Source of the DNA: Clonostachys chloroleuca
Lineage: Eukaryota > Ascomycota > Sordariomycetes > Hypocreales > Bionectriaceae
NCBI GenBank assembly: GCA_037952775.1
Contig: JBANAY010000004.1
Location: 6,820,001 to 6,884,000 of the forward strand
Reading direction: 5' to 3'
Length of the DNA stretch: 64,000 nucleotides
Position numbers and translations under genes: made by a program
The notes under the pieces: model-generated
The model's input: only the letters and a program-made list of their open reading frames with translations
The model's database searches: none
What the model was told of the DNA's origin: nothing
Shown here: piece by piece, positions 1 through 64,000 of the stretch
How the letters are laid out: each line of letters opens with the position of its first letter
Numbering within the stretch: the first letter of the stretch is position 1

Positions 1-610
1 AATTATAGAGAAATAAAATATCTATATTATTATAATTTTTTTTAGATATTTTATTTCTCTAATTAAAGAAATAATTATTAAAAATAAAAAAATTATATAT
101 TAACTATTAGCTATAAAAACTAATTTTAAAAATAGAACTAATAAAAGAAGAGTAATATATTATAAATAAAGTATATACTATCTATATTATATAGTATAAC
201 TCTATCTTTCCTACTAATAAGAAATAGCTTACTCTAAATTATTAATAAGCTTAAATAATTCTTAATTAAACTTATTCTAGATTACTAGTAAGCTATTATA
301 AGCTCTTAGTATATATATATATTTATTTTATTAAATAGAATACTCTTTTAAATAGTTATTAATAATATTATCTATATATCTATTATTACTAGCTCTATAA
401 TACTTATATATTAATAGTAATTTATATTATATAGTCTATAATAATCTAATTATACTACTCAGAATAATACTCTAATTAGTTTAATTCTAATCTACCCTAG
501 ACCCTGTTTAGTATAAGTTATCTAACTATTATACTTAGTCTAGTTAATAGAATATATTCTGATATTTTTATTATAAGCTAATAATAAATTAAGAAGCTTA
601 TATTAAGCAG
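1..610. repeat. RIP-degraded AT-rich block
   Basis: Almost pure A/T with scattered CT and AG dinucleotides; CpA, TpG and CpG are nearly absent, and stop codons occur in every frame. This composition is what repeat-induced point mutation leaves behind. The first 60 bases contain an inverted pair of about 20 nt: AGAGAAATAAAATATCTA near position 6 is mirrored by TAGATATTTTATTTCTCT at 43-60. No gene is visible. The block ends at the inverted end of the mariner element at 611. Confidence 0.8.
301..545 (+). repeat. Copy 1 of a dispersed AT-rich repeat (LTR-like)
   Basis: The segment beginning AGCTCTTAGTATATATAT recurs at 12745-12900 in the same orientation, in part at 5965-6095, and as the reverse complement at 24265-24500. 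Shared blocks include TATTACTAGCTCTATAATA and, in copies 1, 2 and 4, matches around CTCTAATTAG and TTTAGTATAA. Copies differ mostly by transitions, as expected for RIP. It may be a solo LTR or a MITE-like element. No coding sequence is seen. Confidence 0.6.
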
Positions 611-2152
611 TACAGAGGACTATCCAGAAAGTAATATCTCGCTAAGATACTAATATTATAAGTATCTCAGCCGGGGTCCCCTATTACCTAATTCCTTACC
701 TAAATAACCCCCTCCCTGGACAGCCTCTATACGGGGTTTTTACTTTTTATAATAGCAGCTGCTGTATAACACTGTAGCTGATTGAAGCTGTTTAAGATAT
801 ATAATATCTCAACGAGAGTATATATCGTGGTATTGAAAGCTACGAGCTAGCTTAGCAGTTGGAAAATCTCTTCTTTAATCGGAATTCTAATCCGTACGAT
901 CGACCGGATCTATACTAAAGCTATTGAATACAGCTTCGAGCTAAATGCGAGCTAGCTGATAATTAAAGACTCCTACTTCGAAGATACTGCTCGGTCCGGC
1001 CGACCGCCTGTAGCTACACCAGAAGCTATAAAAATAATCCTTTTGAAAGTATATACTAATCGTTACGGCCGGGAGAAGATATATACTGATATTACGGGTG
1101 AGCTTAGTCTCGAAGGAATAGATATCTCGGCCTTAACTATCTGGATTATTCTATATAAGTATAGATTGTGAAAGATAAAGCTGATGAGGAAGCCTGGATT
1201 GATAAAGAGGATGAGAAAGGAACGGCTTGACTGGTGTTTAGCCTACTAGTATTGGACCCTTGAGGATTAGAAGAATGTGATTTGGTCGGATGAAATATCT
1301 GTTATCTTATTATATCGCCGAGGAGCCTATTGCGTGTAGCGGATAAAGGAGGAGGCTTTTATAAAGAGTATTATCCGCGAGAGATAGAAGGGATTATCAG
1401 AGTTTATATTTTGGGGCTATTTTTTATATAATTGTAAAGGCCCTTGCTACTGCTGGGCTCCTGAGACCGCAGCTTAAAAGAGGGAAGCTAAGAAGGAAAT
1501 TGAAGCTATAAATAAGAAATTAGAGCCCGAGATATAGTAGATCTGGGAGCTAAATTCAGAAATTCAACAACTTAGGCTTTATATAAAGCTGGGTTAGAAG
1601 TCTTAATAGAGATAGAACCAAAAGACTAGTAAGTTAGGCTATAGTTAGAAGGGAGGGATTAATTAGTATTGCTATCAGAAAGAGATCTTAAACCTGAAGC
1701 TGCTTCCTTTTGCAAAGGAATATCAGCTAGCTCGGCTGGCTACAGTTATTTAAGAAGATAAGGCTCCGAGTTATAACCACTATTTTCAACAGCAGGTCTA
1801 TAATCTTCATCAGATCAAGCGACTGCTGTAGTATACTAATAGCCCTAACCTTAATATAATCGAACCGGCTTAGGCTTAGATAAAGAGAAGGACTACTCGA
1901 AAGGGAGCTCTAAGTTCTAGGGCTATAGCCCTTCCGGTTTGGAAGGCTGCTTAGGATAACCTCCTACAAGAGACTATTCAGATATAGATTAAACAAATCC
2001 CTCGTCATATCCAAGAGGTTATTCATCTTGAGGGAGGAAACGAATATAAGGAGGGCCGGGAAGACCCCCTTGTTAATTAGGTGTAACTATACTCTTTCTA
2101 GCTATACAGGGATTATTAGCGTGAGACATTACTTTCTGGATGGTCCTCCGTA
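611..2152 (+). mobile_element. Degenerate Tc1/mariner-type DNA transposon
   Basis: The left end, TACAGAGGACTATCCAGAAA at 611, is matched by the reverse complement of 2133-2152, TACGGAGGACCATCCAGAAA, so inverted terminal repeats of about 30 bp flank the element, each bounded by the TA dinucleotide typical of mariner insertion. Differences between the ends are transitions. Between them lies a broken transposase on the plus strand: a WSDE box near 1280-1295 (second DDE acid region) and a stretch reading NSPNLNIIEPA near 1843-1877, where families normally have SPDLNPIE. Many TAG codons and the D-to-N change indicate RIP. About 1.54 kb overall, a normal length for the family. The transposase is not functional. 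Confidence 0.85.
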
Positions 2153-2179
2153 TCTATATCTAACTTGGATCACGTATAA

Positions 2180-4013
2180 CTATCCAGAGAAGCCTAGATA
2201 GCTGTAAAGCTTCTCGACCAAAGTCTCTAAATATTCTGTTTGGCAGACAATGTGTTGGTCCGGTCTTACGAGGATAACCGCTTCATCCGCGTCCATATTC
2301 ATAAATTTAGACCATTTCCCCTTTAGATCGAAAAAGTCCACTCCAAGACGGAAAGTCTTAACTGGGACCTTATGGGGCCCGAGGTTGCACTCGAAGGGAA
2401 GCAACTCCGCTGACGCGAACCCACGCGTTGCAAGCACCAGGAAACAGTGGCCATCTACCAAATCCAGCGTTGAGCGAGTTTCGTCTCCCACTTGTATCCA
2501 TGCGTGAGGCAATCGGCCTCCGGGAAAACATCCTGGCACGTATTCTACAACGGGCAAGGCGTCGTCTGGTTCTTGACCGTAAATATGGCCGATATGCAGG
2601 CCCATTGCCTGAAAGTAATCCTTGTTCTCAAGGACAGCTTTTTCAAGTTTATCAAGGCTTTGGCTGTCCCTTACAGGTGACTCTTCTTCACCAATAGTGT
2701 CTAAGATGAACTCAACTAACTCAGCAACTGCTAATTGATTAGCATAGCTTTGCTGTGCGTTTGCTAGCGCAACAGGAATTCGCTCAGATTGATATGAATC
2801 GAGGAGGCCCCCAGCGTCTTTCGTCCAACCCTTCTCTACAGCAGATATCTTCCAAGCCAAGTTGTGTGCATCGGCGAAGCCTGTGTTTAAGCCTAAACCG
2901 CCTGTTGGGGGAAACGCGTGCGCGGCATCACCAAGTAGGAATGCGTTTGGATGCGCAGGGGATCTGTATTGCTCGGCAACTCGGGGATGTGTGCTCCAAA
3001 TCGTTTTAGAGAGGATTTTGAAGGGTATTGGTTTTCCTATAGCCTGAGTTTAAATCCTTAGCAATTTGACTTTGAGAGTGGGTTAGCGCTTGTTCCTTGT
3101 TTCTTGAGCTTACAGTTGCAATCGCGCTCCGGCAATAATCGTCAGTGAAAAAGGACGCAGGTGTCTTTGCTGGGTAGTAAATCATAACAAATGCCCATGT
3201 TGAGGCTCGATCATAAGAAATGAAGGTGCCGAGACCTGAAGGTGATATGATGAAGAACAGAATTCCACTCCTGATATGTGACATATCTGCTTCAAAGTAG
3301 ACTGTCACATAGTGTGTCTTTATCACTGGTTGGCCAGGTAGATCAGGAAACGGTATATCCAGCTTCGTCCGCGAACTTGCGTTAGCTCCATCACACGCAA
3401 GAAGATATTTCGACCGCATTCGAATCGTGTTGAGGGTTCTCCTATTGAATAAAACAGATTCCTCGAGACCATCGTTGTCAACGGAACTGGATCTCCATTC
3501 GACTCCCCTCCACAGAGTTATTAATCCTGTCTGTGCAGCAACCTCGTACAGATAATCTTCCAGTCTGGGTTGCGGCACATTGGCAAGGCTTTCCGGGGTA
3601 AAATCGTCTGCTTCGGTACTACCAGACCCGAGAGGAATTTTCCCAAATTCAAAGCCGATGAGAGAAGTCACAAATCGAACGAAGTCAGAATCTTCAGGTT
3701 TTGGACCAAGGCTGCGGAGACGATCGATATCGAAACCAGCTTGCCGAAGGATTTCAAGGGTCCTTGAACCTATAACATGAGCCTTGGGCAAGTCGAGTCC
3801 GCTCATATGCTTCTCTATGATGGTACTACGAATGCGGTACCGCGCCAGGAGGATTGCGTTGATGACGCCGATAGGACCACCGCCGACAATCAAAACAGGT
3901 GTTTCTGGCGTTGAAAAGAATGGATTGGCGGACTGGTGGGCGCCAGGGGCCGCTGAAGGAAGCAAAATAGCCTTCCCTTTGCCTGTGGAATCGTAAAACG
4001 AAGTAGTAGTCAT
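2180..4013 (-). CDS. FAD-dependent aromatic monooxygenase (FAD_binding_3 family)
   Basis: Predicted two-exon gene of 587 aa: exon 1 is 4013-3114, intron 3113-3044 (70 nt, GTAAGC...CTCAG), exon 2 is 3043-2180; the frame is kept across the splice. It has the three flavin motifs of the phenol-hydroxylase/PHBH group: GGGPIG at residues 44-49 (dinucleotide fold), DG at 208-209 within LLACDGANASSR, and LLGDAAHAFPPTGG around 336-349 (GD motif contacting the flavin ribityl). The family adds one oxygen atom to aromatic rings using NAD(P)H and O2. The ATG at 4013 (MTTTSF) is preferred over 4130 because family members begin shortly before the nucleotide-binding fold. It is transcribed divergently from a VOC/extradiol-like gene. 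A mariner element ends 27 bp beyond the stop codon. The substrate is unknown. Confidence 0.88.
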
Positions 4014-4721
4014 GATGGATGATGAGTTAAAAAAAGGGGCTAATCGATGCAAAATGTAGGTAGCGAGAGGTTTTCTTTCAAATCTTAATAAGTTTAGGAT
4101 TGCTTTTTTGTTCCTCGGTCTTTCTGTCAAGCTTTTATCATTTGGAGGTAATGCGCGGGATTAAGTAACATTAGATTTTCGCTGAGCCCGATATACCAAG
4201 GTTCCTCTTCAAGCATCCCTGCAAAGTTCATCCAACAAAACGAGTGCTCATAGAAATTAGCAGTAAGGCAAAGGTATCTGGTCGCAGGCAGGTGGTAGGC
4301 AGTATCGGCCAAAGAAAAAACAGGCAGGTGTTTAGCTTTCCGTAGAAGTTACTCCCGGATGACCCCCGGATGTTCCGGGGAAGCTAGAGTCCCCGCATTC
4401 TCTACTTACCATGCCTAATTACCACTGTAACCTAACATTATTATACCTATCCATCAATATAGACCCTTCTCTTTCCATGGGTAGGTTCAACGGAGGCTTC
4501 CGTGGCAGGGTTGCAGATCCTGCCACCTGTGCTTCATTGTCATCAACATAGAATGTACACTCCGCGGCGGGATATTATGATGTAGCCATGCTTCTGACCA
4601 TGGAAACGCCTTAATGATCACCTTCAAAGCAAGAGTATAAATCTAACTCGATCACAATTACAGAAACGAACAGTTTCCTCCAGTAGATCAAGTAACTAGG
4701 CATTCATACGAGCATCCCACC
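4014..4721. promoter_or_regulatory. Shared divergent promoter of monooxygenase and VOC genes
   Basis: This 708-bp region of normal composition separates two divergently transcribed genes and must carry both promoters. Two symmetric sites stand out: a perfect 13-bp palindrome CCGGATGTTCCGG at 4366-4378, preceded by another CCCGGAT at 4354-4360, and CGGAGGCTTCCG at 4491-4502 (CGG-N6-CCG). Inverted CGG/CCG triplets are the usual targets of Zn2Cys6 regulators. A TATA-like TATAAAT lies near 4636, upstream of the VOC start. The regulator is not identified. Confidence 0.5.
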
Positions 4722-5294
4722 ATGTCTTCAATTAAAGTTCCTCAGCCGGTTCAAATTGCCCGCGTCGTTCTTCGGACTACTGCTGGAGCCTACCCAAAGA
4801 TGGTTCGATTTTACAAAACTTTTCTCAGTGCATCGGTTTCGGCCCAAGTCTCGGGCCTGAGCTTCCTCACTTTCGATAAGGAGCACCACCGCATTGCTAT
4901 TCTGAGCGCACCAGACACCACACCCAAAGATTCTCAAAGTTGTGGTCTTGAACATATCTCGTTTACTTACGAGAACTTGGACGACCTGCTCCAAGCTTAC
5001 CGAGGCCGCAAAGCAATGAGGTTAGAGCCCGCCTGGTGCGTGAATCACGGACCAACTCTATCTATCTACTACAAGGACCCCGACGGCAACAACTTGGAAA
5101 CGCAGATCGACACAATAAAGGACATGGATGAGATCAATGCGATGATCACTGGTGATGAGTTCAGGCAGAACCCAATTGGTGTAGACTTTGATCCTGAGGA
5201 ACTTTGGAAGAATATGCGAAGCGGTGTCCCATATGAGGAATTAGTTACAAGGAGAAGCATTGGGCCGCGAGGCGTTGATACAGTACCTCTCTAG
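4722..5294 (+). CDS. VOC/glyoxalase-fold protein, extradiol-dioxygenase-like
   Basis: Single-exon protein of 190 aa that resembles fungal proteins usually named biphenyl-2,3-diol 1,2-dioxygenase III-like. Two expected metal ligands are visible: H78 in GLEHISF and E126 in DPDGNNLETQ. The ligand position in the first beta strand, which as I recall is His in relatives (AHVVLRT), is Arg14 here (ARVVLRT, codon CGC). One G for A would explain the change. The conserved WCVNHGPTLSIYY and IGPRGVD segments are present. Extradiol enzymes open catechol rings with Fe(II), so pairing with an aromatic hydroxylase suggests an aromatic-degradation step, although the lost ligand casts doubt on metal chemistry. 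The start is the first ATG after a normal CACC context. Confidence 0.82.
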   Translation: MSSIKVPQPVQIARVVLRTTAGAYPKMVRFYKTFLSASVSAQVSGLSFLTFDKEHHRIAILSAPDTTPKDSQSCGLEHISFTYENLDDLLQAYRGRKAMRLEPAWCVNHGPTLSIYYKDPDGNNLETQIDTIKDMDEINAMITGDEFRQNPIGVDFDPEELWKNMRSGVPYEELVTRRSIGPRGVDTVPL

Positions 5295-5914
5295 ATTCTT
5301 GTCGAATGTAGAGATAGAGAGTGCAGTTTTATACATAGGCCCTGTTATATACTGCTCACTATAGTTGTGGAAGTTTTTTCTTTAAAGGCATAGTATGGAA
5401 CTGCTGTAATGAATATAGTTATATAATATAATCTAGTAAATAGTAAAGGAGTAAAGGCTAGATACTAAAGCTTTTAAAACCGCTCTAGAGATTATAGAAA
5501 GGTTTATATTATCTCTAAAGCTTATATTTATTAAATAGATAGTATAATAGCTTATAGTAGTTTATTAAGTATAATATAGGTAAATTAATTAAATTAAAGA
5601 TTAATATACTAGAAATAATATAAATATATTTAGTTATATTATAAAGCTTATTACTTATAAGAAGAGCTATTATATATTTCTTAAGCCTCTTAAAATATTA
5701 TTCTTATATATATTATTTATAGTTTTATAGAATTAGCTAGTTATTATTATTATTATAATATAACTAGCTAGGTTAATTATAGAGTAAGTAAATTAAAATT
5801 TAAAAGTTTATTTAAAAAAATTTAAATTTATAAATTTATTTTCTTTATATTTTTAAAATCTTTTCTTATTAAAATATTTCTATTTAAAAATATAATTAAA
5901 TAAGTATTAAAATA

Positions 5915-5950
<36 letters not shown>

Positions 5951-6130
5951 ATTATCTCCTTAAAATTTATATATTAGCTATAACTTATATTATATAGACT
6001 AAGATAATTAAATTATCTCTTTTAGAATAACTCTAATTAGTTATATTCTTAACCTACCTTAAACTCTATTTAGTATAACTTAACTAACTATTATATATCT
6101 TTATTTAAACTTTACTTTATCTGTACTTAG
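5295..6130. repeat. RIP-degraded AT-rich block with ATT microsatellite
   Basis: Composition falls abruptly to A/T soon after the VOC stop codon. An (ATT)n run occupies about 5920-5950. From about 5965 to 6095 there is a partial copy of the dispersed repeat seen at 301-545. The block ends near a short palindromic AAAGTAAAGTT motif around 6145. No coding potential in either strand. Confidence 0.75.
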
Positions 6131-6720
6131 ACTTTGCTTTATTAAAGTAAAGTTAGAAGTATATATTTCCGGAAAGAATAAGTGGATTTTACGGCATAAC
6201 CTATAGCCTATATCGAATATACGGCGCGGCATGGTTTTGATTGTTACGTAGTCCATGGGGCACCACCTGCACACCATTCTGACATTTATCAAGATCTTGG
6301 TTCTTGAATAAGGCAGGCTTATAGTCTAGGGGGCGGGCTGAACGATATATTGGCCCGGCCCGGAAGTTCCACGAGCAATGGGATAGCTAGAGCTAAAGCC
6401 ACGTAACCCAGCAAGACTAGGAAGGCTGTTGGAGTTTGCCCCGCGAATCGCACGTGAGGACGTTATGCCCTAACCTCCTTTGGTGTATCGAAGGTTTACA
6501 AGGTCGACATTGGTCGCTGAACCTTGCTGGCACGTTCATCTGATTAGCTTCAAGGCTGCTACTAGACCGAACTCAGGTTGCGCCTCAGCTGCCACCTTAG
6601 CCGATTGAATCCCAAATATGCGCGATATTGCTATATAATTTGAGGACTTTACCCCCTTTCGACATATAAATCGTTTAAAGAAAGAAAACAATTCTTCAGT
6701 GAAGCTATCTGGATTTCAGT
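6131..6720. other. Upstream region of the membrane-protein gene
   Basis: Normal base composition returns from about 6290. No ORF of family type is visible. TATA-like sequence (TATATAA) occurs near 6632-6640, and the sequence just before 6721 is A-rich, consistent with a promoter and 5' leader for the gene that follows. Confidence 0.4.
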
Positions 6721-7797
6721 ATGCATTACTCAACTAGGCCCAGCCTATGGCTGCAAGCAGTAATCCTATTCGGTGAACTGTATTATGCAGTAGGTTATCC
6801 TGACCCAATGACTACTTCACCACCACCTCGACTTGAAGAAAGGTATAGCGACACTATTGGTTGGTATTCCACTGATCATGGATGTGAGTATTTCATTAGC
6901 TCTACTAAGCCTGAGGAATATGTTTATATACTAACATTATGCTTACAGATTCAGTCTTTCTTTGTGATGGCAGCTTAACGCTAACTCAGTCTGACTTTTA
7001 CATGGAGTGTGCTGATCCATCATCAACAATATCATCTATTCTAACGGGATGTGGGCCTTTAACGATCTCTAGCAGTCAGGTTGATATTTGGTATGTTAAC
7101 TATAGAGAAGAGAAATAATCCATGAATATAGGCAGAATCTAACTACCTCGCTAGCGATCTCCCTGCCACTTGTGCGGCCATGGACGTCCTTCCCAGTATG
7201 GGCGCAGGAGTTACGTATACCTGGGTAGGATGTGTTACAGGGGATTTTCCGGAGAGCACTGTCTACCAGACTTCGCCATCCACTTTGGTGATAGCGACGT
7301 CGACAACGAGGTCGACAACGACGACTTGTTGCGCTCAGACGGCTCCTCCTCCCTCCCCATGTTGCACTCCTCCTCCTCCTAACAAAGCATGGATTGCCGG
7401 GCCCGTCATCGGTGGTGTGGTCGCCCTCGCCGGAGTCGGCGTTCTAGTTTGGTTCCTACTGCGTCGACGAAAACGACGAGCAGAAGAATCGGCAGTTAAC
7501 CCAAAAGCAATGGCTACTACGGCGCCGCCCATGCCCAACGAACCGGGATCACCTTCCGCTCAATCCACGTTCTATTCTCTTAATTACCCTTCCATACCCT
7601 CCCATACCCAGACTTCTTCTCCTCCTAACCTCTCGCCGCCGCCCAACCTCTCTCCGCCGCCTCAATTTGTGGCACCATATCAAAGCCAATGGCAGTCGCC
7701 AGCTCATGAGATGCCTGCTCAGCAGTCGCCGGACCCACCTACAGAACTTAGCTCAACTCCCGCGTCATTTCCGGTGACTGGTGGATGGAGGACCTAG
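6721..7797 (+). CDS. Putative single-pass membrane protein with secreted N-terminus and proline-rich tail
   Basis: Predicted three-exon gene, 315 aa: exons 6721-6883, 6949-7090 and 7155-7797; introns 6884-6948 (GTGAGT...TTACAG, branch CTAAC) and 7091-7154 (GTATGT...GCTAG, branch TCTAACT). Frames join correctly. The N-terminus is a hydrophobic signal sequence (LWLQAVILF), followed by a Cys-containing ectodomain (about residues 50-145), a Ser/Thr-rich stalk, one transmembrane helix starting at WIAGPVIGGVVALAGVGVL, a basic stop-transfer RRRKRR, and a cytoplasmic tail full of Pro and Gln. This layout is common among fungal cell-wall sensor-like or Skg6/Axl2-type proteins, but no named domain is recognised. 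It stands alone between AT-rich blocks, so its chromatin setting may be silent. Confidence 0.65.
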
Positions 7798-9110
7798 CCA
7801 GTTTATTATTAACGGATGTCGAGTTAAGGCTTATGGACGTAAGCCTATGAGGCTTGCAGGGATATTCTCAAAGGGCTTTACGAGTGATTAAATGCGTTTG
7901 TAAGTAACTATAGCTTAGAATGTATAATAGTGACCACCTTGCTTAATAATAACATTTACTAACTATTTTATTATTACTAGTAAATATAGCCTTTAGCCTT
8001 AGAGTTAATTTACAAGCTTAGCTTGATTAATTAAATAATTTAAATCTATTACTATAATTAAACTTTATCTTTTTATATTATAACTTAATTAAAGTTATTA
8101 TATATTTTTTTATTTAATATAATTATTAATAAATAAAGATATTAATTACTCTTAGTTTATTTATAGCTTAATAATATAATATTTATAATATAAAGTTATA
8201 AGTTAATATTTATATAAAAATATATAAATAATAAATAAATTAACTTATAATATAATTAATATATAGTATTTATTATAAATATAAACTATTTAATATATAA
8301 ATTACTTTTAAAAAGTAATAAGAGACTTTATATTTAATTAGTAAGTTTATATTTACCTAGGTAAATTAATTATAGAAATATATAGCTATAAGCTACTAAG
8401 CTCTTACTTAAGTTTAATATTTTTTCTAAGCTTATTTTAGCTATATAAAGCAATAGCTAACTATTTTTAAAATCTTCTACCTTATAAATTACTATAGAAA
8501 AAAAATTATTTAAGAATATATAATAACCTAGCTAAAGTTATATATTTCTCCTTAGCTTTCCCTCTTAAAATAGAATATTACAAGCTATTATCAGTGGTCA
8601 CCTGATAGATCACGTATGCCCGCAGAAGGGCTTATTATTTAATACTAGTTCAGATTACAAGCTTCCCTTTCGAAGGTCAGGAATTAATAAATCTATTAAC
8701 AGTAACCTAAATACTCCTCTCAGGTAACCCTTAGTTATATCTATAGCTATCTATTAGGCTTTACCTTAGCACTCTCCTTATAATACTACCCAGCACTAAC
8801 AGCTATATAGCTATTTATAAAAAAAAACCGAGTTCTTTTAATAGTAGGCTATAAGGTATAGACTAGTAGTAGGTATTTTCTTTATTTATATAAAACTATA
8901 GAATATCCTATTAACTTTTACTAGTTTATATCTATTATTAGATTTTATATATTAGATTAGTAAAATTTAGATAATTATATTTATCTAAGTTCTATTAATC
9001 TAGTACTTCCGGAGGGAATAAATATATAAATTAGTATATACTTCTTCTTTAAGTCTAATACTCTTTTAATTTAGAAAAGGAGATATATTTATAGTAAACT
9101 AACCTCGACT
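7798..9110. repeat. RIP-degraded AT-rich block
   Basis: Nearly all A/T, with a short less-degraded patch around 8580-8740 (contains GTGGTCACCTGATAGATCAC). No coding sequence, no clear terminal repeats. Probably one or more ancient transposons mutated beyond recognition. Confidence 0.65.
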
Positions 9111-9640
9111 CTTACTAAGTATATCGTATTGCAGGATGCCTCGGTTCTAATATCTATGTAGGAGCACTGTCGGTATTAGCAGCTGACTATCTTAGTACAA
9201 ATCGTGGAGCTGTCGTAGAATCAGGCCGCGACTGATTAGCCAGATAGCTTCTGGAGCGGCTCGATGCTTGTGGCCGCGCTGAAGGAAGGAAGGTTTTCAG
9301 CGGGTTTCAGCTGAGTCTCGAGCAGTTCCAAGCCAAACATGAGCTCTGATTGGTTCAAAAAGCGAGTGGGTCCATACTTGACCTGATTCAGCCAGGATGT
9401 CCCCTCTCGCGTATCCACCTCCCGCAAATCCACTAAATGGCGGTACTCAATGGCGGGGAATGCTGAGACTTTGACCTACTTACCTAATTGCGAGACGTTT
9501 CAGCTCAGCTCTTCTCGCCACCATCAGCCCTAAGCAAAGTATAGCCAAGGTCAGCCCCTATTTAAAGGAAGCTATGCAATGGTGAGAATTTGCTTATCAT
9601 TTACTTATATCGACGTGTTCTCTGATATACTGATCTCCTG
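9111..9640. other. Island of normal composition between AT-rich blocks
   Basis: About 500 bp of near-normal GC content. It contains a 65-codon open frame on the minus strand (9433-9236) that matches no family I recognise and has no splice partners in view. It could be a leftover of host intergenic DNA or of a gene destroyed on both sides. Nothing functional can be assigned. Confidence 0.35.
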
Positions 9641-12600
9641 TATATAGTATAAGGCTAAGACTAATCAGGACTAGTTTTTAAGCTGTTTAAGACTAAGTAG
9701 ATACTATATAATATATAGTACTAAATATATAAGGCTAATTAGTAGTATTTATAGCCAGGGGGCTAAATAGTATTAGAACCGAGGCTTTATATAATCTGAT
9801 ATAATTAGTTATAATTAAGAGTAGTTTATTCTAAATATATCTTTTTTCCTAGATTAAAAGAATACTAAACTTAAAGAAGAGATATATACTAAATTATATA
9901 ATTATTCTTATTAGAAGTATTAGAATAGTATAATTAAAATAAATATAATTATATAATTTCTATCTATTTAATATATAAAATCTAATAATTAAGAGTTTTA
10001 AAGTTATACTTTATAAAAGTAATTATAATTATAAAGATAAGTACTAAACTAGTAATATTAAATATATTTAATTTAATTAAATAGTAAATAGATATTATAA
10101 AAGTATTTAATATATTTACTATTTTAAAAAAACTAAATAATTAGAATATCTTTAAATAGATAGCTATAATAAATATAGCTAGTAAAAGAGTTTTATATTT
10201 TATATAATTTAAAGAAGTAAGTAAATTTTATACTTATTAGCTTAAGGAGTTAGTAATCTTAGAATATTTATAATATAAAGTAAAAGTCTTAGTTATAAAT
10301 ATAAATAGAATATTAAGCTTTATTTAAGGAGAATAATCTATATACTTATATATTAAGCTTTTTAATAAAAATAAGAAGGTTTATAAGATTAAATAATCCT
10401 CCTATTAAACTCTAGTTACTTAATTTAATAAAGAGGCTAATAGAATATATAATATATTTAAATAGATAACTAAATATATAGCTCTTTATTATATTAAGAT
10501 CTATATTCTAGTAATTATTTATATAGAGAAAAAAGATAATATTTATTTTTTCTTTAAGAATTTAAAAGATATATATAGTATAAATAAAACTAATAAGAGA
10601 AAATATATATAAGAAGTATATTCTAACTTTTTAAATTAGATTAGGAAGTTTAAAATAGATTAATAAGTTTAAATTAATAGTTAGAAGAAAGTAATAAGAA
10701 TAGCTAGATTTAGAAAAGTTTCTAATATACTAAGCTCTTCTAAATAGTTTAATAATCTAGAGAAGTATTTAGATTTAAGATTTAAATTACTTTTATAAAT
10801 AATAAAAAGCTAGAACTAATTTAAGATAGATAATAATATATATAAACTATTAATATTTATTTAATAATATAATAAGATTTAGAAATTTTAAATAGACTAT
10901 TAAAAGTAAAAAGATTTTTATAGATTCTATAAGCTTTCTAATATTAGAATATAGTAAAGTAACTCTATAAGTATAAAATAAATAAAATAAACTATATTAT
11001 TTCTATTTTAAATAAATAATCTATTATCTATAAATAGAAGTTAATCTGATATTACTTTTAAAATTATAATAATAAAAATACTAATAGAATTAAAAAAATA
11101 AGAAGAATTTAATTAAATATAATAATAAATTAATACTTTATAAACCAGATTATTATTATAATTAGTATATTATTAAATATAATATAGAAATATTAAAATA
11201 AACTATATTTATTCTATTCTAATATAGATTTATAATTTAGAGAAAAAAACTAAATAGAGATAATTTAATTTATTAGTACTAATATCTTAGATATTTAAAG
11301 CTAAGATTACTTAAATACTTAATAATCTTAATAAACAGGGTATAAATAATTAGTTTAATAACTATTAAATATAATATATATAGCTTAGTAAAGATAAAAT
11401 ACTAAAAGAGCTATAAACTAAAAGAAAGAAATTTAAATCTAAAAGAGTATTTATTAATTAATTTCTATAACTTCTAAGAAAGAATTAGAGATTATAACTT
11501 ATATATAATTATAATAGATAGAAACTCTAACTTTATCTAGAATTATTATTTTAAAAACTAAAAAAAAGTAGAGTATTCTTTAAATATTAATATATCTAAT
11601 TTAGATATTTAAAACTAGATATAAAATAGCTATTAGATATTTAGAAATAAATAATAAGCTTTAAAAAAGCTCTTTTATTTATATTTTCCTGTATAATAAA
11701 ATAATTAATATAGAAAAATATATCTCTTAAACTTAATAGTAGAATAGCTTAAGTAAGTATTCTAAGGGGGGAATAAAAGAGAAAGAAAGATTATTAGTAA
11801 TTAATAGTAATTTACTTAAATAGCTATTATTTAAATTAGTAAGAATAGCTATATATTTACTAAATAGAACTCTAAAGATAAAGCTTAGATAGAAAATACT
11901 ATATTAAAGCTTCTTTTTAATAATACTAATTATAAATTTAAAAGCTAAGATTTAACTAAAGGTTTCTTATTTAAAAATAATTAGTTATAAAGTATATATA
12001 AAAATAAAATAATCTAATTAAAAATATAATAACTTAGATTATACCTAGATCTAAAAGCTTAGATAAACTATTTAGTTAGATATAATTCCTAAAATATTTT
12101 TAGAACTTAGTTATTAATAGTATTTATATTACTAGGGATATATTCTTTAATAAAAAAGAGTTATTTAATCTAAATAAAGCTTAAATATATAAAATTATTA
12201 AGAAGTAAACCTTAGAGGAAATATAAGAGAGGCTTTAGTTAATACTTTAGTCTAAATAGATTAATTAAGTAATAGAGCTAATTTAATAAGAAAATAAGCT
12301 TAAGATAGAAGAAATATATTTTAAATAATTAATTAATAATCTAGAGACTAGTACTAAAGTATAGAAAGAAGAAAGATATATAGAAGATAATAAATATCTA
12401 ATATATTACTTTATATTTCTCCTAATACTATCTAAGAGCTTAATAATAAGCTTTCTAATATATTTAATTAAATTAAAAAGTTTATTATAAACTCTTAAAC
12501 TCTCTAATAAATTATTAATTACTTTTAATTAAGTTTTTTATACTAATTTATTAATTATCCCTTTAGTAAATAATTAAAATAGAGTTTAAACTAAAGCTAT

Positions 12601-12744
12601 ATATATTAAGTATATATATAAATAACTAAAACTAAAGATTAAAATTTAAACTAAATAAATACCTTTTAAATCTAAACCCTAAGATTAGATATATTATTAG
12701 AGCTAGCTATTATAAACTTTATTCTAATATATAGATTATTATTA
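9641..12744 (+). mobile_element. Heavily RIP-mutated retrotransposon remnant, probably Ty1/copia
   Basis: Very AT-rich with stops in all frames. Around 11845-11910 the plus strand reads IAIYLLNRTLKIKL, which resembles the C-terminal end of a copia integrase core (YLLNRTP followed by a KTPYE-like segment). Further copia-like residues follow, but no complete domain is readable. LTRs were not delimited. The assignment rests on this one peptide and is tentative. Confidence 0.4.
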
Positions 12745-12900
12745 AGCTTTAATAATCCCTTAGTATATATATATATATATTTATTTTATTAAATAGAATA
12801 CTCTTTTAGATAGTTATTAATAATATTATCTATATATTTATTATTACTAGCTCTATAATATTTATATATTAATAATAACTTATATTATATAGTTTAAATT
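12745..12900 (+). repeat. Copy 3 of the dispersed AT-rich repeat
   Basis: Matches 301-445 in the same orientation, including TTTATTTTATTAAATAGAAT and TATTACTAGCTCTATAATA. It ends where an older, different repeat begins at about 12897. Confidence 0.6.
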
Positions 12901-12983
12901 TAATTAGTAGTTTATATCTAAACCTTTAATATTATAAGATAAAGTTAAAATATTATACTTTTAGTCTGGATATAAATATTAAT
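12897..12983 (-). repeat. Left piece of an older repeat split by the gypsy insertion
   Basis: The 87 bp directly left of the gypsy element (TAATTAGTAGTTTATATCTA onward) continue, after the element, at 22697. The joined sequence matches the reverse complement of about 26125-26030. This shows the gypsy element inserted into a pre-existing repeat at TTAAT. Confidence 0.75.
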
Positions 12984-13212
12984 TGTTATACTCAAAACTG
13001 GCCGCAACCAGCCTGGGCGTTATTAATAGGTTCTGGATTATTAGCTACAGGGTAGCCGGGTTATAACAGGTTATAGTTAAAGCCTATAATCACAATACCT
13101 TCACTTATATACGAGATAATATAATTCTTAAGGCTTATCTTCTCTTCTATCTGTTAGCTATTTCCAGCCCTTTTATAGGGAGCTCCATATAGCCCCTGTT
13201 TATAGTATAATA
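12984..13212 (-). repeat. Gypsy LTR (3' end of the element on the coding strand)
   Basis: 229 bp, aligned end to end with 22468-22696. It differs from the other LTR mainly by extra transitions (for example CTCCATATAGCCCC against CTCCGTACAGCCCC), so this copy carries more RIP damage. The internal side is followed by GTACCCCGGACAAAGG, possibly part of the polypurine tract on the other strand. Confidence 0.9.
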
Positions 13213-16200
13213 AGTACCCCGGACAAAGGAAAAAATACTACTGCCCTTAGTAGCCTAGCTGTATTCAGCCTGTTTTAATTAATAAAAGAAATCTTTATAA
13301 AAGTAAATTATTATATAAAATTCAATTACCCCAATTTGCCTTCGCCAGTTATATACTCATATTCGCCTTTTACCTAGCTGTTTTATACTAAGTTCATTCA
13401 GCGCTTTTTCCTTTATTATAGTAGGTACCGCCCTTCTCTAGTCTGCTTTTTATACCTTTAAATTATATTACTTAGCCTATCAGCTTGTAGATCCCTCTGG
13501 TTTATTTTCCAGCTTATACTTAGATAGGGTCTTTAGCTTTACAGCTAACTTCCCTAGAGTTACCTTAGCAGGTATCTTCTTTAATAGTATTTTAATAGTC
13601 TACTTCGATTTACTATATATAACTAGGGTTTTAGATAGAGTTATATTAGCTCTATCTAACTCTAGCTCTTCCTCCTTATTAATTCCCTATAATACTTTAT
13701 ACTTAGTTAAAGTTTTACCTGCCTTATAGCTGGCCTCTTTAAAGATATTAAGCCTAAGCTATATAGCAGTAATACTTACCTCCAGAGCTGTATTTTTCTC
13801 CTCTAATACTATATTAGATTCTTCCAACTTATTAATATAGCTTAAGTTCTCTTTAAGTTCTTTAAATATCTTATTATTTAACTGATTAACTATTTTATAG
13901 TTAGAGTACTCTACCTTACGCCTAAGGTCTTTATTAATCTATCTAAAGTATATCTCCTATATAAAGGTAGTTCTTACCTCAGCTTCAGATATATTACTAA
14001 TAATTATAAGGTCTGTATATTCTAAAAATACTAGTTTAACTGTAATCTGCCTGTTAAAAGTATAAGGGTTAATATAGTAAAGGGCTAGGATATTAACTTT
14101 AGCTAGTAGTTAGTTATTAGAATCCTTAGTATTATACTTATTAGTAGTATATTTAACTCTATTTCGAATATATATTTTAACTATAGTATCTACTTATTAC
14201 TTAATACAGTAAATCTATATACTCTTACTTATATACTCCTTCCGGTCTATAGTAGCTTTTAACTTCTTTACTTTAAGGATTTCCTCCCAGACTTCTTTAA
14301 TCTTATCCTTAATTTTATAGTACTCCTCCGTAAGGGAGTAATTTAAGTTTTTAGGGTCTACTATATCTCGAAAGCCAGCTATAATATAGTTAAGGGCTAA
14401 GATATTAAGTAACTTATTACTACCCTTTACTTAGCAGCAGTTAAAATATACTACCTAATAGGGTATATTATTATTAGCTTAGTATATTACAATCTGGCCT
14501 ATATAATAGCTATAGTTTTTCACTATTAAGGAATATTTATTATTAGTACCCTCCTGGTTAGTATTTACTGCAGGCTACTTATCCTTATTAGAAGTAGAGT
14601 AAGTTATTTCTTTATTAGATAAGATTATAGTTATCTTCGCCTTTAATATAGTACCCTTTTTCTATCTTATTATCAGAATATCCTTATTATTAGTATCCTT
14701 TTATATAGAGGCCTTAGTTCCTTCAGGATTATAGAAGGGGTCTTCCTTACTCTCTTCAGGAGCTACTACTTATACCTTTTTATTCTTTAAAGGTATTATA
14801 GCTAGGGCTAATAATTTTTAGTTAGCCTTCTTAGCTAGAGTCTTAGGGGCCTCCCCTTTACTCTTATAAGATACTATTTTTATATTTTTTAGAGGTATAG
14901 TAGAGGTTCTCTTCTAATAGGTAATCAGTTCTAGTATAGGTAATTATTAAAGTATAGTAAATAACTCTTCTAACTGCTTTATAATCCTTAATACCTTTAT
15001 ATAAAAGTCTTACCAGGACTTATTTTTAGCTAGTTATTTAAAGTTACCTTTAACTACTTCGGGGAGAGCTTTATAGTTATATTCAGCTAGGTTTCTTAAA
15101 GCTATATTATTAAGCTTCTTACCTTTTTCACTAAATACCTTATTAATTAGGTATTTCTTAAGTATAGCTATAATTTACTTTTAAGTCTATATAACTCGAA
15201 GTTTATTAATATAGCTGAACTTAGGAATACTAAGGCTGAGAAAATATATAAGGTATTCTATATATAGGAATCTTACCTGCTTTCTGGTCAGTATCTACAG
15301 TATTTTAAAGTTTTTACTTAGAGGAGTTCCAGTCTTAATATAGTTAGTTTTAGCTATTAGAGGTTAGCTAAAGAAGGTAAAAATAATAAATATATACTTT
15401 ATATAAGGAGAAGTTATTAAGTCCGAGCAGGCTATAGTATATTTAATATATCAGCTTTATTATTATCTATTAGCTACTAATAGCTACTGCTTTACAGGCA
15501 GGCTCTCTATATTATTTAATAGTATACTTCGCCTATAGGTAGGCCGGGTACTATACTAGTATACTAATTCTATCTCCTTACTAAAGAAAGCCTCAGGTTT
15601 ACTTACCTTATATTCCTAAAGTAGCTCTTAGGTACTTTTAGCTAAATCTCTCTCTTTAACCTAAGAGTTATCTTTACTTCTCTAACCTTTCTAATAGATT
15701 AAATATTTAACTTATATATAGCAGCCTCTTACTCTCCTATAGTTAAGTATCTATTTAATCTTATATATATTATCTGCTCCCTTACCTAATTCAACTAGGC
15801 CAGGTTCTTATAGCTCTCTGCTATAAGGATCCTTTCCTTAAGCTAGCTTCTATAGCTATATAGTTAATACTACAGGGTATACTTTATAGTACTCTAGCAG
15901 ATTTAGTTTAACTATCTGTAGGTAGACTACTTCTAGGACTTTCTATAGGCCAGATCTAGTTAGAAACTACTTCTTCTTTAGGTTTCCAGGTAATTAATAT
16001 CTATTATAAAGGTATAAGTAGATAATATTATCTTTAGTAATATCTACTGCTGTTCTTAACTTATTATACCTTTCCTTTACTAGTATTACTACTATATCTA
16101 GGGTAAGTACAGTCTCTTTTTAATATAACTTCCTAAGTACTTCTAATATAATACTTTATTCTTCCGAAGGAATTAGATTTATCTAACTTATAATATCCAG

Positions 16201-16689
16201 ATCAGAGTATAGCTGGAATCCTATAACTAGTTTATTAGGTAATCTCCTAAACGCTTTAACCTTTATATTATTTAGCTAGTATTATAAAGCTAGGAGTATA
16301 TCTACTTATTTAATATTAGGTTCTTCCAGTATATAGTACTATATTACTATCTTAACTATTTAGTTTTTCCTTTTAGAAATTCTATCTATTTACAGATAGT
16401 ATACAGTTAATATCAGTAACTTTATTCTAATAAGATAAAATATCTCTCTCTATATTTTTAATATAAACTTCGGATCTCTATTACTAAGAATATACTTAGG
16501 ATAACCCTAATCCGTAAGAAAGAGTTCTCTAATCAGGATTATTACCTACTCTGTAGCTATATATAATATATATCCTGTAAGAAGTATAGTTTTCTTTAAG
16601 AATATATTATTTATAGGGGCTAAAGTATTTAATTTTATAAATCCTTCTATAGCCTAGTAAGTTCCTACTAAGGGAATCTCAGGCAGATC

Positions 16690-16860
16690 TATAATAAAGT
16701 CTAGTATAATTATATAAAATAGCTAAGGGTAGGCCTGGCTCAGCCTTAACTCTCCTATAGGCATACTTCTAGCTACTCCTGCTTTACAGTAAGTCAGGCA
16801 GTAATAAATATACTACTAGACTTTTCTTATAAGTAATCAGATTTAATATCCTTTAAGCTT
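16690..16860 (-). pseudogene. Broken gypsy integrase segment
   Basis: Reverse-complement reading shows an integrase-like HHCC-to-core transition with residues such as SRSMPIGELR followed by a segment where relatives have RPWQDISMDFI. Several stop codons interrupt it. It lies downstream of the reverse transcriptase on the same strand, the normal Ty3/gypsy order. Confidence 0.55.
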
Positions 16861-18179
16861 AGTAATTATTCTTTTTATACTAAAATAGTATTTATTATTA
16901 TATACGCTTTATATTATAATAGCTATATAGTCTTCTAATATATATAGTCTGCTCTAGCTATTACCTACTATATAGAATAAAAGGCTGTCTTTATTCAGGT
17001 AAAACTATTTTAGTAGGAACCTTAGTATAAACTTCAGTCCCTTAATCTTTACTAATATCTTACTAGCCTTACCTGCTTTTAATTCTTTAATAAGATTCAG
17101 ATACTTAATAATTCTTAAGAATCTTAGATCTATCTAATAGCTATATATAATCTACTATATAAAGGCTGAGTCTATTACTACTTCGATATTTATTACTATA
17201 TAGTTAAGTATATAGTCTACTCTTTTAGCTTCAGACTCTACCAGACTATAGCTTTCTTCTATTATATTATATTCCAGCTTATTATATCTGCTTTCCGCTA
17301 TAACTACTCCCCTTAGATTAGTAACTAGGAGCCTTAATAGTATATCTAGTACTATATTAAGTTTACCTTTAATATAGAAGATATTTAGCCTGAATTAGGA
17401 AAGCTAATTTATAGTTCCTACTAGCTTTAGATTAGCTTTATTTAGATCCAGAGTTTTTAATAATATATATATAATAATCCCCTTTATTACTATATAATTA
17501 GTAATAATATTTACTATATAGCGGTTAGACTATACTATATATCTTAACTTTTATAAAGCCTAAGCTATAGCTATAACCTCTGCTTCTATTAATCTATATA
17601 CTTTTTTAGTAGCTAATACTATTTAAGATATAAATAGGATCAGTTATAACCTAGAGGATAGTATATCCCTACTAGGAATACTGAACCTATTCTAGTTATA
17701 GTCTAATTAGAATATATATATACTGAACCCGCTTTTATATATATCTACCTTAATAAATAGGTATTTATCCAGATCCGGGTACTATAGGAAAAACTATTTA
17801 GATAAAGCCTGCTAGAGGTAGCTAAAAGAGTCCAGTTCTTCCTTAGTAGGTTTAAATATCAGCTTCTTTACTCTTACCTTTCTTACTGCCTTATTTACAC
17901 TATCCAAAGTAATCTTATTATCTTTTGCTGACTTTTATAATACAGTTTTCCTTACTTAGAGAGACTTTATAACTATATTATACTATAGAACCCTATTATA
18001 GAGCTAACTAGCTATACCTAGGTATATTTCTAAGGCTAAAAAGTTATTTAGAAATTCTAATTTAGCAAATATAGCCAGCCTCTTATCAGTCTTACTTATA
18101 CTATTACTATTTATAATATATCCTAAGAGCTTAATACTCAGATATATAATAAATAATTTCTTAGTAGAGATATAAATAT

Positions 18180-18480
18180 AATTTTCTTCTAGGATCCAGA
18201 GTACTTCTTCTATATACTAAAGATACTCTTTAGCTGAATCTAAGAATACTATAATATTATTAATATAGGCTTATATAAAATACCTATATTTCTATAGGAT
18301 TCTATCTATAAACCTTTAGCTAAAGCTCAGTAAGTTCTAAAAGCCTATTAAGACTATATTTAATACCTCTAGGTCTCTCTCAGAGATAACCACTATCTGG
18401 TTATAGTACTCTGAGAAGACAGGCAGCTGGAAGAAGAATTTAACTATATTAAATATACTGAAGAATTTCTTTCCTTTTAT
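18180..18480 (-). pseudogene. Broken gypsy reverse transcriptase core
   Basis: The reverse complement encodes a recognisable RT palm: FFFQLPV, VISERDLEVLN, FRT, then YINN at the YxDD catalytic box, followed by DSAKEYL and EEVLW. The two catalytic aspartates have become asparagine by GAT-to-AAT changes, and TGG codons for Trp or CAG/CAA codons for Gln have become TAG or TAA. This domain order and the DSAEEHL-type motif are typical of fungal Ty3/gypsy elements. Confidence 0.75.
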
Positions 18481-21400
18481 ATTTAAGATTATATTATTCT
18501 AGTCTAGTAATAGGTATATATCTAGTATAACTTTACTATTAAGTAGCTATAGATTAATTACTATATAGCCCTTCTTCTTACCTTCTACTATATACTATAC
18601 TATAAATACTAGGTATATAATCTGGGCTAGTTAATCCATTAGACTTATTTTCCCTTCTACTACCAGCTTATTATATATTTTATCTAGGAACTAGCAGTTA
18701 TTATAATCTAATAGGTAGGGACAGACTATTTTTCTTTAATCTTACTATCTATCTATAAAGTCTACTCTTATTTTTATCTCTTTAGGTATTAGGATTATAC
18801 CTCTATTATAGTAGATATTATACCTATCTAATAGTTTAATAAAAGACTTAGCTAGCGTTTTATTAAGGTTAGCTATATATATACTATACTTATTTTTTCT
18901 TACTAGGATATCTAATATCCTTAATATCCTGTAATTTAGCAGACTATTATTAATACTAGGAATTTCCAGTTCCTTACTTTCTTTAGTCTACTCTATATTC
19001 TTTTCTATAAAGTTAAAATACTTATCTATACTATTAAAGCTTATACTAGATAGTATAATCTAGCTAGCTTCTTTTAGAGTTAGGAATATTACTTACTTAT
19101 TTCCTATATATTCCTTAATTTTACCTACAGTTTAGTTCTTTATAAGAATTAGAGGTCTTTCTATATTATTACTAAATATAACTAGCTATATACTATTTAT
19201 ATCTATTATAGTATTAAATACAGACTTATAGTTTAATATAAAATAGTATACTTTTACTTTAATTTCTAATAGTAAGGAGCTCTATTTTACTATAATTAGT
19301 ACTTTCTTACCTAATTATAGCTTAGTATTCTGCTATACTTAGATATTATAAACTACTTTCCTCAGTCTTAGCCGGAATATACTACCTTATATCTTTATAC
19401 TATATACTAATCTGAAGACTATACTTAGGTTAATAAAATCTATTCTTATACTATAGTTATATAGAAAGCAAGTCCCTAGTAGTAATTTTAAGCCCAGTCC
19501 TATTATAATATTAGCAGTAACTATAAAGTAGGTATATACTTCTACTCCTACTATAATACCGGGTATATAGAAGTTAAATATTACTGCTTCTGAGATAGAG
19601 AAGTTCGAGTTAACTCTGGTTACTTACTTTAAAGATTAGCTATAATAGTATATATTCCTACTGTACTTCTTGAGCTATCCCTTATTAACTAAGATAGTTA
19701 AGATACTAGTATTAATATATATTTTATAGGAGTTACCTTTATTATTAAACTTTAAAGGGATCTTAAGGTATATATATACTTTTTTCTCTAATTCTTCGGA
19801 TATATCCGGATATAGGCTGGCCTTAATTATCTACCCTAGCTATAGTATAATTTATATATAGGCTTATTCCTTAAGTAATATCAGAGGTTCAGCTTATTTC
19901 TAGATATAGGCTACTATCTCCTAGTAGTCTATAAAACTTAATATTTCCTCTTCTAAGGCTTCTTTATCTTCCTCCTTAGAGAATTCTTTAATAAAGGTAT
20001 AGCCTTTATCCTTTAGCTCTCTTTCTTTATTATTAAAGTCAGAGTTATTAACCCTAAGTTAAGCTTTACTCTTAAATTAGCTACCTTCTTATAATCTATA
20101 TTATCAGTATATAAATCGCTTCTGCTGGAATCTTAGTTTTCTTCCGAAAGAGACCTTATAGTTTCTTTTTTCTTACTAATCCCTGCTACTATATAGAGGG
20201 GGACTCCAGTTCTTATATTATAAGGACTAATTACAGCCTTAATACTATCTACTATATAGCTAGTATCCCCTATTACTATAACTATCCCTTTAGTTTTAAC
20301 TAGAGAAGTAGCTGTCCTTAGCCTTACTATTAGTCTTAGACTCTCCCTAGGGGAAGTAAGCAGTATTTATATCTGGACCGGTAAGATCTATTATTTTATA
20401 ATACTGTTATAGCCTGGTTGCTTTTAGGAGGTCTGATATATTTTATCTCCTGAGTTCTACTTTATTTAACTAATCAGCCTTTATATTATTTACAGAAGGT
20501 TCTATATATATTACTTTTAACTTTAGATCGAGAGTATTATATACTCTTAGTAGCTACTAGAGTATACTTATTTCTCTATATACAGCTAACTAGCGGAATA
20601 CTTTAGCTATATAATTATATAGCGAGTAATCTTTATATAGGTCTTCCTTAGAGAATATTACTAGTACTAGCTTCTTTAAAGCTTCAGTAGGTTATATACT
20701 GAATTACCTTTTTAGTACTATTTCCTACTACTTAAAAGATAATCTAGCTAATAGTTTCTTAATTATATCTAACTCCTACTACTACTAAGCTAATACTTTT
20801 CCTCGAAATAGCTACTATAGGTTTATCCTAATATATTCAGCTCTCTCCTAGCTACCTAATATTATAATATCCTTTACTATATTCAGCTATATAGAGATAT
20901 TAGTAAACCCGAGCTAAGGTCTATCAGTAAAGACTTTATTATTACTAGTTATTTCCTTACTTATATCTAGCTAGAAGATACTAATATTAGTTAATTTCTA
21001 CTTAGGTATATATACCTCTTACGGGGTTTTAATTATTTCTTACTAGTTTAAGATTAGTTTTAACTATTTTTAGTTCTACTCTAGCTAGATAACTCTTACT
21101 TAATTATACCCTAGTATATTAAATATATTCCAGGCGGGGTTATTCTACTCTGTAGATATAGTATCCTTTAACTATACCGAGTTTATACTAACCCCTAGTA
21201 CTACTAGGATAGCTCCTCCTGCACCCGAATTAGCAGTCTGAGGGATAGCAGCTGTAGTTCCTTTTCTTCAATCATCCTGGATCTGCTCAGCCTTAGCCTA
21301 ACTATAACCAGCCTCACTGTCCTTAGATTAAGTTAGGTTATCCAACTATACAGATATTAGTTTTTCTGGCTGAGCTAGGTTACCCCCAGAGGTAGATACT

Positions 21401-22467
21401 GCTAGTATAGTTTAGTTACTGTTTAATATAGTTAATTAAATAAGTATCTGCTTAAGTAAGATAATAGTTATTACTCTTATCTCTATAAGGATATTCGAAT
21501 TCCTCTAGAGGCCCTTAGTTATTTTATTTATCAGAATAGTATAATTATTTCTAACTTCCTCTATAACTATCCCTAGGTTAGCTATTCTTAGGGTAAACTT
21601 TAGCCCTGGGAAGAGTAGTTCCTTACCCTTCCCTAGTAGTAGGTCTTCAGATATTATTAGAACAGAGTATTAGGTTAGGGTATCTCTTCTCTATATTATT
21701 CCTATTAAGTCCGAACTCTTATTAGAGCTAACTATAAGATTTAGGGAGAGAGATCCTTATTCCTATATTCAGCTGTTACTTAGTAATAACTTAGAACTAT
21801 CTAGTCTTTCTCTTCCTAGTATATATATCTGGAAATACCTAGGAATAGGTTCTACTAGTAGGGGCTGCCCTTATAATTATATAAAATATTCCGGGCCCAG
21901 CTATATCTCGACTGGAGTCCTCCGCCTTTATACAGTTAAGGATATAATAGGAGTATTTTCAGGGTCTTTATTTATACCTACTTTAGTTTATTCCCTTAAG
22001 ATCTTATCTTCTACTAATTCTACTCTTAAGTCTTCAGAATATAGTGAAGTTAGTCTGCTTACTAGTATAATTCCTAGTCCCTAGGCTTTTAAAATAATAT
22101 ATTTTACAGAGTTCTAGATAGCTCTAACTGTATATTAATTAATTAAGTTCTAATAGATTAGAGCTTTAATATTCCGCTCTTTTAGCAGCTGAAAAAATAG
22201 ATATTCAGAGTTAATTTATTTAATAAAAGTCTTAATTAATCAGGCTATAGCTATTATTTATAATAACCTGCCTTGCAGTACGAAGTTCAGATTATTTTCA
22301 AGGAAGTCAGAAACTCAGTATATATATTCAATATTAGATATACTGAGGTAATTATTTCTCGAACTAGCTCTAGCCAGTATTTAGCCAGGATTTTTCTTTT
22401 ATTATCCTCTCTTGGGCTGCTGAATTGAGTATTTGAGGTCTTGCAATAACAGAGAATTACTACTACC

Positions 22468-22696
22468 TGTTATACTTAAAACTGGCTGTAACCAGCCTGG
22501 GCGTTATTGATAGGTTCTGGATTATTAGCTACAGGGTAGCCGGGTTATAACGGGTTGTGGTTGAAGCCTATGATCACGATACCTTCACTTGTATACAAGA
22601 TAATATAATTCTTAAGGCTTATCTTCTCTTCTATCTGTTAGCTGTTTCCAGCCCTTTTATAGGGGGCTCCGTACAGCCCCTGTTTATAGCATAATA
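22468..22696 (-). repeat. Gypsy LTR (5' end of the element on the coding strand)
   Basis: 229 bp, less mutated than its partner at 12984-13212. Immediately inside lies GGTAGTAGTAATTCTCTG on the coding strand, the expected place for the tRNA primer-binding site; the matching tRNA was not identified. Confidence 0.9.
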
Positions 22697-23595
22697 TTAA
22701 TCTTATAAAAACTCTAGTAATAGAAGATATTTATATAGTATAGCTAGATATATAAATACTCTAGCTATAGCTATAGTCTCTAAGGCGAGAAGCTTATTAT
22801 TTAATAATAATAATTATCTTTTCTTTCTAATTTAAAGCTTATTATAATTAATTAATTAATTATATTCTTACTATTAATTACTTAATTAATTAATTACTAG
22901 ATATTTTAAATAGTTATAATATCTAATATAAATATTCTAATCTCTTAGAATCTAATTAATATTTTTAATAAAACTCTTAAAATAATAATAATAGTTATTT
23001 AAGATAATCTAATATAACTATTTATTAAATATATTTATAATATATCTTTTTAATTAATTAAAAGTTTATTTATAATAATAAAGCTACTTTTAATATTATA
23101 AATCTAGTAATTATATCTACTTAATCTATTACTTTATATAGTTTACTATCTATAACTATTATTATAGGAATTTATAGAGATTTAAAATAAATTTAAATAA
23201 ATATTATATCTTAAGAATAACTACTTTTTTATATAGATCTACTATAGTTTAATATATAATTTATAGTTTTAGTATATTATATACTATATTAAGATAATTA
23301 GAATAGAAATAGTTTTTAAAAATTAATTATTTAAACTTTATATTTATTTTTAATTAAATTAGATTAAATTATTATTTATATTAGATTAGAGTATATTAGA
23401 GTTTATTTTAATTTAATTTAAAATTATATATATTTAGAAATAAGAAAAGTTAATTATTTAAAGTTATTAGTTATTTTATCTTTATAAATATAGTATATAT
23501 TTATAGCTATAGAATATTTTTATTAGAAATAATATAGATTTAATATTAATCTAATATTTATTTATATATAATTAGTTATACTATATAATACTAGT
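22697..23595 (-). repeat. Right piece of the older repeat split by the gypsy element
   Basis: Matches the reverse complement of about 26045-25150 along its whole length, with blocks such as TATAGCTATAGAATATTTTT and ATTAGTTATTTTATCT shared. Together with 12897-12983 it reconstitutes a repeat of about 1 kb. No protein can be read. It may be an LTR of another retroelement. Confidence 0.7.
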
Positions 23596-24264
23596 ACTAT
23601 ATATAATATATTAAATTATAATAATTATTAAGTACTAGAGGAATATTTATATAATTCTCTATAAGTATATTAAAGATTAGGAATATTTATATATCTTCTT
23701 ATTAGCTAGCTACTAGATAGAGTAATAGCTTTAGTAAGTATAACTACTAGATCTATATAAGAGAGAGTAGTTTTATTATTATAAGTAAATCTATAATAGA
23801 TTATATATTTAAATAATTAATATTTAAAAAGAGATCCTAATAGTTTTTTCTTATTAATAATAACTATTATAAGTATAAGAATCTATTTACTTATAATAAC
23901 TAGGCTCTAGCTATAGAGAATAATAATATTAGAGATATCTATTATTATTATAAGGAAAGATAGTTAATAGTTAGTAATTAGGAATTAGTAATAATAAGCT
24001 TAGAGAGATATTATAATTAATTATAAATAATAAGTATTCCCTCTTTAGGCTTATAGCTAAGTTATATACTTAGTTAGCTCTTTTTAGAGTTTTTAGAGAT
24101 ACTATTATCTTATCTTAGTTTAGCTAAATAAAAAAGAAAAAAAAATAGAGTTAAAGATTAGATATAGACTAAAGCTTAGTTAAAAATAAATTATATAGAT
24201 CTAGTTATATATAGCCTGATCTTAGAATATTCTTTATATATAATAAAAACCCTTTAAAAAAATA
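23596..24264. repeat. AT-rich block related to the 1-kb repeat
   Basis: Shows weaker direct-orientation similarity to about 25550-26170 (for example GTTTTATTATTATAAGTAAATC against GCTTTATTATTATAAGTAGATC, and a shared GCCTGATCTTAGAATAT-like segment). It is likely a more diverged member of the same family. No genes. Confidence 0.4.
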
Positions 24265-24500
24265 TAATAGTTAGATTAATTTATATTAAATAGGATTTAT
24301 AGTAGATTAGAATTAAACTAATTAGAGAGTTATTCTGAGTAGTATAATTAGATTATTATAAACTATATAATAGGAGTTACTATTAATATATAAGTATTAT
24401 AGAGCTAGTTTTAATAGATATATAGATAATTATATTAAATAACTATCTAAAGGAGTATTATACTATAGAAATAAATATATATATATACTAATATATTTAC
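24265..24500 (-). repeat. Copy 4 of the dispersed AT-rich repeat, inverted
   Basis: Reverse complement of the 301-545 repeat, including AGTATTATAGAGCTAG and GAGTTATTCTGAGTAGTATA. Just beyond it, TTAAAGTAAAGTTATT resembles the sequence beside the partial copy at 6145, which could mark a shared element end. Confidence 0.55.
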
Positions 24501-24904
24501 TAAGGCTTTACTTTCTCTTTACTTAGGCTTTACTTATTTAAAGTAAAGTTATTCCTATTAGTTATTAAGATAGATTAGTAATATCTATTTAATATATAAC
24601 TTTCTATAGCCTGGAAATAGTCTTTATTTATAATATTAATAAATTATTCTATATAATAAATAATATTATTTATTATAGTTTAACTAAATATAAGAGAATT
24701 ACTTATTTTATTTTTATATTAGAAGTTTATAGTATAATTATTAGTATTAATATTATATATATAATTTTAACTATCTTTTAGATAATTACTAACTAATTAT
24801 CTTTTCTCTTTATTCTACTAATTATTTATACTAATTTATATCCTTTATATAAATACTTAATTAAATTTAGAACTATAAAGAAGAAAAAACTAATAATTAA
24901 TATT

Positions 24905-25132
24905 TATTATACTTAAAACTAGCTATAACCAGCTTAGTACTATAGATATATTATTTATACTTAGCTATAGGGTAGCCGGGTTCTAATAGGTTATAGTTAA
25001 AACCTAGGTTTATAATACCTTTACTTATATATAAGGTAGTATAATTCTAAAGGCTTAAATTCTCTTCTATCTATTAGCTATTTCTAACCCTTTTATAGAG
25101 AGCTCTATATAGCCCCTGTTTATAATATAATA
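24905..25132 (-). repeat. Solo LTR of the same gypsy family
   Basis: 228 bp aligned end to end with the LTRs at 12984 and 22468. It is flanked by a perfect 5-bp target duplication ATATT (24900-24904 and 25133-25137), with no internal region beside it. The start has become TATTATAC from TGTTATAC. A solo LTR arises by recombination between the two LTRs of an inserted element. More RIP damage than the LTRs of the complete element. Confidence 0.85.
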
Positions 25133-25149
25133 ATATTATAATATTATAT

Positions 25150-26125
25150 TAGTTATTATTATATAGTATAACTAATTATATATAAATAGATATTAAGTTA
25201 ATATTAAATCTATATTATTTCTAATAAAAATATTCTATAGCTATAAATATATACTATACTTATAGAGATAAAATAACTAATAACCTTATATAAATAGCTT
25301 TTCTTATTCCTAAATATATATAATTTTAAATTAAACTAAAACTAATTCTAATATACTCCAGCCTAATATAAATAATACCCTAATCTAAATATAAATAAAA
25401 AAAATATAAAATTTAAATAATTAATTTTTAAAAGCTATCTTTATTTTAATTATCTTAATATAGTATATAATATACTAAAACTATAAGTTATATATTAAGC
25501 TATAATAGATTTATATAAGAGAATAACTATTCTTAAGATATAGTATTTACTTAAGCTTATCTTAATTCTCTATAAGTTCTTATAGTAGTAGTTATAGATA
25601 GTAGGCTATATAAAGTAATAGACTAAGTAAATATAGCTACTGGATCTATAATACTAAGAGTAGCTTTATTATTATAAGTAGATCTTTAACTAATTAGAGG
25701 GATATATTATAACTATATTTAGTAAATAGCTATATTAGATTATCTTAGATAATTATTATTATTATTTTAAAAGTTTTATTAGAAATATTAATTAAATTCT
25801 AAGAGATTAGAATATTTATATTAAATATTATAGCTATTTAAGATATCTAGTAATTAATTAATTAAGTAATTAATAGTAAGATATAATTAATTAATTAATT
25901 ATAATAAGCTTTAAATTAGAAAGGAAATATAGTTATTATTATTAGATAATAAGCTTCCCCCTTTAGGAGCTATAGCTATAGCTAGATTATTTATATATCT
26001 AGCTATATAAATACCTTCTATTATTAGAGTTTTTATAAGATTAATACCTATACCTAGGCTAAAAGTATAATATTTTAACTTTATCTTATAGTATTAAAGG
26101 TTTAGATATAAACTACTAATTATAT
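25150..26125 (+). repeat. Uninterrupted inverted copy of the 1-kb repeat (empty site)
   Basis: Its reverse complement matches 12897-12983 followed directly by 22697-23595, with one TTAAT where the gypsy element sits in the other copy. It therefore preserves the pre-insertion arrangement. Differences are transitions. No coding content is readable. Confidence 0.7.
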
Positions 26126-26690
26126 TCTTAAAAAATATATATTAGATTATATATTACCTGATCTTAGAATATACTCTTATTTATAGTAAAACTAATAAAA
26201 AAAAATTATATTAGTTATATAAATTCTATAAATTAATTAAAATCTAATAAATTAATAATAAGAATAATTTTACTAATTATTTTACTAAATCTACTTTAAA
26301 TTATTTATTAGAATAGTTTATTAATAATAATTTAGTTATTATATAATAAAAAAGCTGAATTATATATAATTAATATAACTAATTAAATTTAATAATATAT
26401 AGATTTAATAAGTATATATTAGGTTTTTATTAAATAAGCTTTATATTTTATAATAGATAGAGTTTCTTATATTTTATAGCTTATATTTATATTTAATATT
26501 TTGATATTATATAGAGATCTATATTTTTAAAGGGTATTTTCTACTTATATCTTATATATCTATTTCCTTTTAGAATAAAAAGAAAAAGAAAAGATTATTT
26601 ATATAGATAATGGATATTAGCTTATTAATATCCAGGTTTATTAATTAGATAACTAATTATATATTATCTAACCTTCAGCTAGCTCCTACT
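26126..26690. repeat. AT-rich block ending at the GH51 remnant
   Basis: RIP-type sequence with no readable protein. Composition returns to normal around 26690-26760, just before the truncated glycosidase gene, so this block has replaced the 5' half of that gene. Confidence 0.6.
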
Positions 26691-26835
26691 ATAACAGATA
26701 GAACTTATCCTAATTATTATATTTTACTCCTTTTATTACTTTTGCTTTACTATACAGCTGCTAGTCAAACCACATTGACCTTTCACTGACCGAGATCTAC
26801 TCAAGGTTAGAATGAGGATCATTTCTCAAGTGGAA

Positions 26836-27777
26836 TGTCGTCTTACAACGAATATCGATTTCAAATGTTTTTCGATGCGATTAGTGAAAGATACCCGCAC
26901 CTCCAAATTATTTCTTCCACGGTCAAAATGGATCCCATTCCGAAGGGAGCAGTTTTAGATTACCACGATTATGGTGTAGGTCATGTTACTTTGATTCGTT
27001 GACATTGACCTTTCTAATGAACCACAGAACCCAGATGGAGCTGTGAGAAATTTCGCCCTATTTGACGATCAGGATGAGAGCAACAAAGTCCTTGTTGGAG
27101 AATATGGTGTCGCAAGAAACAACTGCAATGAAGTTCTCTGGAAAGATCACAGAAAGCGACCATGGTGGATTGCTCGTGTAGCAGAAGCTGTTTTCTATTT
27201 GGGCGTCGAGCGAAATCCTGACAAAGTTTTTGGGTGTGCTTTTGCGCCCCTGCTGCAAAACATTGAATCCTATCAGTGGAATGTAGGCGCCTCATATCTT
27301 TTTTGTATTGAATCCATGGATTCTATGATGAATAGCTGACTGAATTAGCCTAACCTCATCACATTCAACGCAAACACATCCGTGATCCCCAAATCTACAA
27401 GTTTTCACGTCATGGGGCTCCTGTCCAATAACAGATTCACTACCCTCTTGTCTGTCGAGTATTCAGAAGAATATGATCCCCGATTCTGGGTCGCTGGTCT
27501 GAATGATGATATAAATACCTACGTTTGGAAAGGTGCCGTGTACAATACGACTACGGAAGGAGAATTCGAGATCAACTTTCCCGGATCACAGTAAGGAGCA
27601 GTTGCAGAGCTTACCGTCCTGACTGCGCCAGATGCTTTCTCTGAGAATGTATTTGGGGAGCCCGATCTTGTTGATACAAAAAGAACCAGATTAGAAGCCG
27701 GACAGAAGGGGTTCACGTTTGCTCTTCCTCAGTGGTCTGTGGCCGTTTTGAGTTGGAATTATACATCTGCCACGTAG
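26836..27777 (+). pseudogene. 5'-truncated GH51 alpha-L-arabinofuranosidase remnant
   Basis: Three exons can be joined in frame. They begin at NEDHFSSG, matching the GNE acid/base segment of GH51, with a TTAG acceptor just before it. They continue through KVLVGEYG (the Glu is the catalytic nucleophile position), WWIARVAEAVFYLGVERN, FAPLLQNIESYQWN, then PNLITFNANTS and the C-terminal beta-sandwich ending NYTSAT. Introns are about 26974-27025 (GTAGGT...CACAG) and 27284-27354 (GTAGGC...ATTAG, branch CTGAC). The first part of the catalytic barrel is missing, replaced by AT-rich DNA, and an in-frame TAA follows FPGSQ at 27592-27594. The family removes arabinose from arabinoxylan outside the cell. 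It cannot make an active enzyme. Confidence 0.85.
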
Positions 27778-28257
27778 ATGTTACTACAACCACAGATGCC
27801 TGATAGACACATGTATCGGAATAATTTAAGGAGATTCCGGGAGAAGTGATGAAGGAGAAGAAACTTTAGGAGGTCCAAGACATCTCAGCTGGGAAGACAG
27901 AAGTTACTTACGTTTAGAGAGTGAGGAGTAAGTCAATCATTATTGATGAATATTCTGTGTTGATAGTGATTTACTGTCCTCTCATTAGAATTCCTCGTGT
28001 GGTTTTGATGGGTACTCATCGTACGTGATATTGAACTCAATATAATACATTTCTGGTTACAGGTCAGCTAAATATTGTACCTTAGTTTGCGTAGCTATTA
28101 TCTAACTCTGTGTAAACTGTCTTGCTCGCATGAGCAGTCACACCGTAGAAGCTCTGGTTTCTTTCATCAATAGCAAAGAGGACTTGGATTTGGTGTTAGT
28201 ATTTGTCACAATTACCAGAGAATTGCATGAGGTATCATCACCCTGTATATTCCAGGC
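27778..28257. other. Downstream region of the GH51 remnant
   Basis: Near-normal composition, no supported gene. An open frame at 28130-28312 begins MSSHTVEALVSFINSK but matches nothing recognised and is out of frame with the membrane-protein fragment that follows. The two may be pieces of one decayed gene. Confidence 0.35.
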
Positions 28258-28509
28258 TTTGTGCCAAATTTGTTCCGTGAGATTGACCGATGGGCGAATT
28301 GGAATCTCTTAGACCTTTTCACCTTTATCTTTCTTGTCATCGCAAGCTGTGCTTTCCTTGAAGGGCTAATAGCCGTAGTTAGTGTATTGTATTTCTTTGG
28401 GAACACGCTGTTCTGGGCGTTGGCGTTGGGATCTGGATTTGCCTTGATATCGGCCTCGATGTCGTCTTCCTTAAATGTCTTTCGAAAGTTGGAGACTTCG
28501 GCTTTGTGA
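28258..28509 (+). pseudogene. C-terminal fragment of a hypothetical membrane protein
   Basis: An open frame without a proper ATG reads FVPNLFREIDRWANWNLL and then two hydrophobic helices (LFTFIFLVIASCAFLEG and LIAVVSVLYFFGNTLFWALA). The aromatic-rich start and paired helices look like the tail of a fungal multi-pass protein of unknown function. No start codon or convincing upstream exon is seen, because the preceding frame ends in TGA about 30 bp before. It lies between a dead glycosidase and a dead transposon, so it is most likely a relic. Confidence 0.4.
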
Positions 28510-28610
28510 AACTATTCGTAGTTGAGAAAGATTGCAAGATACCTAAACTAACCTAGCAAAAGTTTACAACTACCCCCACCATAACACCACATACCTATTC
28601 CAACCTTCCA

Positions 28611-29820
28611 ATTTAGATTATATATTTTTAGCCTAAAAAGTATCTAATTAGAATAATAAATATATTTCTAGATAGCCTAAAGCTAGTAGATTAATATTTT
28701 ATATACTATCTGTATATATAGATAACTAAATATAATCTATTAGATAGTAACTCTATTAATCTATATATTTAAGGCTGGAGGATATCTTACTATACCTACT
28801 AAATATATTCTATAAAAATTACTCTATTAGCTGTATTATTTTTAAGATAATAAAGTAAGGGATATCTCTTCCTTAATTAATACTTAAGAAGACTCTAAAT
28901 ATTCTCTATTAAGCTTAAATCTAGAGAATAAGAAAGCTACTCTAGTAGCTTAATCCTATATATAGCTAGTTATACTATAGAGCTCTTAGATATATAAATC
29001 CTTATATTATCCTATTAAAATCTTCTGGTTCTATTATATAATAATAGAAGCTCCTTATAGAGAGCTTTTTAATAGCTCTAAACTATATAGCCCTTATAAG
29101 AGGTATTATTATTATAAGTTATTAGTATAAATAGTATTCTTTCTATCTTCTAGATTCCTCTCTAATATATCTAAGAAAGTATAGACTAATTATAATCTAT
29201 TTTATTAATAAGCTCTTTATTATACTTCTTATAAGGGTACTGGAAGAGATATATATTAGGATTATCTAATTTACTCTAAATAGAAACTTTATCCGAGTTA
29301 ATTATCTAAGTATATAAGCTACTATATAAGACCCTTATCTTTAAAGAGTAATATCTTAACTAAATCCTTAATATCCTCTAACTAAGCTTATACCTAATAA
29401 AGCTAGATAACTACTATTTCTATTATTAGCTTCAGTTTTTTTATAGCTTTTTATTTATACTTAAAATAGCTATATATAATATATTAAACTATATTAATAC
29501 TAATATAGCTATCTACCTTAGCTATTAGAGCTCCCTATATAATATTATAATCTTTATATACTATATATATAATATATTACTTCTCTATCTTTATAAGCTT
29601 ATTAGGCTACCCGGATCTTAGCTTATAATCTATAGAGCCTGTTTCCTTAAACTGCTTTTTAAGGGCTAAGACTATAGTATATATAGTCTGGAACTTGCGA
29701 GCAACTGTATATACGGACCTTCCTGTAGCTAGCTGCTCTAATATAGCTCCTTTTGCTTCAGGAGAAAATTAGTAGCCTTAACTATGATTTCCTGATATCT
29801 TGACTCTAAAGCGATATATT
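28611..29820 (-). mobile_element. RIP-degraded Tc1/mariner-type transposon remnant
   Basis: Reading the minus strand from 29770 gives LSPEAKGAI-like and ATGRSVYTVARKFQT (helix-turn-helix at the transposase N-terminus), then GALIAKVDSYISINIV, with the order expected of Tc1-like transposases, interrupted by many TAG/TAA codons. The N-terminal 100 bp are least damaged. Terminal inverted repeats could not be fixed with certainty; the limits given are where composition changes. Confidence 0.55.
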
Positions 29821-30975
29821 TTACTTATAAATTGGCTGTGTTGTGTGTGTTGAAAGAAGGAGGTTGGGTCGCGAACGCGTCGGCGCGAAAAGGCGGTGGG
29901 GTCGGGTGGTCGCAAACTTTTGTACACCCACTGTAATAAGGGGTGTAGTGCTAATAGGGTGTTTGACCTCTCTGGCCGACTGCAACAGTGCGAGTGGCGA
30001 GACTCCTACAGCCAAGAAAGTATTGTTAAAGTTAATCATGAAATAAAGGAACTTCCTTCCAAGAAAGATTTCTTGACTGCTTATACACTCACATCATTAT
30101 CTCATCGCCTGAAAAGCCCTGATAATAGCCAGAAATAAGATGGCTTAGTTCCGCTTTATTGCCTCTTTTACCCTCGATTCCACTAAGCCTTCAAGATCTT
30201 TTGCTTCTCGTTGAGGAGTGTTTGGAACTTCGGCGCTATGTTTGACACATAACGCGCCGTTAAATTCCCTTACGGCCGGTAACACAAAAAGCCCTCTGAA
30301 AAATCACGTAAGATATTGCCTTTGTCGACAATATTGTGTTGGAAGTGTACGTAATAAAAGGTTCCAGACATTGAATTTTATGTCAACTCATCTATACAAT
30401 TTATCAGAGATGAGACATTCTTGTGCTCCAACATCAGATTGTTCGCTTAGTGTTGCCTCTAAGGATGAAAGAACCAGCATAAAATAGTAAATAAAGCTCC
30501 GAATATAGCAATGATGACGGAAAGAAGGAAGTCTCTTGGGGCGGAGGAGTAAGACTGAGCGATGTTATACTGCGACACATGCACTGCAAGGCCAAGATGC
30601 CAGTCTGTTCTTATTACTTCAATGGCCACAACAAATCGGGGAACCTGGGCAGAAGTCCGTTTTCAACTATTTATAGTCTAGTCCATACTGTAGCAATACA
30701 TGGGAACTTGATGGCTAAAGTAAACTAAAATACAGAAGTCTTCTAACACAGTGCAAGTAAGTGAATTCATCGCACGGACAGTACATTCTTCTGTGTAGCA
30801 GGATGCCTCAGCAGAGGTGTGTTCTTTTCTTCAGGGCCTCGACCCTGGCTATATATCCGCCAACGTTATTATTTAAGTATACTTCACATTTTTATGATTC
30901 CGCTAATCACATCTCTGATAGTTCAATACGTTATCACGGCATATATATCATGTCAGGCTGGGACTTGGGTTAAGA
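29821..30975. other. Gene-poor region of normal composition
   Basis: About 1.15 kb with several short overlapping open frames, none resembling a known family and none with consistent splice signals. The frame 30761-30973 ends in the same reading frame as the hypothetical gene that follows, so an upstream exon of that gene could lie here. Confidence 0.4.
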
Positions 30976-31978
30976 AAGCCTCACCGTCTTAGACATATGG
31001 CTTTCCGTCAGACCTCAGAATGAAGCCGATATCATCAACCCTTCATCCTCATCTACTACCAAAGTCGCCGCAGACACTCTTCTTACCTATCTCATATCTC
31101 AGCCTGGAACGCACGCGGACGAGTTTGATGAGTTTGTCGATCGTTCTGCACGTCTCCATCATGCCCTCATCGAGTTCTGTCTCTTTTATCCCCGCTCCAT
31201 GGACTGGGGCATAACAGTTCTATACGAAGTTATAAAAAATACGCCAGCTGATGCCGTCAGCACACTTGGCGAGGGGCCAGAAGGAGCACGACTATATCTT
31301 GAAAGATTCTTTGGGGATTGCCTGTCCCTCTACCAAGATGGGACGAGACCCAAGGTGGGCACGAAGCCTAGGGACAGGCTAGGTGCGAAGGATCCATTTC
31401 TAGTGCAATTCTCGGCAGAAGAAATAGAAGAGCGCACAGACAATGTGATAGACAAGATGGCAAACCTGAGGAAGAGTAGGTGGAAGACCATCATTTTCGG
31501 GTGTTTCTCGGCGCGCTGTCATGTTCTGGACACACTGGTGCATCCATATAAAGAAGCTTTGGTCCAGCGGCTACTGGAGTTACTAGACCTTCAGCTAGAC
31601 CTGACGAAGCAGGAGTGGAACAAGGTCGACTGCGTCGGTCTCCTGACTATGCTCAGATGATCCGCTTCATATCTCCTCTCAACTTTGCCGGCAGAGCAGC
31701 GAAAGGTGAAGCAGCAAGAGTGGATCAAGGGTCTGAACAACCTGCTTTCATCAAGCCACGAAGGAAGAGAAGCGGAGGATAAGGCCGATGACATTCAAGT
31801 CAAATCTCATGGAGCGGTAAGATTTTGATCACACGAGTTTTCCCCTTCTGTTTTGAGCCTTATCGCAATATGATTAACTGAGTAACCTTTTGTATAGTTG
31901 GCGCTCAAAAACCTCAGAGCTGGGGGGCTTAATGAATCCAGCGCGGATCATTTCAATGTTCGATACTGGACGTTATAG
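30976..31978 (+). pseudogene. Hypothetical protein gene with a single in-frame TGA
   Basis: One frame is open from 30976 with coding-like content (QPGTHADEFDEFVDR, RLHHALIEFCLFYPRSMDWG), continues through the first ATG at 31199 and stops at TGA 31658-31660 after VGLLTMLR. The same frame then resumes as SASYLLSTLPAEQRKVKQQE to a clean intron 31817-31897 (GTAAGA...GTATAG) and ends at TAG 31978. Both sides of the TGA look coding, so a single nonsense change (CGA to TGA would suffice) has probably broken the gene. No ATG exists in the open part before 31199, so a 5' exon is missing. No family is recognised. The predicted protein is helical and soluble. Confidence 0.5.
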
Positions 31979-32508
31979 ATCAAGGCCCTTTGATATGAAG
32001 AAAATAAGGATGTTTGAGGGTCGTAATCTTACATCCTACTCCCGCACGCTCGCTTAATTGGCTTCCGGTTGCAAATAGTATTTCTTGGACTTGCAACGAC
32101 CCTAAAATTATGAGCGTAGTGGTGATGGATAACCATAGCATCAATGATATTGGCTTGTTAGATTCTTATTATTAATTACCGCTAAACCTATATCATGTAT
32201 GAGGGATTTGGTAGCGGGCGTCTTCCTCCACGGTGTAATTTCCCTCGTAAACTTCAACTACAGATCAACCAACCCTTTTCATCATAGAGAAGTCAACTAT
32301 CACTTTTCTCTCGCCAATAGCTTAAATCTTAAATGTGAGAAACATGCTCCAGGGGGGCTAGCGACAGTTACGAGCTACCCGCATATCCTAGACCTATCAG
32401 TATCAAGCAATGCTAAAGTAAGGACTATGATCACTGCTTGACTCGTAGATCCCAGTTGTTGTCGCACGGTTCGAACTTGACGTTAAGGTAGATAAAATAT
32501 GAGTGCAG
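31979..32508. other. Intergenic region between convergent genes
   Basis: Holds the 3' flanks of the hypothetical gene (plus) and the SDR gene (minus). An 80-codon open frame at 32199 has no recognisable features. Nothing else is seen. Confidence 0.5.
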
Positions 32509-33447
32509 CTACTGCGTTTTTCCGGCTGCAGGTTTTACGTAGTTGTCCCGGTCTGTGCTGTTTGCCACTTCCTCCCATTCATCCATGATTTTGAGCGCGT
32601 CCTGGCTAACCTTCCTGCAAGTCTCCTGTGCCTCCGACCCTAGAACCAACCGCACTGGCACCGTCTTTCCTTCAGCGCATCCTGTCCCCTTTGCAATATC
32701 AATCATCCTAGCAACGCCCTTCTTTGCGTCACCAGGTCCATTCGTAAATTTTTCATCGAGCGTCGACATGGTGATGTCCATGAACTCGGTGTAGGCTGGC
32801 ACTCGATTCTTGGCGCACACGGCTTTGTTGTAGACTTCTGTATGGAAAAAGCCTGGCTCGACGCTCACGAGTTTGACGTTGGGCGCGAAGAAGCTGACCT
32901 CCTGAGCAATAGACTCGACAGCTCCTGCGAGGGCAAACTTGGCCGAGCAATAGGGCGTAGCGGCGGCGGCACCATGCCTAGAGTAATAAGAGCTGACATA
33001 TAGGATCGTGCCCTTCTTCAGCGGCCTCATCTTGCCCAGGGCGGCACGGGTGATGTTGAGTGGTCCGTAAAACATTGTCTTCATGGCAGCTTCAATATCC
33101 GCCTGCCTAGCCATTGTCTTCAAGTTAACAAAGTTCTTATCGCTAGGTCTTAGATGAACGCACCGAGTATCCTCAAAAGCACCAATTGCTAAGAATCCTG
33201 CATTGTTCACAATGACATCAATGCTCCCGTAGATCTCCCACGCCTCATTGATCTTGGCAGTAATGACATCTTCGGGAGAAGTGACATCCAGCTCGAGGAT
33301 CGCACAACCCGTCTCTTTGAGGTGAGTCAACCTTTCCTCAACGTTCCGACCGGTGGCAATCACATTATCGCCGGCAGCTCGAAGCTGACGGACAAATTCC
33401 TCACCAAAGCCGCTAGAGCAGCCGGTAATAAGCCATGTCTGGACCAT
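32509..33447 (-). CDS. Short-chain dehydrogenase/reductase (classical SDR)
   Basis: Start ATG at 33447 (MVQTWLITG), preferred over the upstream in-frame ATG because the Rossmann strand begins at once. A 57-nt intron at 33163-33107 (GTGCGT...GGCTAG, branch TTAAC) is likely. It is a multiple of three without a stop, so the frame reads through it, but its peptide (CVHLRPSDKNFVNLKTMA) does not fit the family. Spliced length is 293 aa. Motifs: TGCSSGFG at 8-15 (NAD(P) binding), NNAG at 81-84, catalytic Ser about 133-134, and Y147-x3-K151 in YCSAK. Family members interconvert alcohols and ketones. The PGFFHTEVY segment after the active site is typical of oxidoreductases related to retinol-dehydrogenase-like fungal SDRs. 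Substrate unknown. Confidence 0.88.
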   Translation of the reverse strand: MVQTWLITGCSSGFGEEFVRQLRAAGDNVIATGRNVEERLTHLKETGCAILELDVTSPEDVITAKINEAWEIYGSIDVIVNNAGFLAIGAFEDTRCVHLRPSDKNFVNLKTMARQADIEAAMKTMFYGPLNITRAALGKMRPLKKGTILYVSSYYSRHGAAAATPYCSAKFALAGAVESIAQEVSFFAPNVKLVSVEPGFFHTEVYNKAVCAKNRVPAYTEFMDITMSTLDEKFTNGPGDAKKGVARMIDIAKGTGCAEGKTVPVRLVLGSEAQETCRKVSQDALKIMDEWEEVANSTDRDNYVKPAAGKTQ

Positions 33448-34429
33448 TATATAAGCTGGCGTGTTAATCGTGTCTTCTGCGTATATGCTCGAATGAAAAA
33501 AGTAGTTTCCGGGGAACAATTATTTCCGCTCATAACAGAGGAATGGTTTAAGTAATATATCACCCTAGCTATGTCAACGACCGTTATGTAAGGGCAAATT
33601 GTTAGGTTATATAGGCAGGCATGACGTCCTCGGGTACAGCGGAAGCCCGCCTGGCGGTCGTGAGCAGCCAACCCTTGCATGCCATTGCAAGGAAGGGCGT
33701 CAGGGGGTGACTACCGGCAGGAACATCCAACTCAAATGTTTAGCCACTTTTGATGGATCTGCATTAAACCTTGCTGGTTACATACTGCTACTAAGTGCAT
33801 TCACTGTTATGATTTCTGGTGCAAGATTCAAGTCACTTCCATTGGGGAGTTGATGGCCTTCTTTCTCGCGTAGCAAGGAATTGGCTGTTGGCAGCCCCAA
33901 TAACTAGGCCAGGCAGCAGGGCAGCGGCTGAGACTTTCTCTCCGTCAGCGGAAATGATATTTGAAACTGAAGCATGATCAATTACATAAGCTATCGCGCA
34001 ATACAGATTACAAAGAAGAGATTGGATGGGGAAGCGGTCAGGACTCTCCTCAGCGGGGTATGGCCACGTATTTAAAACATCTAGTGCTTATTAATATCCA
34101 CTCTCTGATCCTCTCAGCACTGTGGTCAGATATGGAGAAAAATTAGCCTAGGCAAGCTCTTGCTCTGCTGCAGCACTTTTGAAATAACTACACACGAGGC
34201 TACTATATCCTTGTAGTTCAAACTTGCTGGTGTTCCTACCTACCCCGCCAGTCAGTACATCAGGCTAACCCTGGGCATTTCTGGCTCTTGTGTCGTAGAT
34301 CATCTATTGATGAGAAGATGGCTCCAGACGATGGACTGGCCGAAGAACAAGGGGAAAGCCCTCTCCATGAATGGACGAGTAAGCAGAGTTTACAGGAACG
34401 AATATCAATTTGGATAGCACTGATGAACA
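33448..34429. other. Divergent intergenic region, SDR and acyltransferase promoters
   Basis: About 980 bp between two divergently transcribed genes. An open frame at 34288-34548 (MCRRSSIDEKMAPDDG) overlaps the acyltransferase start in another frame; it could hold an upstream exon, but no good splice site links it in frame. No other structure was noticed. Confidence 0.4.
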
Positions 34430-35923
34430 ATGTGTTATCACCTTACTACAGTTCACAGTATAGGGCGCCTCCTTGTGAACAACCGAAGCGTGGGCTCTCC
34501 ATCGACAATCAATATAATGCTCACTTTCCCCAATCCAAGCAGCCTTGATGTGAGCCAGTTGACGAAGAGGATCGACGAGCTTCAGCAATTATGGCCATTA
34601 CTCAGCGCCACAGTCGCAGACCAGCGGACTACCAAACCAAAATTTCGATATCACTATTCAAGTTGGACCGCAGACCAGATTCTGTCAAGCAACACTTATG
34701 AAGCCAATCCGAACAATCTCATAGAGGAAAGGGACACGGTATATGAAATGTCCCTGCGCCAATTCCAAGTCAAGATCTCGTATGATAGTGATCCTCTCTG
34801 GGGAGTCACTCTCTTCCATGCCTCGTCTAATCCCGAGAACCAAAGGCTATATGTCGCATTGACGCTGGATCACGTCATTATTGATGGCCGCGGTGCTGTT
34901 AAGCTGGCCAAGGCTCTTGTTGCCACCGAAATTTCTCATCTAGCGAGGGAGGATATTGAGCTCTACGACAAGGCGGGTATTGGTGCAGGGGCCGAGGAGC
35001 TACCACCATACTCTGTTATTGCCGCGACTATTTTCCGCGCGATTTTGGTCCCACGACTCCCGGACGTAGTGAAAAGATGGCTTGGCTATGTTCCAGCTTG
35101 GCCCCAGAAGATAACACAGGCGACGATCGATTCCCCTTGGAAATCATCAATCGTCGACGTCTCAGCTAGCTTGACGCTGAAGCTCAAGGAGGTGGGAAAG
35201 AGACACGGAGTAGCAACACTCAACCCGACGTTTCACACCGCTTGGGTCCTGGCAGTCTGGGCGGTGTTTATTGACGGAAAGAGTGACGAAGCGGTTAGGG
35301 ATTGTTCAATCAAAGACTTGCGCGATGTCAGCAAGGGAGACCCATACTGCATGGCCGGCCGCCCGACTGTATATATGTGGTCAACCGGTAGGCTGACGGA
35401 CCTGTCACGCTTCTGGGACCTAGCTCAGGCTTATTCGCATGTATCGACGGATCCGCAGGCGGCCCTCGATGGCCTGAACCTGATGAAGATGGTGAATATG
35501 ATCAAAGATGGACCAGCCAACCCCGAAGAGTGCAAATATCGTGCGCCAGACTTTGATTCGCCCCCCGCCGGAGACAAGAGGGCGTACACGCTAGGAGAAG
35601 AGGAAGCACTGAAGAAGATCAACTCCATGTCGCCCTTCCAAGGCATGAGCGGTACATGGTCCAACCTGTCATATCTCGGCCTCCCTGAAGGCGCGACTGA
35701 TATGATCTTTGGCGTTTCTGGGAATGCCACTGGCACTGCGTTCAATACGTGCCTCGTCGGGCACGAGGGCGGAGCCAGGATACAGAATGCTTATTCTGAC
35801 GGCGCGGCAATGGCAGAGGATGGTGTCAAGAAGGCTGAGAGCATTTTTCTGGATATCCTGAATAGCATTGCTGAAGAACAAGAGAAGGACTGGACCGTCG
35901 GTGATCTTGTCAAAAAATCCTAG
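34430..35923 (+). CDS. Condensation-fold acyltransferase (alcohol acetyltransferase-like)
   Basis: Single-exon frame of 497 aa. It carries the HxxxDG catalytic motif at H148-D152-G153 (LDHVIIDGRG), typical of the chloramphenicol-acetyltransferase/condensation superfamily, where the His activates the acyl acceptor. N-terminal RIDELQQLWPLLSATV and C-terminal WSNLSYLGLPEGATD plus GHEGGARIQNAYSDGAAM resemble fungal AAT-like proteins that transfer acyl groups from CoA to alcohols or amines. Length fits the family. Two TGA codons precede the ATG in frame, which supports this start, although the N-terminus is short of the usual first beta strand and a small 5' exon cannot be excluded. It is divergent from an SDR gene, a pairing seen in small-molecule modification, but no core synthase is nearby. 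Confidence 0.75.
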   Translation: MCYHLTTVHSIGRLLVNNRSVGSPSTINIMLTFPNPSSLDVSQLTKRIDELQQLWPLLSATVADQRTTKPKFRYHYSSWTADQILSSNTYEANPNNLIEERDTVYEMSLRQFQVKISYDSDPLWGVTLFHASSNPENQRLYVALTLDHVIIDGRGAVKLAKALVATEISHLAREDIELYDKAGIGAGAEELPPYSVIAATIFRAILVPRLPDVVKRWLGYVPAWPQKITQATIDSPWKSSIVDVSASLTLKLKEVGKRHGVATLNPTFHTAWVLAVWAVFIDGKSDEAVRDCSIKDLRDVSKGDPYCMAGRPTVYMWSTGRLTDLSRFWDLAQAYSHVSTDPQAALDGLNLMKMVNMIKDGPANPEECKYRAPDFDSPPAGDKRAYTLGEEEALKKINSMSPFQGMSGTWSNLSYLGLPEGATDMIFGVSGNATGTAFNTCLVGHEGGARIQNAYSDGAAMAEDGVKKAESIFLDILNSIAEEQEKDWTVGDLVKKS

Positions 35924-36342
35924 TTAATAACACATCGAGAAACTTGGCCACAGCATACGGATGAGAGTTTACCTATGAAGTAAATATACCAAGAGCCCAA
36001 TCCCAATATCTCAATATGATAACTATAAAAGGTTAAAAAAAAAAAACAGTAAAAAACTATGGCTGACGTAGGTCAGTGATGGGCCCTCTAGCCTAACACC
36101 TCACAGGCGAGAATTCGAGTCAAGGGTTACGCTCTCAGTGGCTGCCATTTGGGTGGCCCAAAAGGAGCAGCATCCTGCGATTGGTCGCCTGAGTTTGGGT
36201 AAGACGACAGAACCGACTAGCATTTTCCCCTCACTCTCGCCTGGCACTTTTCCCCACCACAAAGCCTCATTCGTAAGCTTCCCAACCTCAGTCTGCCTCT
36301 GATTCATCTTGCTATGGCTGCGATTAGTCCAATACACCAGCT
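35924..36342. other. Intergenic region with A-tract
   Basis: Contains an A-rich run near 36032-36057 and the probable promoter of the NLR gene. No ORF of interest. Confidence 0.5.
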
Positions 36343-39300
36343 ATGGATCCGCCTCAAGTCCACATAGACCAATATAGAAGCCCCGACACATCGAATGAGA
36401 CGAAGCGATCCGACCGCGGCAAAACGTTCCGCATACGAGCCGTGCCAATAGCCTGGGATTCGAACCGACTGGCATCCTTCCTACGAGATTCCACCGACGA
36501 TACACACCCAACCGTGCTATCACTAGCTCCCGAAATCCACGGGCGGACACAAACAGCCACTGCCACGTTCTTACGAGTCCCGTCGCTGCCACGAGGCGTA
36601 AAAGCCTGGCGTATTCCATTACCAGCCGGGGATCAACTCCAAAACAAACGACAAAAGTCGATCGAGCTCGATGGCGACTTCCTCGGGGTCACGACCTTGT
36701 ATCACCCCCCACCACACGAGCATCAGACCGAGTGAGTGGCCCAGACCATCACTCAGATATATATACTCACCCGCCCAGTATTGTTGCAATATCCGGTATC
36801 GGTGGACATGCGTTCGGCTCCTTCAAGGAGAGGGGCGGCGATTATATGTGGCTACGAGACGGCCTGGCCGATGACTTGACGACAGCACGGATCATGATTT
36901 ATGGTTACAAATCAACAATCCCAAATAGCAAGAGCATGCAAACTCTAGCAGATCTTGCATTATCATTTTACACTTCGCTTGAGTCGCTCATTGGTGACGA
37001 TGATCCAAAGCCAATTGTTTTCATTGCACATAGTCTAGGCGGTCTAATCGTTAAACAAGTAGGTACAATCAACGCTCTTCTCTACGGGTATCTGATCCAT
37101 TCTCTAGGCCTTGGCAGAATTAGCAAAGTCCGAAAATGACGTCCATATAAAGCTCATCCAAGGAGTGCATGGACTTGTCTTCTTCGGGGTGCCCAACGAC
37201 GGCATGGACATCAAGTCCCTAATTCCTATGGCAGGGGATGGGCCAAACCGGTCACTAATCGAATCCCTCAGCAGCAGCAACTCACAAATGTTGCGTACTC
37301 TACATCAGGAATTCCACGATATCTTGGGTTCGGGGCGGATGATATTATGTTTTTATGAAACAGAGTTATCCCCAACAGCCCAAAAGGCATGGATCCAACT
37401 GAGGAAGAAAAACAGCAGGAAAAATTAGCTAACAGATCTTAGGATGAAAACGGTAAATGGAGTATGAAAGGACCGGAAACGGTACTGGTTACCCAAGCAT
37501 CCGCTATAAACTGTCGCCGCTGGGAAACTGGCTCCGCTTATATATGTCCAATCTCTCGTAATCACTCCGACATGGTCAAGTTTGAAGAAGAGGATGAGGA
37601 GTATGAAAAGGTCCGTGGAAGGATCAGGAATATTGTGAGAAAAGCCAAGATCCATCCACCAGTCTACGATATCAGAAGTATGCAGCAGAGGGTTCTTCGA
37701 TATAAGGCTTCCAGCCGTCTCTAACATTCTCACCGTAGGCCGTGTCATCTATGACAATACATATTCTTCCCACGCACAGTTGGTTGTGAGGACAAACCAA
37801 CTCGCCGACACACAAAATACACTTACACAAGTCCATAACGGAGTCACAGGCGTATCACATACACAAAAGCCGGAAGATGGAAGTCACCAGGAAGTAAAGG
37901 ATGGTACGTCTCTCAACTTTACAGCTTTGCAACCAATTTATTCTCGAGTATTGAGGATTGAGCGGGAACTAAAAACTAATCTCCCAGCCTTTCTTCGCTC
38001 TCTTGGATTCTCTCGCATAGACGACCGATACCATGCCATAGACGCTGCCCACCCTGGCACGTGCGAGTGGCTTTTCGAGACCCCGTCGTTTCAGAAGTGG
38101 CGGAATCGCGATGAATTGGAGCTCAATAACGGAGTCCTGTGGATCAAAGGCAAACCGGGAGCGGGAAAGTCAACCTTGATGAAGCACATCCTACACTGGT
38201 GTGAAAATCCGGATCACTTTAAACCTCAGCTCATCGTCCGATACTTCTTCAATGCACGAGGCGTTTCCGAGGAAAAATCGGTGTTGGGAATGCTACGTTC
38301 GATGTTAATCCAACTACTTACTGAGGACTCCACTATATTCGACAACTTCTTCCAGATGTTCAAACAGCGGGATATGAATAAACAGGACTGGGTTTGGGAA
38401 GTGGCCCCACTGACCAACTTCATTCTTAAACTGGCCAAGAAGAAGGCCAGTAGACCCATGGTCGTTCTCATCGATGCACTGGATGAGTGCGATGAAAGTG
38501 ACGTAAGACTTGTTGTTGACTTTCTTGAAAATCTGAGTTGCCACGCGACCTACTCGGGGTTTGAGCTGAGAATATGCCTGTCAAGTCGCCATTACCCCAA
38601 CATCACCATGAATAAGATGGTTCAGCTAATTGTGGAGACCGATCTGGGACATGAAAATGACATATCGACGTATATCAAAGCAAAGCTCCGAGTCCAAGAT
38701 GACGGGATCCAGGAGAAGGTCCAGAAGAAAGCAGATGGCATTTTTATGTGGACTGTTTTGGTTGTGTCAATCCTCAACAAAGAGTTCGATCAAGGCTGTC
38801 GGGAAATATTAGAAAAGACTTTGGAAGACGTTCCTGGAGACCTAGAGGAAGTCTTTGCTAATCTTCTGTTGGAACACGGGAAGGCTGACCCAGAAGCCGC
38901 ACTCATGTTTCAATGGGTGCTTTTCAGTCAAAAACTATTGAAACCTCAAGAACTATTTCTTGCGACTCAGATGGGGTTATCCCCAGATTCTAATGGAGTA
39001 TGGGATCACTCCAAGTATACTTTGGACTATATCAAACGTCGCATTGTTGCCATTTCGAAGGGACTTATCGAAGTACGAAGTGGCGGTGATAATGACGATT
39101 CGTATGTCCAATTCATCCATTTATCGGTTAAAGATTTTCTTTCTCGGAACAACAGGCTCCAGGCACTGGATCCTACAATTGGACAAGAGCCTGTCCGCCT
39201 CAGCCACCGTCGACTCTGGAGGATCTGCTGGGATTCTATCAACCGGTTTCATGCTCAGAACGCAGATTTCAGCAACGACGACCCTTATTTTGAGTCTCAG

Positions 39301-40485
39301 CTCAGTTCTCCGTTCATTAAGTACGCAGCGAGTTTTCTGTTCGACCATGCCAACTGGGGAATATCAGACCAGCAGAAGGGTTCGGGGGGATGGTTCCAGA
39401 ATCCATTCAAGCCGCGTAACCAAGATGCGAGCAAAGAAGATCTTGAGAAATGGCTGAACGAGCATAAAACATGGTACCAATTATGGCAGCGGAGTCCCAG
39501 GTACCAGTCCGGGCTCAGTTTCCAACTAGATGTATCAGAGGGAATCGTGTACGTCTTCTCTGCTGGTGGATATGTCCGACTGCTAAGAGCACTCTTGAAG
39601 CGAAGGTCTGTTGACGTTCGTGCTCAGAGTGACTACCACGGAACGCCAATACATGCTGCCTCCTATTTCGGCCGCATAGACATTGCACAGACACTGATAG
39701 GTGCAGGTGTTGATGTCAATGCGCAGGGTGGTAGATATGGCACTCCACTACAGGCTGCCTCTACTGGAGGAAACAAAGACTTGGTACAGCTGCTGCTAGA
39801 TGCAGATGCCGATGTCAAGGCGCGAGGTGGTCGATATGGCGGCGCGCTACAGGCTGCTTCTTTCAACGGAAAACGAGACATCGTACAACTCCTGCTACAA
39901 GCAGGCGCTGATCTGAATGCCGTGGGTGACGAATATGGCACTGCACTATACAGCGCCGCCTACTCTGGTCATATAGATACAGCACTACTGCTGCTGGATG
40001 AAGGCGCCGATGTTAACACGCAGGGCGGTAAATTCGGCAACGCATTACAGGCTGCCTCTAGGAAAGGGGCACAAGACATTGCAGAGCTACTGTTAACTGC
40101 AGGTGCTGATGTCAATGCCCAAGGCGGCAAATACAACACTGCCCTGCAAGCTGCATCCATCGACGAGATGGAGATCGTGAAGGTTCTCTTGGATGCAGGC
40201 GCGGATGTCAATGCTCAGGGTGGCCACTATGGAAACGCACTTCAGGCTGCCTGTTATCATAGAGCAGCAGATATTGTGCCACTATTACTGGCTGCAGGCG
40301 CCGATGTCAATGCCAAAGGTACATATGGCACTCCATTGCAGGCTGCCACTCAGTCTGCAGGGGTCTTTGGAGGAGAAATCGTCAAACAGTTGTTGCTGGA
40401 TGCAGGCGCCGTCCAAGACGCCGCGTCTTCTCGTGGAAAAGTTGGCGGAAGGAAAAAGGTTAAGCCTCTAGTATTAAATAAGTAA
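36343..40485 (+). CDS. Fungal NLR: alpha/beta-hydrolase, NACHT, ankyrin repeats
   Basis: Five exons give 1309 aa with frames that match at each junction: 36343-36731, 36779-37058, 37108-37386, 37443-37677, 37739-40485. Introns are 47, 49, 56 and 61 nt. The third has a GC donor (GCATGG...CTTAG). Domains: unassigned N-terminus (1-130), serine-hydrolase/lipase-like domain about 130-330 with AHSLGG and nucleophile S215, NACHT with Walker A GKPGAGKST at 532-540 and Walker B VVLIDALDEC at 636-645, a helical/winged-helix region, then eight ankyrin repeats from about 1028 to 1295 built on YGTALQAAS...DIVQLLLDAGADVNAQGG. Such proteins are cytosolic NOD-like receptors that sense non-self or microbial cues through repeats and signal through the N-terminal effector, here probably an esterase. 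The last exon carries NACHT and repeats without introns. Confidence 0.9.
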
Positions 40486-41534
40486 ATATAAAAGCTTAGA
40501 CTAGTAATCAAAGTATATAACGGATGAATGGGATGTCAGCTGTAGACGGTTCTCCCTACTTCAGGTTTTCCTCATCGATGCAAAGAGAACACGGCAATAG
40601 CACGAATGAATCGTTTGACTAACGATGGCAAAAACGCAAATAGGTAAAACGCTCCTGGGCGGCTCCCCCAACTTCTATTTTTCCTTCATACCCATGCATA
40701 AATCCCTCTCAAATCAAATTTAATACATAGACGTAAGGCAACTTAATCATCTTCCTTGGAATAACCTAAGCATCCAGCCTACCCTAGACCTACATCTCGT
40801 GTAAGGAATAACCATACGTCATATTAAGGCTTTAGGATACCTCTTTTTTTTTTTTCTACAAAAGTATTTGACCTTGAAACATTTCTTGGGAACCTCTTTT
40901 CTCGCTTAGTGCCTTAGCTACGTTTTGCCATCTGTTGATAAGTCGACCTAGTTCTCCATTATGAACCTTCGTGACAGTACTCTTGCCCCAGGTATTTGAT
41001 ACTCAACAAAACGCGTCTTATATAAAAGCCAAAAAAATAATTTAATCCACCACAAAAAGCATCGTGGTGTTGCCCATAATGAGCCGGGTAACACTAGGCA
41101 ATAGGAGTGAAATGACGAGTCAAAGCCGTGGTTCGTGTTCGGTCAATTGCTTCCCATAAAGATCGTAATCTCTTATACAAGGCTTACTCCCCTGCACTAT
41201 GTACTGTCGAGATTGAAGATCTCTGTAGTCGCGCTTTTCTATCCTTCGATACACCAGCGGAAGTGATCGGACTCTTCTACGGTTTGCCAGAGCTGTTCCC
41301 TCAAACCCCAGCATCCAATGCGATCATAATCATCATGCAGTGGGGGTGTTCTGATGATGCTTACGCAGCCTTAGACGAAAGCGGTAAAACAAAGTATATT
41401 GTAGCTAATCGTCCTTCGGGGCCCTGGCCATACTTGACTTGCCCCAATTCTTCAGGGGTTGTATGATAAAACCCAATCCGCTCAGCCCACGATTGCTTCC
41501 TGTGGCATTCCTTGACAGCAGCAGAACGCTTACA
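40486..41534. other. Intergenic region between NLR and regulator genes
   Basis: About 1 kb; contains a T12-13 tract near 40843-40855. A 112-codon open frame at 41128-41466 has no family features and ends inside the region upstream of the zinc-cluster gene; it was not accepted. The region probably holds the regulator's promoter. Confidence 0.45.
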
Positions 41535-42644
41535 ATGGCAAAGAGGAAAAAGTACCGAAAAGTCCGAGGCGGCTGCCTCACCTGCAAGGAGCGTAAGGTC
41601 CGGTGCGGCCTTGAAAAGCCAGAGTGCGAAAACTGCACAAGGCTCGCCCGGCGGTGTGGCTATGCTGACGCGCCCGTTCGACCATCTGCCATGCAAGAAA
41701 TTGAGCTCATGCATCATTACACAGCCTATACCTGCCTCTCTATGAGTGAGAATCCCGTTCTTCGTTCGTTGTGGAGGGATATCGTCCCAAAGCACGCGCT
41801 TCGGCACCCCTTCCTGCTCCAAGGCATCTTCGCATGCGCGGCCCTTCACAAGGTCCATGGCGATCGAGACATGGAGCCAGAAGACTTGGCCCGCCTAATT
41901 CATGCTGCAGATTTCTATCAACAAGACTCTCTAAAGACTTATATAGATCTGCTGAGTAACGTTACTGAGGAGAATTGCCACGCACTATTTGCCTTTTCGC
42001 AAATCATCGCGGGCCTCAGCTTTGCGCGTCTTAGTTCAAATATCCACGAGCACACTAGCGGCCCCATTGACTTGATTGACAAGTTTTTCAGTCTTTCCGA
42101 GTTGATGAAAGGTACTCTTAATGTCGCCATAGAGGGCATTGAGTGGCTAAGAGAGGGAGATTTGAGGTCCATGCTCGGCGATGCCCCCAGCATACCATCT
42201 CAACAAGACCTAGCAGGAAGCTCAACCCCTTGTGGGATAGCAATGAAGACGCTCTCTAACCATATAGCGGGTCAAATACAGGATGATGAAGCATCCAGAG
42301 CTCGAGTCGAGGTTCTCCAGTCTACTCTTCGCCTGGTCTATAGCCTATTTCTTGAGCCACCCGAGTCAAAGCAGAGGCTGAATAATATTGGCGGCTTCTT
42401 GGTGTTTGCCGACCTGGACTTTATACGCCTATTAAAAGGATGGGACCATGCTGCCCTAGCTATTCTGGCATATTACGGCGCCGCACTGTATCGGCTACGC
42501 CATATTTGGTATTATGGAGATGTGGGTGCTAAAATCGTCAAGGCTGTACGCGACATTGACATGAGAGCCTATTCTACGTACTTGGTATGGCCTCAGCAAG
42601 AAGTCGGCATCCAGTTACGCAAGCTATATATGTGCTCTTTCTAA
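41535..42644 (+). CDS. Zn2Cys6 transcription regulator
   Basis: Start ATG at 41535 (MAKRKKYRK), 369 aa, single exon. The DNA-binding cluster is C14-x2-C17-x6-C24-x6-C31-x2-C34-x6-C41, exactly the Gal4-type spacing, preceded by basic residues. After it comes ENPVLRSLWRDIVPKHALRHPFLLQGIFACAALH, the start of the fungal regulatory domain common in UPC2/sterol-uptake-control-like and many cluster regulators. The upstream in-frame ATG at 41439 would add 32 residues with no conservation, so it is not used. Such proteins bind CGG triplets as monomers or dimers in the nucleus. Its target is unknown; the neighbouring FAD oxidase 0.7 kb downstream on the same strand is one candidate. Confidence 0.88.
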   Translation: MAKRKKYRKVRGGCLTCKERKVRCGLEKPECENCTRLARRCGYADAPVRPSAMQEIELMHHYTAYTCLSMSENPVLRSLWRDIVPKHALRHPFLLQGIFACAALHKVHGDRDMEPEDLARLIHAADFYQQDSLKTYIDLLSNVTEENCHALFAFSQIIAGLSFARLSSNIHEHTSGPIDLIDKFFSLSELMKGTLNVAIEGIEWLREGDLRSMLGDAPSIPSQQDLAGSSTPCGIAMKTLSNHIAGQIQDDEASRARVEVLQSTLRLVYSLFLEPPESKQRLNNIGGFLVFADLDFIRLLKGWDHAALAILAYYGAALYRLRHIWYYGDVGAKIVKAVRDIDMRAYSTYLVWPQQEVGIQLRKLYMCSF

Positions 42645-43371
42645 TGACATAATATTTGCCACATCTAAGAGTTGAAGCTTGTCAAATGCCTACGGTTTAT
42701 CTCGATTCTATGCTGTTTAAGTTTCAAGTGCCTCGGAGGCTTAAGGAGATTATGAATTCCCAAGCTTCAGTGAAATGAAAGACCCCGAGTACTAAAATAC
42801 CGAAACTTTACCGCACACGCGTTTTGTAGTGGTCCTTGACTCTGATCGACTCTGACATTCCCAACTTGGAGACAGTGAGTGGGGAATTCTGTCCGCGAGC
42901 AACGCGAGGGCCTATCAAATGCCGCCAGCTTCGATCCTCCCGAATACCAGATAGGCATGGCAACAGGGTCATCAACGGACGGGCTGGGATGTCTGCCTAG
43001 GGGAGTGGTCTTCGTAGTGCACCGGAAGCGTCGGTGTCGGTCCAGAAATAAAAAGTTGCATTGATTCGACGTTACTTGCTGCGGCTAGTTGTAAGGAGAT
43101 TCATACTCCATCCAATATTATTGAGTCTGTGAGGCTTGGCTGCCAGGGTCTGGCTTTAGACTGGGTTGTGACGAAGGCTGATGTGTCTGATACTTGGATG
43201 TGAGCAAGCCCCTGTAACATGTTGGCGATGACAGCGAGGAGCCTGCTTGGCATATGGCTTCGCGGGTATAAGAACCTTTGGACCACAAGGATAATGCAAT
43301 TCTATTATGTTCTCATCGTGAGTACTTTGACACATGTATTGATAGCAATCAAAGAACTAGGAACCACAGCA
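42645..43371. promoter_or_regulatory. Upstream region of FAD oxidase 1
   Basis: 727 bp between the regulator stop and the oxidase start. Includes the triplet-rich segment GAAGCGTCGGTGTCGGTCC near 43025, with two CGGT elements. No gene is supported; the site for any regulator is only a guess. Confidence 0.3.
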
Positions 43372-45102
43372 ATGTCCATGCTCCCTCGAGTCACTGCCTT
43401 GGCAGCTCTGCTGTTGCCGCTTTCGGTATCTTCCACGCAAATGGAAACTCGCATTACGGGAGCAGAGACTACTGGATTCTTTCCTGTAAGTTGAACTCGA
43501 TAAACCTCTCTTGTTCTCGACTTAACGTTCAATCTCATCGTCACTTTCCAACTGCCTCTGAACTACCATCTCTAACATGATTACTAGTGCGACGCCCTGA
43601 TCGATGCAGGTCTCGGCAACCGACTTCTGTTGGCGACGCACGACGGGTACGAGCCACGTATAAAGACTTATATGTCTGCCAACGCCCAGTACCGTCCGTG
43701 GTGCTTAGTTCAGCCATACACTGCTCAGGAAGTGTCCCTCACTGTCCGCACTCTCAGCAGCTGCGGTGAGGGCGCTGGTGACTGGCATATCGCTGTTCGC
43801 GGTGGGGGAAACGGCAACCCTGGGAGCAACAACGTAGCCAGCGGCGTTACTATTGACCTAGGAATGATGAACCACTCTTCCTATGATCCCTCGCGGGAGT
43901 TGGCTTCGGTAGAGCCTGGCGCCGCCTGGATGAATGTCTACAGTGACCTCCTCGGGTCTGCCAACGTCACTGTCACGGGCGGTCGCTCAGGGGGCGTTGG
44001 TGTTGGGGGATTCTTGCTCGGCGGCGGGAACTCTCTTTACACGGGCCGCTATGGCTTCGGATGTGACACCGTGATCGGATTTCAGGTGGTTCTCGCCAAC
44101 GGAACCATCGTCGAGGCGAGTGCAGACGCAAACGCTGATCTGTGGAAAGCCCTGAAAGGTGGAGGTATGAACTTTGGCATCGTTACGCGCTTCGACATGG
44201 AGGCCATTCCAGCTACCGACGTAGCATTTGGGCAGTCTGTGTTCTCTGCAAACTACTCGGACCAACTCTTTGATGCCATCTCTGAATTCACAGACCACCC
44301 TCAAGAGCTGGCAGCGGATACAATGTACACACTCTTTAGTCACATCCCGGCTTCACCAGAGGATATGACTGCCATGGTTATTCGCGCCAACACAAAGGGC
44401 AATCTTAATACAACGGCCTTCGACAAGATCACGCAGATCCCTTCGATTGAGAGTACCTGGGGTGTTACGTCTCATGCCGCGCTGGCAAAAGATCAACAAC
44501 TTCCTACTGGTTCCCTGTATGTCGCCTCACTTTGTCAATTATATGTATTCCGCGAAACCAAACTTATTTTGGTGCTAACAAATTCTTTCCTTTCTAGAAA
44601 TCTGCAGAAGACTATGACTTTCAGGAACTCTGTTTCCATCATGCGTCAGAGTGCTACACTACACAAGCAGCTCATCTCATCTCTTTCTGAGAGAATAGGG
44701 GCTGAGAATTATACCACTGCTGTCTTCTATCAAAGCATTCCCAAATACTTTTCGGAGATTGGCAGCCAGAAGGGAGGCAATTCTATGGGCCTCGGTCAAC
44801 TTCCAGGAAATGCCATTCTGCTGCAAGCCGGTATTGCAATATACAACGGCGATGAGGCTGCACTAGCCTTTGCCCGAGCAGAGCTCAATTCTATGATGGC
44901 CAAGCTGAAGGACATCGCAGTAGCCGAGGGCGTCTCTAGTGACTGGGTGTACATGAATTACGCTGATACCACTCAAAATCCCTTGGGCGGCACTGGCGAT
45001 GAAAATATCGCATTCTTGAAAGAAGTCGCTCAGCGTTATGATCCCCAGGGGTGGTGGCAACGGAGGGTGCCTGGTGGATTCAAGGTCACCAGGGCGACAT
45101 GA
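43372..45102 (+). CDS. Secreted berberine-bridge-like FAD oxidase 1 (flavin-linking His replaced by Asn)
   Basis: Three exons, 515 aa: 43372-43485, 43588-44516, 44598-45102; introns of 102 nt (branch TCTAACATGA) and 81 nt (branch GCTAAC). MSMLPRVTALAALLLPLSVS is a signal peptide. The FAD_binding_4 (PCMH) fold shows VRGGGN, VTIDLGMMN, ASVEPGAAW, VGVGGFLLGGG, and GCDTVIGFQVVLANG. The position that normally holds the 8-alpha-histidyl FAD ligand in RxGGH is Asn113, so covalent attachment through that residue is lost. The C-terminus ends DPQGWWQRRVPGGFKV, resembling the BBE domain (family usually has FQ/LVPGGFK). Such enzymes oxidise alcohols, sugars or alkaloid-type substrates with O2. The second intron has no stop, so the frame runs through it. 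Confidence 0.87.
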
Positions 45103-45734
45103 GGCTATCTTACATACACTAGGGGTTTGATTATTGTGAAACCTTTACGTGCCACACTCATCTAGCTCCTTTAAGCTTTTACTTTCACACAGAATACTTT
45201 CACTTCCTAAGAATTTGTTCATTTCATAGACCAGACCATGGAGAATAAATGTGTCTTATTTTGCCACTGTACGATTGTAGGATCTCGAGGAGTTGGCCTC
45301 GGTACTCAAGATAACAGCACAAAGCTTTGGGTAAAATTAGCACGTTCAGCTGAAATCTATTTCACCAAAATGAGATGCTTCCAGCAGGTTAAATCCAATG
45401 CTCTATGCATTGATGTAGACAATATGACATTTAAAAATAACTTACCACAGAGTGAGGCGAGACTCATCACATCTCACAATCTTCATACTCAGCTTACCAC
45501 TTCCTGTGATAGCTCGCTTGAAATCTGTTGTAATGGCATGTTTATGAAATAAACCCGCTAGAATATTTTATGAATATAACTATTATATCCACGTGGTTTG
45601 AATGTACATTGAAATATGTTGAGCATTCCACCCTCCACGCTTCCGCTATCTATTTAAGCAGCAGCGGATGAGATGAAGAATGGATTCAACGCCGGCCGCT
45701 GATGAATTCGCCAAAACTCGATACATTTCAGCTC
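45103..45734. other. Intergenic region between convergent genes
   Basis: Holds the 3' flanks of FAD oxidase 1 and of the small secreted protein gene. A 104-codon open frame at 45238 (MENKCVLFCHC) has no recognisable features and is probably chance. Confidence 0.45.
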
Positions 45735-46316
45735 CTAGCATGCGAAAGTGCAGGTTGACTCAACCTTGTATCCATCCACGAGGAGCCCATTCTCGCACGC
45801 CCATGGGCCCGCCTCACCCTCCTTATTGTGGCTCGTAGTTCCAGGGGCACCAGTCGTAATAATAACTTGTTCGTATTGCATCAATGCCTGTAGATAATAT
45901 GTCAGCTTCAAAGAGAAGATCAGCATTGTGATTGTTCATAAACATACAACGTTTGCAGTGTTGTTGTGCCAGGCCATCATCCAGAGGCGATCGTTCAAGC
46001 CCACATCCTTAGCACCATAGACGCCGTTGTAGTTGTTGATAAAGGTCCTTGGGAAGGCGGCGTTGCCGGTGAGCGTTCCTGCATTGTCGTATACTGACGC
46101 ATTAACATCCCACATGGCATCTTTATCAAAGGGATATTCGATGTTGAGATGGACGGAACATGTACCGGCCTCCCAGCGGCGTTCAAGGCCTTTTGGCAGA
46201 GGAGCGGTCGACGACGCGAGGTGAGACAGAATATCCACATCAAGCGCCTTTGGAGGGGCCGCGATCGATGTTGCCACGAGGAAAGCGAGAACAGAAGAGA
46301 CGGCGAGGAACTTCAT
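45735..46316 (-). CDS. Small secreted cysteine-containing protein
   Basis: Two exons: 46316-45948 and 45887-45735, with a 60-nt intron (GTATGT...CTACAG); 173 aa. MKFLAVSSVLAFLVATSIA is a typical signal peptide ending before APPKALD. A possible Kex2-type site LERR lies near residue 45. The mature part has four cysteines (GTCSV, WACEN, STCTF and the last residue but stop, FAC), enough for two disulfides. No family is recognised. Small size, secretion and Cys content fit an effector-like or antimicrobial-like protein, but that is only inference. The start at 46316 is chosen because it begins exactly at the signal peptide, whereas the frame open to 46445 adds a non-hydrophobic leader. Confidence 0.75.
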
Positions 46317-47136
46317 GTTGAAAAGTTTTGAGTGTGGTACTTGATCTAATATATTGGCTGGGCGAATGTGTTGATAGCATCTTGGGTTACTCGGGAGCGA
46401 ACGATGCCCTTTTATAGCTTTTTGCAAGTAGCCCTTTTCTGACATTCCGCCAACAATTATCTCTATGCCTGTTTAAAGCAAATCACGGGGATCACAGCAA
46501 ATTGCCCTTTTTCAAGAAGTATGTTGTTTCACTAAGCACTTTCCTAGAAAAGAAGGTGAGAACAGGCTGATTTCTCTAAATGTAAGACAAAATGTATAGC
46601 CAACCGATTCCTAGGTAAAGATATTGAACCTTCAAGCCTTATGCCACCTTCCATACGTTATCCTAAAACTACATGATGTATGTAATATCATCATAACCAT
46701 TCAAGCTTTGTTGACTTAGAGTTAACTTCAAATTTTCGTGGATTGATTTAGAGTTAGTAGTCGATCATCAAATATATGATTGTCTACCCCGCAGATCTAC
46801 TCATGGGATTAAGGCCACCATCCTAGCGTATGATTTCGGACTTTATTGACTAAACAGAATATGTCAAAGACTTTCCGTATCAGGTGTACCTATGGAACGT
46901 CCGAGAAAAAGTCAAGGCAGTTTCCTTGTAGAGACTGCCAAGAAGCTGGTCTCCGGAGTTTATGCCCGCGTATGCAAATTCAATGCCGGGATGTCTAGCT
47001 AATGACACGTTAAACTGACGTCAGCACCAAATGAAGAAGGATCTTCCCACCTGTCAGCGGCTTTACAACTTTAATTGCCGGAAATTGATTCTTCAGGGTT
47101 GACCAGCTGGGAAACTGCCCTGGCTTAATGCATTAG
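46317..47136. other. Intergenic region upstream of the small secreted protein
   Basis: About 0.8 kb of normal composition. It holds the promoter of the minus-strand secreted-protein gene. No ORF or repeat stands out. Confidence 0.45.
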
Positions 47137-47283
47137 GCGGCCGCTCTCTTTCTTACCGACTTTGCCACAGTTACACGGACACGACCTGTTGTGGCTGAAT
47201 GGAGCAGGCGGCCGCTTCTCCATACCCTGACATATACAGGTATGCAAAATCAAGCAGGCCATAAGAGCTTGGCAAGCGGCCGC
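47137..47283. repeat. Three spaced GCGGCCGC palindromes in a degenerate repeat
   Basis: The 8-bp palindrome GCGGCCGC occurs at 47137-47144, 47208-47215 and 47276-47283, spaced 71 and 68 bp. The preceding bases are also related: TGGCTTAATGCATTAG, TGGCTGAATGGAGCAG and GAGCTTGGCAA. Each is followed by CT or TT-rich sequence. The core CGGCCG is an inverted CGG pair, a plausible zinc-cluster protein target. A fourth copy, AGCGGCCGCC, lies at about 52884, upstream of the ABC transporter. Confidence 0.6.
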
Positions 47284-47623
47284 TCATGTATGCTAGATCA
47301 GGAGTAACACTTTGTTAGAATCCAACCCCTGGCTATCTGAAATCTTAGTATCTGTCTGTATTTGTAATCTTAGTAGTTCTTAGAAAGGCTCTCTATACTA
47401 GTACCTCTAGATAGGACCTTCTCAATTTATTTCTTTTACTGATCTGAGTAAGTGATTGGATGAAATTAAATCCTTTCTTCATACTATTTTCTTTTTTCCC
47501 ATTTCTTCTTATTGTACTAAACTATAGCTATCTTCCTTCTTGTTTATATAAATATCTCCAAACAAAGTTCTTAAAGATAAAGCTACTCTTTATTGTGTCT
47601 GCATAATTCATGATAACTACCCT
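47284..47623. other. 3' flank of the ABC transporter gene
   Basis: T-rich sequence with no ORF; presumably 3' UTR and terminator of the minus-strand transporter gene. Confidence 0.4.
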
Positions 47624-50600
47624 CTAATGTTTTAATGTCTTTGTCGGCCTATTCTTAAACAGATTCTTTCCCCTAAATTTCACCCAAGTCGCAAAATAGA
47701 CGACGAAGTAGTTAAACACAATAAACCCGCAAAAGATGCCAAAGTCCCTCCAGATATTGTCGTAGTAGACACTGAATCCTCTGCCAAACTGGTCGCCAGA
47801 AGCATATTGACAAAACTCACAAATTCCATCCGCTCCTGTCTGAACATAACCCCCAGCCTGAGCAATGAAGTTCTTTGTGTACTGTTCGCAGGTCTGTCCG
47901 TCTGGCGCGGAAAACTGGGCAAACTCCTCCTGGGCGCATTCGACCGGCTGTTTGTGTATAGTAGCCCCAAGGAAACCCTCAAGGAGGTAGTGAAATGGAG
48001 AAAGCCAATACATCCAACTATGAATTCTATCGTTAGCTGAGATACACCAGGATTCGAAGGTGATGGGCAGACATACCTGCGCCAGAATGTGGGAAGTTGC
48101 ATAGGTGGAACTACAACGCCGCAGAAACTGACGACGAAGAGGAAGAAGATTGGCACCATGAGAGAGGCGACGAGCTCATTCGGCGCAAAGGCAGCAATGG
48201 CCTGGCCGAAGCTGACGTAGTAAAGCTCGAACAGAAGCACAAGCAGGAATGCGAATCCAGAGGTGAAGCTTGATACTCTTGTACCAAAGATTCCCCACCA
48301 CCAACAGTTGAAGTATATGCCACCTAAAGATATGTCAGCAAAATCTCTTTTTGACGTTTCTGTGAAATACTTACCTGCGACGATAGCGTAAGGAATCTCT
48401 ACTATGACGGCTGCAGTTACCCAAGCGAACCACGAGTAAATCTTCGCATTATTCTCACGCGATTGGAAAAGATTGCGCGACTGAATGAAGACTGGCTGTA
48501 GCTGTTGGATGAGTGGCGGGGAGATCGTCAATGTCATGAAAATCGAAAACAGACGATTCTGAAAGTCAACACTCTTATATCCAAGCATCCAGAACGTAAA
48601 GCAGTTGAACAAGCCAGTTAGAATGTGAAGGAAGAATTTGCCGATGATATAGTTTGGCTTGCGCCAATATGAAACAAACGAGCGCTTTACGACCGTCAAA
48701 GTCTGCAAAGACAAAGGCGAGGCGTATTCACGGTCGTCTTTCAGACTCTGAGACGGCTCGACATTCTTGCGCTGCTTGACCATATCCTCAATTTCACGTG
48801 AGCGAGCATCTCGCTCAGAGGAGCCAGCCCAGACATCGCCCCAATCCTGACCATGGTAATTTGGATCACCAGCGCCGATAGCCTCAAGCATGTACTCAGC
48901 CGGGTTACGGTCACGTGGGCACTTGGGAGCACCGTTGGACTCGAAGTACTTGATTAGTTCTCGGCTGTCTTCGCCTAGAGGTCCGTGATACACGACGCGA
49001 CCTCCAGACTTGAGCAGCAACAGTTCGTCAAAATGTTCAAATAGAACAGCAGAAGGCTGGTGGATCGTGCATAGAACAGCCTGTCCAGCATCGGCAAGCT
49101 TGCGGAGGAAGCGAACAATGTTGAAGGCGGCACCAGAATCAAGGCCGGAGGTTGGCTCGTCAAGGAACATGAGCAATTCAGGCTTTGAAGCAAGTTCAAC
49201 ACCGATAGTAAGTCGCTTGCGCTGCTCAGGGTTTAGGCCCTCGCCAACTTGCCCAATTGTCGCACCGGCAATGTCGCGCATTTCCAACAAGTCAATAATG
49301 GTTTCACAGTAGTCCAGCTTTTCTTTGCGAGGGACTTCACGGGGCTGCCGGAGCAGTGCGGAGAACTGCAGAGCTTCCCTAACCGTAGCCGTCGGCTCAT
49401 GCACATCCATCTGTTCAGCAAATCCAGTGGCACGCTGGAATGATTTGGGCAACGGCCGTCCGTCAACGAGAAATTGGCCAGTGAGGACACCAGTGGTAGT
49501 CCGTTGAGCAAGGGCGTTGAGCAGAGTCGTCTTCCCAGCACCTATTAGGAAGTTTCAGGTTAATTGTCAAAATTACAAAGAACGAAAAAGGGACTTTGGC
49601 GTCAACTTACCAGAAGCACCCATCAGGGCTGTCAATTTCCCTGGACGGACATAACCTTGGCAGTCTTGGAGCAGCTTGCGTTCACCCTTTTGGTATGGAA
49701 TGGTGTAATTCACGTCTTGAAAGGTGAAGATGGTCTCGTTTTTAGCCACTTGCCGCAGCGTCTGTTCCTTTGTGCCCTTACCGTCGTCCATCCCATTGTC
49801 CATGGAGGAAGATGGGTGGACAGCAGACTGGCCTAACTCTTCATCACTCTTCTCCTTGCCGCCAGTCTCGATAGTCTTCTCCACTCTCTTTGGAACCTGG
49901 CCTCTTTTGAACACTGTGATTGCACCACCTCCAGAGTTGGGCTTCATCAGTTCATATCCGAGGGCTGTCAAGGCGACAAAAAGTATGAAGAAGCCCCAGA
50001 GGAACCCAAAGTTGCGCCAGAGGTGCGAACGAGAGTATGTGAAGGATGTCTGGATGTACGCTGCCCCCTCCACGAAGGTTTGGCCCGGTTTGCTACCCCT
50101 CAATGCGCACGACTGATACTGCGAGCTGACGTTTGGGCCTCGAGGCACAAGAAATTGCGCATCACAGTCGAGGTCCAGGCCAGTGAATTCATTGGCAACC
50201 AAACATTCGAAGCCGTACTGGATGAAGTTGATCCAGCGCAACCAGCTAAACCATGGCTTCATAGATGTAATGGGAATGAGATATCCCGTGTACACTATGA
50301 GTATCTGAATCGCTAGACCAGTGAACCTTGTTGCAATATCAAGAGTCTTGCAGAGGGCGGAGATGGCCCGGAAGAAAGCATATGTAGTCATGGTAACTAG
50401 CCAAAGAATCAGAGTACAGATGAAGAACTGAGAGGGCGTCCTTGCTAGGTTTGACATGAAGTAAATGATGACGTTGAAGATGGTGACTTGGATGAAGACC
50501 ATGGGAACGTCGACGACAGTCTGGGCTATAGCGTATGCGGCCGGCCGATAAAAAGAGAATGCTTTGTGCTTCAACAAGATCGGCTTCGCCTCAAAAGCAG

Positions 50601-52653
50601 CGGTTTGCTCCGACAGAGCGAGCAGGGCGTTGAACAGAAGAAGGAAAAACAGGGTGCCTCCTCGAGGAAAGGCTCCGGAGGCTGTGGCTGGCAAGTTAAA
50701 AAACAGACTGCCCACAATAAGGCCTTGGAATACGAGGCCGCCCCATTTACCGAACAGGGACGCCTTGTCACCGATCATGATGAAGAATTGTCGTTGTGTG
50801 CAGGCCAGAACTTGTTCATGGAATGGGATGGTGAAGTTCTTCTGCGAGGTTTTCTTTGATTGCTGTTGCTCGCGGTTTTCAGTTAGCGTCTTAGTTTGAG
50901 CTTCGAAGTCCTCCATATCGGCAACGTTCCGCTTATACGCATCACTTCGGCGGTATGCATTGAAGAACTCGTCCGGGGTTCGAGGAATTTTGTCTTCCCA
51001 GCCCTTGCGAATACTACGTTCATGCTGATCGGATACAGAAGTGAGAAAGTCGGGAGTCGTCCACCGCTCAGGACATTCAAAACCGAGGTCCTGAAAATAC
51101 TTCTTTGCATACTGGCTTTCTCCAAAGTACAGACATTTTCCACCATCTAATCAGAATTAGTATTTTCATGTGTCCAGTTTCATATAGGGCTACTTACCAA
51201 TAAGCAGGACCTTGTCGGCGAGCTCGAACAGGGATTCGCCCGCTTGGTACAAAGACACGGCGGTGGATGCATCAGCCATGTTGGTCATGGCTCTAATGGC
51301 TCTGACATACTCCAAGGCCGTACTGGCATCAAGACCTTTGCTGGAGTTGTCCCAGCCCTGGATAGATGCACGGGTGATCATAGCTTCAGCGATGCTCACA
51401 CGTTTCCGCTCACCACCTGAGACTCCACGAATGAGCTCGTTTCCCACTTTCGTATCCAGGGTGTGCTCGATCCAGAAGAGTTTAGTGACAACACGCATAA
51501 ATTCGCGTACATAGTCTTGCCGAGTCTCTCCTTCGAGTCGCGACTCCTTCCCGGGTGTCCGAGTCTTAAGAGCGAAAGAGAGAGTTCTCCGTACCGTTAA
51601 GGTAGCATAGTGCAGGTCGTCCTCAGGGTTGTAGATAATCTCGCCTCGAAATCGTTTGGCCATCTCCTCGGCCGACGTTCCTCCATATCTGACATTGCCC
51701 TCGACCGCCTCGAAACCAGCGCGCTGGTTGCAGAAGGCTTTGAGGAAGGTCGTGCAGCCAGAGCCAGGTCGACCCAAGACAAGCAACATCTCGCCAGGGC
51801 GGACACAACCGTCAAAGTGGCTGATAAGCTCACGCACGGGTGGTTTGGCAGAGGCTGCTTTGGGGCCGCTTCTAAATAGATTGGAAATTTTTCTTGGGAT
51901 CCCCAAGAATATGTCACCAACTGTCGCTTGTAAGCTCGAGCCCAGCCCAACGCCTTTGACAGTGAGGTCTCGGAAAATGACACCACTGTGCCTTGTCTTT
52001 TCGTCTTCGCTCTGCTCCTGACGTTTCTGGCCAAACATTCGCGACAGTAGGCGTTCAATCTCCTGTGACTCTTCTCTCAGCTCCTCTTTGTCTGCGTTAG
52101 ACATATTAGTTCGGCGTCGAGACAGAGTCTTGAATATGTCGTCTCCCTTCTGGGCCGACCTTTCCCTTTGGATTGATTGGGGTTTCTCTGGGTGAGAACT
52201 TTGGTTCTGCTCCAGGGGCGATTGACTTGCACTGCTACTGTCACTGTGCTCTGATTCTTCTTTGAGCTGATCGGCGGCGACATGGTTATGTTCCAATACT
52301 CTCGGTGATGGTTTAACGGAGATTGTGCTGCTGCTAGAAGACAATATGGACTCGGCCTGGTTGGCGAGCTCAACAGTACGAGTAGGTTGGTCTCCGGAAG
52401 CCAAAGCCGCGGTGATGTATTCTCCGGTAGTACGATGCTGCAATGGGGGTTGACTTGGCGAGATTTGCCGCCCTGGAACGACGGGGATAGCAGCTGCTAC
52501 AGAGGGCGGGAAATGCTCCTGCGTTGGTGTTGCTGCACCCTCGGGTTCTTGGTAGTGTGCTAAGCCAGGAGTGCTCGGCTCCGAGGCGAGACTCGGTGTC
52601 TCTGGGTAGCCACCAGGGACATCCGTGTCTTTGGGGGTTGGAATGTCCTCCAT
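47624..52653 (-). CDS. PDR-type ABC-G full transporter
   Basis: Five exons giving 1599 aa with consistent frames: 52653-51198, 51146-49611, 49541-48375, 48323-48077, 48017-47624; introns of 50, 69, 50 and 58 nt. Order is NBD1-TMD1-NBD2-TMD2. NBD1 has the unusual PDR Walker A GRPGSGCTT at 294-302 (Cys for Lys) and signature VSGGERKR at 411-418. NBD2 has canonical Walker A GASGAGKTT at 995-1003, a degenerate signature LNPEQRKR, and Walker B LLMFLDEPTSGLDS. TMD1 and TMD2 each contain six predicted helices, and TMD2 ends with a Cys-containing external loop (CEQY...CEFCQY) and a final helix. Length fits the family. It would pump hydrophobic compounds such as azoles, xenobiotics or metabolites across the plasma membrane. 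The first 200 residues are Ser/Pro-rich and likely disordered. Confidence 0.93.
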
Positions 52654-53786
52654 GGTGTTTCAGGGGAAGTTTCCCGTTTCCGTTTCAACACAGATAAGCA
52701 CCTAGTCAGATATCAAGTAGACGGAGATGACGGGAGATGACATTCGTTCCACAACAGACCTGAATTTCTGGATAGAGGCGGGCAACGTGAAAGTGTAGTA
52801 CTTTATCAATCTCATCATTTTTTCCTCGTACATTAGTACGGACGTATGAATATAGCTTAAGTACACATCTATCAAACGACTAGCGGCCGCCCTAGAGCGT
52901 GAGAATGACGCATTACAATTGATTTCAGCGACTGTGATTGAAGAGCGACCCACAAGATGCTCGCGCAATTCGGTAAATGCAGTTGTCCGAGCAGCGATTC
53001 TTCCACGCTTCCGGAGACATATCTATGACGCTGAGATGAGTCCCGGCATTGAGTGATCAATGGCAGATAGCGGCTGGCGGGGGCCATTAACCCCTAATAC
53101 AGAATAGTAGAGCGAGACGCGATTGGAATTTACGGAGTACCGGATGAGGATCGAGTTTATTTGGTGGGCCGATCGCATTTATGATTGTCTGCGTGGTCCG
53201 ACGCGGCTGCTTATGATCGCGCATCGACGGGCTCATCGGCTTACGAGGCCTGGACGATTAGTCAGCCTGAAGAAGGGTTTTAAAGTCTAGCTTCTGTCCA
53301 ATGCCAAATAAATTAGTGTCGGAGATTTCCAATCCCCTTGTGCTAAGGAAATTTGATGTTGTTTAACCGACACTGCCGTCGCACCAGACCCTCGATTTCC
53401 GAGTTCTTGAGAGACAGGCTCTTTTGGCCAATCGGCACAGGCAAGACATGAAAGGGCGGTCTGATATCGTCAATCATTTCTAAAAGAAGAAGTTAGGAAA
53501 AAGAAACCAACGAAAAGAAACTGATCACAATGATTCTCCTGGTTGGACGTGCCAAGAAAACTTTTTACATAGTAATATAATTGAGGATCGTTGCGGTTCT
53601 ATGCTTTTCGTCTGTAGCTTACGCATCTTCTAGTATTTTGCTCCGCTTCAACACAAGACTAGATAAACGTCCCTCGTATAGCATCTCAATCGTCACTACC
53701 TAGGAAGATCAGTAAATATATATTCTAAATTGACAGAAACAATTCTACCCCACAAAAGAATAAATCAATGCATCATAGACATCCCA
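52654..53786. promoter_or_regulatory. Upstream region of the ABC transporter
   Basis: 1.1 kb between the transporter start and the end of the NrdD-NrdG gene, both on the minus strand. Contains one GCGGCCGC at about 52883-52890, matching the three repeats beyond the transporter's other end, and CTTCCGGAG near 53009. No ORF is supported. Confidence 0.4.
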
Positions 53787-56282
53787 CTATGCCACTTGAG
53801 CGACCAATGCTTCAAATTCTCCATCTGTGTGTTCCTTGAGATTTCGGAATTCCTTGTTCAAGACTGTCTCGCCATTCCGGAATCGCTGCACGGTCAATTT
53901 CTGGCCCGATAACCGCTTCGCCTCGAAAAGGTCTTCCACATCCACCAGAGATGGTACCACCGTCGTCCGAAACTCGTACGGCACTCCACTATTCTTGATG
54001 AGTTCGATGCTGGTCTCGAGAACTTTTGGTTTCACCTTGCGACCGGTGACCTTTTTGTAGTTCTCCAAAGCGCATTTAATGTCCATCGCCACAAAATTCA
54101 CAAGATTCTCGTCAAAGGCCCGCTTCAACACAGTAGGTGAGGTTCCATTGGAGTCTAGCTTGACGCTGACTCCAGCTTGTCTGAGGATTCGCAAGAAAGG
54201 AAGCAGGCCTTTGTGGATTGTTGGCTCACCACCAGAGATAACCAGTGATTTGTGAGAGGTGGACGTGATGTGGCGGAACGCGTCGAGAATTGTCACATCT
54301 TCGCGCTCTCCCTCAACCAGCGGGCCATTGTGGCACCAGGGACAAGCTAGGTTACAACGTGATGCGAATAGAATCGAGGCCTGCAATTTCCCGGGATAAT
54401 CACCAAGAGTGTTCTTGATATATCCCGCCAAGGGAAGGTTGGTTATACCGGCTACCTGGCTCTCTAATTCTTCATACTTATTGTCAACCTTATCAGTGCT
54501 TAAGTACTGTAGGCCCGTCTTGTAATTGTACGTCTTGCGTTCTGCAAACTCTGTCGCCTTGCCCCTGTTCCAGTCTCGAGTAGGCCGGAAATAGCCAACG
54601 ATGCGGGAGTACACCAGGGCAGGCTCACCACAATCCGAGCACTGCGGTTGTTCACCTGTCCGATAGCCATGTGTTGGGCAAATACTGAATGTAGGTGTCA
54701 GGGTAACATAAGGCAGACGGAAACGGCTTGTCAGGGATTTCACTAAATCACGCGCCAGCTTCCAGCTTGACAGTTGTTCTCCCAGAAAAGTATGGAAGAC
54801 GGTACCTCCCGTATACGAGCACTGGAGGTCTTCTTGATGGGCCATTGCCTCAAATATATCCTCGGTCGCACCGACGGGAAGCATGGTCGAATTGGTGTAA
54901 AATGTAGGTATATCACGGTTTGGAAACAGCTCCTTGTCCCGCTTGGCGAACTTGTAACACGTGCTTTCTGCTGGACTGGCTTCCAGGTTGTAGAGATTGC
55001 CTGTTTCTCCTTGGAACTCTTGTAGTTTATCTTTGATGGATTCCAATACTTGGAGAGCAAAGTCCTTTTCTTCGCCGATTCCCTTGCCAAACAGGGCAAT
55101 CAGTGCCTCGTTCATCCCATTCACTCCGATTGTGCTGAAATGGTTTGTCCAGTACGATCCTGTCCGCTGCTTAGTTGCTGCAAGATAATGTGCAGCATAA
55201 GGATATAGAGCTGAATTTGTTTCCACAAGCTTTCGTTTGATCTCTAACGAATCCTTGGCGACTCTCAACGTCTCTGAGAGCTCAAAAATGAAGGTATCTT
55301 TTGACCCATTTGATCGATAAGCAAGATTAGGGAGATTGACCGTGACGACCCCAATCGAACCAGTCAGCGGGCTTGCTCCATATTGACCGCCAACACGGCA
55401 ATGAAGTTTGCTGAGATCGAGTCGCAGGCGACAACACATGGAGCGAAAGTCTTCAGGGTCAAGATCGCTGTTGACAAAATTGGCAAAATATGGGACGCCA
55501 TACTTGGCAGTCATCTCCCATATGGACTTCCAACGAGACGACTCCCAGTCAATTCCATCGGAGATATTGTAAGTCGGGATGGGAAAGGAGAAGATGTTGC
55601 CATTGCCGTCGCCCTGCATCATCACTTCCGCAAACGCCTTGTTCATCATGTCCATCTCTACTTGAAAATCACTGTAAATCCATTCCGGATGAAACTTCCC
55701 ACCAATGATGACAGCTTGATCACCCAGCCGCTTCGGGCAGATGAGATCCAGCGACAGGTTTGTGAATGGAGCCTGGAATCCGCTTCGTGTGGGGACATTC
55801 AGAGAGTAAACAAAGCTTTGTATATATTTGAAAACTTCGAAGTAGGATAGATCATCACTCCGGATGAAGGGTGCCAAATACGTATCAAAGCTAGACAGGG
55901 CCTGCGCTCCGGCAAGCTCACCTTGCAGGGTGAAGAGGAAATTGACAACTTGATTGAGAGCAGTGTTGAGGTGATTGGCAGGCCGACATTGGATCTTGTT
56001 TTCGACACCGCCAAAGCCCTGGAAAAGAATATCCTCAAGGCTCCAGCCAGAGCAGTAGGCGCTCAAGAATCCAAGGTCATGGATATGAAAGCGATTGTTG
56101 CCATCATACTGCCGGATCTCCTCAGTGTATACTTTTTCCAGCCAGTACTGGGAGATGATTTGGTTGGAAACATATTGCATTAAACCTTGATGCGAGTAGG
56201 TCGAGTTTGCGTTTTCAGCCGTCTTCCATGTTCCTTTGGCAAGATACTCATCGACGAGATTGATGTTGGAAGGCATTATCAA
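53787..56282 (-). CDS. nrdD-nrdG: Class III anaerobic ribonucleotide reductase fused to its radical-SAM activase (NrdD-NrdG)
   Basis: One intron-free frame of 831 aa. Residues 1-about 590 are NrdD without the usual N-terminal ATP-cone. Visible are HIHDLGFLSAYC with Cys77 (thiyl-radical Cys region), GNIFSFPIPTYNI, MCCRLR (C283-C284), GASPLTGSIGVVTVNLP (N316), a zinc-site segment CPTHG...CSDCG (C535, H538, C548, C551), and the glycyl-radical site RIVGYFRP with G563. Residues about 610-831 are NrdG: CNLACPWC gives the CX3CX2C cluster motif (C643, C647, C650), then ISGGEPTIH, LDSNGTSP and VAMDIKC, all typical of the activase. The pair reduces ribonucleoside triphosphates to deoxy forms without O2; the radical is destroyed by oxygen. 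In bacteria these are separate proteins from adjacent genes. Fusion in a fungus suggests horizontal acquisition. Flanking genes have fungal introns. Confidence 0.92.
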   Translation of the reverse strand: MIMPSNINLVDEYLAKGTWKTAENANSTYSHQGLMQYVSNQIISQYWLEKVYTEEIRQYDGNNRFHIHDLGFLSAYCSGWSLEDILFQGFGGVENKIQCRPANHLNTALNQVVNFLFTLQGELAGAQALSSFDTYLAPFIRSDDLSYFEVFKYIQSFVYSLNVPTRSGFQAPFTNLSLDLICPKRLGDQAVIIGGKFHPEWIYSDFQVEMDMMNKAFAEVMMQGDGNGNIFSFPIPTYNISDGIDWESSRWKSIWEMTAKYGVPYFANFVNSDLDPEDFRSMCCRLRLDLSKLHCRVGGQYGASPLTGSIGVVTVNLPNLAYRSNGSKDTFIFELSETLRVAKDSLEIKRKLVETNSALYPYAAHYLAATKQRTGSYWTNHFSTIGVNGMNEALIALFGKGIGEEKDFALQVLESIKDKLQEFQGETGNLYNLEASPAESTCYKFAKRDKELFPNRDIPTFYTNSTMLPVGATEDIFEAMAHQEDLQCSYTGGTVFHTFLGEQLSSWKLARDLVKSLTSRFRLPYVTLTPTFSICPTHGYRTGEQPQCSDCGEPALVYSRIVGYFRPTRDWNRGKATEFAERKTYNYKTGLQYLSTDKVDNKYEELESQVAGITNLPLAGYIKNTLGDYPGKLQASILFASRCNLACPWCHNGPLVEGEREDVTILDAFRHITSTSHKSLVISGGEPTIHKGLLPFLRILRQAGVSVKLDSNGTSPTVLKRAFDENLVNFVAMDIKCALENYKKVTGRKVKPKVLETSIELIKNSGVPYEFRTTVVPSLVDVEDLFEAKRLSGQKLTVQRFRNGETVLNKEFRNLKEHTDGEFEALVAQVA

Positions 56283-57430
56283 AGTCCTCCAAGTATGATG
56301 TCACAAAAAGTAGGTGAGAACTCCAGGGTTCATTTCTCGACGGCATTCGAATTACAGAATCCAAGAAAGATCGAGGGGAAATTTGTTTTGTACCCAGCCA
56401 GGGCTTTTATTCAAGGACTTGCAGGGGTCATCGTTTGAACCAAGCGACTCAGGCCGCGCTCCATGCTGACGACCGATCTGGGAGACAAAACACGACCAAG
56501 ACTTAAAAACCCTGAATATTTGCTATTGTGTGCTCACCGAAACGCGCCCACCACGCGTCGACCGTCTGACTGGACTCGTCTGATGCACCCTGGCCTGTCC
56601 GCGATATCTCGTGACTTGGCGTAGAGTGGCCTGACAACGTTCCAACAGATGGCCAATGACAGCCCACTGGTTCTTCATATTGCCTTATCCGGAATCAAAA
56701 GTCGTGTCTAAAGATTCACGCCACTGGCTTATTTTGAGACGCGACATGCTTAACCCGGCTGACGGCTGATGGTTTAATTATGCTAGAGTGACTCATGGTA
56801 CGTATATGTCACATTCTTTGCTTGAATCGGCAAAGTGTGCAATCAAGCATGCAAGGCACGGTAACATAAAGTAAGGGTAAAGGTAAATTAGCCAATTAAA
56901 ACATATGATCGTCGAATGCTTTTATTTACTACCTAATAAATAGAGACCTTGGTGGTCGTACAGCGATGGAGGAAGGATTGCTGGAACTGGTATTGGAAAT
57001 GAGCAGGCACATGGAATACTTTAGGACCGCTACTGTTGATATCAAGTCATCTAATCTTTTGCTTCACAGGATTTAATATTAACTATTACGAGTTTTACTA
57101 GAGTTGTACCCTACTCATTTCAATCAACTCTTTGCTAAAATGTTACGTCTTCATTGATAGCCAATAACGAACTAGCCAATGGCGATCTGTAAATACTGGG
57201 TATGCACAATTATTCGGAGCACGCCTTGAAAGAACGGACAGGCTCGTGTAGAATCCTGATATGTTGCAATCTTCTAAGCAGTGCCGAAGAGCCGGTCTAG
57301 TGCAGTATGAGGCCGTGTGATCCGCGTAAAGGATCAAGTTGGGGTCTGTCGGCCCGATTGCAACGCGGGGATTTAAGAAGACTCCTGCTTCCATCTATAG
57401 TAAAAATATCAAGTAACTTCACACGACATC
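56283..57430. promoter_or_regulatory. Divergent promoter region, NrdD-NrdG and FAD oxidase 2
   Basis: 1.15 kb between two divergently transcribed genes. Composition is normal near 56300-56800 and AT-richer near 56830-57140. No ORF is supported. It carries both promoters; no known oxygen- or redox-responsive motif was identified by eye. Confidence 0.4.
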
Positions 57431-59036
57431 ATGGCATTGTATTCTGCTCTCGTCGTGGTAATACTACAGGCTACGAGCGCTCTCGCATCGACATGTGTAT
57501 GATTTTTCGAAATTGCCACTCAACGATGATGAAAAGCTGACATTAAAAAACAGTGCAGCCAGCTTCAACAACAACTCGGTGATAGCCTCAGTTTTCCCAA
57601 TGATACGACATACAACGCTACGGTGTCTAGCTTTTGGTCGATACAAGAGTCTGGGCTGCGACCAGCCTGTGTGATGCGGCCTGCCACCGTCCTGGAGGTT
57701 TCCAAGGCGTTGGAAGTTCTCAGCGGCAGTTTCGAATGCGAGTTTGCCATCAAGGGAAGAGGTCATGCTCCAGCACCAGGATTTGCTAACGTGAAAGGTG
57801 GGGTTGTGATTGACTTGACGACCTTGTCTGCTGTGTCCCTCAACCAGGACTCATCAGTGGCAAGTGTCGGCGCTGGTGCAAAATGGCTCGATGTCTACCA
57901 GCACCTCGATGGGTCCGGAGTGCAGGTGGCAGGTGGCAGGAATGGCAATGTTGGCGCTGGTGGACTATTGCTGGGCGGAGGAATATCGCATTTCACTACT
58001 AAGGTTGGCTGGGGTTGTGATAACGTGGTCAACTATGAGGTTGTACTAGCTAATGGAACGATCATCAACGCGGATAAGACTAACCACCCAGACATGTTCC
58101 TCGCGTTGAAAGGAGGAGGCAACAATCTCGGTGTCGTCACTCGATTCGATCTTGAGACGTTCCCACAAGGCGATATATCCACGACGACCATCACGTACAA
58201 CATATCTCAAAGGGCTGAAGTCTTTGAAGCATTCACCAAGCTAATTGAGTCGCCCAATTACGATCCATTGGCGTCGCTAATTACCAGTCTTCTCTATCGT
58301 TCAGCAACCAAAACATGGACACTGAGTTCCTCTGCAGTCTATACTGAGCCAGTGACCCAGCCCGCGTTTTATGCCGATCTCTTTGCGATTCCGCATGAGA
58401 CTCTGGTTAACAATATAACGTCCTTGGCAGAGTATGCAGATGAGAAAGATGCATTTTCTTTGTAAGTTTTGTTACTCCCAACTGGAGACAAGCTCTTACA
58501 GACGCAGTAATTGGCATTTTGCGACTATAACCCTGAAGCCATCTGCCGAAAACATGCAGAAGATGTTCGATACTCTGAATAATACGATCTACTCTTTCAG
58601 TCCAGAAGGTGGCGTGACTTGGAGCATCGCTCTCGAGCCTTTGGTGGCAGCGATGCTACCAAAATCGGGGGATAGAGATACACTTGGTTTAGAGCGTGCT
58701 TGTCCTGGCTTTAGTATGTATATATTCCATGAAGGCCATCGTCAAGAATGCTCTAACCATCCGCTAGTTGTCCTGATCTCCGCCCTGTGGCCAAATTCGA
58801 CTGCCAACTCCGAGGTTGAAGCTAAAGCTCGATTCGTTTTGTCGGCATGGGAGGCCGATGCGCAGTCAAAAGGGCTTTTACAAGATTTCCAATATCTCAA
58901 TTACGCTGCTCCGCATCAAAAGCCACTGCACTCGTATGGCAAAGATGAGCTTGACTTCTTAGAATCGACCAGCGACAAATATGACCCTGCAAGGATTCTC
59001 CAAAAGAACGTAGGAGGCTTCAAGCTCCAAAACTAA
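57431..59036 (+). CDS. Secreted berberine-bridge-like FAD oxidase 2
   Basis: Three exons: 57431-57496, 57554-58461 and 58508 (or 58502)-59036, giving 500 or 502 aa. The second intron uses GTAAGT and one of two nearby AG acceptors; the 46-nt version is favoured because 40 nt is short for a fungal intron. MALYSALVVVILQATSALA is a signal peptide. PCMH-fold motifs are KGRGH (His93, the expected 8-alpha-histidyl FAD ligand), VVIDLTTLS, ASVGAGAKW, VGAGGLLLGGG and GCDNVVNYEVVLANG; C-terminal VGGFKL. N-terminal LSFPNDTTYNATVSSFWS is typical of fungal members. It oxidises an unknown alcohol or sugar outside the cell or in the secretory pathway. It is a paralogue of the oxidase at 43372 and keeps the His that the other lacks. 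Confidence 0.88.
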
Positions 59037-59746
59037 GAAATTACACAATACTTTATGTTCCCAATCAACGAGAGCAGTGAACAATTTAAGGTTGCGCAGG
59101 CGGGGCAATTATGGACGATTACACGCTTCATTAGACTAGGCAATCTCAGCTTCTATAACCTTGGAATTTCGAGTGTGCGTCGTGACCGAGAGCTCACACG
59201 AAGTCTTTCCCAGGCAAATTCTCAGATTCCCTTGACAACCTCGAGGCAGACGTTGTCCACTCAAGGCTGGCTTCCGACCTGCGCAGCAAGCCCTCCATTC
59301 AAGTCACAGCGAGCAGTCCATAGATCAAAACTATGAGGGTCGATAGAATAAAAGCAAAGCCTTGCACTATGTATTCAAATTTTCCAAGAGCAGATTTAGT
59401 GGTCTACCTCAAGCTTCAATTGGTTGGGAAGACTGTACATTCGTTCAGCTGAGGATGGCCAGTCGTTTGTATTAGTCAGGTTACTTTCTAAGCAGTTATC
59501 AAATGGTTCGCCCAGGACTGCGCCTCTTCGGGAAAGGCCTGGACTTTTTAGCACAGGCTCAGTGCCTAATAATAGCCGTCATCTTCAATGCATGCTTGGG
59601 AATCATCACCCCCCTTTTTCCACACACACTAGATCTTGACTTTACCTTTACGAGCTAATTTATTCGCGTTCCTCCCTCTTTTCCCCTTGATATCTACGCC
59701 CACTCTCCTCTATTGAGATCAAAATCTAATTCAACACGTACGAAAT
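59037..59746. other. Intergenic region before the F-box gene
   Basis: About 700 bp with short chance frames only. The last 100 bp are C/T-rich (TTCCTCCCTCTTTTCCCC), as in many fungal promoters. Confidence 0.45.
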
Positions 59747-61053
59747 ATGGCGCAGCTCTCTGATGTCCCTGCTGAGGTCATCGACAACATCTTGAGCTTC
59801 GTCCCAAGAGCTGACCTTCCGGGTCTATGCCTTGTCAACAAATCCCTGCACCAGACCGCCCAGCTCTTCCTCTATTCTACCATTAAGATTGGATGGAGCG
59901 ATCACCCAAATATCCCAAGGTTGAAAAACCCCCGATTATCTCCCTTCTCCGCACTCTTTTACAAAGACCCGAGCTATTTGCCTACATTAATGAGGTTGAT
60001 TTGGGTGGAAGCTACATGTATGATAATCCAGAGCGACCATTGTTGGATACTACAGGCCTTTCACCCAACCTCAACCTATTTATTGACGCTATCAATAAGA
60101 CTCAAGTGTCTTATACCAGCCTCTGGATCGACAGATTGATAGCAGGCGGTATGGATGCACTTGCTGGTCTTCTCATTACCAACGTTTCTAAAATTAGATG
60201 CCTGCATATCGGCCATAACTTTGTTAACGGCGATGATATCTTTGGCAAAGTCCTTCTGTCTAAAGTATATGGAGAGCTACCTGCGTTTGAACGACTCAAA
60301 GAGGTTTGGTATACTAAGAGAAGAGATTGTATCCAGCAAAGGAACGAGATTTTCCCATACGCAGCATCTCTCTTTTATCTGCCGACAGCAACGAATATTT
60401 CCGTCTCGATGTCAAATCCTGAAATTTTTGCGTGGCCAAGAGAGGAGCCTAATCTTGATCACATAACTCATCTGTCGATAAACTGGCTTCTTGAGGAATA
60501 CTTAATAGGTATCCTAGTCATTACGCCAAACCTGAAATCACTTTTTTATACATGGATATATCATGATAATCCTGATGAAGAGCTTGAATATCCATTGATG
60601 GACTTCGACTACCTTGTTGACGTCTTATCATTTGTCAAAGACACGCTTGAGGTATTCATGTTCTCTATGGAAATTGGAGATGAAGAGCGTGATGGTTCGA
60701 CTATAGAAATGAAATTCAAGGGAACTATGAGAGGTCTTCTCGAGTTCGACAAACTTAGATTTCTTTCCATACCATTAGTATGCCTTACAGGCTTTGCGGC
60801 AGAGCCTATACCTCTGGAGCAGTCTATTCCTGCAAATATGGAGGTTCTTCACCTGCGACAGAAATCACTCGATGATCATGGAGGTATAATACATTGGCTG
60901 GAACGCTTCAGAAACAGGGAAGATAAGCTTGAGGCTATTGATCGATTAATTCAGCCATTAGTGAAAACTCGTATAAACCTTCACTTCGTTACCGCGTGGA
61001 CGAGGGCTTTGCAGATTAGGACGAAGCGGTGTGCTCCTGGTTGTCATGATTAG
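59747..61053 (+). pseudogene. F-box protein gene with a frameshift
   Basis: The first frame starts at ATG 59747 with an F-box: LSDVPAEVIDNILSFVPRADLPGLCLVNKSLHQ, then LFLYSTIKIGW. Family-like sequence then continues in another frame (PPIISLLRTLLQRPELFAYINEV...), which is open to the stop at 61051-61053. The switch falls between about 59895 and 59930, and a one-base loss explains it. Total length would be about 435 aa. A 47-nt GTTGAA...CAAAG splice could also restore the frame, but its donor is poor, it lacks a branch point, and it would remove conserved residues, so it is disfavoured. F-box proteins recruit substrates to SCF ubiquitin ligases; the C-terminal part is LRR-like. It may be a recent pseudogene or a sequencing error. 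Confidence 0.7.
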
Positions 61054-61492
61054 TCTCTGAATGATGGAAGACTAATTACTTACTAATTATTACAACTAAA
61101 TGTATCCCCTTCTCACAATATATATATATTCTTTTCCTTAATATAATTATTTGATTAGACTTTTAAAGTATATCTATACCTAAGATAGATTTCTAAGTAG
61201 CTCTATAGTTTTATTATATATCTAGTATATTATACTAACTTATTTTCTATTTATATAGAGAATACTTTCTTAAGCTTAAGAAATAAATTAAGAAAAATTA
61301 AAAATAAAAATTTTAAAACTATTTATTCTATATTTTTAAAATTACTTTTCTTTTAAGTTTTATAAATTTAAATTTATATTAACTAATCTAATTAGATAAA
61401 ATAAAAATAATTTTAAATCTAAATTAAATAAAATACAAATAATAACAAATTTAATTATATTAATTCTTTAGATTCTAATAAATAATCTAAAA
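61054..61492. repeat. RIP-degraded AT-rich block
   Basis: Abrupt change to A/T after the F-box stop, continuing to about 61540. No protein is readable. It truncates the secreted-protein gene on its right side. Confidence 0.65.
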
Positions 61493-61672
61493 TTAAATAG
61501 TTAAAAAATTATAGGAATCTATAAGATTAGTATGAGTAATTTGATGCATTTTCCCGTACATACTGCCAGTCCCAAGTGACTTAGCCATTGATAATGAGTG
61601 CAGGCCACTTGTAATAGGCAAACACAGTAGGGCGATAGACAAGAGTCCGAAGAGTTGCGCCTGGAACTTCAT
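61493..61672 (-). pseudogene. Truncated secreted-protein gene (signal-peptide stub)
   Basis: A 59-codon frame starting at ATG 61672 begins MKFQAQLFGLLSIALLCLPI, a clear signal peptide with a TSG-like cleavage area, then SLSMAKSLGTGSMYGK. After about residue 45 the sequence enters the AT-rich block (IDSYNFLTI) and stops. The original mature protein has been lost to the AT-rich insertion or RIP. The normal-composition sequence upstream (61680-61800, plus orientation) looks like its former promoter. Confidence 0.5.
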
Positions 61673-63070
61673 CTTATGCTGTAGGGCTAGTGAGATAGAT
61701 GAGGATTTCTTTTCCGTGGTACGTTATAAAGCTTATGATGATATTGGTAGGAGGAGAGAGGACAAGTACTTGAGGCGGGCGAACAAGGTGGTCATATATA
61801 GACTTCACCACTCAAAGAGCCGCCGCAACCGCAACTTGTCCAAGAGCTGGCACGGCTCTCGTGGCTCGAACGTACTCTCTTGAAAACCTTGGTAGGCAGG
61901 CGTCATATTGCGCATTAGGGTGATTCGACTACCTAGCGTACAAAGCTAGACTTGCCACCCTCTAGTCCTTTCTTAGAGAACATCTATTTCCACATAGAGG
62001 AATACGTACGTCAAGGTCATAAGATGCGAGACGGCCAAATACTTCAACGAGTAATGGCGCGTATGAGTACGGCGGGCCAGCACGAATCACACAGGCATCA
62101 GTGTTTCATATCATCCTACTGGCGGAGAGCCAGGGAGGTTGGGAAGGGGAAGCTGACTCCCAGCGAGAGAACGCTGTACTCTCGAGAGGTCAGTCTGCGT
62201 ACGTGAACCCGTGCTCATGCATCCGAAATCAAAGCCCAGGCGCACAGACAGCTTGTTTAACCATAAGCAATGCCACTTTTTTCACCACGACGCTGTCTAC
62301 CTTGGTTGTTTTGATTCCAGTCAAGTATGCTGCTCTACATATTGTGGCATGCCAGATTTTCTCATTTCAAGTTTATAGCCACTAGCTAACTAGAAATCCG
62401 TCCGCTTCGTTTTCATCATCTAAAGGACGGTGAGACAGATAAAAAGTAACCACCATCAGGATGTACATATGCTACTCCTCTCTCTTTCGCCACCAGATGT
62501 CGTCTCAACACAAAATCACGCATCCCCCAGTCTTCCCCGCACTAGTACTGGGTTATTTGCGCCCCTCCCCGCAATCCTGGCATAAACCTGTCTGGAACCG
62601 AGCAGGCCCTGCTCCGGTTCATTACCCTTTGGGGCTAGGACTACCTGGGGTGCATGGAGACTCTACAACGACGGCGCGAGACGGCGCGTGAACCCTAGTT
62701 ACGAGCGTCACCGTTGCTTGTTGGATGGGGGAAAATAACACTCATACTGAAGTTGGAACGCACTTGTGTTCTCAGCTGCTTGAGCGCCAAGGCCTGGTGT
62801 GGCCAAGGTTCATTGATTTACCATTTTGGGCCATATTTACACAACGACTATCCATGTTTACACAACGACTATCCATGTTTACACAACGACTAGCCAACAC
62901 GTTGAGGGGCAGTTGGTATCGTGACTATCTCGGCCGAGAAATCAAACTACTTAAAAATCGTCTGGGGGCCGCACATATCTCCTAGAGTCTTCATCCTTCA
63001 ATTCCAACCAGATCTTGATTTCTCTATTATAGTGGAACCTAAAGAATCTTCATCTCTACAAGCTTCAAGC
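61673..63070. other. Intergenic region between the stub and GH49 gene
   Basis: 1.4 kb of normal composition. Several chance frames (61952, 62101, 62461, 62725) show no domain or signal peptide. Contains a doubled GACGGCGCG near 62668-62688 and a 21-bp tandem repeat at 62836-62893. Confidence 0.45.
62836..62893 (+). repeat. 21-bp tandem repeat
   Basis: TTTACACAACGACTATCCATG is repeated at 62836-62856 and 62857-62877, followed by a 16-bp partial copy ending at 62893 (2.8 copies, identical until the end). It lies about 180 bp upstream of the GH49 start and could affect its promoter. Confidence 0.85.
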
Positions 63071-64000
63071 ATGCGCTGCGGAGCCCTCGTCGTGCTGGCA
63101 GTCTCGCTGCAAGCGATCGGCTCTCTAGGTGGTGTCGTTGCACCCAAAAGGGACGGTCAAGCCTTACGCACTTGGTGGCACAACAAGTCCAGGATAAACA
63201 CCAGCGGTCCCGTGGCAGCCGACGAAGTCCGCCAATCCGCCAAGTACGACGTTTCTGTGAGCCTCGCAGGGAAGCAGGACTGGCGAGACTCGTTTGTGTA
63301 CGAGACAATCCCGAGAAACGGAAATGGCAGGATGTACGACCCGGCCAACCCAGGCCAGGAGTACAACCTAGCTGACGGGGATGGCATTTCCGTCGAGGTG
63401 GATGCCGGCATCAACATGGCGTGGACGCAATTCGAATACACCGAGGCTGTCGAGGTCCGCATCACCTCCAAGGACGGTTCCTCCCTGGGACCGACCTCCA
63501 ACGTTGTGATCCGCCCAACAGAAATCCGTTACACCATCAGCAGCCCCGACTCCAAGACAGTCATCATCAAGGTCCCATACGACGCCGCCGGCCGGAGGTT
63601 CTCTGTCGAGTTCCAGAACGACCTCTTCGCGTACCGGTCTGACGGCGAGTCGTACATTCAGAGTGGCGGTCTTCTTGTGAGCGAGGAGCCGAGGAATGCG
63701 CTCGTCATCTTTGCGAGCGCCCCCATCCCTCAAAGTCTCATTCCATCCAAGACCTGTTCCGACGTGCAGATCCTCAAGCCCGGGAAAATCACCGACTCCA
63801 CAATCCAGGCAAAGCCGACAGTCTACTTCGAGGCTGGGGTTTACTGGGTCGAGAAGGATGGCCGTCTCGGCAAGAGCCACATCAAGCTTGACCCCAATAC
63901 GCACTTCGTCTACATGGAGCCGGGAACCTACATCAAGGGTGCCTTTGAGTATACTACTTCCAAGGACTTCTTCACCGTCGGCCATGGCGTGGTGTCGGGC
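63071..64000 (+). CDS. GH49 dextranase/isopullulanase-like glycosidase, partial (runs off window)
   Basis: An open frame of 310 codons from ATG 63071 to the window end without a stop. MRCGALVVLAVSLQAIGSL is a signal peptide. Then come TWWHNKSRINT, VRQSAKYDVSV, DSFVYETIPRNG, NVVIRP, RFSVEF, NALVIFASAP and FEAGVYW, ending with VYMEPGTYIKGAFE and GHGVVSG. This order fits the N-terminal beta-sandwich and the first coils of the right-handed beta-helix of GH49 enzymes (dextranase, isopullulanase), which cut alpha-1,6 or alpha-1,4 glucan links outside the cell. The catalytic aspartates lie beyond the window, so substrate and activity cannot be judged. High GC at third positions contrasts with the AT-rich blocks. 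Confidence 0.87.
   Translation, partial: MRCGALVVLAVSLQAIGSLGGVVAPKRDGQALRTWWHNKSRINTSGPVAADEVRQSAKYDVSVSLAGKQDWRDSFVYETIPRNGNGRMYDPANPGQEYNLADGDGISVEVDAGINMAWTQFEYTEAVEVRITSKDGSSLGPTSNVVIRPTEIRYTISSPDSKTVIIKVPYDAAGRRFSVEFQNDLFAYRSDGESYIQSGGLLVSEEPRNALVIFASAPIPQSLIPSKTCSDVQILKPGKITDSTIQAKPTVYFEAGVYWVEKDGRLGKSHIKLDPNTHFVYMEPGTYIKGAFEYTTSKDFFTVGHGVVSG

What the first reader, a model, noticed from the sequence alone, without database searches (positions are those of the whole stretch)
53787..56282. Anaerobic ribonucleotide reductase fused to its activase in a fungal genome
A single intron-free gene joins NrdD (glycyl radical G563, zinc-site cysteines, MCCRLR, VNLP) to NrdG (CX3CX2C at 643-650). 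In bacteria the two are normally separate, and fungi normally rely on the oxygen-dependent class I enzyme. The fusion guarantees one activase per reductase and would allow dNTP synthesis without O2. Neighbours on both sides carry fungal introns, arguing against contamination. The missing ATP-cone implies that dATP feedback at that site is absent. Horizontal transfer and the physiological role are inference.
Basis: partly seen in the sequence, partly recalled or inferred. Interest (0 to 1): 0.9.

Follow-up and report, generated by a model that had tools for sequence, protein, structure and literature searches.

The report
Oxygen-free DNA-precursor enzyme, borrowed between fungi
One intron-free gene of a Clonostachys fungus joins an oxygen-independent ribonucleotide reductase to the enzyme predicted to switch it on, which would let the fungus make DNA precursors without oxygen; the fusion is already known from other fungi, but this copy likely came from a Fusarium-like fungus.

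Summary
The anatomy is confirmed. An 829-residue ORF (53787-56276, minus strand, ATG at 56276) joins a complete class III ribonucleotide reductase (NrdD) to a radical-SAM activase (NrdG); catalytic residues are intact and no ATP-cone was found. It lies inside a 59.4 Mb, 4-contig Clonostachys genome beside an intron-bearing gene, so contamination is very unlikely. The novelty claim fails: Lundin et al. 2010 (PMC3019208) described fused NrdDG in fungi and Phytophthora and inferred a bacterial donor. My trees of each half agree: the fused rows form one clan (SH-aLRT 99 and 100). None of 80 related prokaryotic loci is convincingly fused; 75 have nrdG downstream, so stop-codon loss in a tandem operon could make the fusion. 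New here: both halves of the Clonostachys gene nest among Fusarium (100/99, 98/93), whereas the control gene TSR1 places Clonostachys outside Nectriaceae and rejects that grouping (p-AU 2e-7). This points to fungus-to-fungus transfer, probably from a fusarioid relative; hidden paralogy is not excluded. MCCR plus Glu432, and no pyruvate formate-lyase found in the genome, suggest a thioredoxin-type reductant, with formate possible. Enzyme activity and anoxic growth are untested.

The parts
53787..56276 (-). nrdDG fusion gene, 829 aa, ATG at 56276, stop 53787-53789
54528..56216 (-). NrdD (class III ribonucleotide reductase) half, residues 21-583
56052..56054 (-). C75, active-site cysteine aligned with the conserved NrdD reductive cysteine
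   Evidence: C in 121 of 121 rows of A1; role from PMC4493059 passages
55428..55439 (-). finger-loop motif M280-C281-C282-R283
   Evidence: double-cysteine MCCR class of PMC9669993 section 9
54981..54983 (-). E432, aligned with T. maritima E495, the proposed proton-donor glutamate
   Evidence: alignment; E in 121 of 121 rows; PMC9669993 passage naming residue 495
54630..54680 (-). presumed zinc-site residues C533, H536, C546, C549
   Evidence: metal binding inferred
54594..54596 (-). G561, glycyl-radical residue in RIVGYF
   Evidence: radical formation predicted
54444..54521 (-). linker, residues 586-611, with 587-597 under pLDDT 50
   Evidence: AlphaFold2 model
53790..54443 (-). NrdG (radical-SAM activase) half, residues 612-829
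54333..54356 (-). C641-C645-C648, CX3CX2C predicted to hold the [4Fe-4S] cluster

Best explanation
The gene encodes an 829-residue fusion of a class III ribonucleotide reductase (NrdD) and a radical-SAM activase (NrdG); the activase half is predicted to place a radical on glycine 561 so that the reductase half would make dNTPs without oxygen, and the gene likely reached Clonostachys from a Fusarium-like fungus. Predicted mechanism: the [4Fe-4S] cluster at C641/C645/C648 is reduced by a host flavoprotein, SAM is cleaved, G561 becomes a radical, and C282 (or C281) in the finger loop becomes the thiyl that starts reduction. C75 with the second finger-loop cysteine would form a disulfide that thioredoxin re-reduces, E432 giving the proton; because M280 is also present, formate could serve instead. 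With no ATP-cone, overall dATP shut-off through that domain would be absent. Origin: a prokaryotic nrdD-nrdG tandem operon was fused, probably once and by loss of the nrdD stop, then moved among fungi and oomycetes. Shown: domains, residues, single fused clan in both half trees, conflict between gene trees. Inferred: all chemistry, the electron donors, how the fusion arose, the direction of transfer, and a role in anoxic growth.
For: Domains and residues. Folds of both halves. Chromosomal placement: (G000:C4, with class I genes on the same contig at 0.7 and 13.2 Mb); left neighbour with introns; GC3 0.55 against 0.49-0.56 for three neighbouring coding stretches. Genus: TSR1 98% identical to Clonostachys rhizophaga, NrdDG 95% to C. 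solani. Single fusion: the 61 rows kept from P0001-P0072 form one clan in the NrdD tree (SH-aLRT 99; 58 of the 61 keep the radical-SAM cysteines), and 32 of 32 fused rows do in the NrdG tree (100). Tandem operon: by motif search 75 of 80 prokaryotic loci have nrdG downstream, in 26 the nrdG open segment starts within 9 bases of the nrdD stop in the same frame. Fungus-to-fungus transfer: Clonostachys placed among Fusarium (full length 100/99; NrdD half 100/99, NrdG half 98/93 for core Fusarium plus Clonostachys); Fusarium held apart rejected (p-AU 0.0002, 0.004, 0.002), Nectriaceae held apart rejected (p-AU 2e-11); TSR1 places Clonostachys outside Nectriaceae and rejects Clonostachys with core Fusarium (p-AU 2e-7) or with all Fusarium (p-AU 9e-6). 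Reductant: MCCR plus Glu, no PFL-like and no Gly_radical match in the genome, and a phage NrdD with the same MCCR/Glu pattern that ends in a CPNC redoxin-like stretch (judged by eye).
Against: No expression, activity or growth data. The species-tree control is one gene, and its Nectriaceae node is only 84/79. AU groups are taxonomic but were chosen after a first tree was seen. Clonostachys is sister to core Fusarium, which stays one clade without it (98/94), so it is nested only in Fusarium in the broad sense. Duplication before the split with differential loss could mimic transfer. Xylariaceae sp., Apiospora, Grosmannia and a Pleurotus record also sit in odd places, so mislabelled or contaminated records cannot be excluded for each. 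M280 leaves formate open.
Confidence: 0.72

Rival explanations
1. Hidden paralogy: the ancestor of Bionectriaceae and Nectriaceae had two nrdDG copies, and differential loss left Clonostachys with the copy that core Fusarium kept. No transfer into Clonostachys occurred.
For: Presence looks patchy, so losses may be common; both halves give the same nesting, as whole-gene paralogy would.
Against: The Clonostachys genome has one NrdD match. The other fusarioid rows branch outside Clonostachys plus core Fusarium, so a series of reciprocal losses would be needed.
Confidence: 0.2
2. Bacterial contamination or a very recent bacterial insertion.
For: Prokaryotic-type gene without introns.
Against: The 25 best hits are fusions at 75-95% identity, all fungal where named, against 53-57% for the unfused, presumed prokaryotic hits P0073-P0121; it lies in a multi-megabase contig with class I RNR genes; the left neighbour has introns.
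Confidence: 0.01
3. Decaying passenger: the gene was acquired but makes no dNTPs in the fungus.
For: Class I RNR is present and would suffice in air; no expression data.
Against: Open frame of 829 codons, catalytic residues kept, 95% identity to C. solani.
Confidence: 0.12
4. Strictly formate-dependent enzyme of E. coli type.
For: M280 of the finger loop is present, the residue linked to formate use (PMC9669993).
Against: MCCR double cysteine and E432 mark the thioredoxin-capable type; no PFL-like match in the genome.
Confidence: 0.2

Closest known systems
Eukaryotic NrdDG of Fusarium, Gibberella, Nectria, Schizosaccharomyces japonicus and Phytophthora (Lundin et al. 2010, PMC3019208, passages read)
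   Same: Same NrdD-NrdG fusion; Fusarium and Phytophthora fusions fall in the same clan in my trees.
   Different: Genus not among those named in the passages (Clonostachys); here with tree and AU evidence that its copy derives from a fusarioid lineage.
Thermotoga maritima and Neisseria bacilliformis class III RNR (PMC4493059, passages and sections 7, 10, 11; N. bacilliformis through PMC4493059 and PMC9669993)
   Same: Double-cysteine finger loop and active-site Glu.
   Different: MCCR instead of SCCR, fused activase; 21-22% identity in the structural match to T. maritima.
Prevotella copri and Streptococcus thermophilus class III RNR (8p2s, 9d3x)
   Different: In those chains the match begins at residue 92 and 130, so they have an N-terminal part that is missing here; no ATP-cone was found here.
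NrdG2 / pyruvate formate-lyase activating enzyme
   Same: CX3CX2C and radical-SAM fold.
   Different: Fused to its presumed substrate enzyme.
Trepomonas sp. PC1 NrdD-NrdG (PMC4967989, passages)
   Same: Also a eukaryotic NrdD-NrdG fusion.
   Different: Authors infer a bacterial origin with weak affinity to Clostridium, distinct from that of Spironucleus RNR; its relation to the fungal fusion was not tested by me.

Membership tests
Class III ribonucleotide reductase (NrdD) | Complete NRDD domain | tested here: met
   562 of 562 model positions; TIGR02487 and PRK08270 above cut-off
Class III ribonucleotide reductase (NrdD) | Glycyl-radical motif, finger-loop cysteine, reductive cysteine | tested here: met
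   G561, C282/C281, C75
Class III ribonucleotide reductase (NrdD) | Forms a glycyl radical and reduces NTPs without oxygen | not testable with these tools
   needs EPR and activity assay
NrdG activase | CX3CX2C radical-SAM domain of NrdG type | tested here: met
Eukaryotic NrdDG clan (Lundin 2010) | Single ORF, NrdD and NrdG fused | tested here: met
Eukaryotic NrdDG clan (Lundin 2010) | Groups with fungal and oomycete fusions apart from prokaryotes | tested here: met
   SH-aLRT 99 (NrdD) and 100 (NrdG)
NrdD2 subclass (thioredoxin-using; definition from PMC4493059 and PMC9669993) | Third cysteine and active-site glutamate | tested here: met
   C281 and E432
NrdD2 subclass (thioredoxin-using; definition from PMC4493059 and PMC9669993) | Uses thioredoxin as reductant | not testable with these tools
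   M280 keeps formate possible

The most novel reading that the evidence does not exclude
NrdDG is a portable anaerobiosis gene that jumps between fungi: the Clonostachys copy was taken from a fusarioid fungus, possibly one that it parasitises, and gives it DNA synthesis in anoxic tissue or soil with thioredoxin as reductant.
Probability: 0.45. Interest if true: 0.6.

Novelty: new member of a known kind. Interest (0 to 1): 0.4.

Why it matters
Class I ribonucleotide reductase, the usual eukaryotic enzyme, needs oxygen to build its radical (PMC3019208), so how fungi make DNA without oxygen is a testable question. The fusion itself is known, but evidence that one fungus gained it from another makes it a candidate for a gene that lets aerobic moulds enter anoxic niches, and a deletion in a laboratory Clonostachys strain would test it.

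Tried and rejected
Bacterial contamination: rejected. A bacterial ready-made fusion as donor: not found; of 80 GTDB loci the only single-frame case, Anaeromyxobacter L054, lacks the glycyl motif in that frame and carries unrelated Pro/Arg-rich sequence there, so it looks like a frameshift, not a fusion. Four of the 80 showed no nrdG by my pattern. A viral donor: of the 15 plus 1 IMG/VR loci 7 were kept in the NrdD tree and fall on the prokaryote side; in L003, where I read the surroundings, nrdG is a separate ORF. Exact bacterial donor: unresolved in both trees. Formate supply by PFL: no match. My first TSR1 test of core Fusarium plus Clonostachys (p-AU 2e-22) left out a Fusarium row that lies inside that core, which inflated it; redone with that row included or free it is 2e-7 or 1e-5. 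Holding all Nectriaceae plus Clonostachys together in TSR1 is also weakly rejected (p-AU 0.035). I saw no report of the Clonostachys transfer in the listings (top rows only, open-licence library). Searches list the best 120 hits only. Rows dropped: one search kept 149 of 214 (gappy or near-identical rows out), one search kept 130 of 142, one search used 46 of 72 rows P0001-P0072, one search used 26 named rows, one search used 19; searches used 33 of 120 listed TSR1 hits plus the genome's own. The fold search tested mainly residues 3-586; families not listed are not excluded.

Full report

Where it lies. The window is G000:C4:6820001-6884000 of a 59.4 Mb genome in 4 contigs, with one NrdD match in the whole genome. 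Class I large and small RNR subunits are on the same contig at 0.71 and 13.19 Mb. No PFL-like and no Gly_radical match was found; 16 flavodoxin-like matches exist and could include the activase's electron donor (inference). The genome's TSR1 is 98% identical to Clonostachys rhizophaga and its NrdDG 95% to C. solani, so the organism is most likely a Clonostachys (Bionectriaceae). The left neighbour, a PDR-type ABC transporter, has two candidate GTAAGT introns of 51 and 69 bp.

Relatives. None of P0002-P0072 lists an ATP-cone, whereas 42 of the 49 unfused, presumed prokaryotic hits P0073-P0121 list PF03477. Key residues were counted in 121 rows: C75 and E432 in 121 of 121; of the first 66 rows C281 and C282 in 65, G561 in 64, C641/C645/C648 in 62, the misses being gaps.

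Prior knowledge. Lundin et al. 2010 (PMC3019208; [quoted passage not shown] they saw the fusion in two fungal genera only. A discussion passage of PMC8520639 counts the S. japonicus enzyme among its anaerobic adaptations, though it calls it class I. Rumen fungi have the NRDD domain (PMC6712302, one passage), and Trepomonas has a fused NrdD-NrdG of bacterial origin (PMC4967989, passages).

One fusion. In the NrdD-half tree of 149 rows the 61 rows kept from P0001-P0072 are one side of a branch (SH-aLRT 99); 58 of them keep the radical-SAM cysteines. In the NrdG-half tree of 130 rows all 32 fused rows are one side (SH-aLRT 100). The S. japonicus reductase-only protein lies inside that clan, so it likely lost its activase half. 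A GTDB scan kept the best 80 of 591 loci. By pattern search 75 of 80 have nrdG downstream of nrdD, 26 of them with the nrdG open segment within 9 bases of the nrdD stop in the same frame; 4 showed none and 1 appeared fused. That one (L054) lacks the glycyl motif in its frame, so 0 of 80 is a convincing fusion. Loss of one stop codon in such an operon would be enough to make the fusion; that this happened is inference. The donor group is not resolved.

Fungus-to-fungus transfer. In a careful full-length tree of 46 rows the two Clonostachys rows sit in a set with five Fusarium rows and one unnamed row (100/99), inside further sets that hold more Fusarium and also Xylariales rows (97/91, 100/98, 100/99). 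Holding the nine Fusarium rows apart from Clonostachys costs 72 log units (p-AU 0.0002), and holding 15 Nectriaceae apart costs 88 (p-AU 2e-11), Xylariales (and, in the second test, Grosmannia) left free; the five core Fusarium rows stay a clade without Clonostachys (98/94). Each half alone joins Clonostachys with core Fusarium (NrdD 100/99, NrdG 98/93) and rejects Fusarium alone (p-AU 0.004 and 0.002). TSR1, with overlapping species, puts Clonostachys with other Hypocreales and all 19 Nectriaceae rows on one side (84/79) and rejects Clonostachys with all Fusarium (p-AU 9e-6) and with core Fusarium (p-AU 2e-7, which replaces an inflated first test). The groups are taxonomic but were chosen after the first trees were seen. 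The nesting favours fusarioid to Clonostachys; hidden paralogy is the main rival. That Clonostachys species parasitise other fungi, including Fusarium, is recalled and comes from no call.

Mechanism. The finger-loop motif is MCCR and E432 aligns with T. maritima E495. Burnim et al. (PMC9669993 section 9) say that double-cysteine enzymes with the methionine appear to hold the essential parts for formate or thioredoxin. Mutating either cysteine of the T. maritima SCCR reduced activity to background (PMC4493059 section 10). A phage relative with MCCR and Glu ends in a CPNC redoxin-like stretch (by eye). With no PFL match in this genome I favour thioredoxin. Activation in cis or across the dimer cannot be told from these data. 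A role in anoxic DNA synthesis follows from established class III chemistry and is untested.

Verdict.

Noticed in passing
P0067, P0068, P0069, P0071, P0072 (protein hits; alignment): Fused NrdDG proteins of unknown source carry an intein-like insert (PF14890 listed for three of the five) exactly between the two cysteines of the MCCR finger loop, the radical site.
   Followed up: partly
L003:8671-11037: A phage NrdD ends in a redoxin-like CPNC stretch (by eye); its nrdG is a separate ORF at 7947-8648. Suggests a built-in protein reductant.
   Followed up: partly
window 8001-26000: About 18 kb of very AT-rich DNA (13-35% GC per kb) with composite RIP indices up to 1.58, as left by repeat-induced point mutation; weaker signs at 1-2000 and 28001-30000.
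   Followed up: partly
P0055, Schizosaccharomyces japonicus: Reductase-only protein nested inside the fused clan, so the activase half was likely lost secondarily.
   Followed up: partly
P0024 Pleurotus ostreatoroseus; P0012 Xylariaceae sp.; P0016 Apiospora; P0025 Grosmannia: Non-hypocrealean records nested among Nectriaceae: further transfers or contaminated assemblies.
   Followed up: no
window 37639-40482: NPHP3/NACHT-type NTPase with ankyrin repeats.
   Followed up: no
window 43588-45099 and 57533-58462: Two FAD_binding_4 oxidase ORFs in one window.
   Followed up: no
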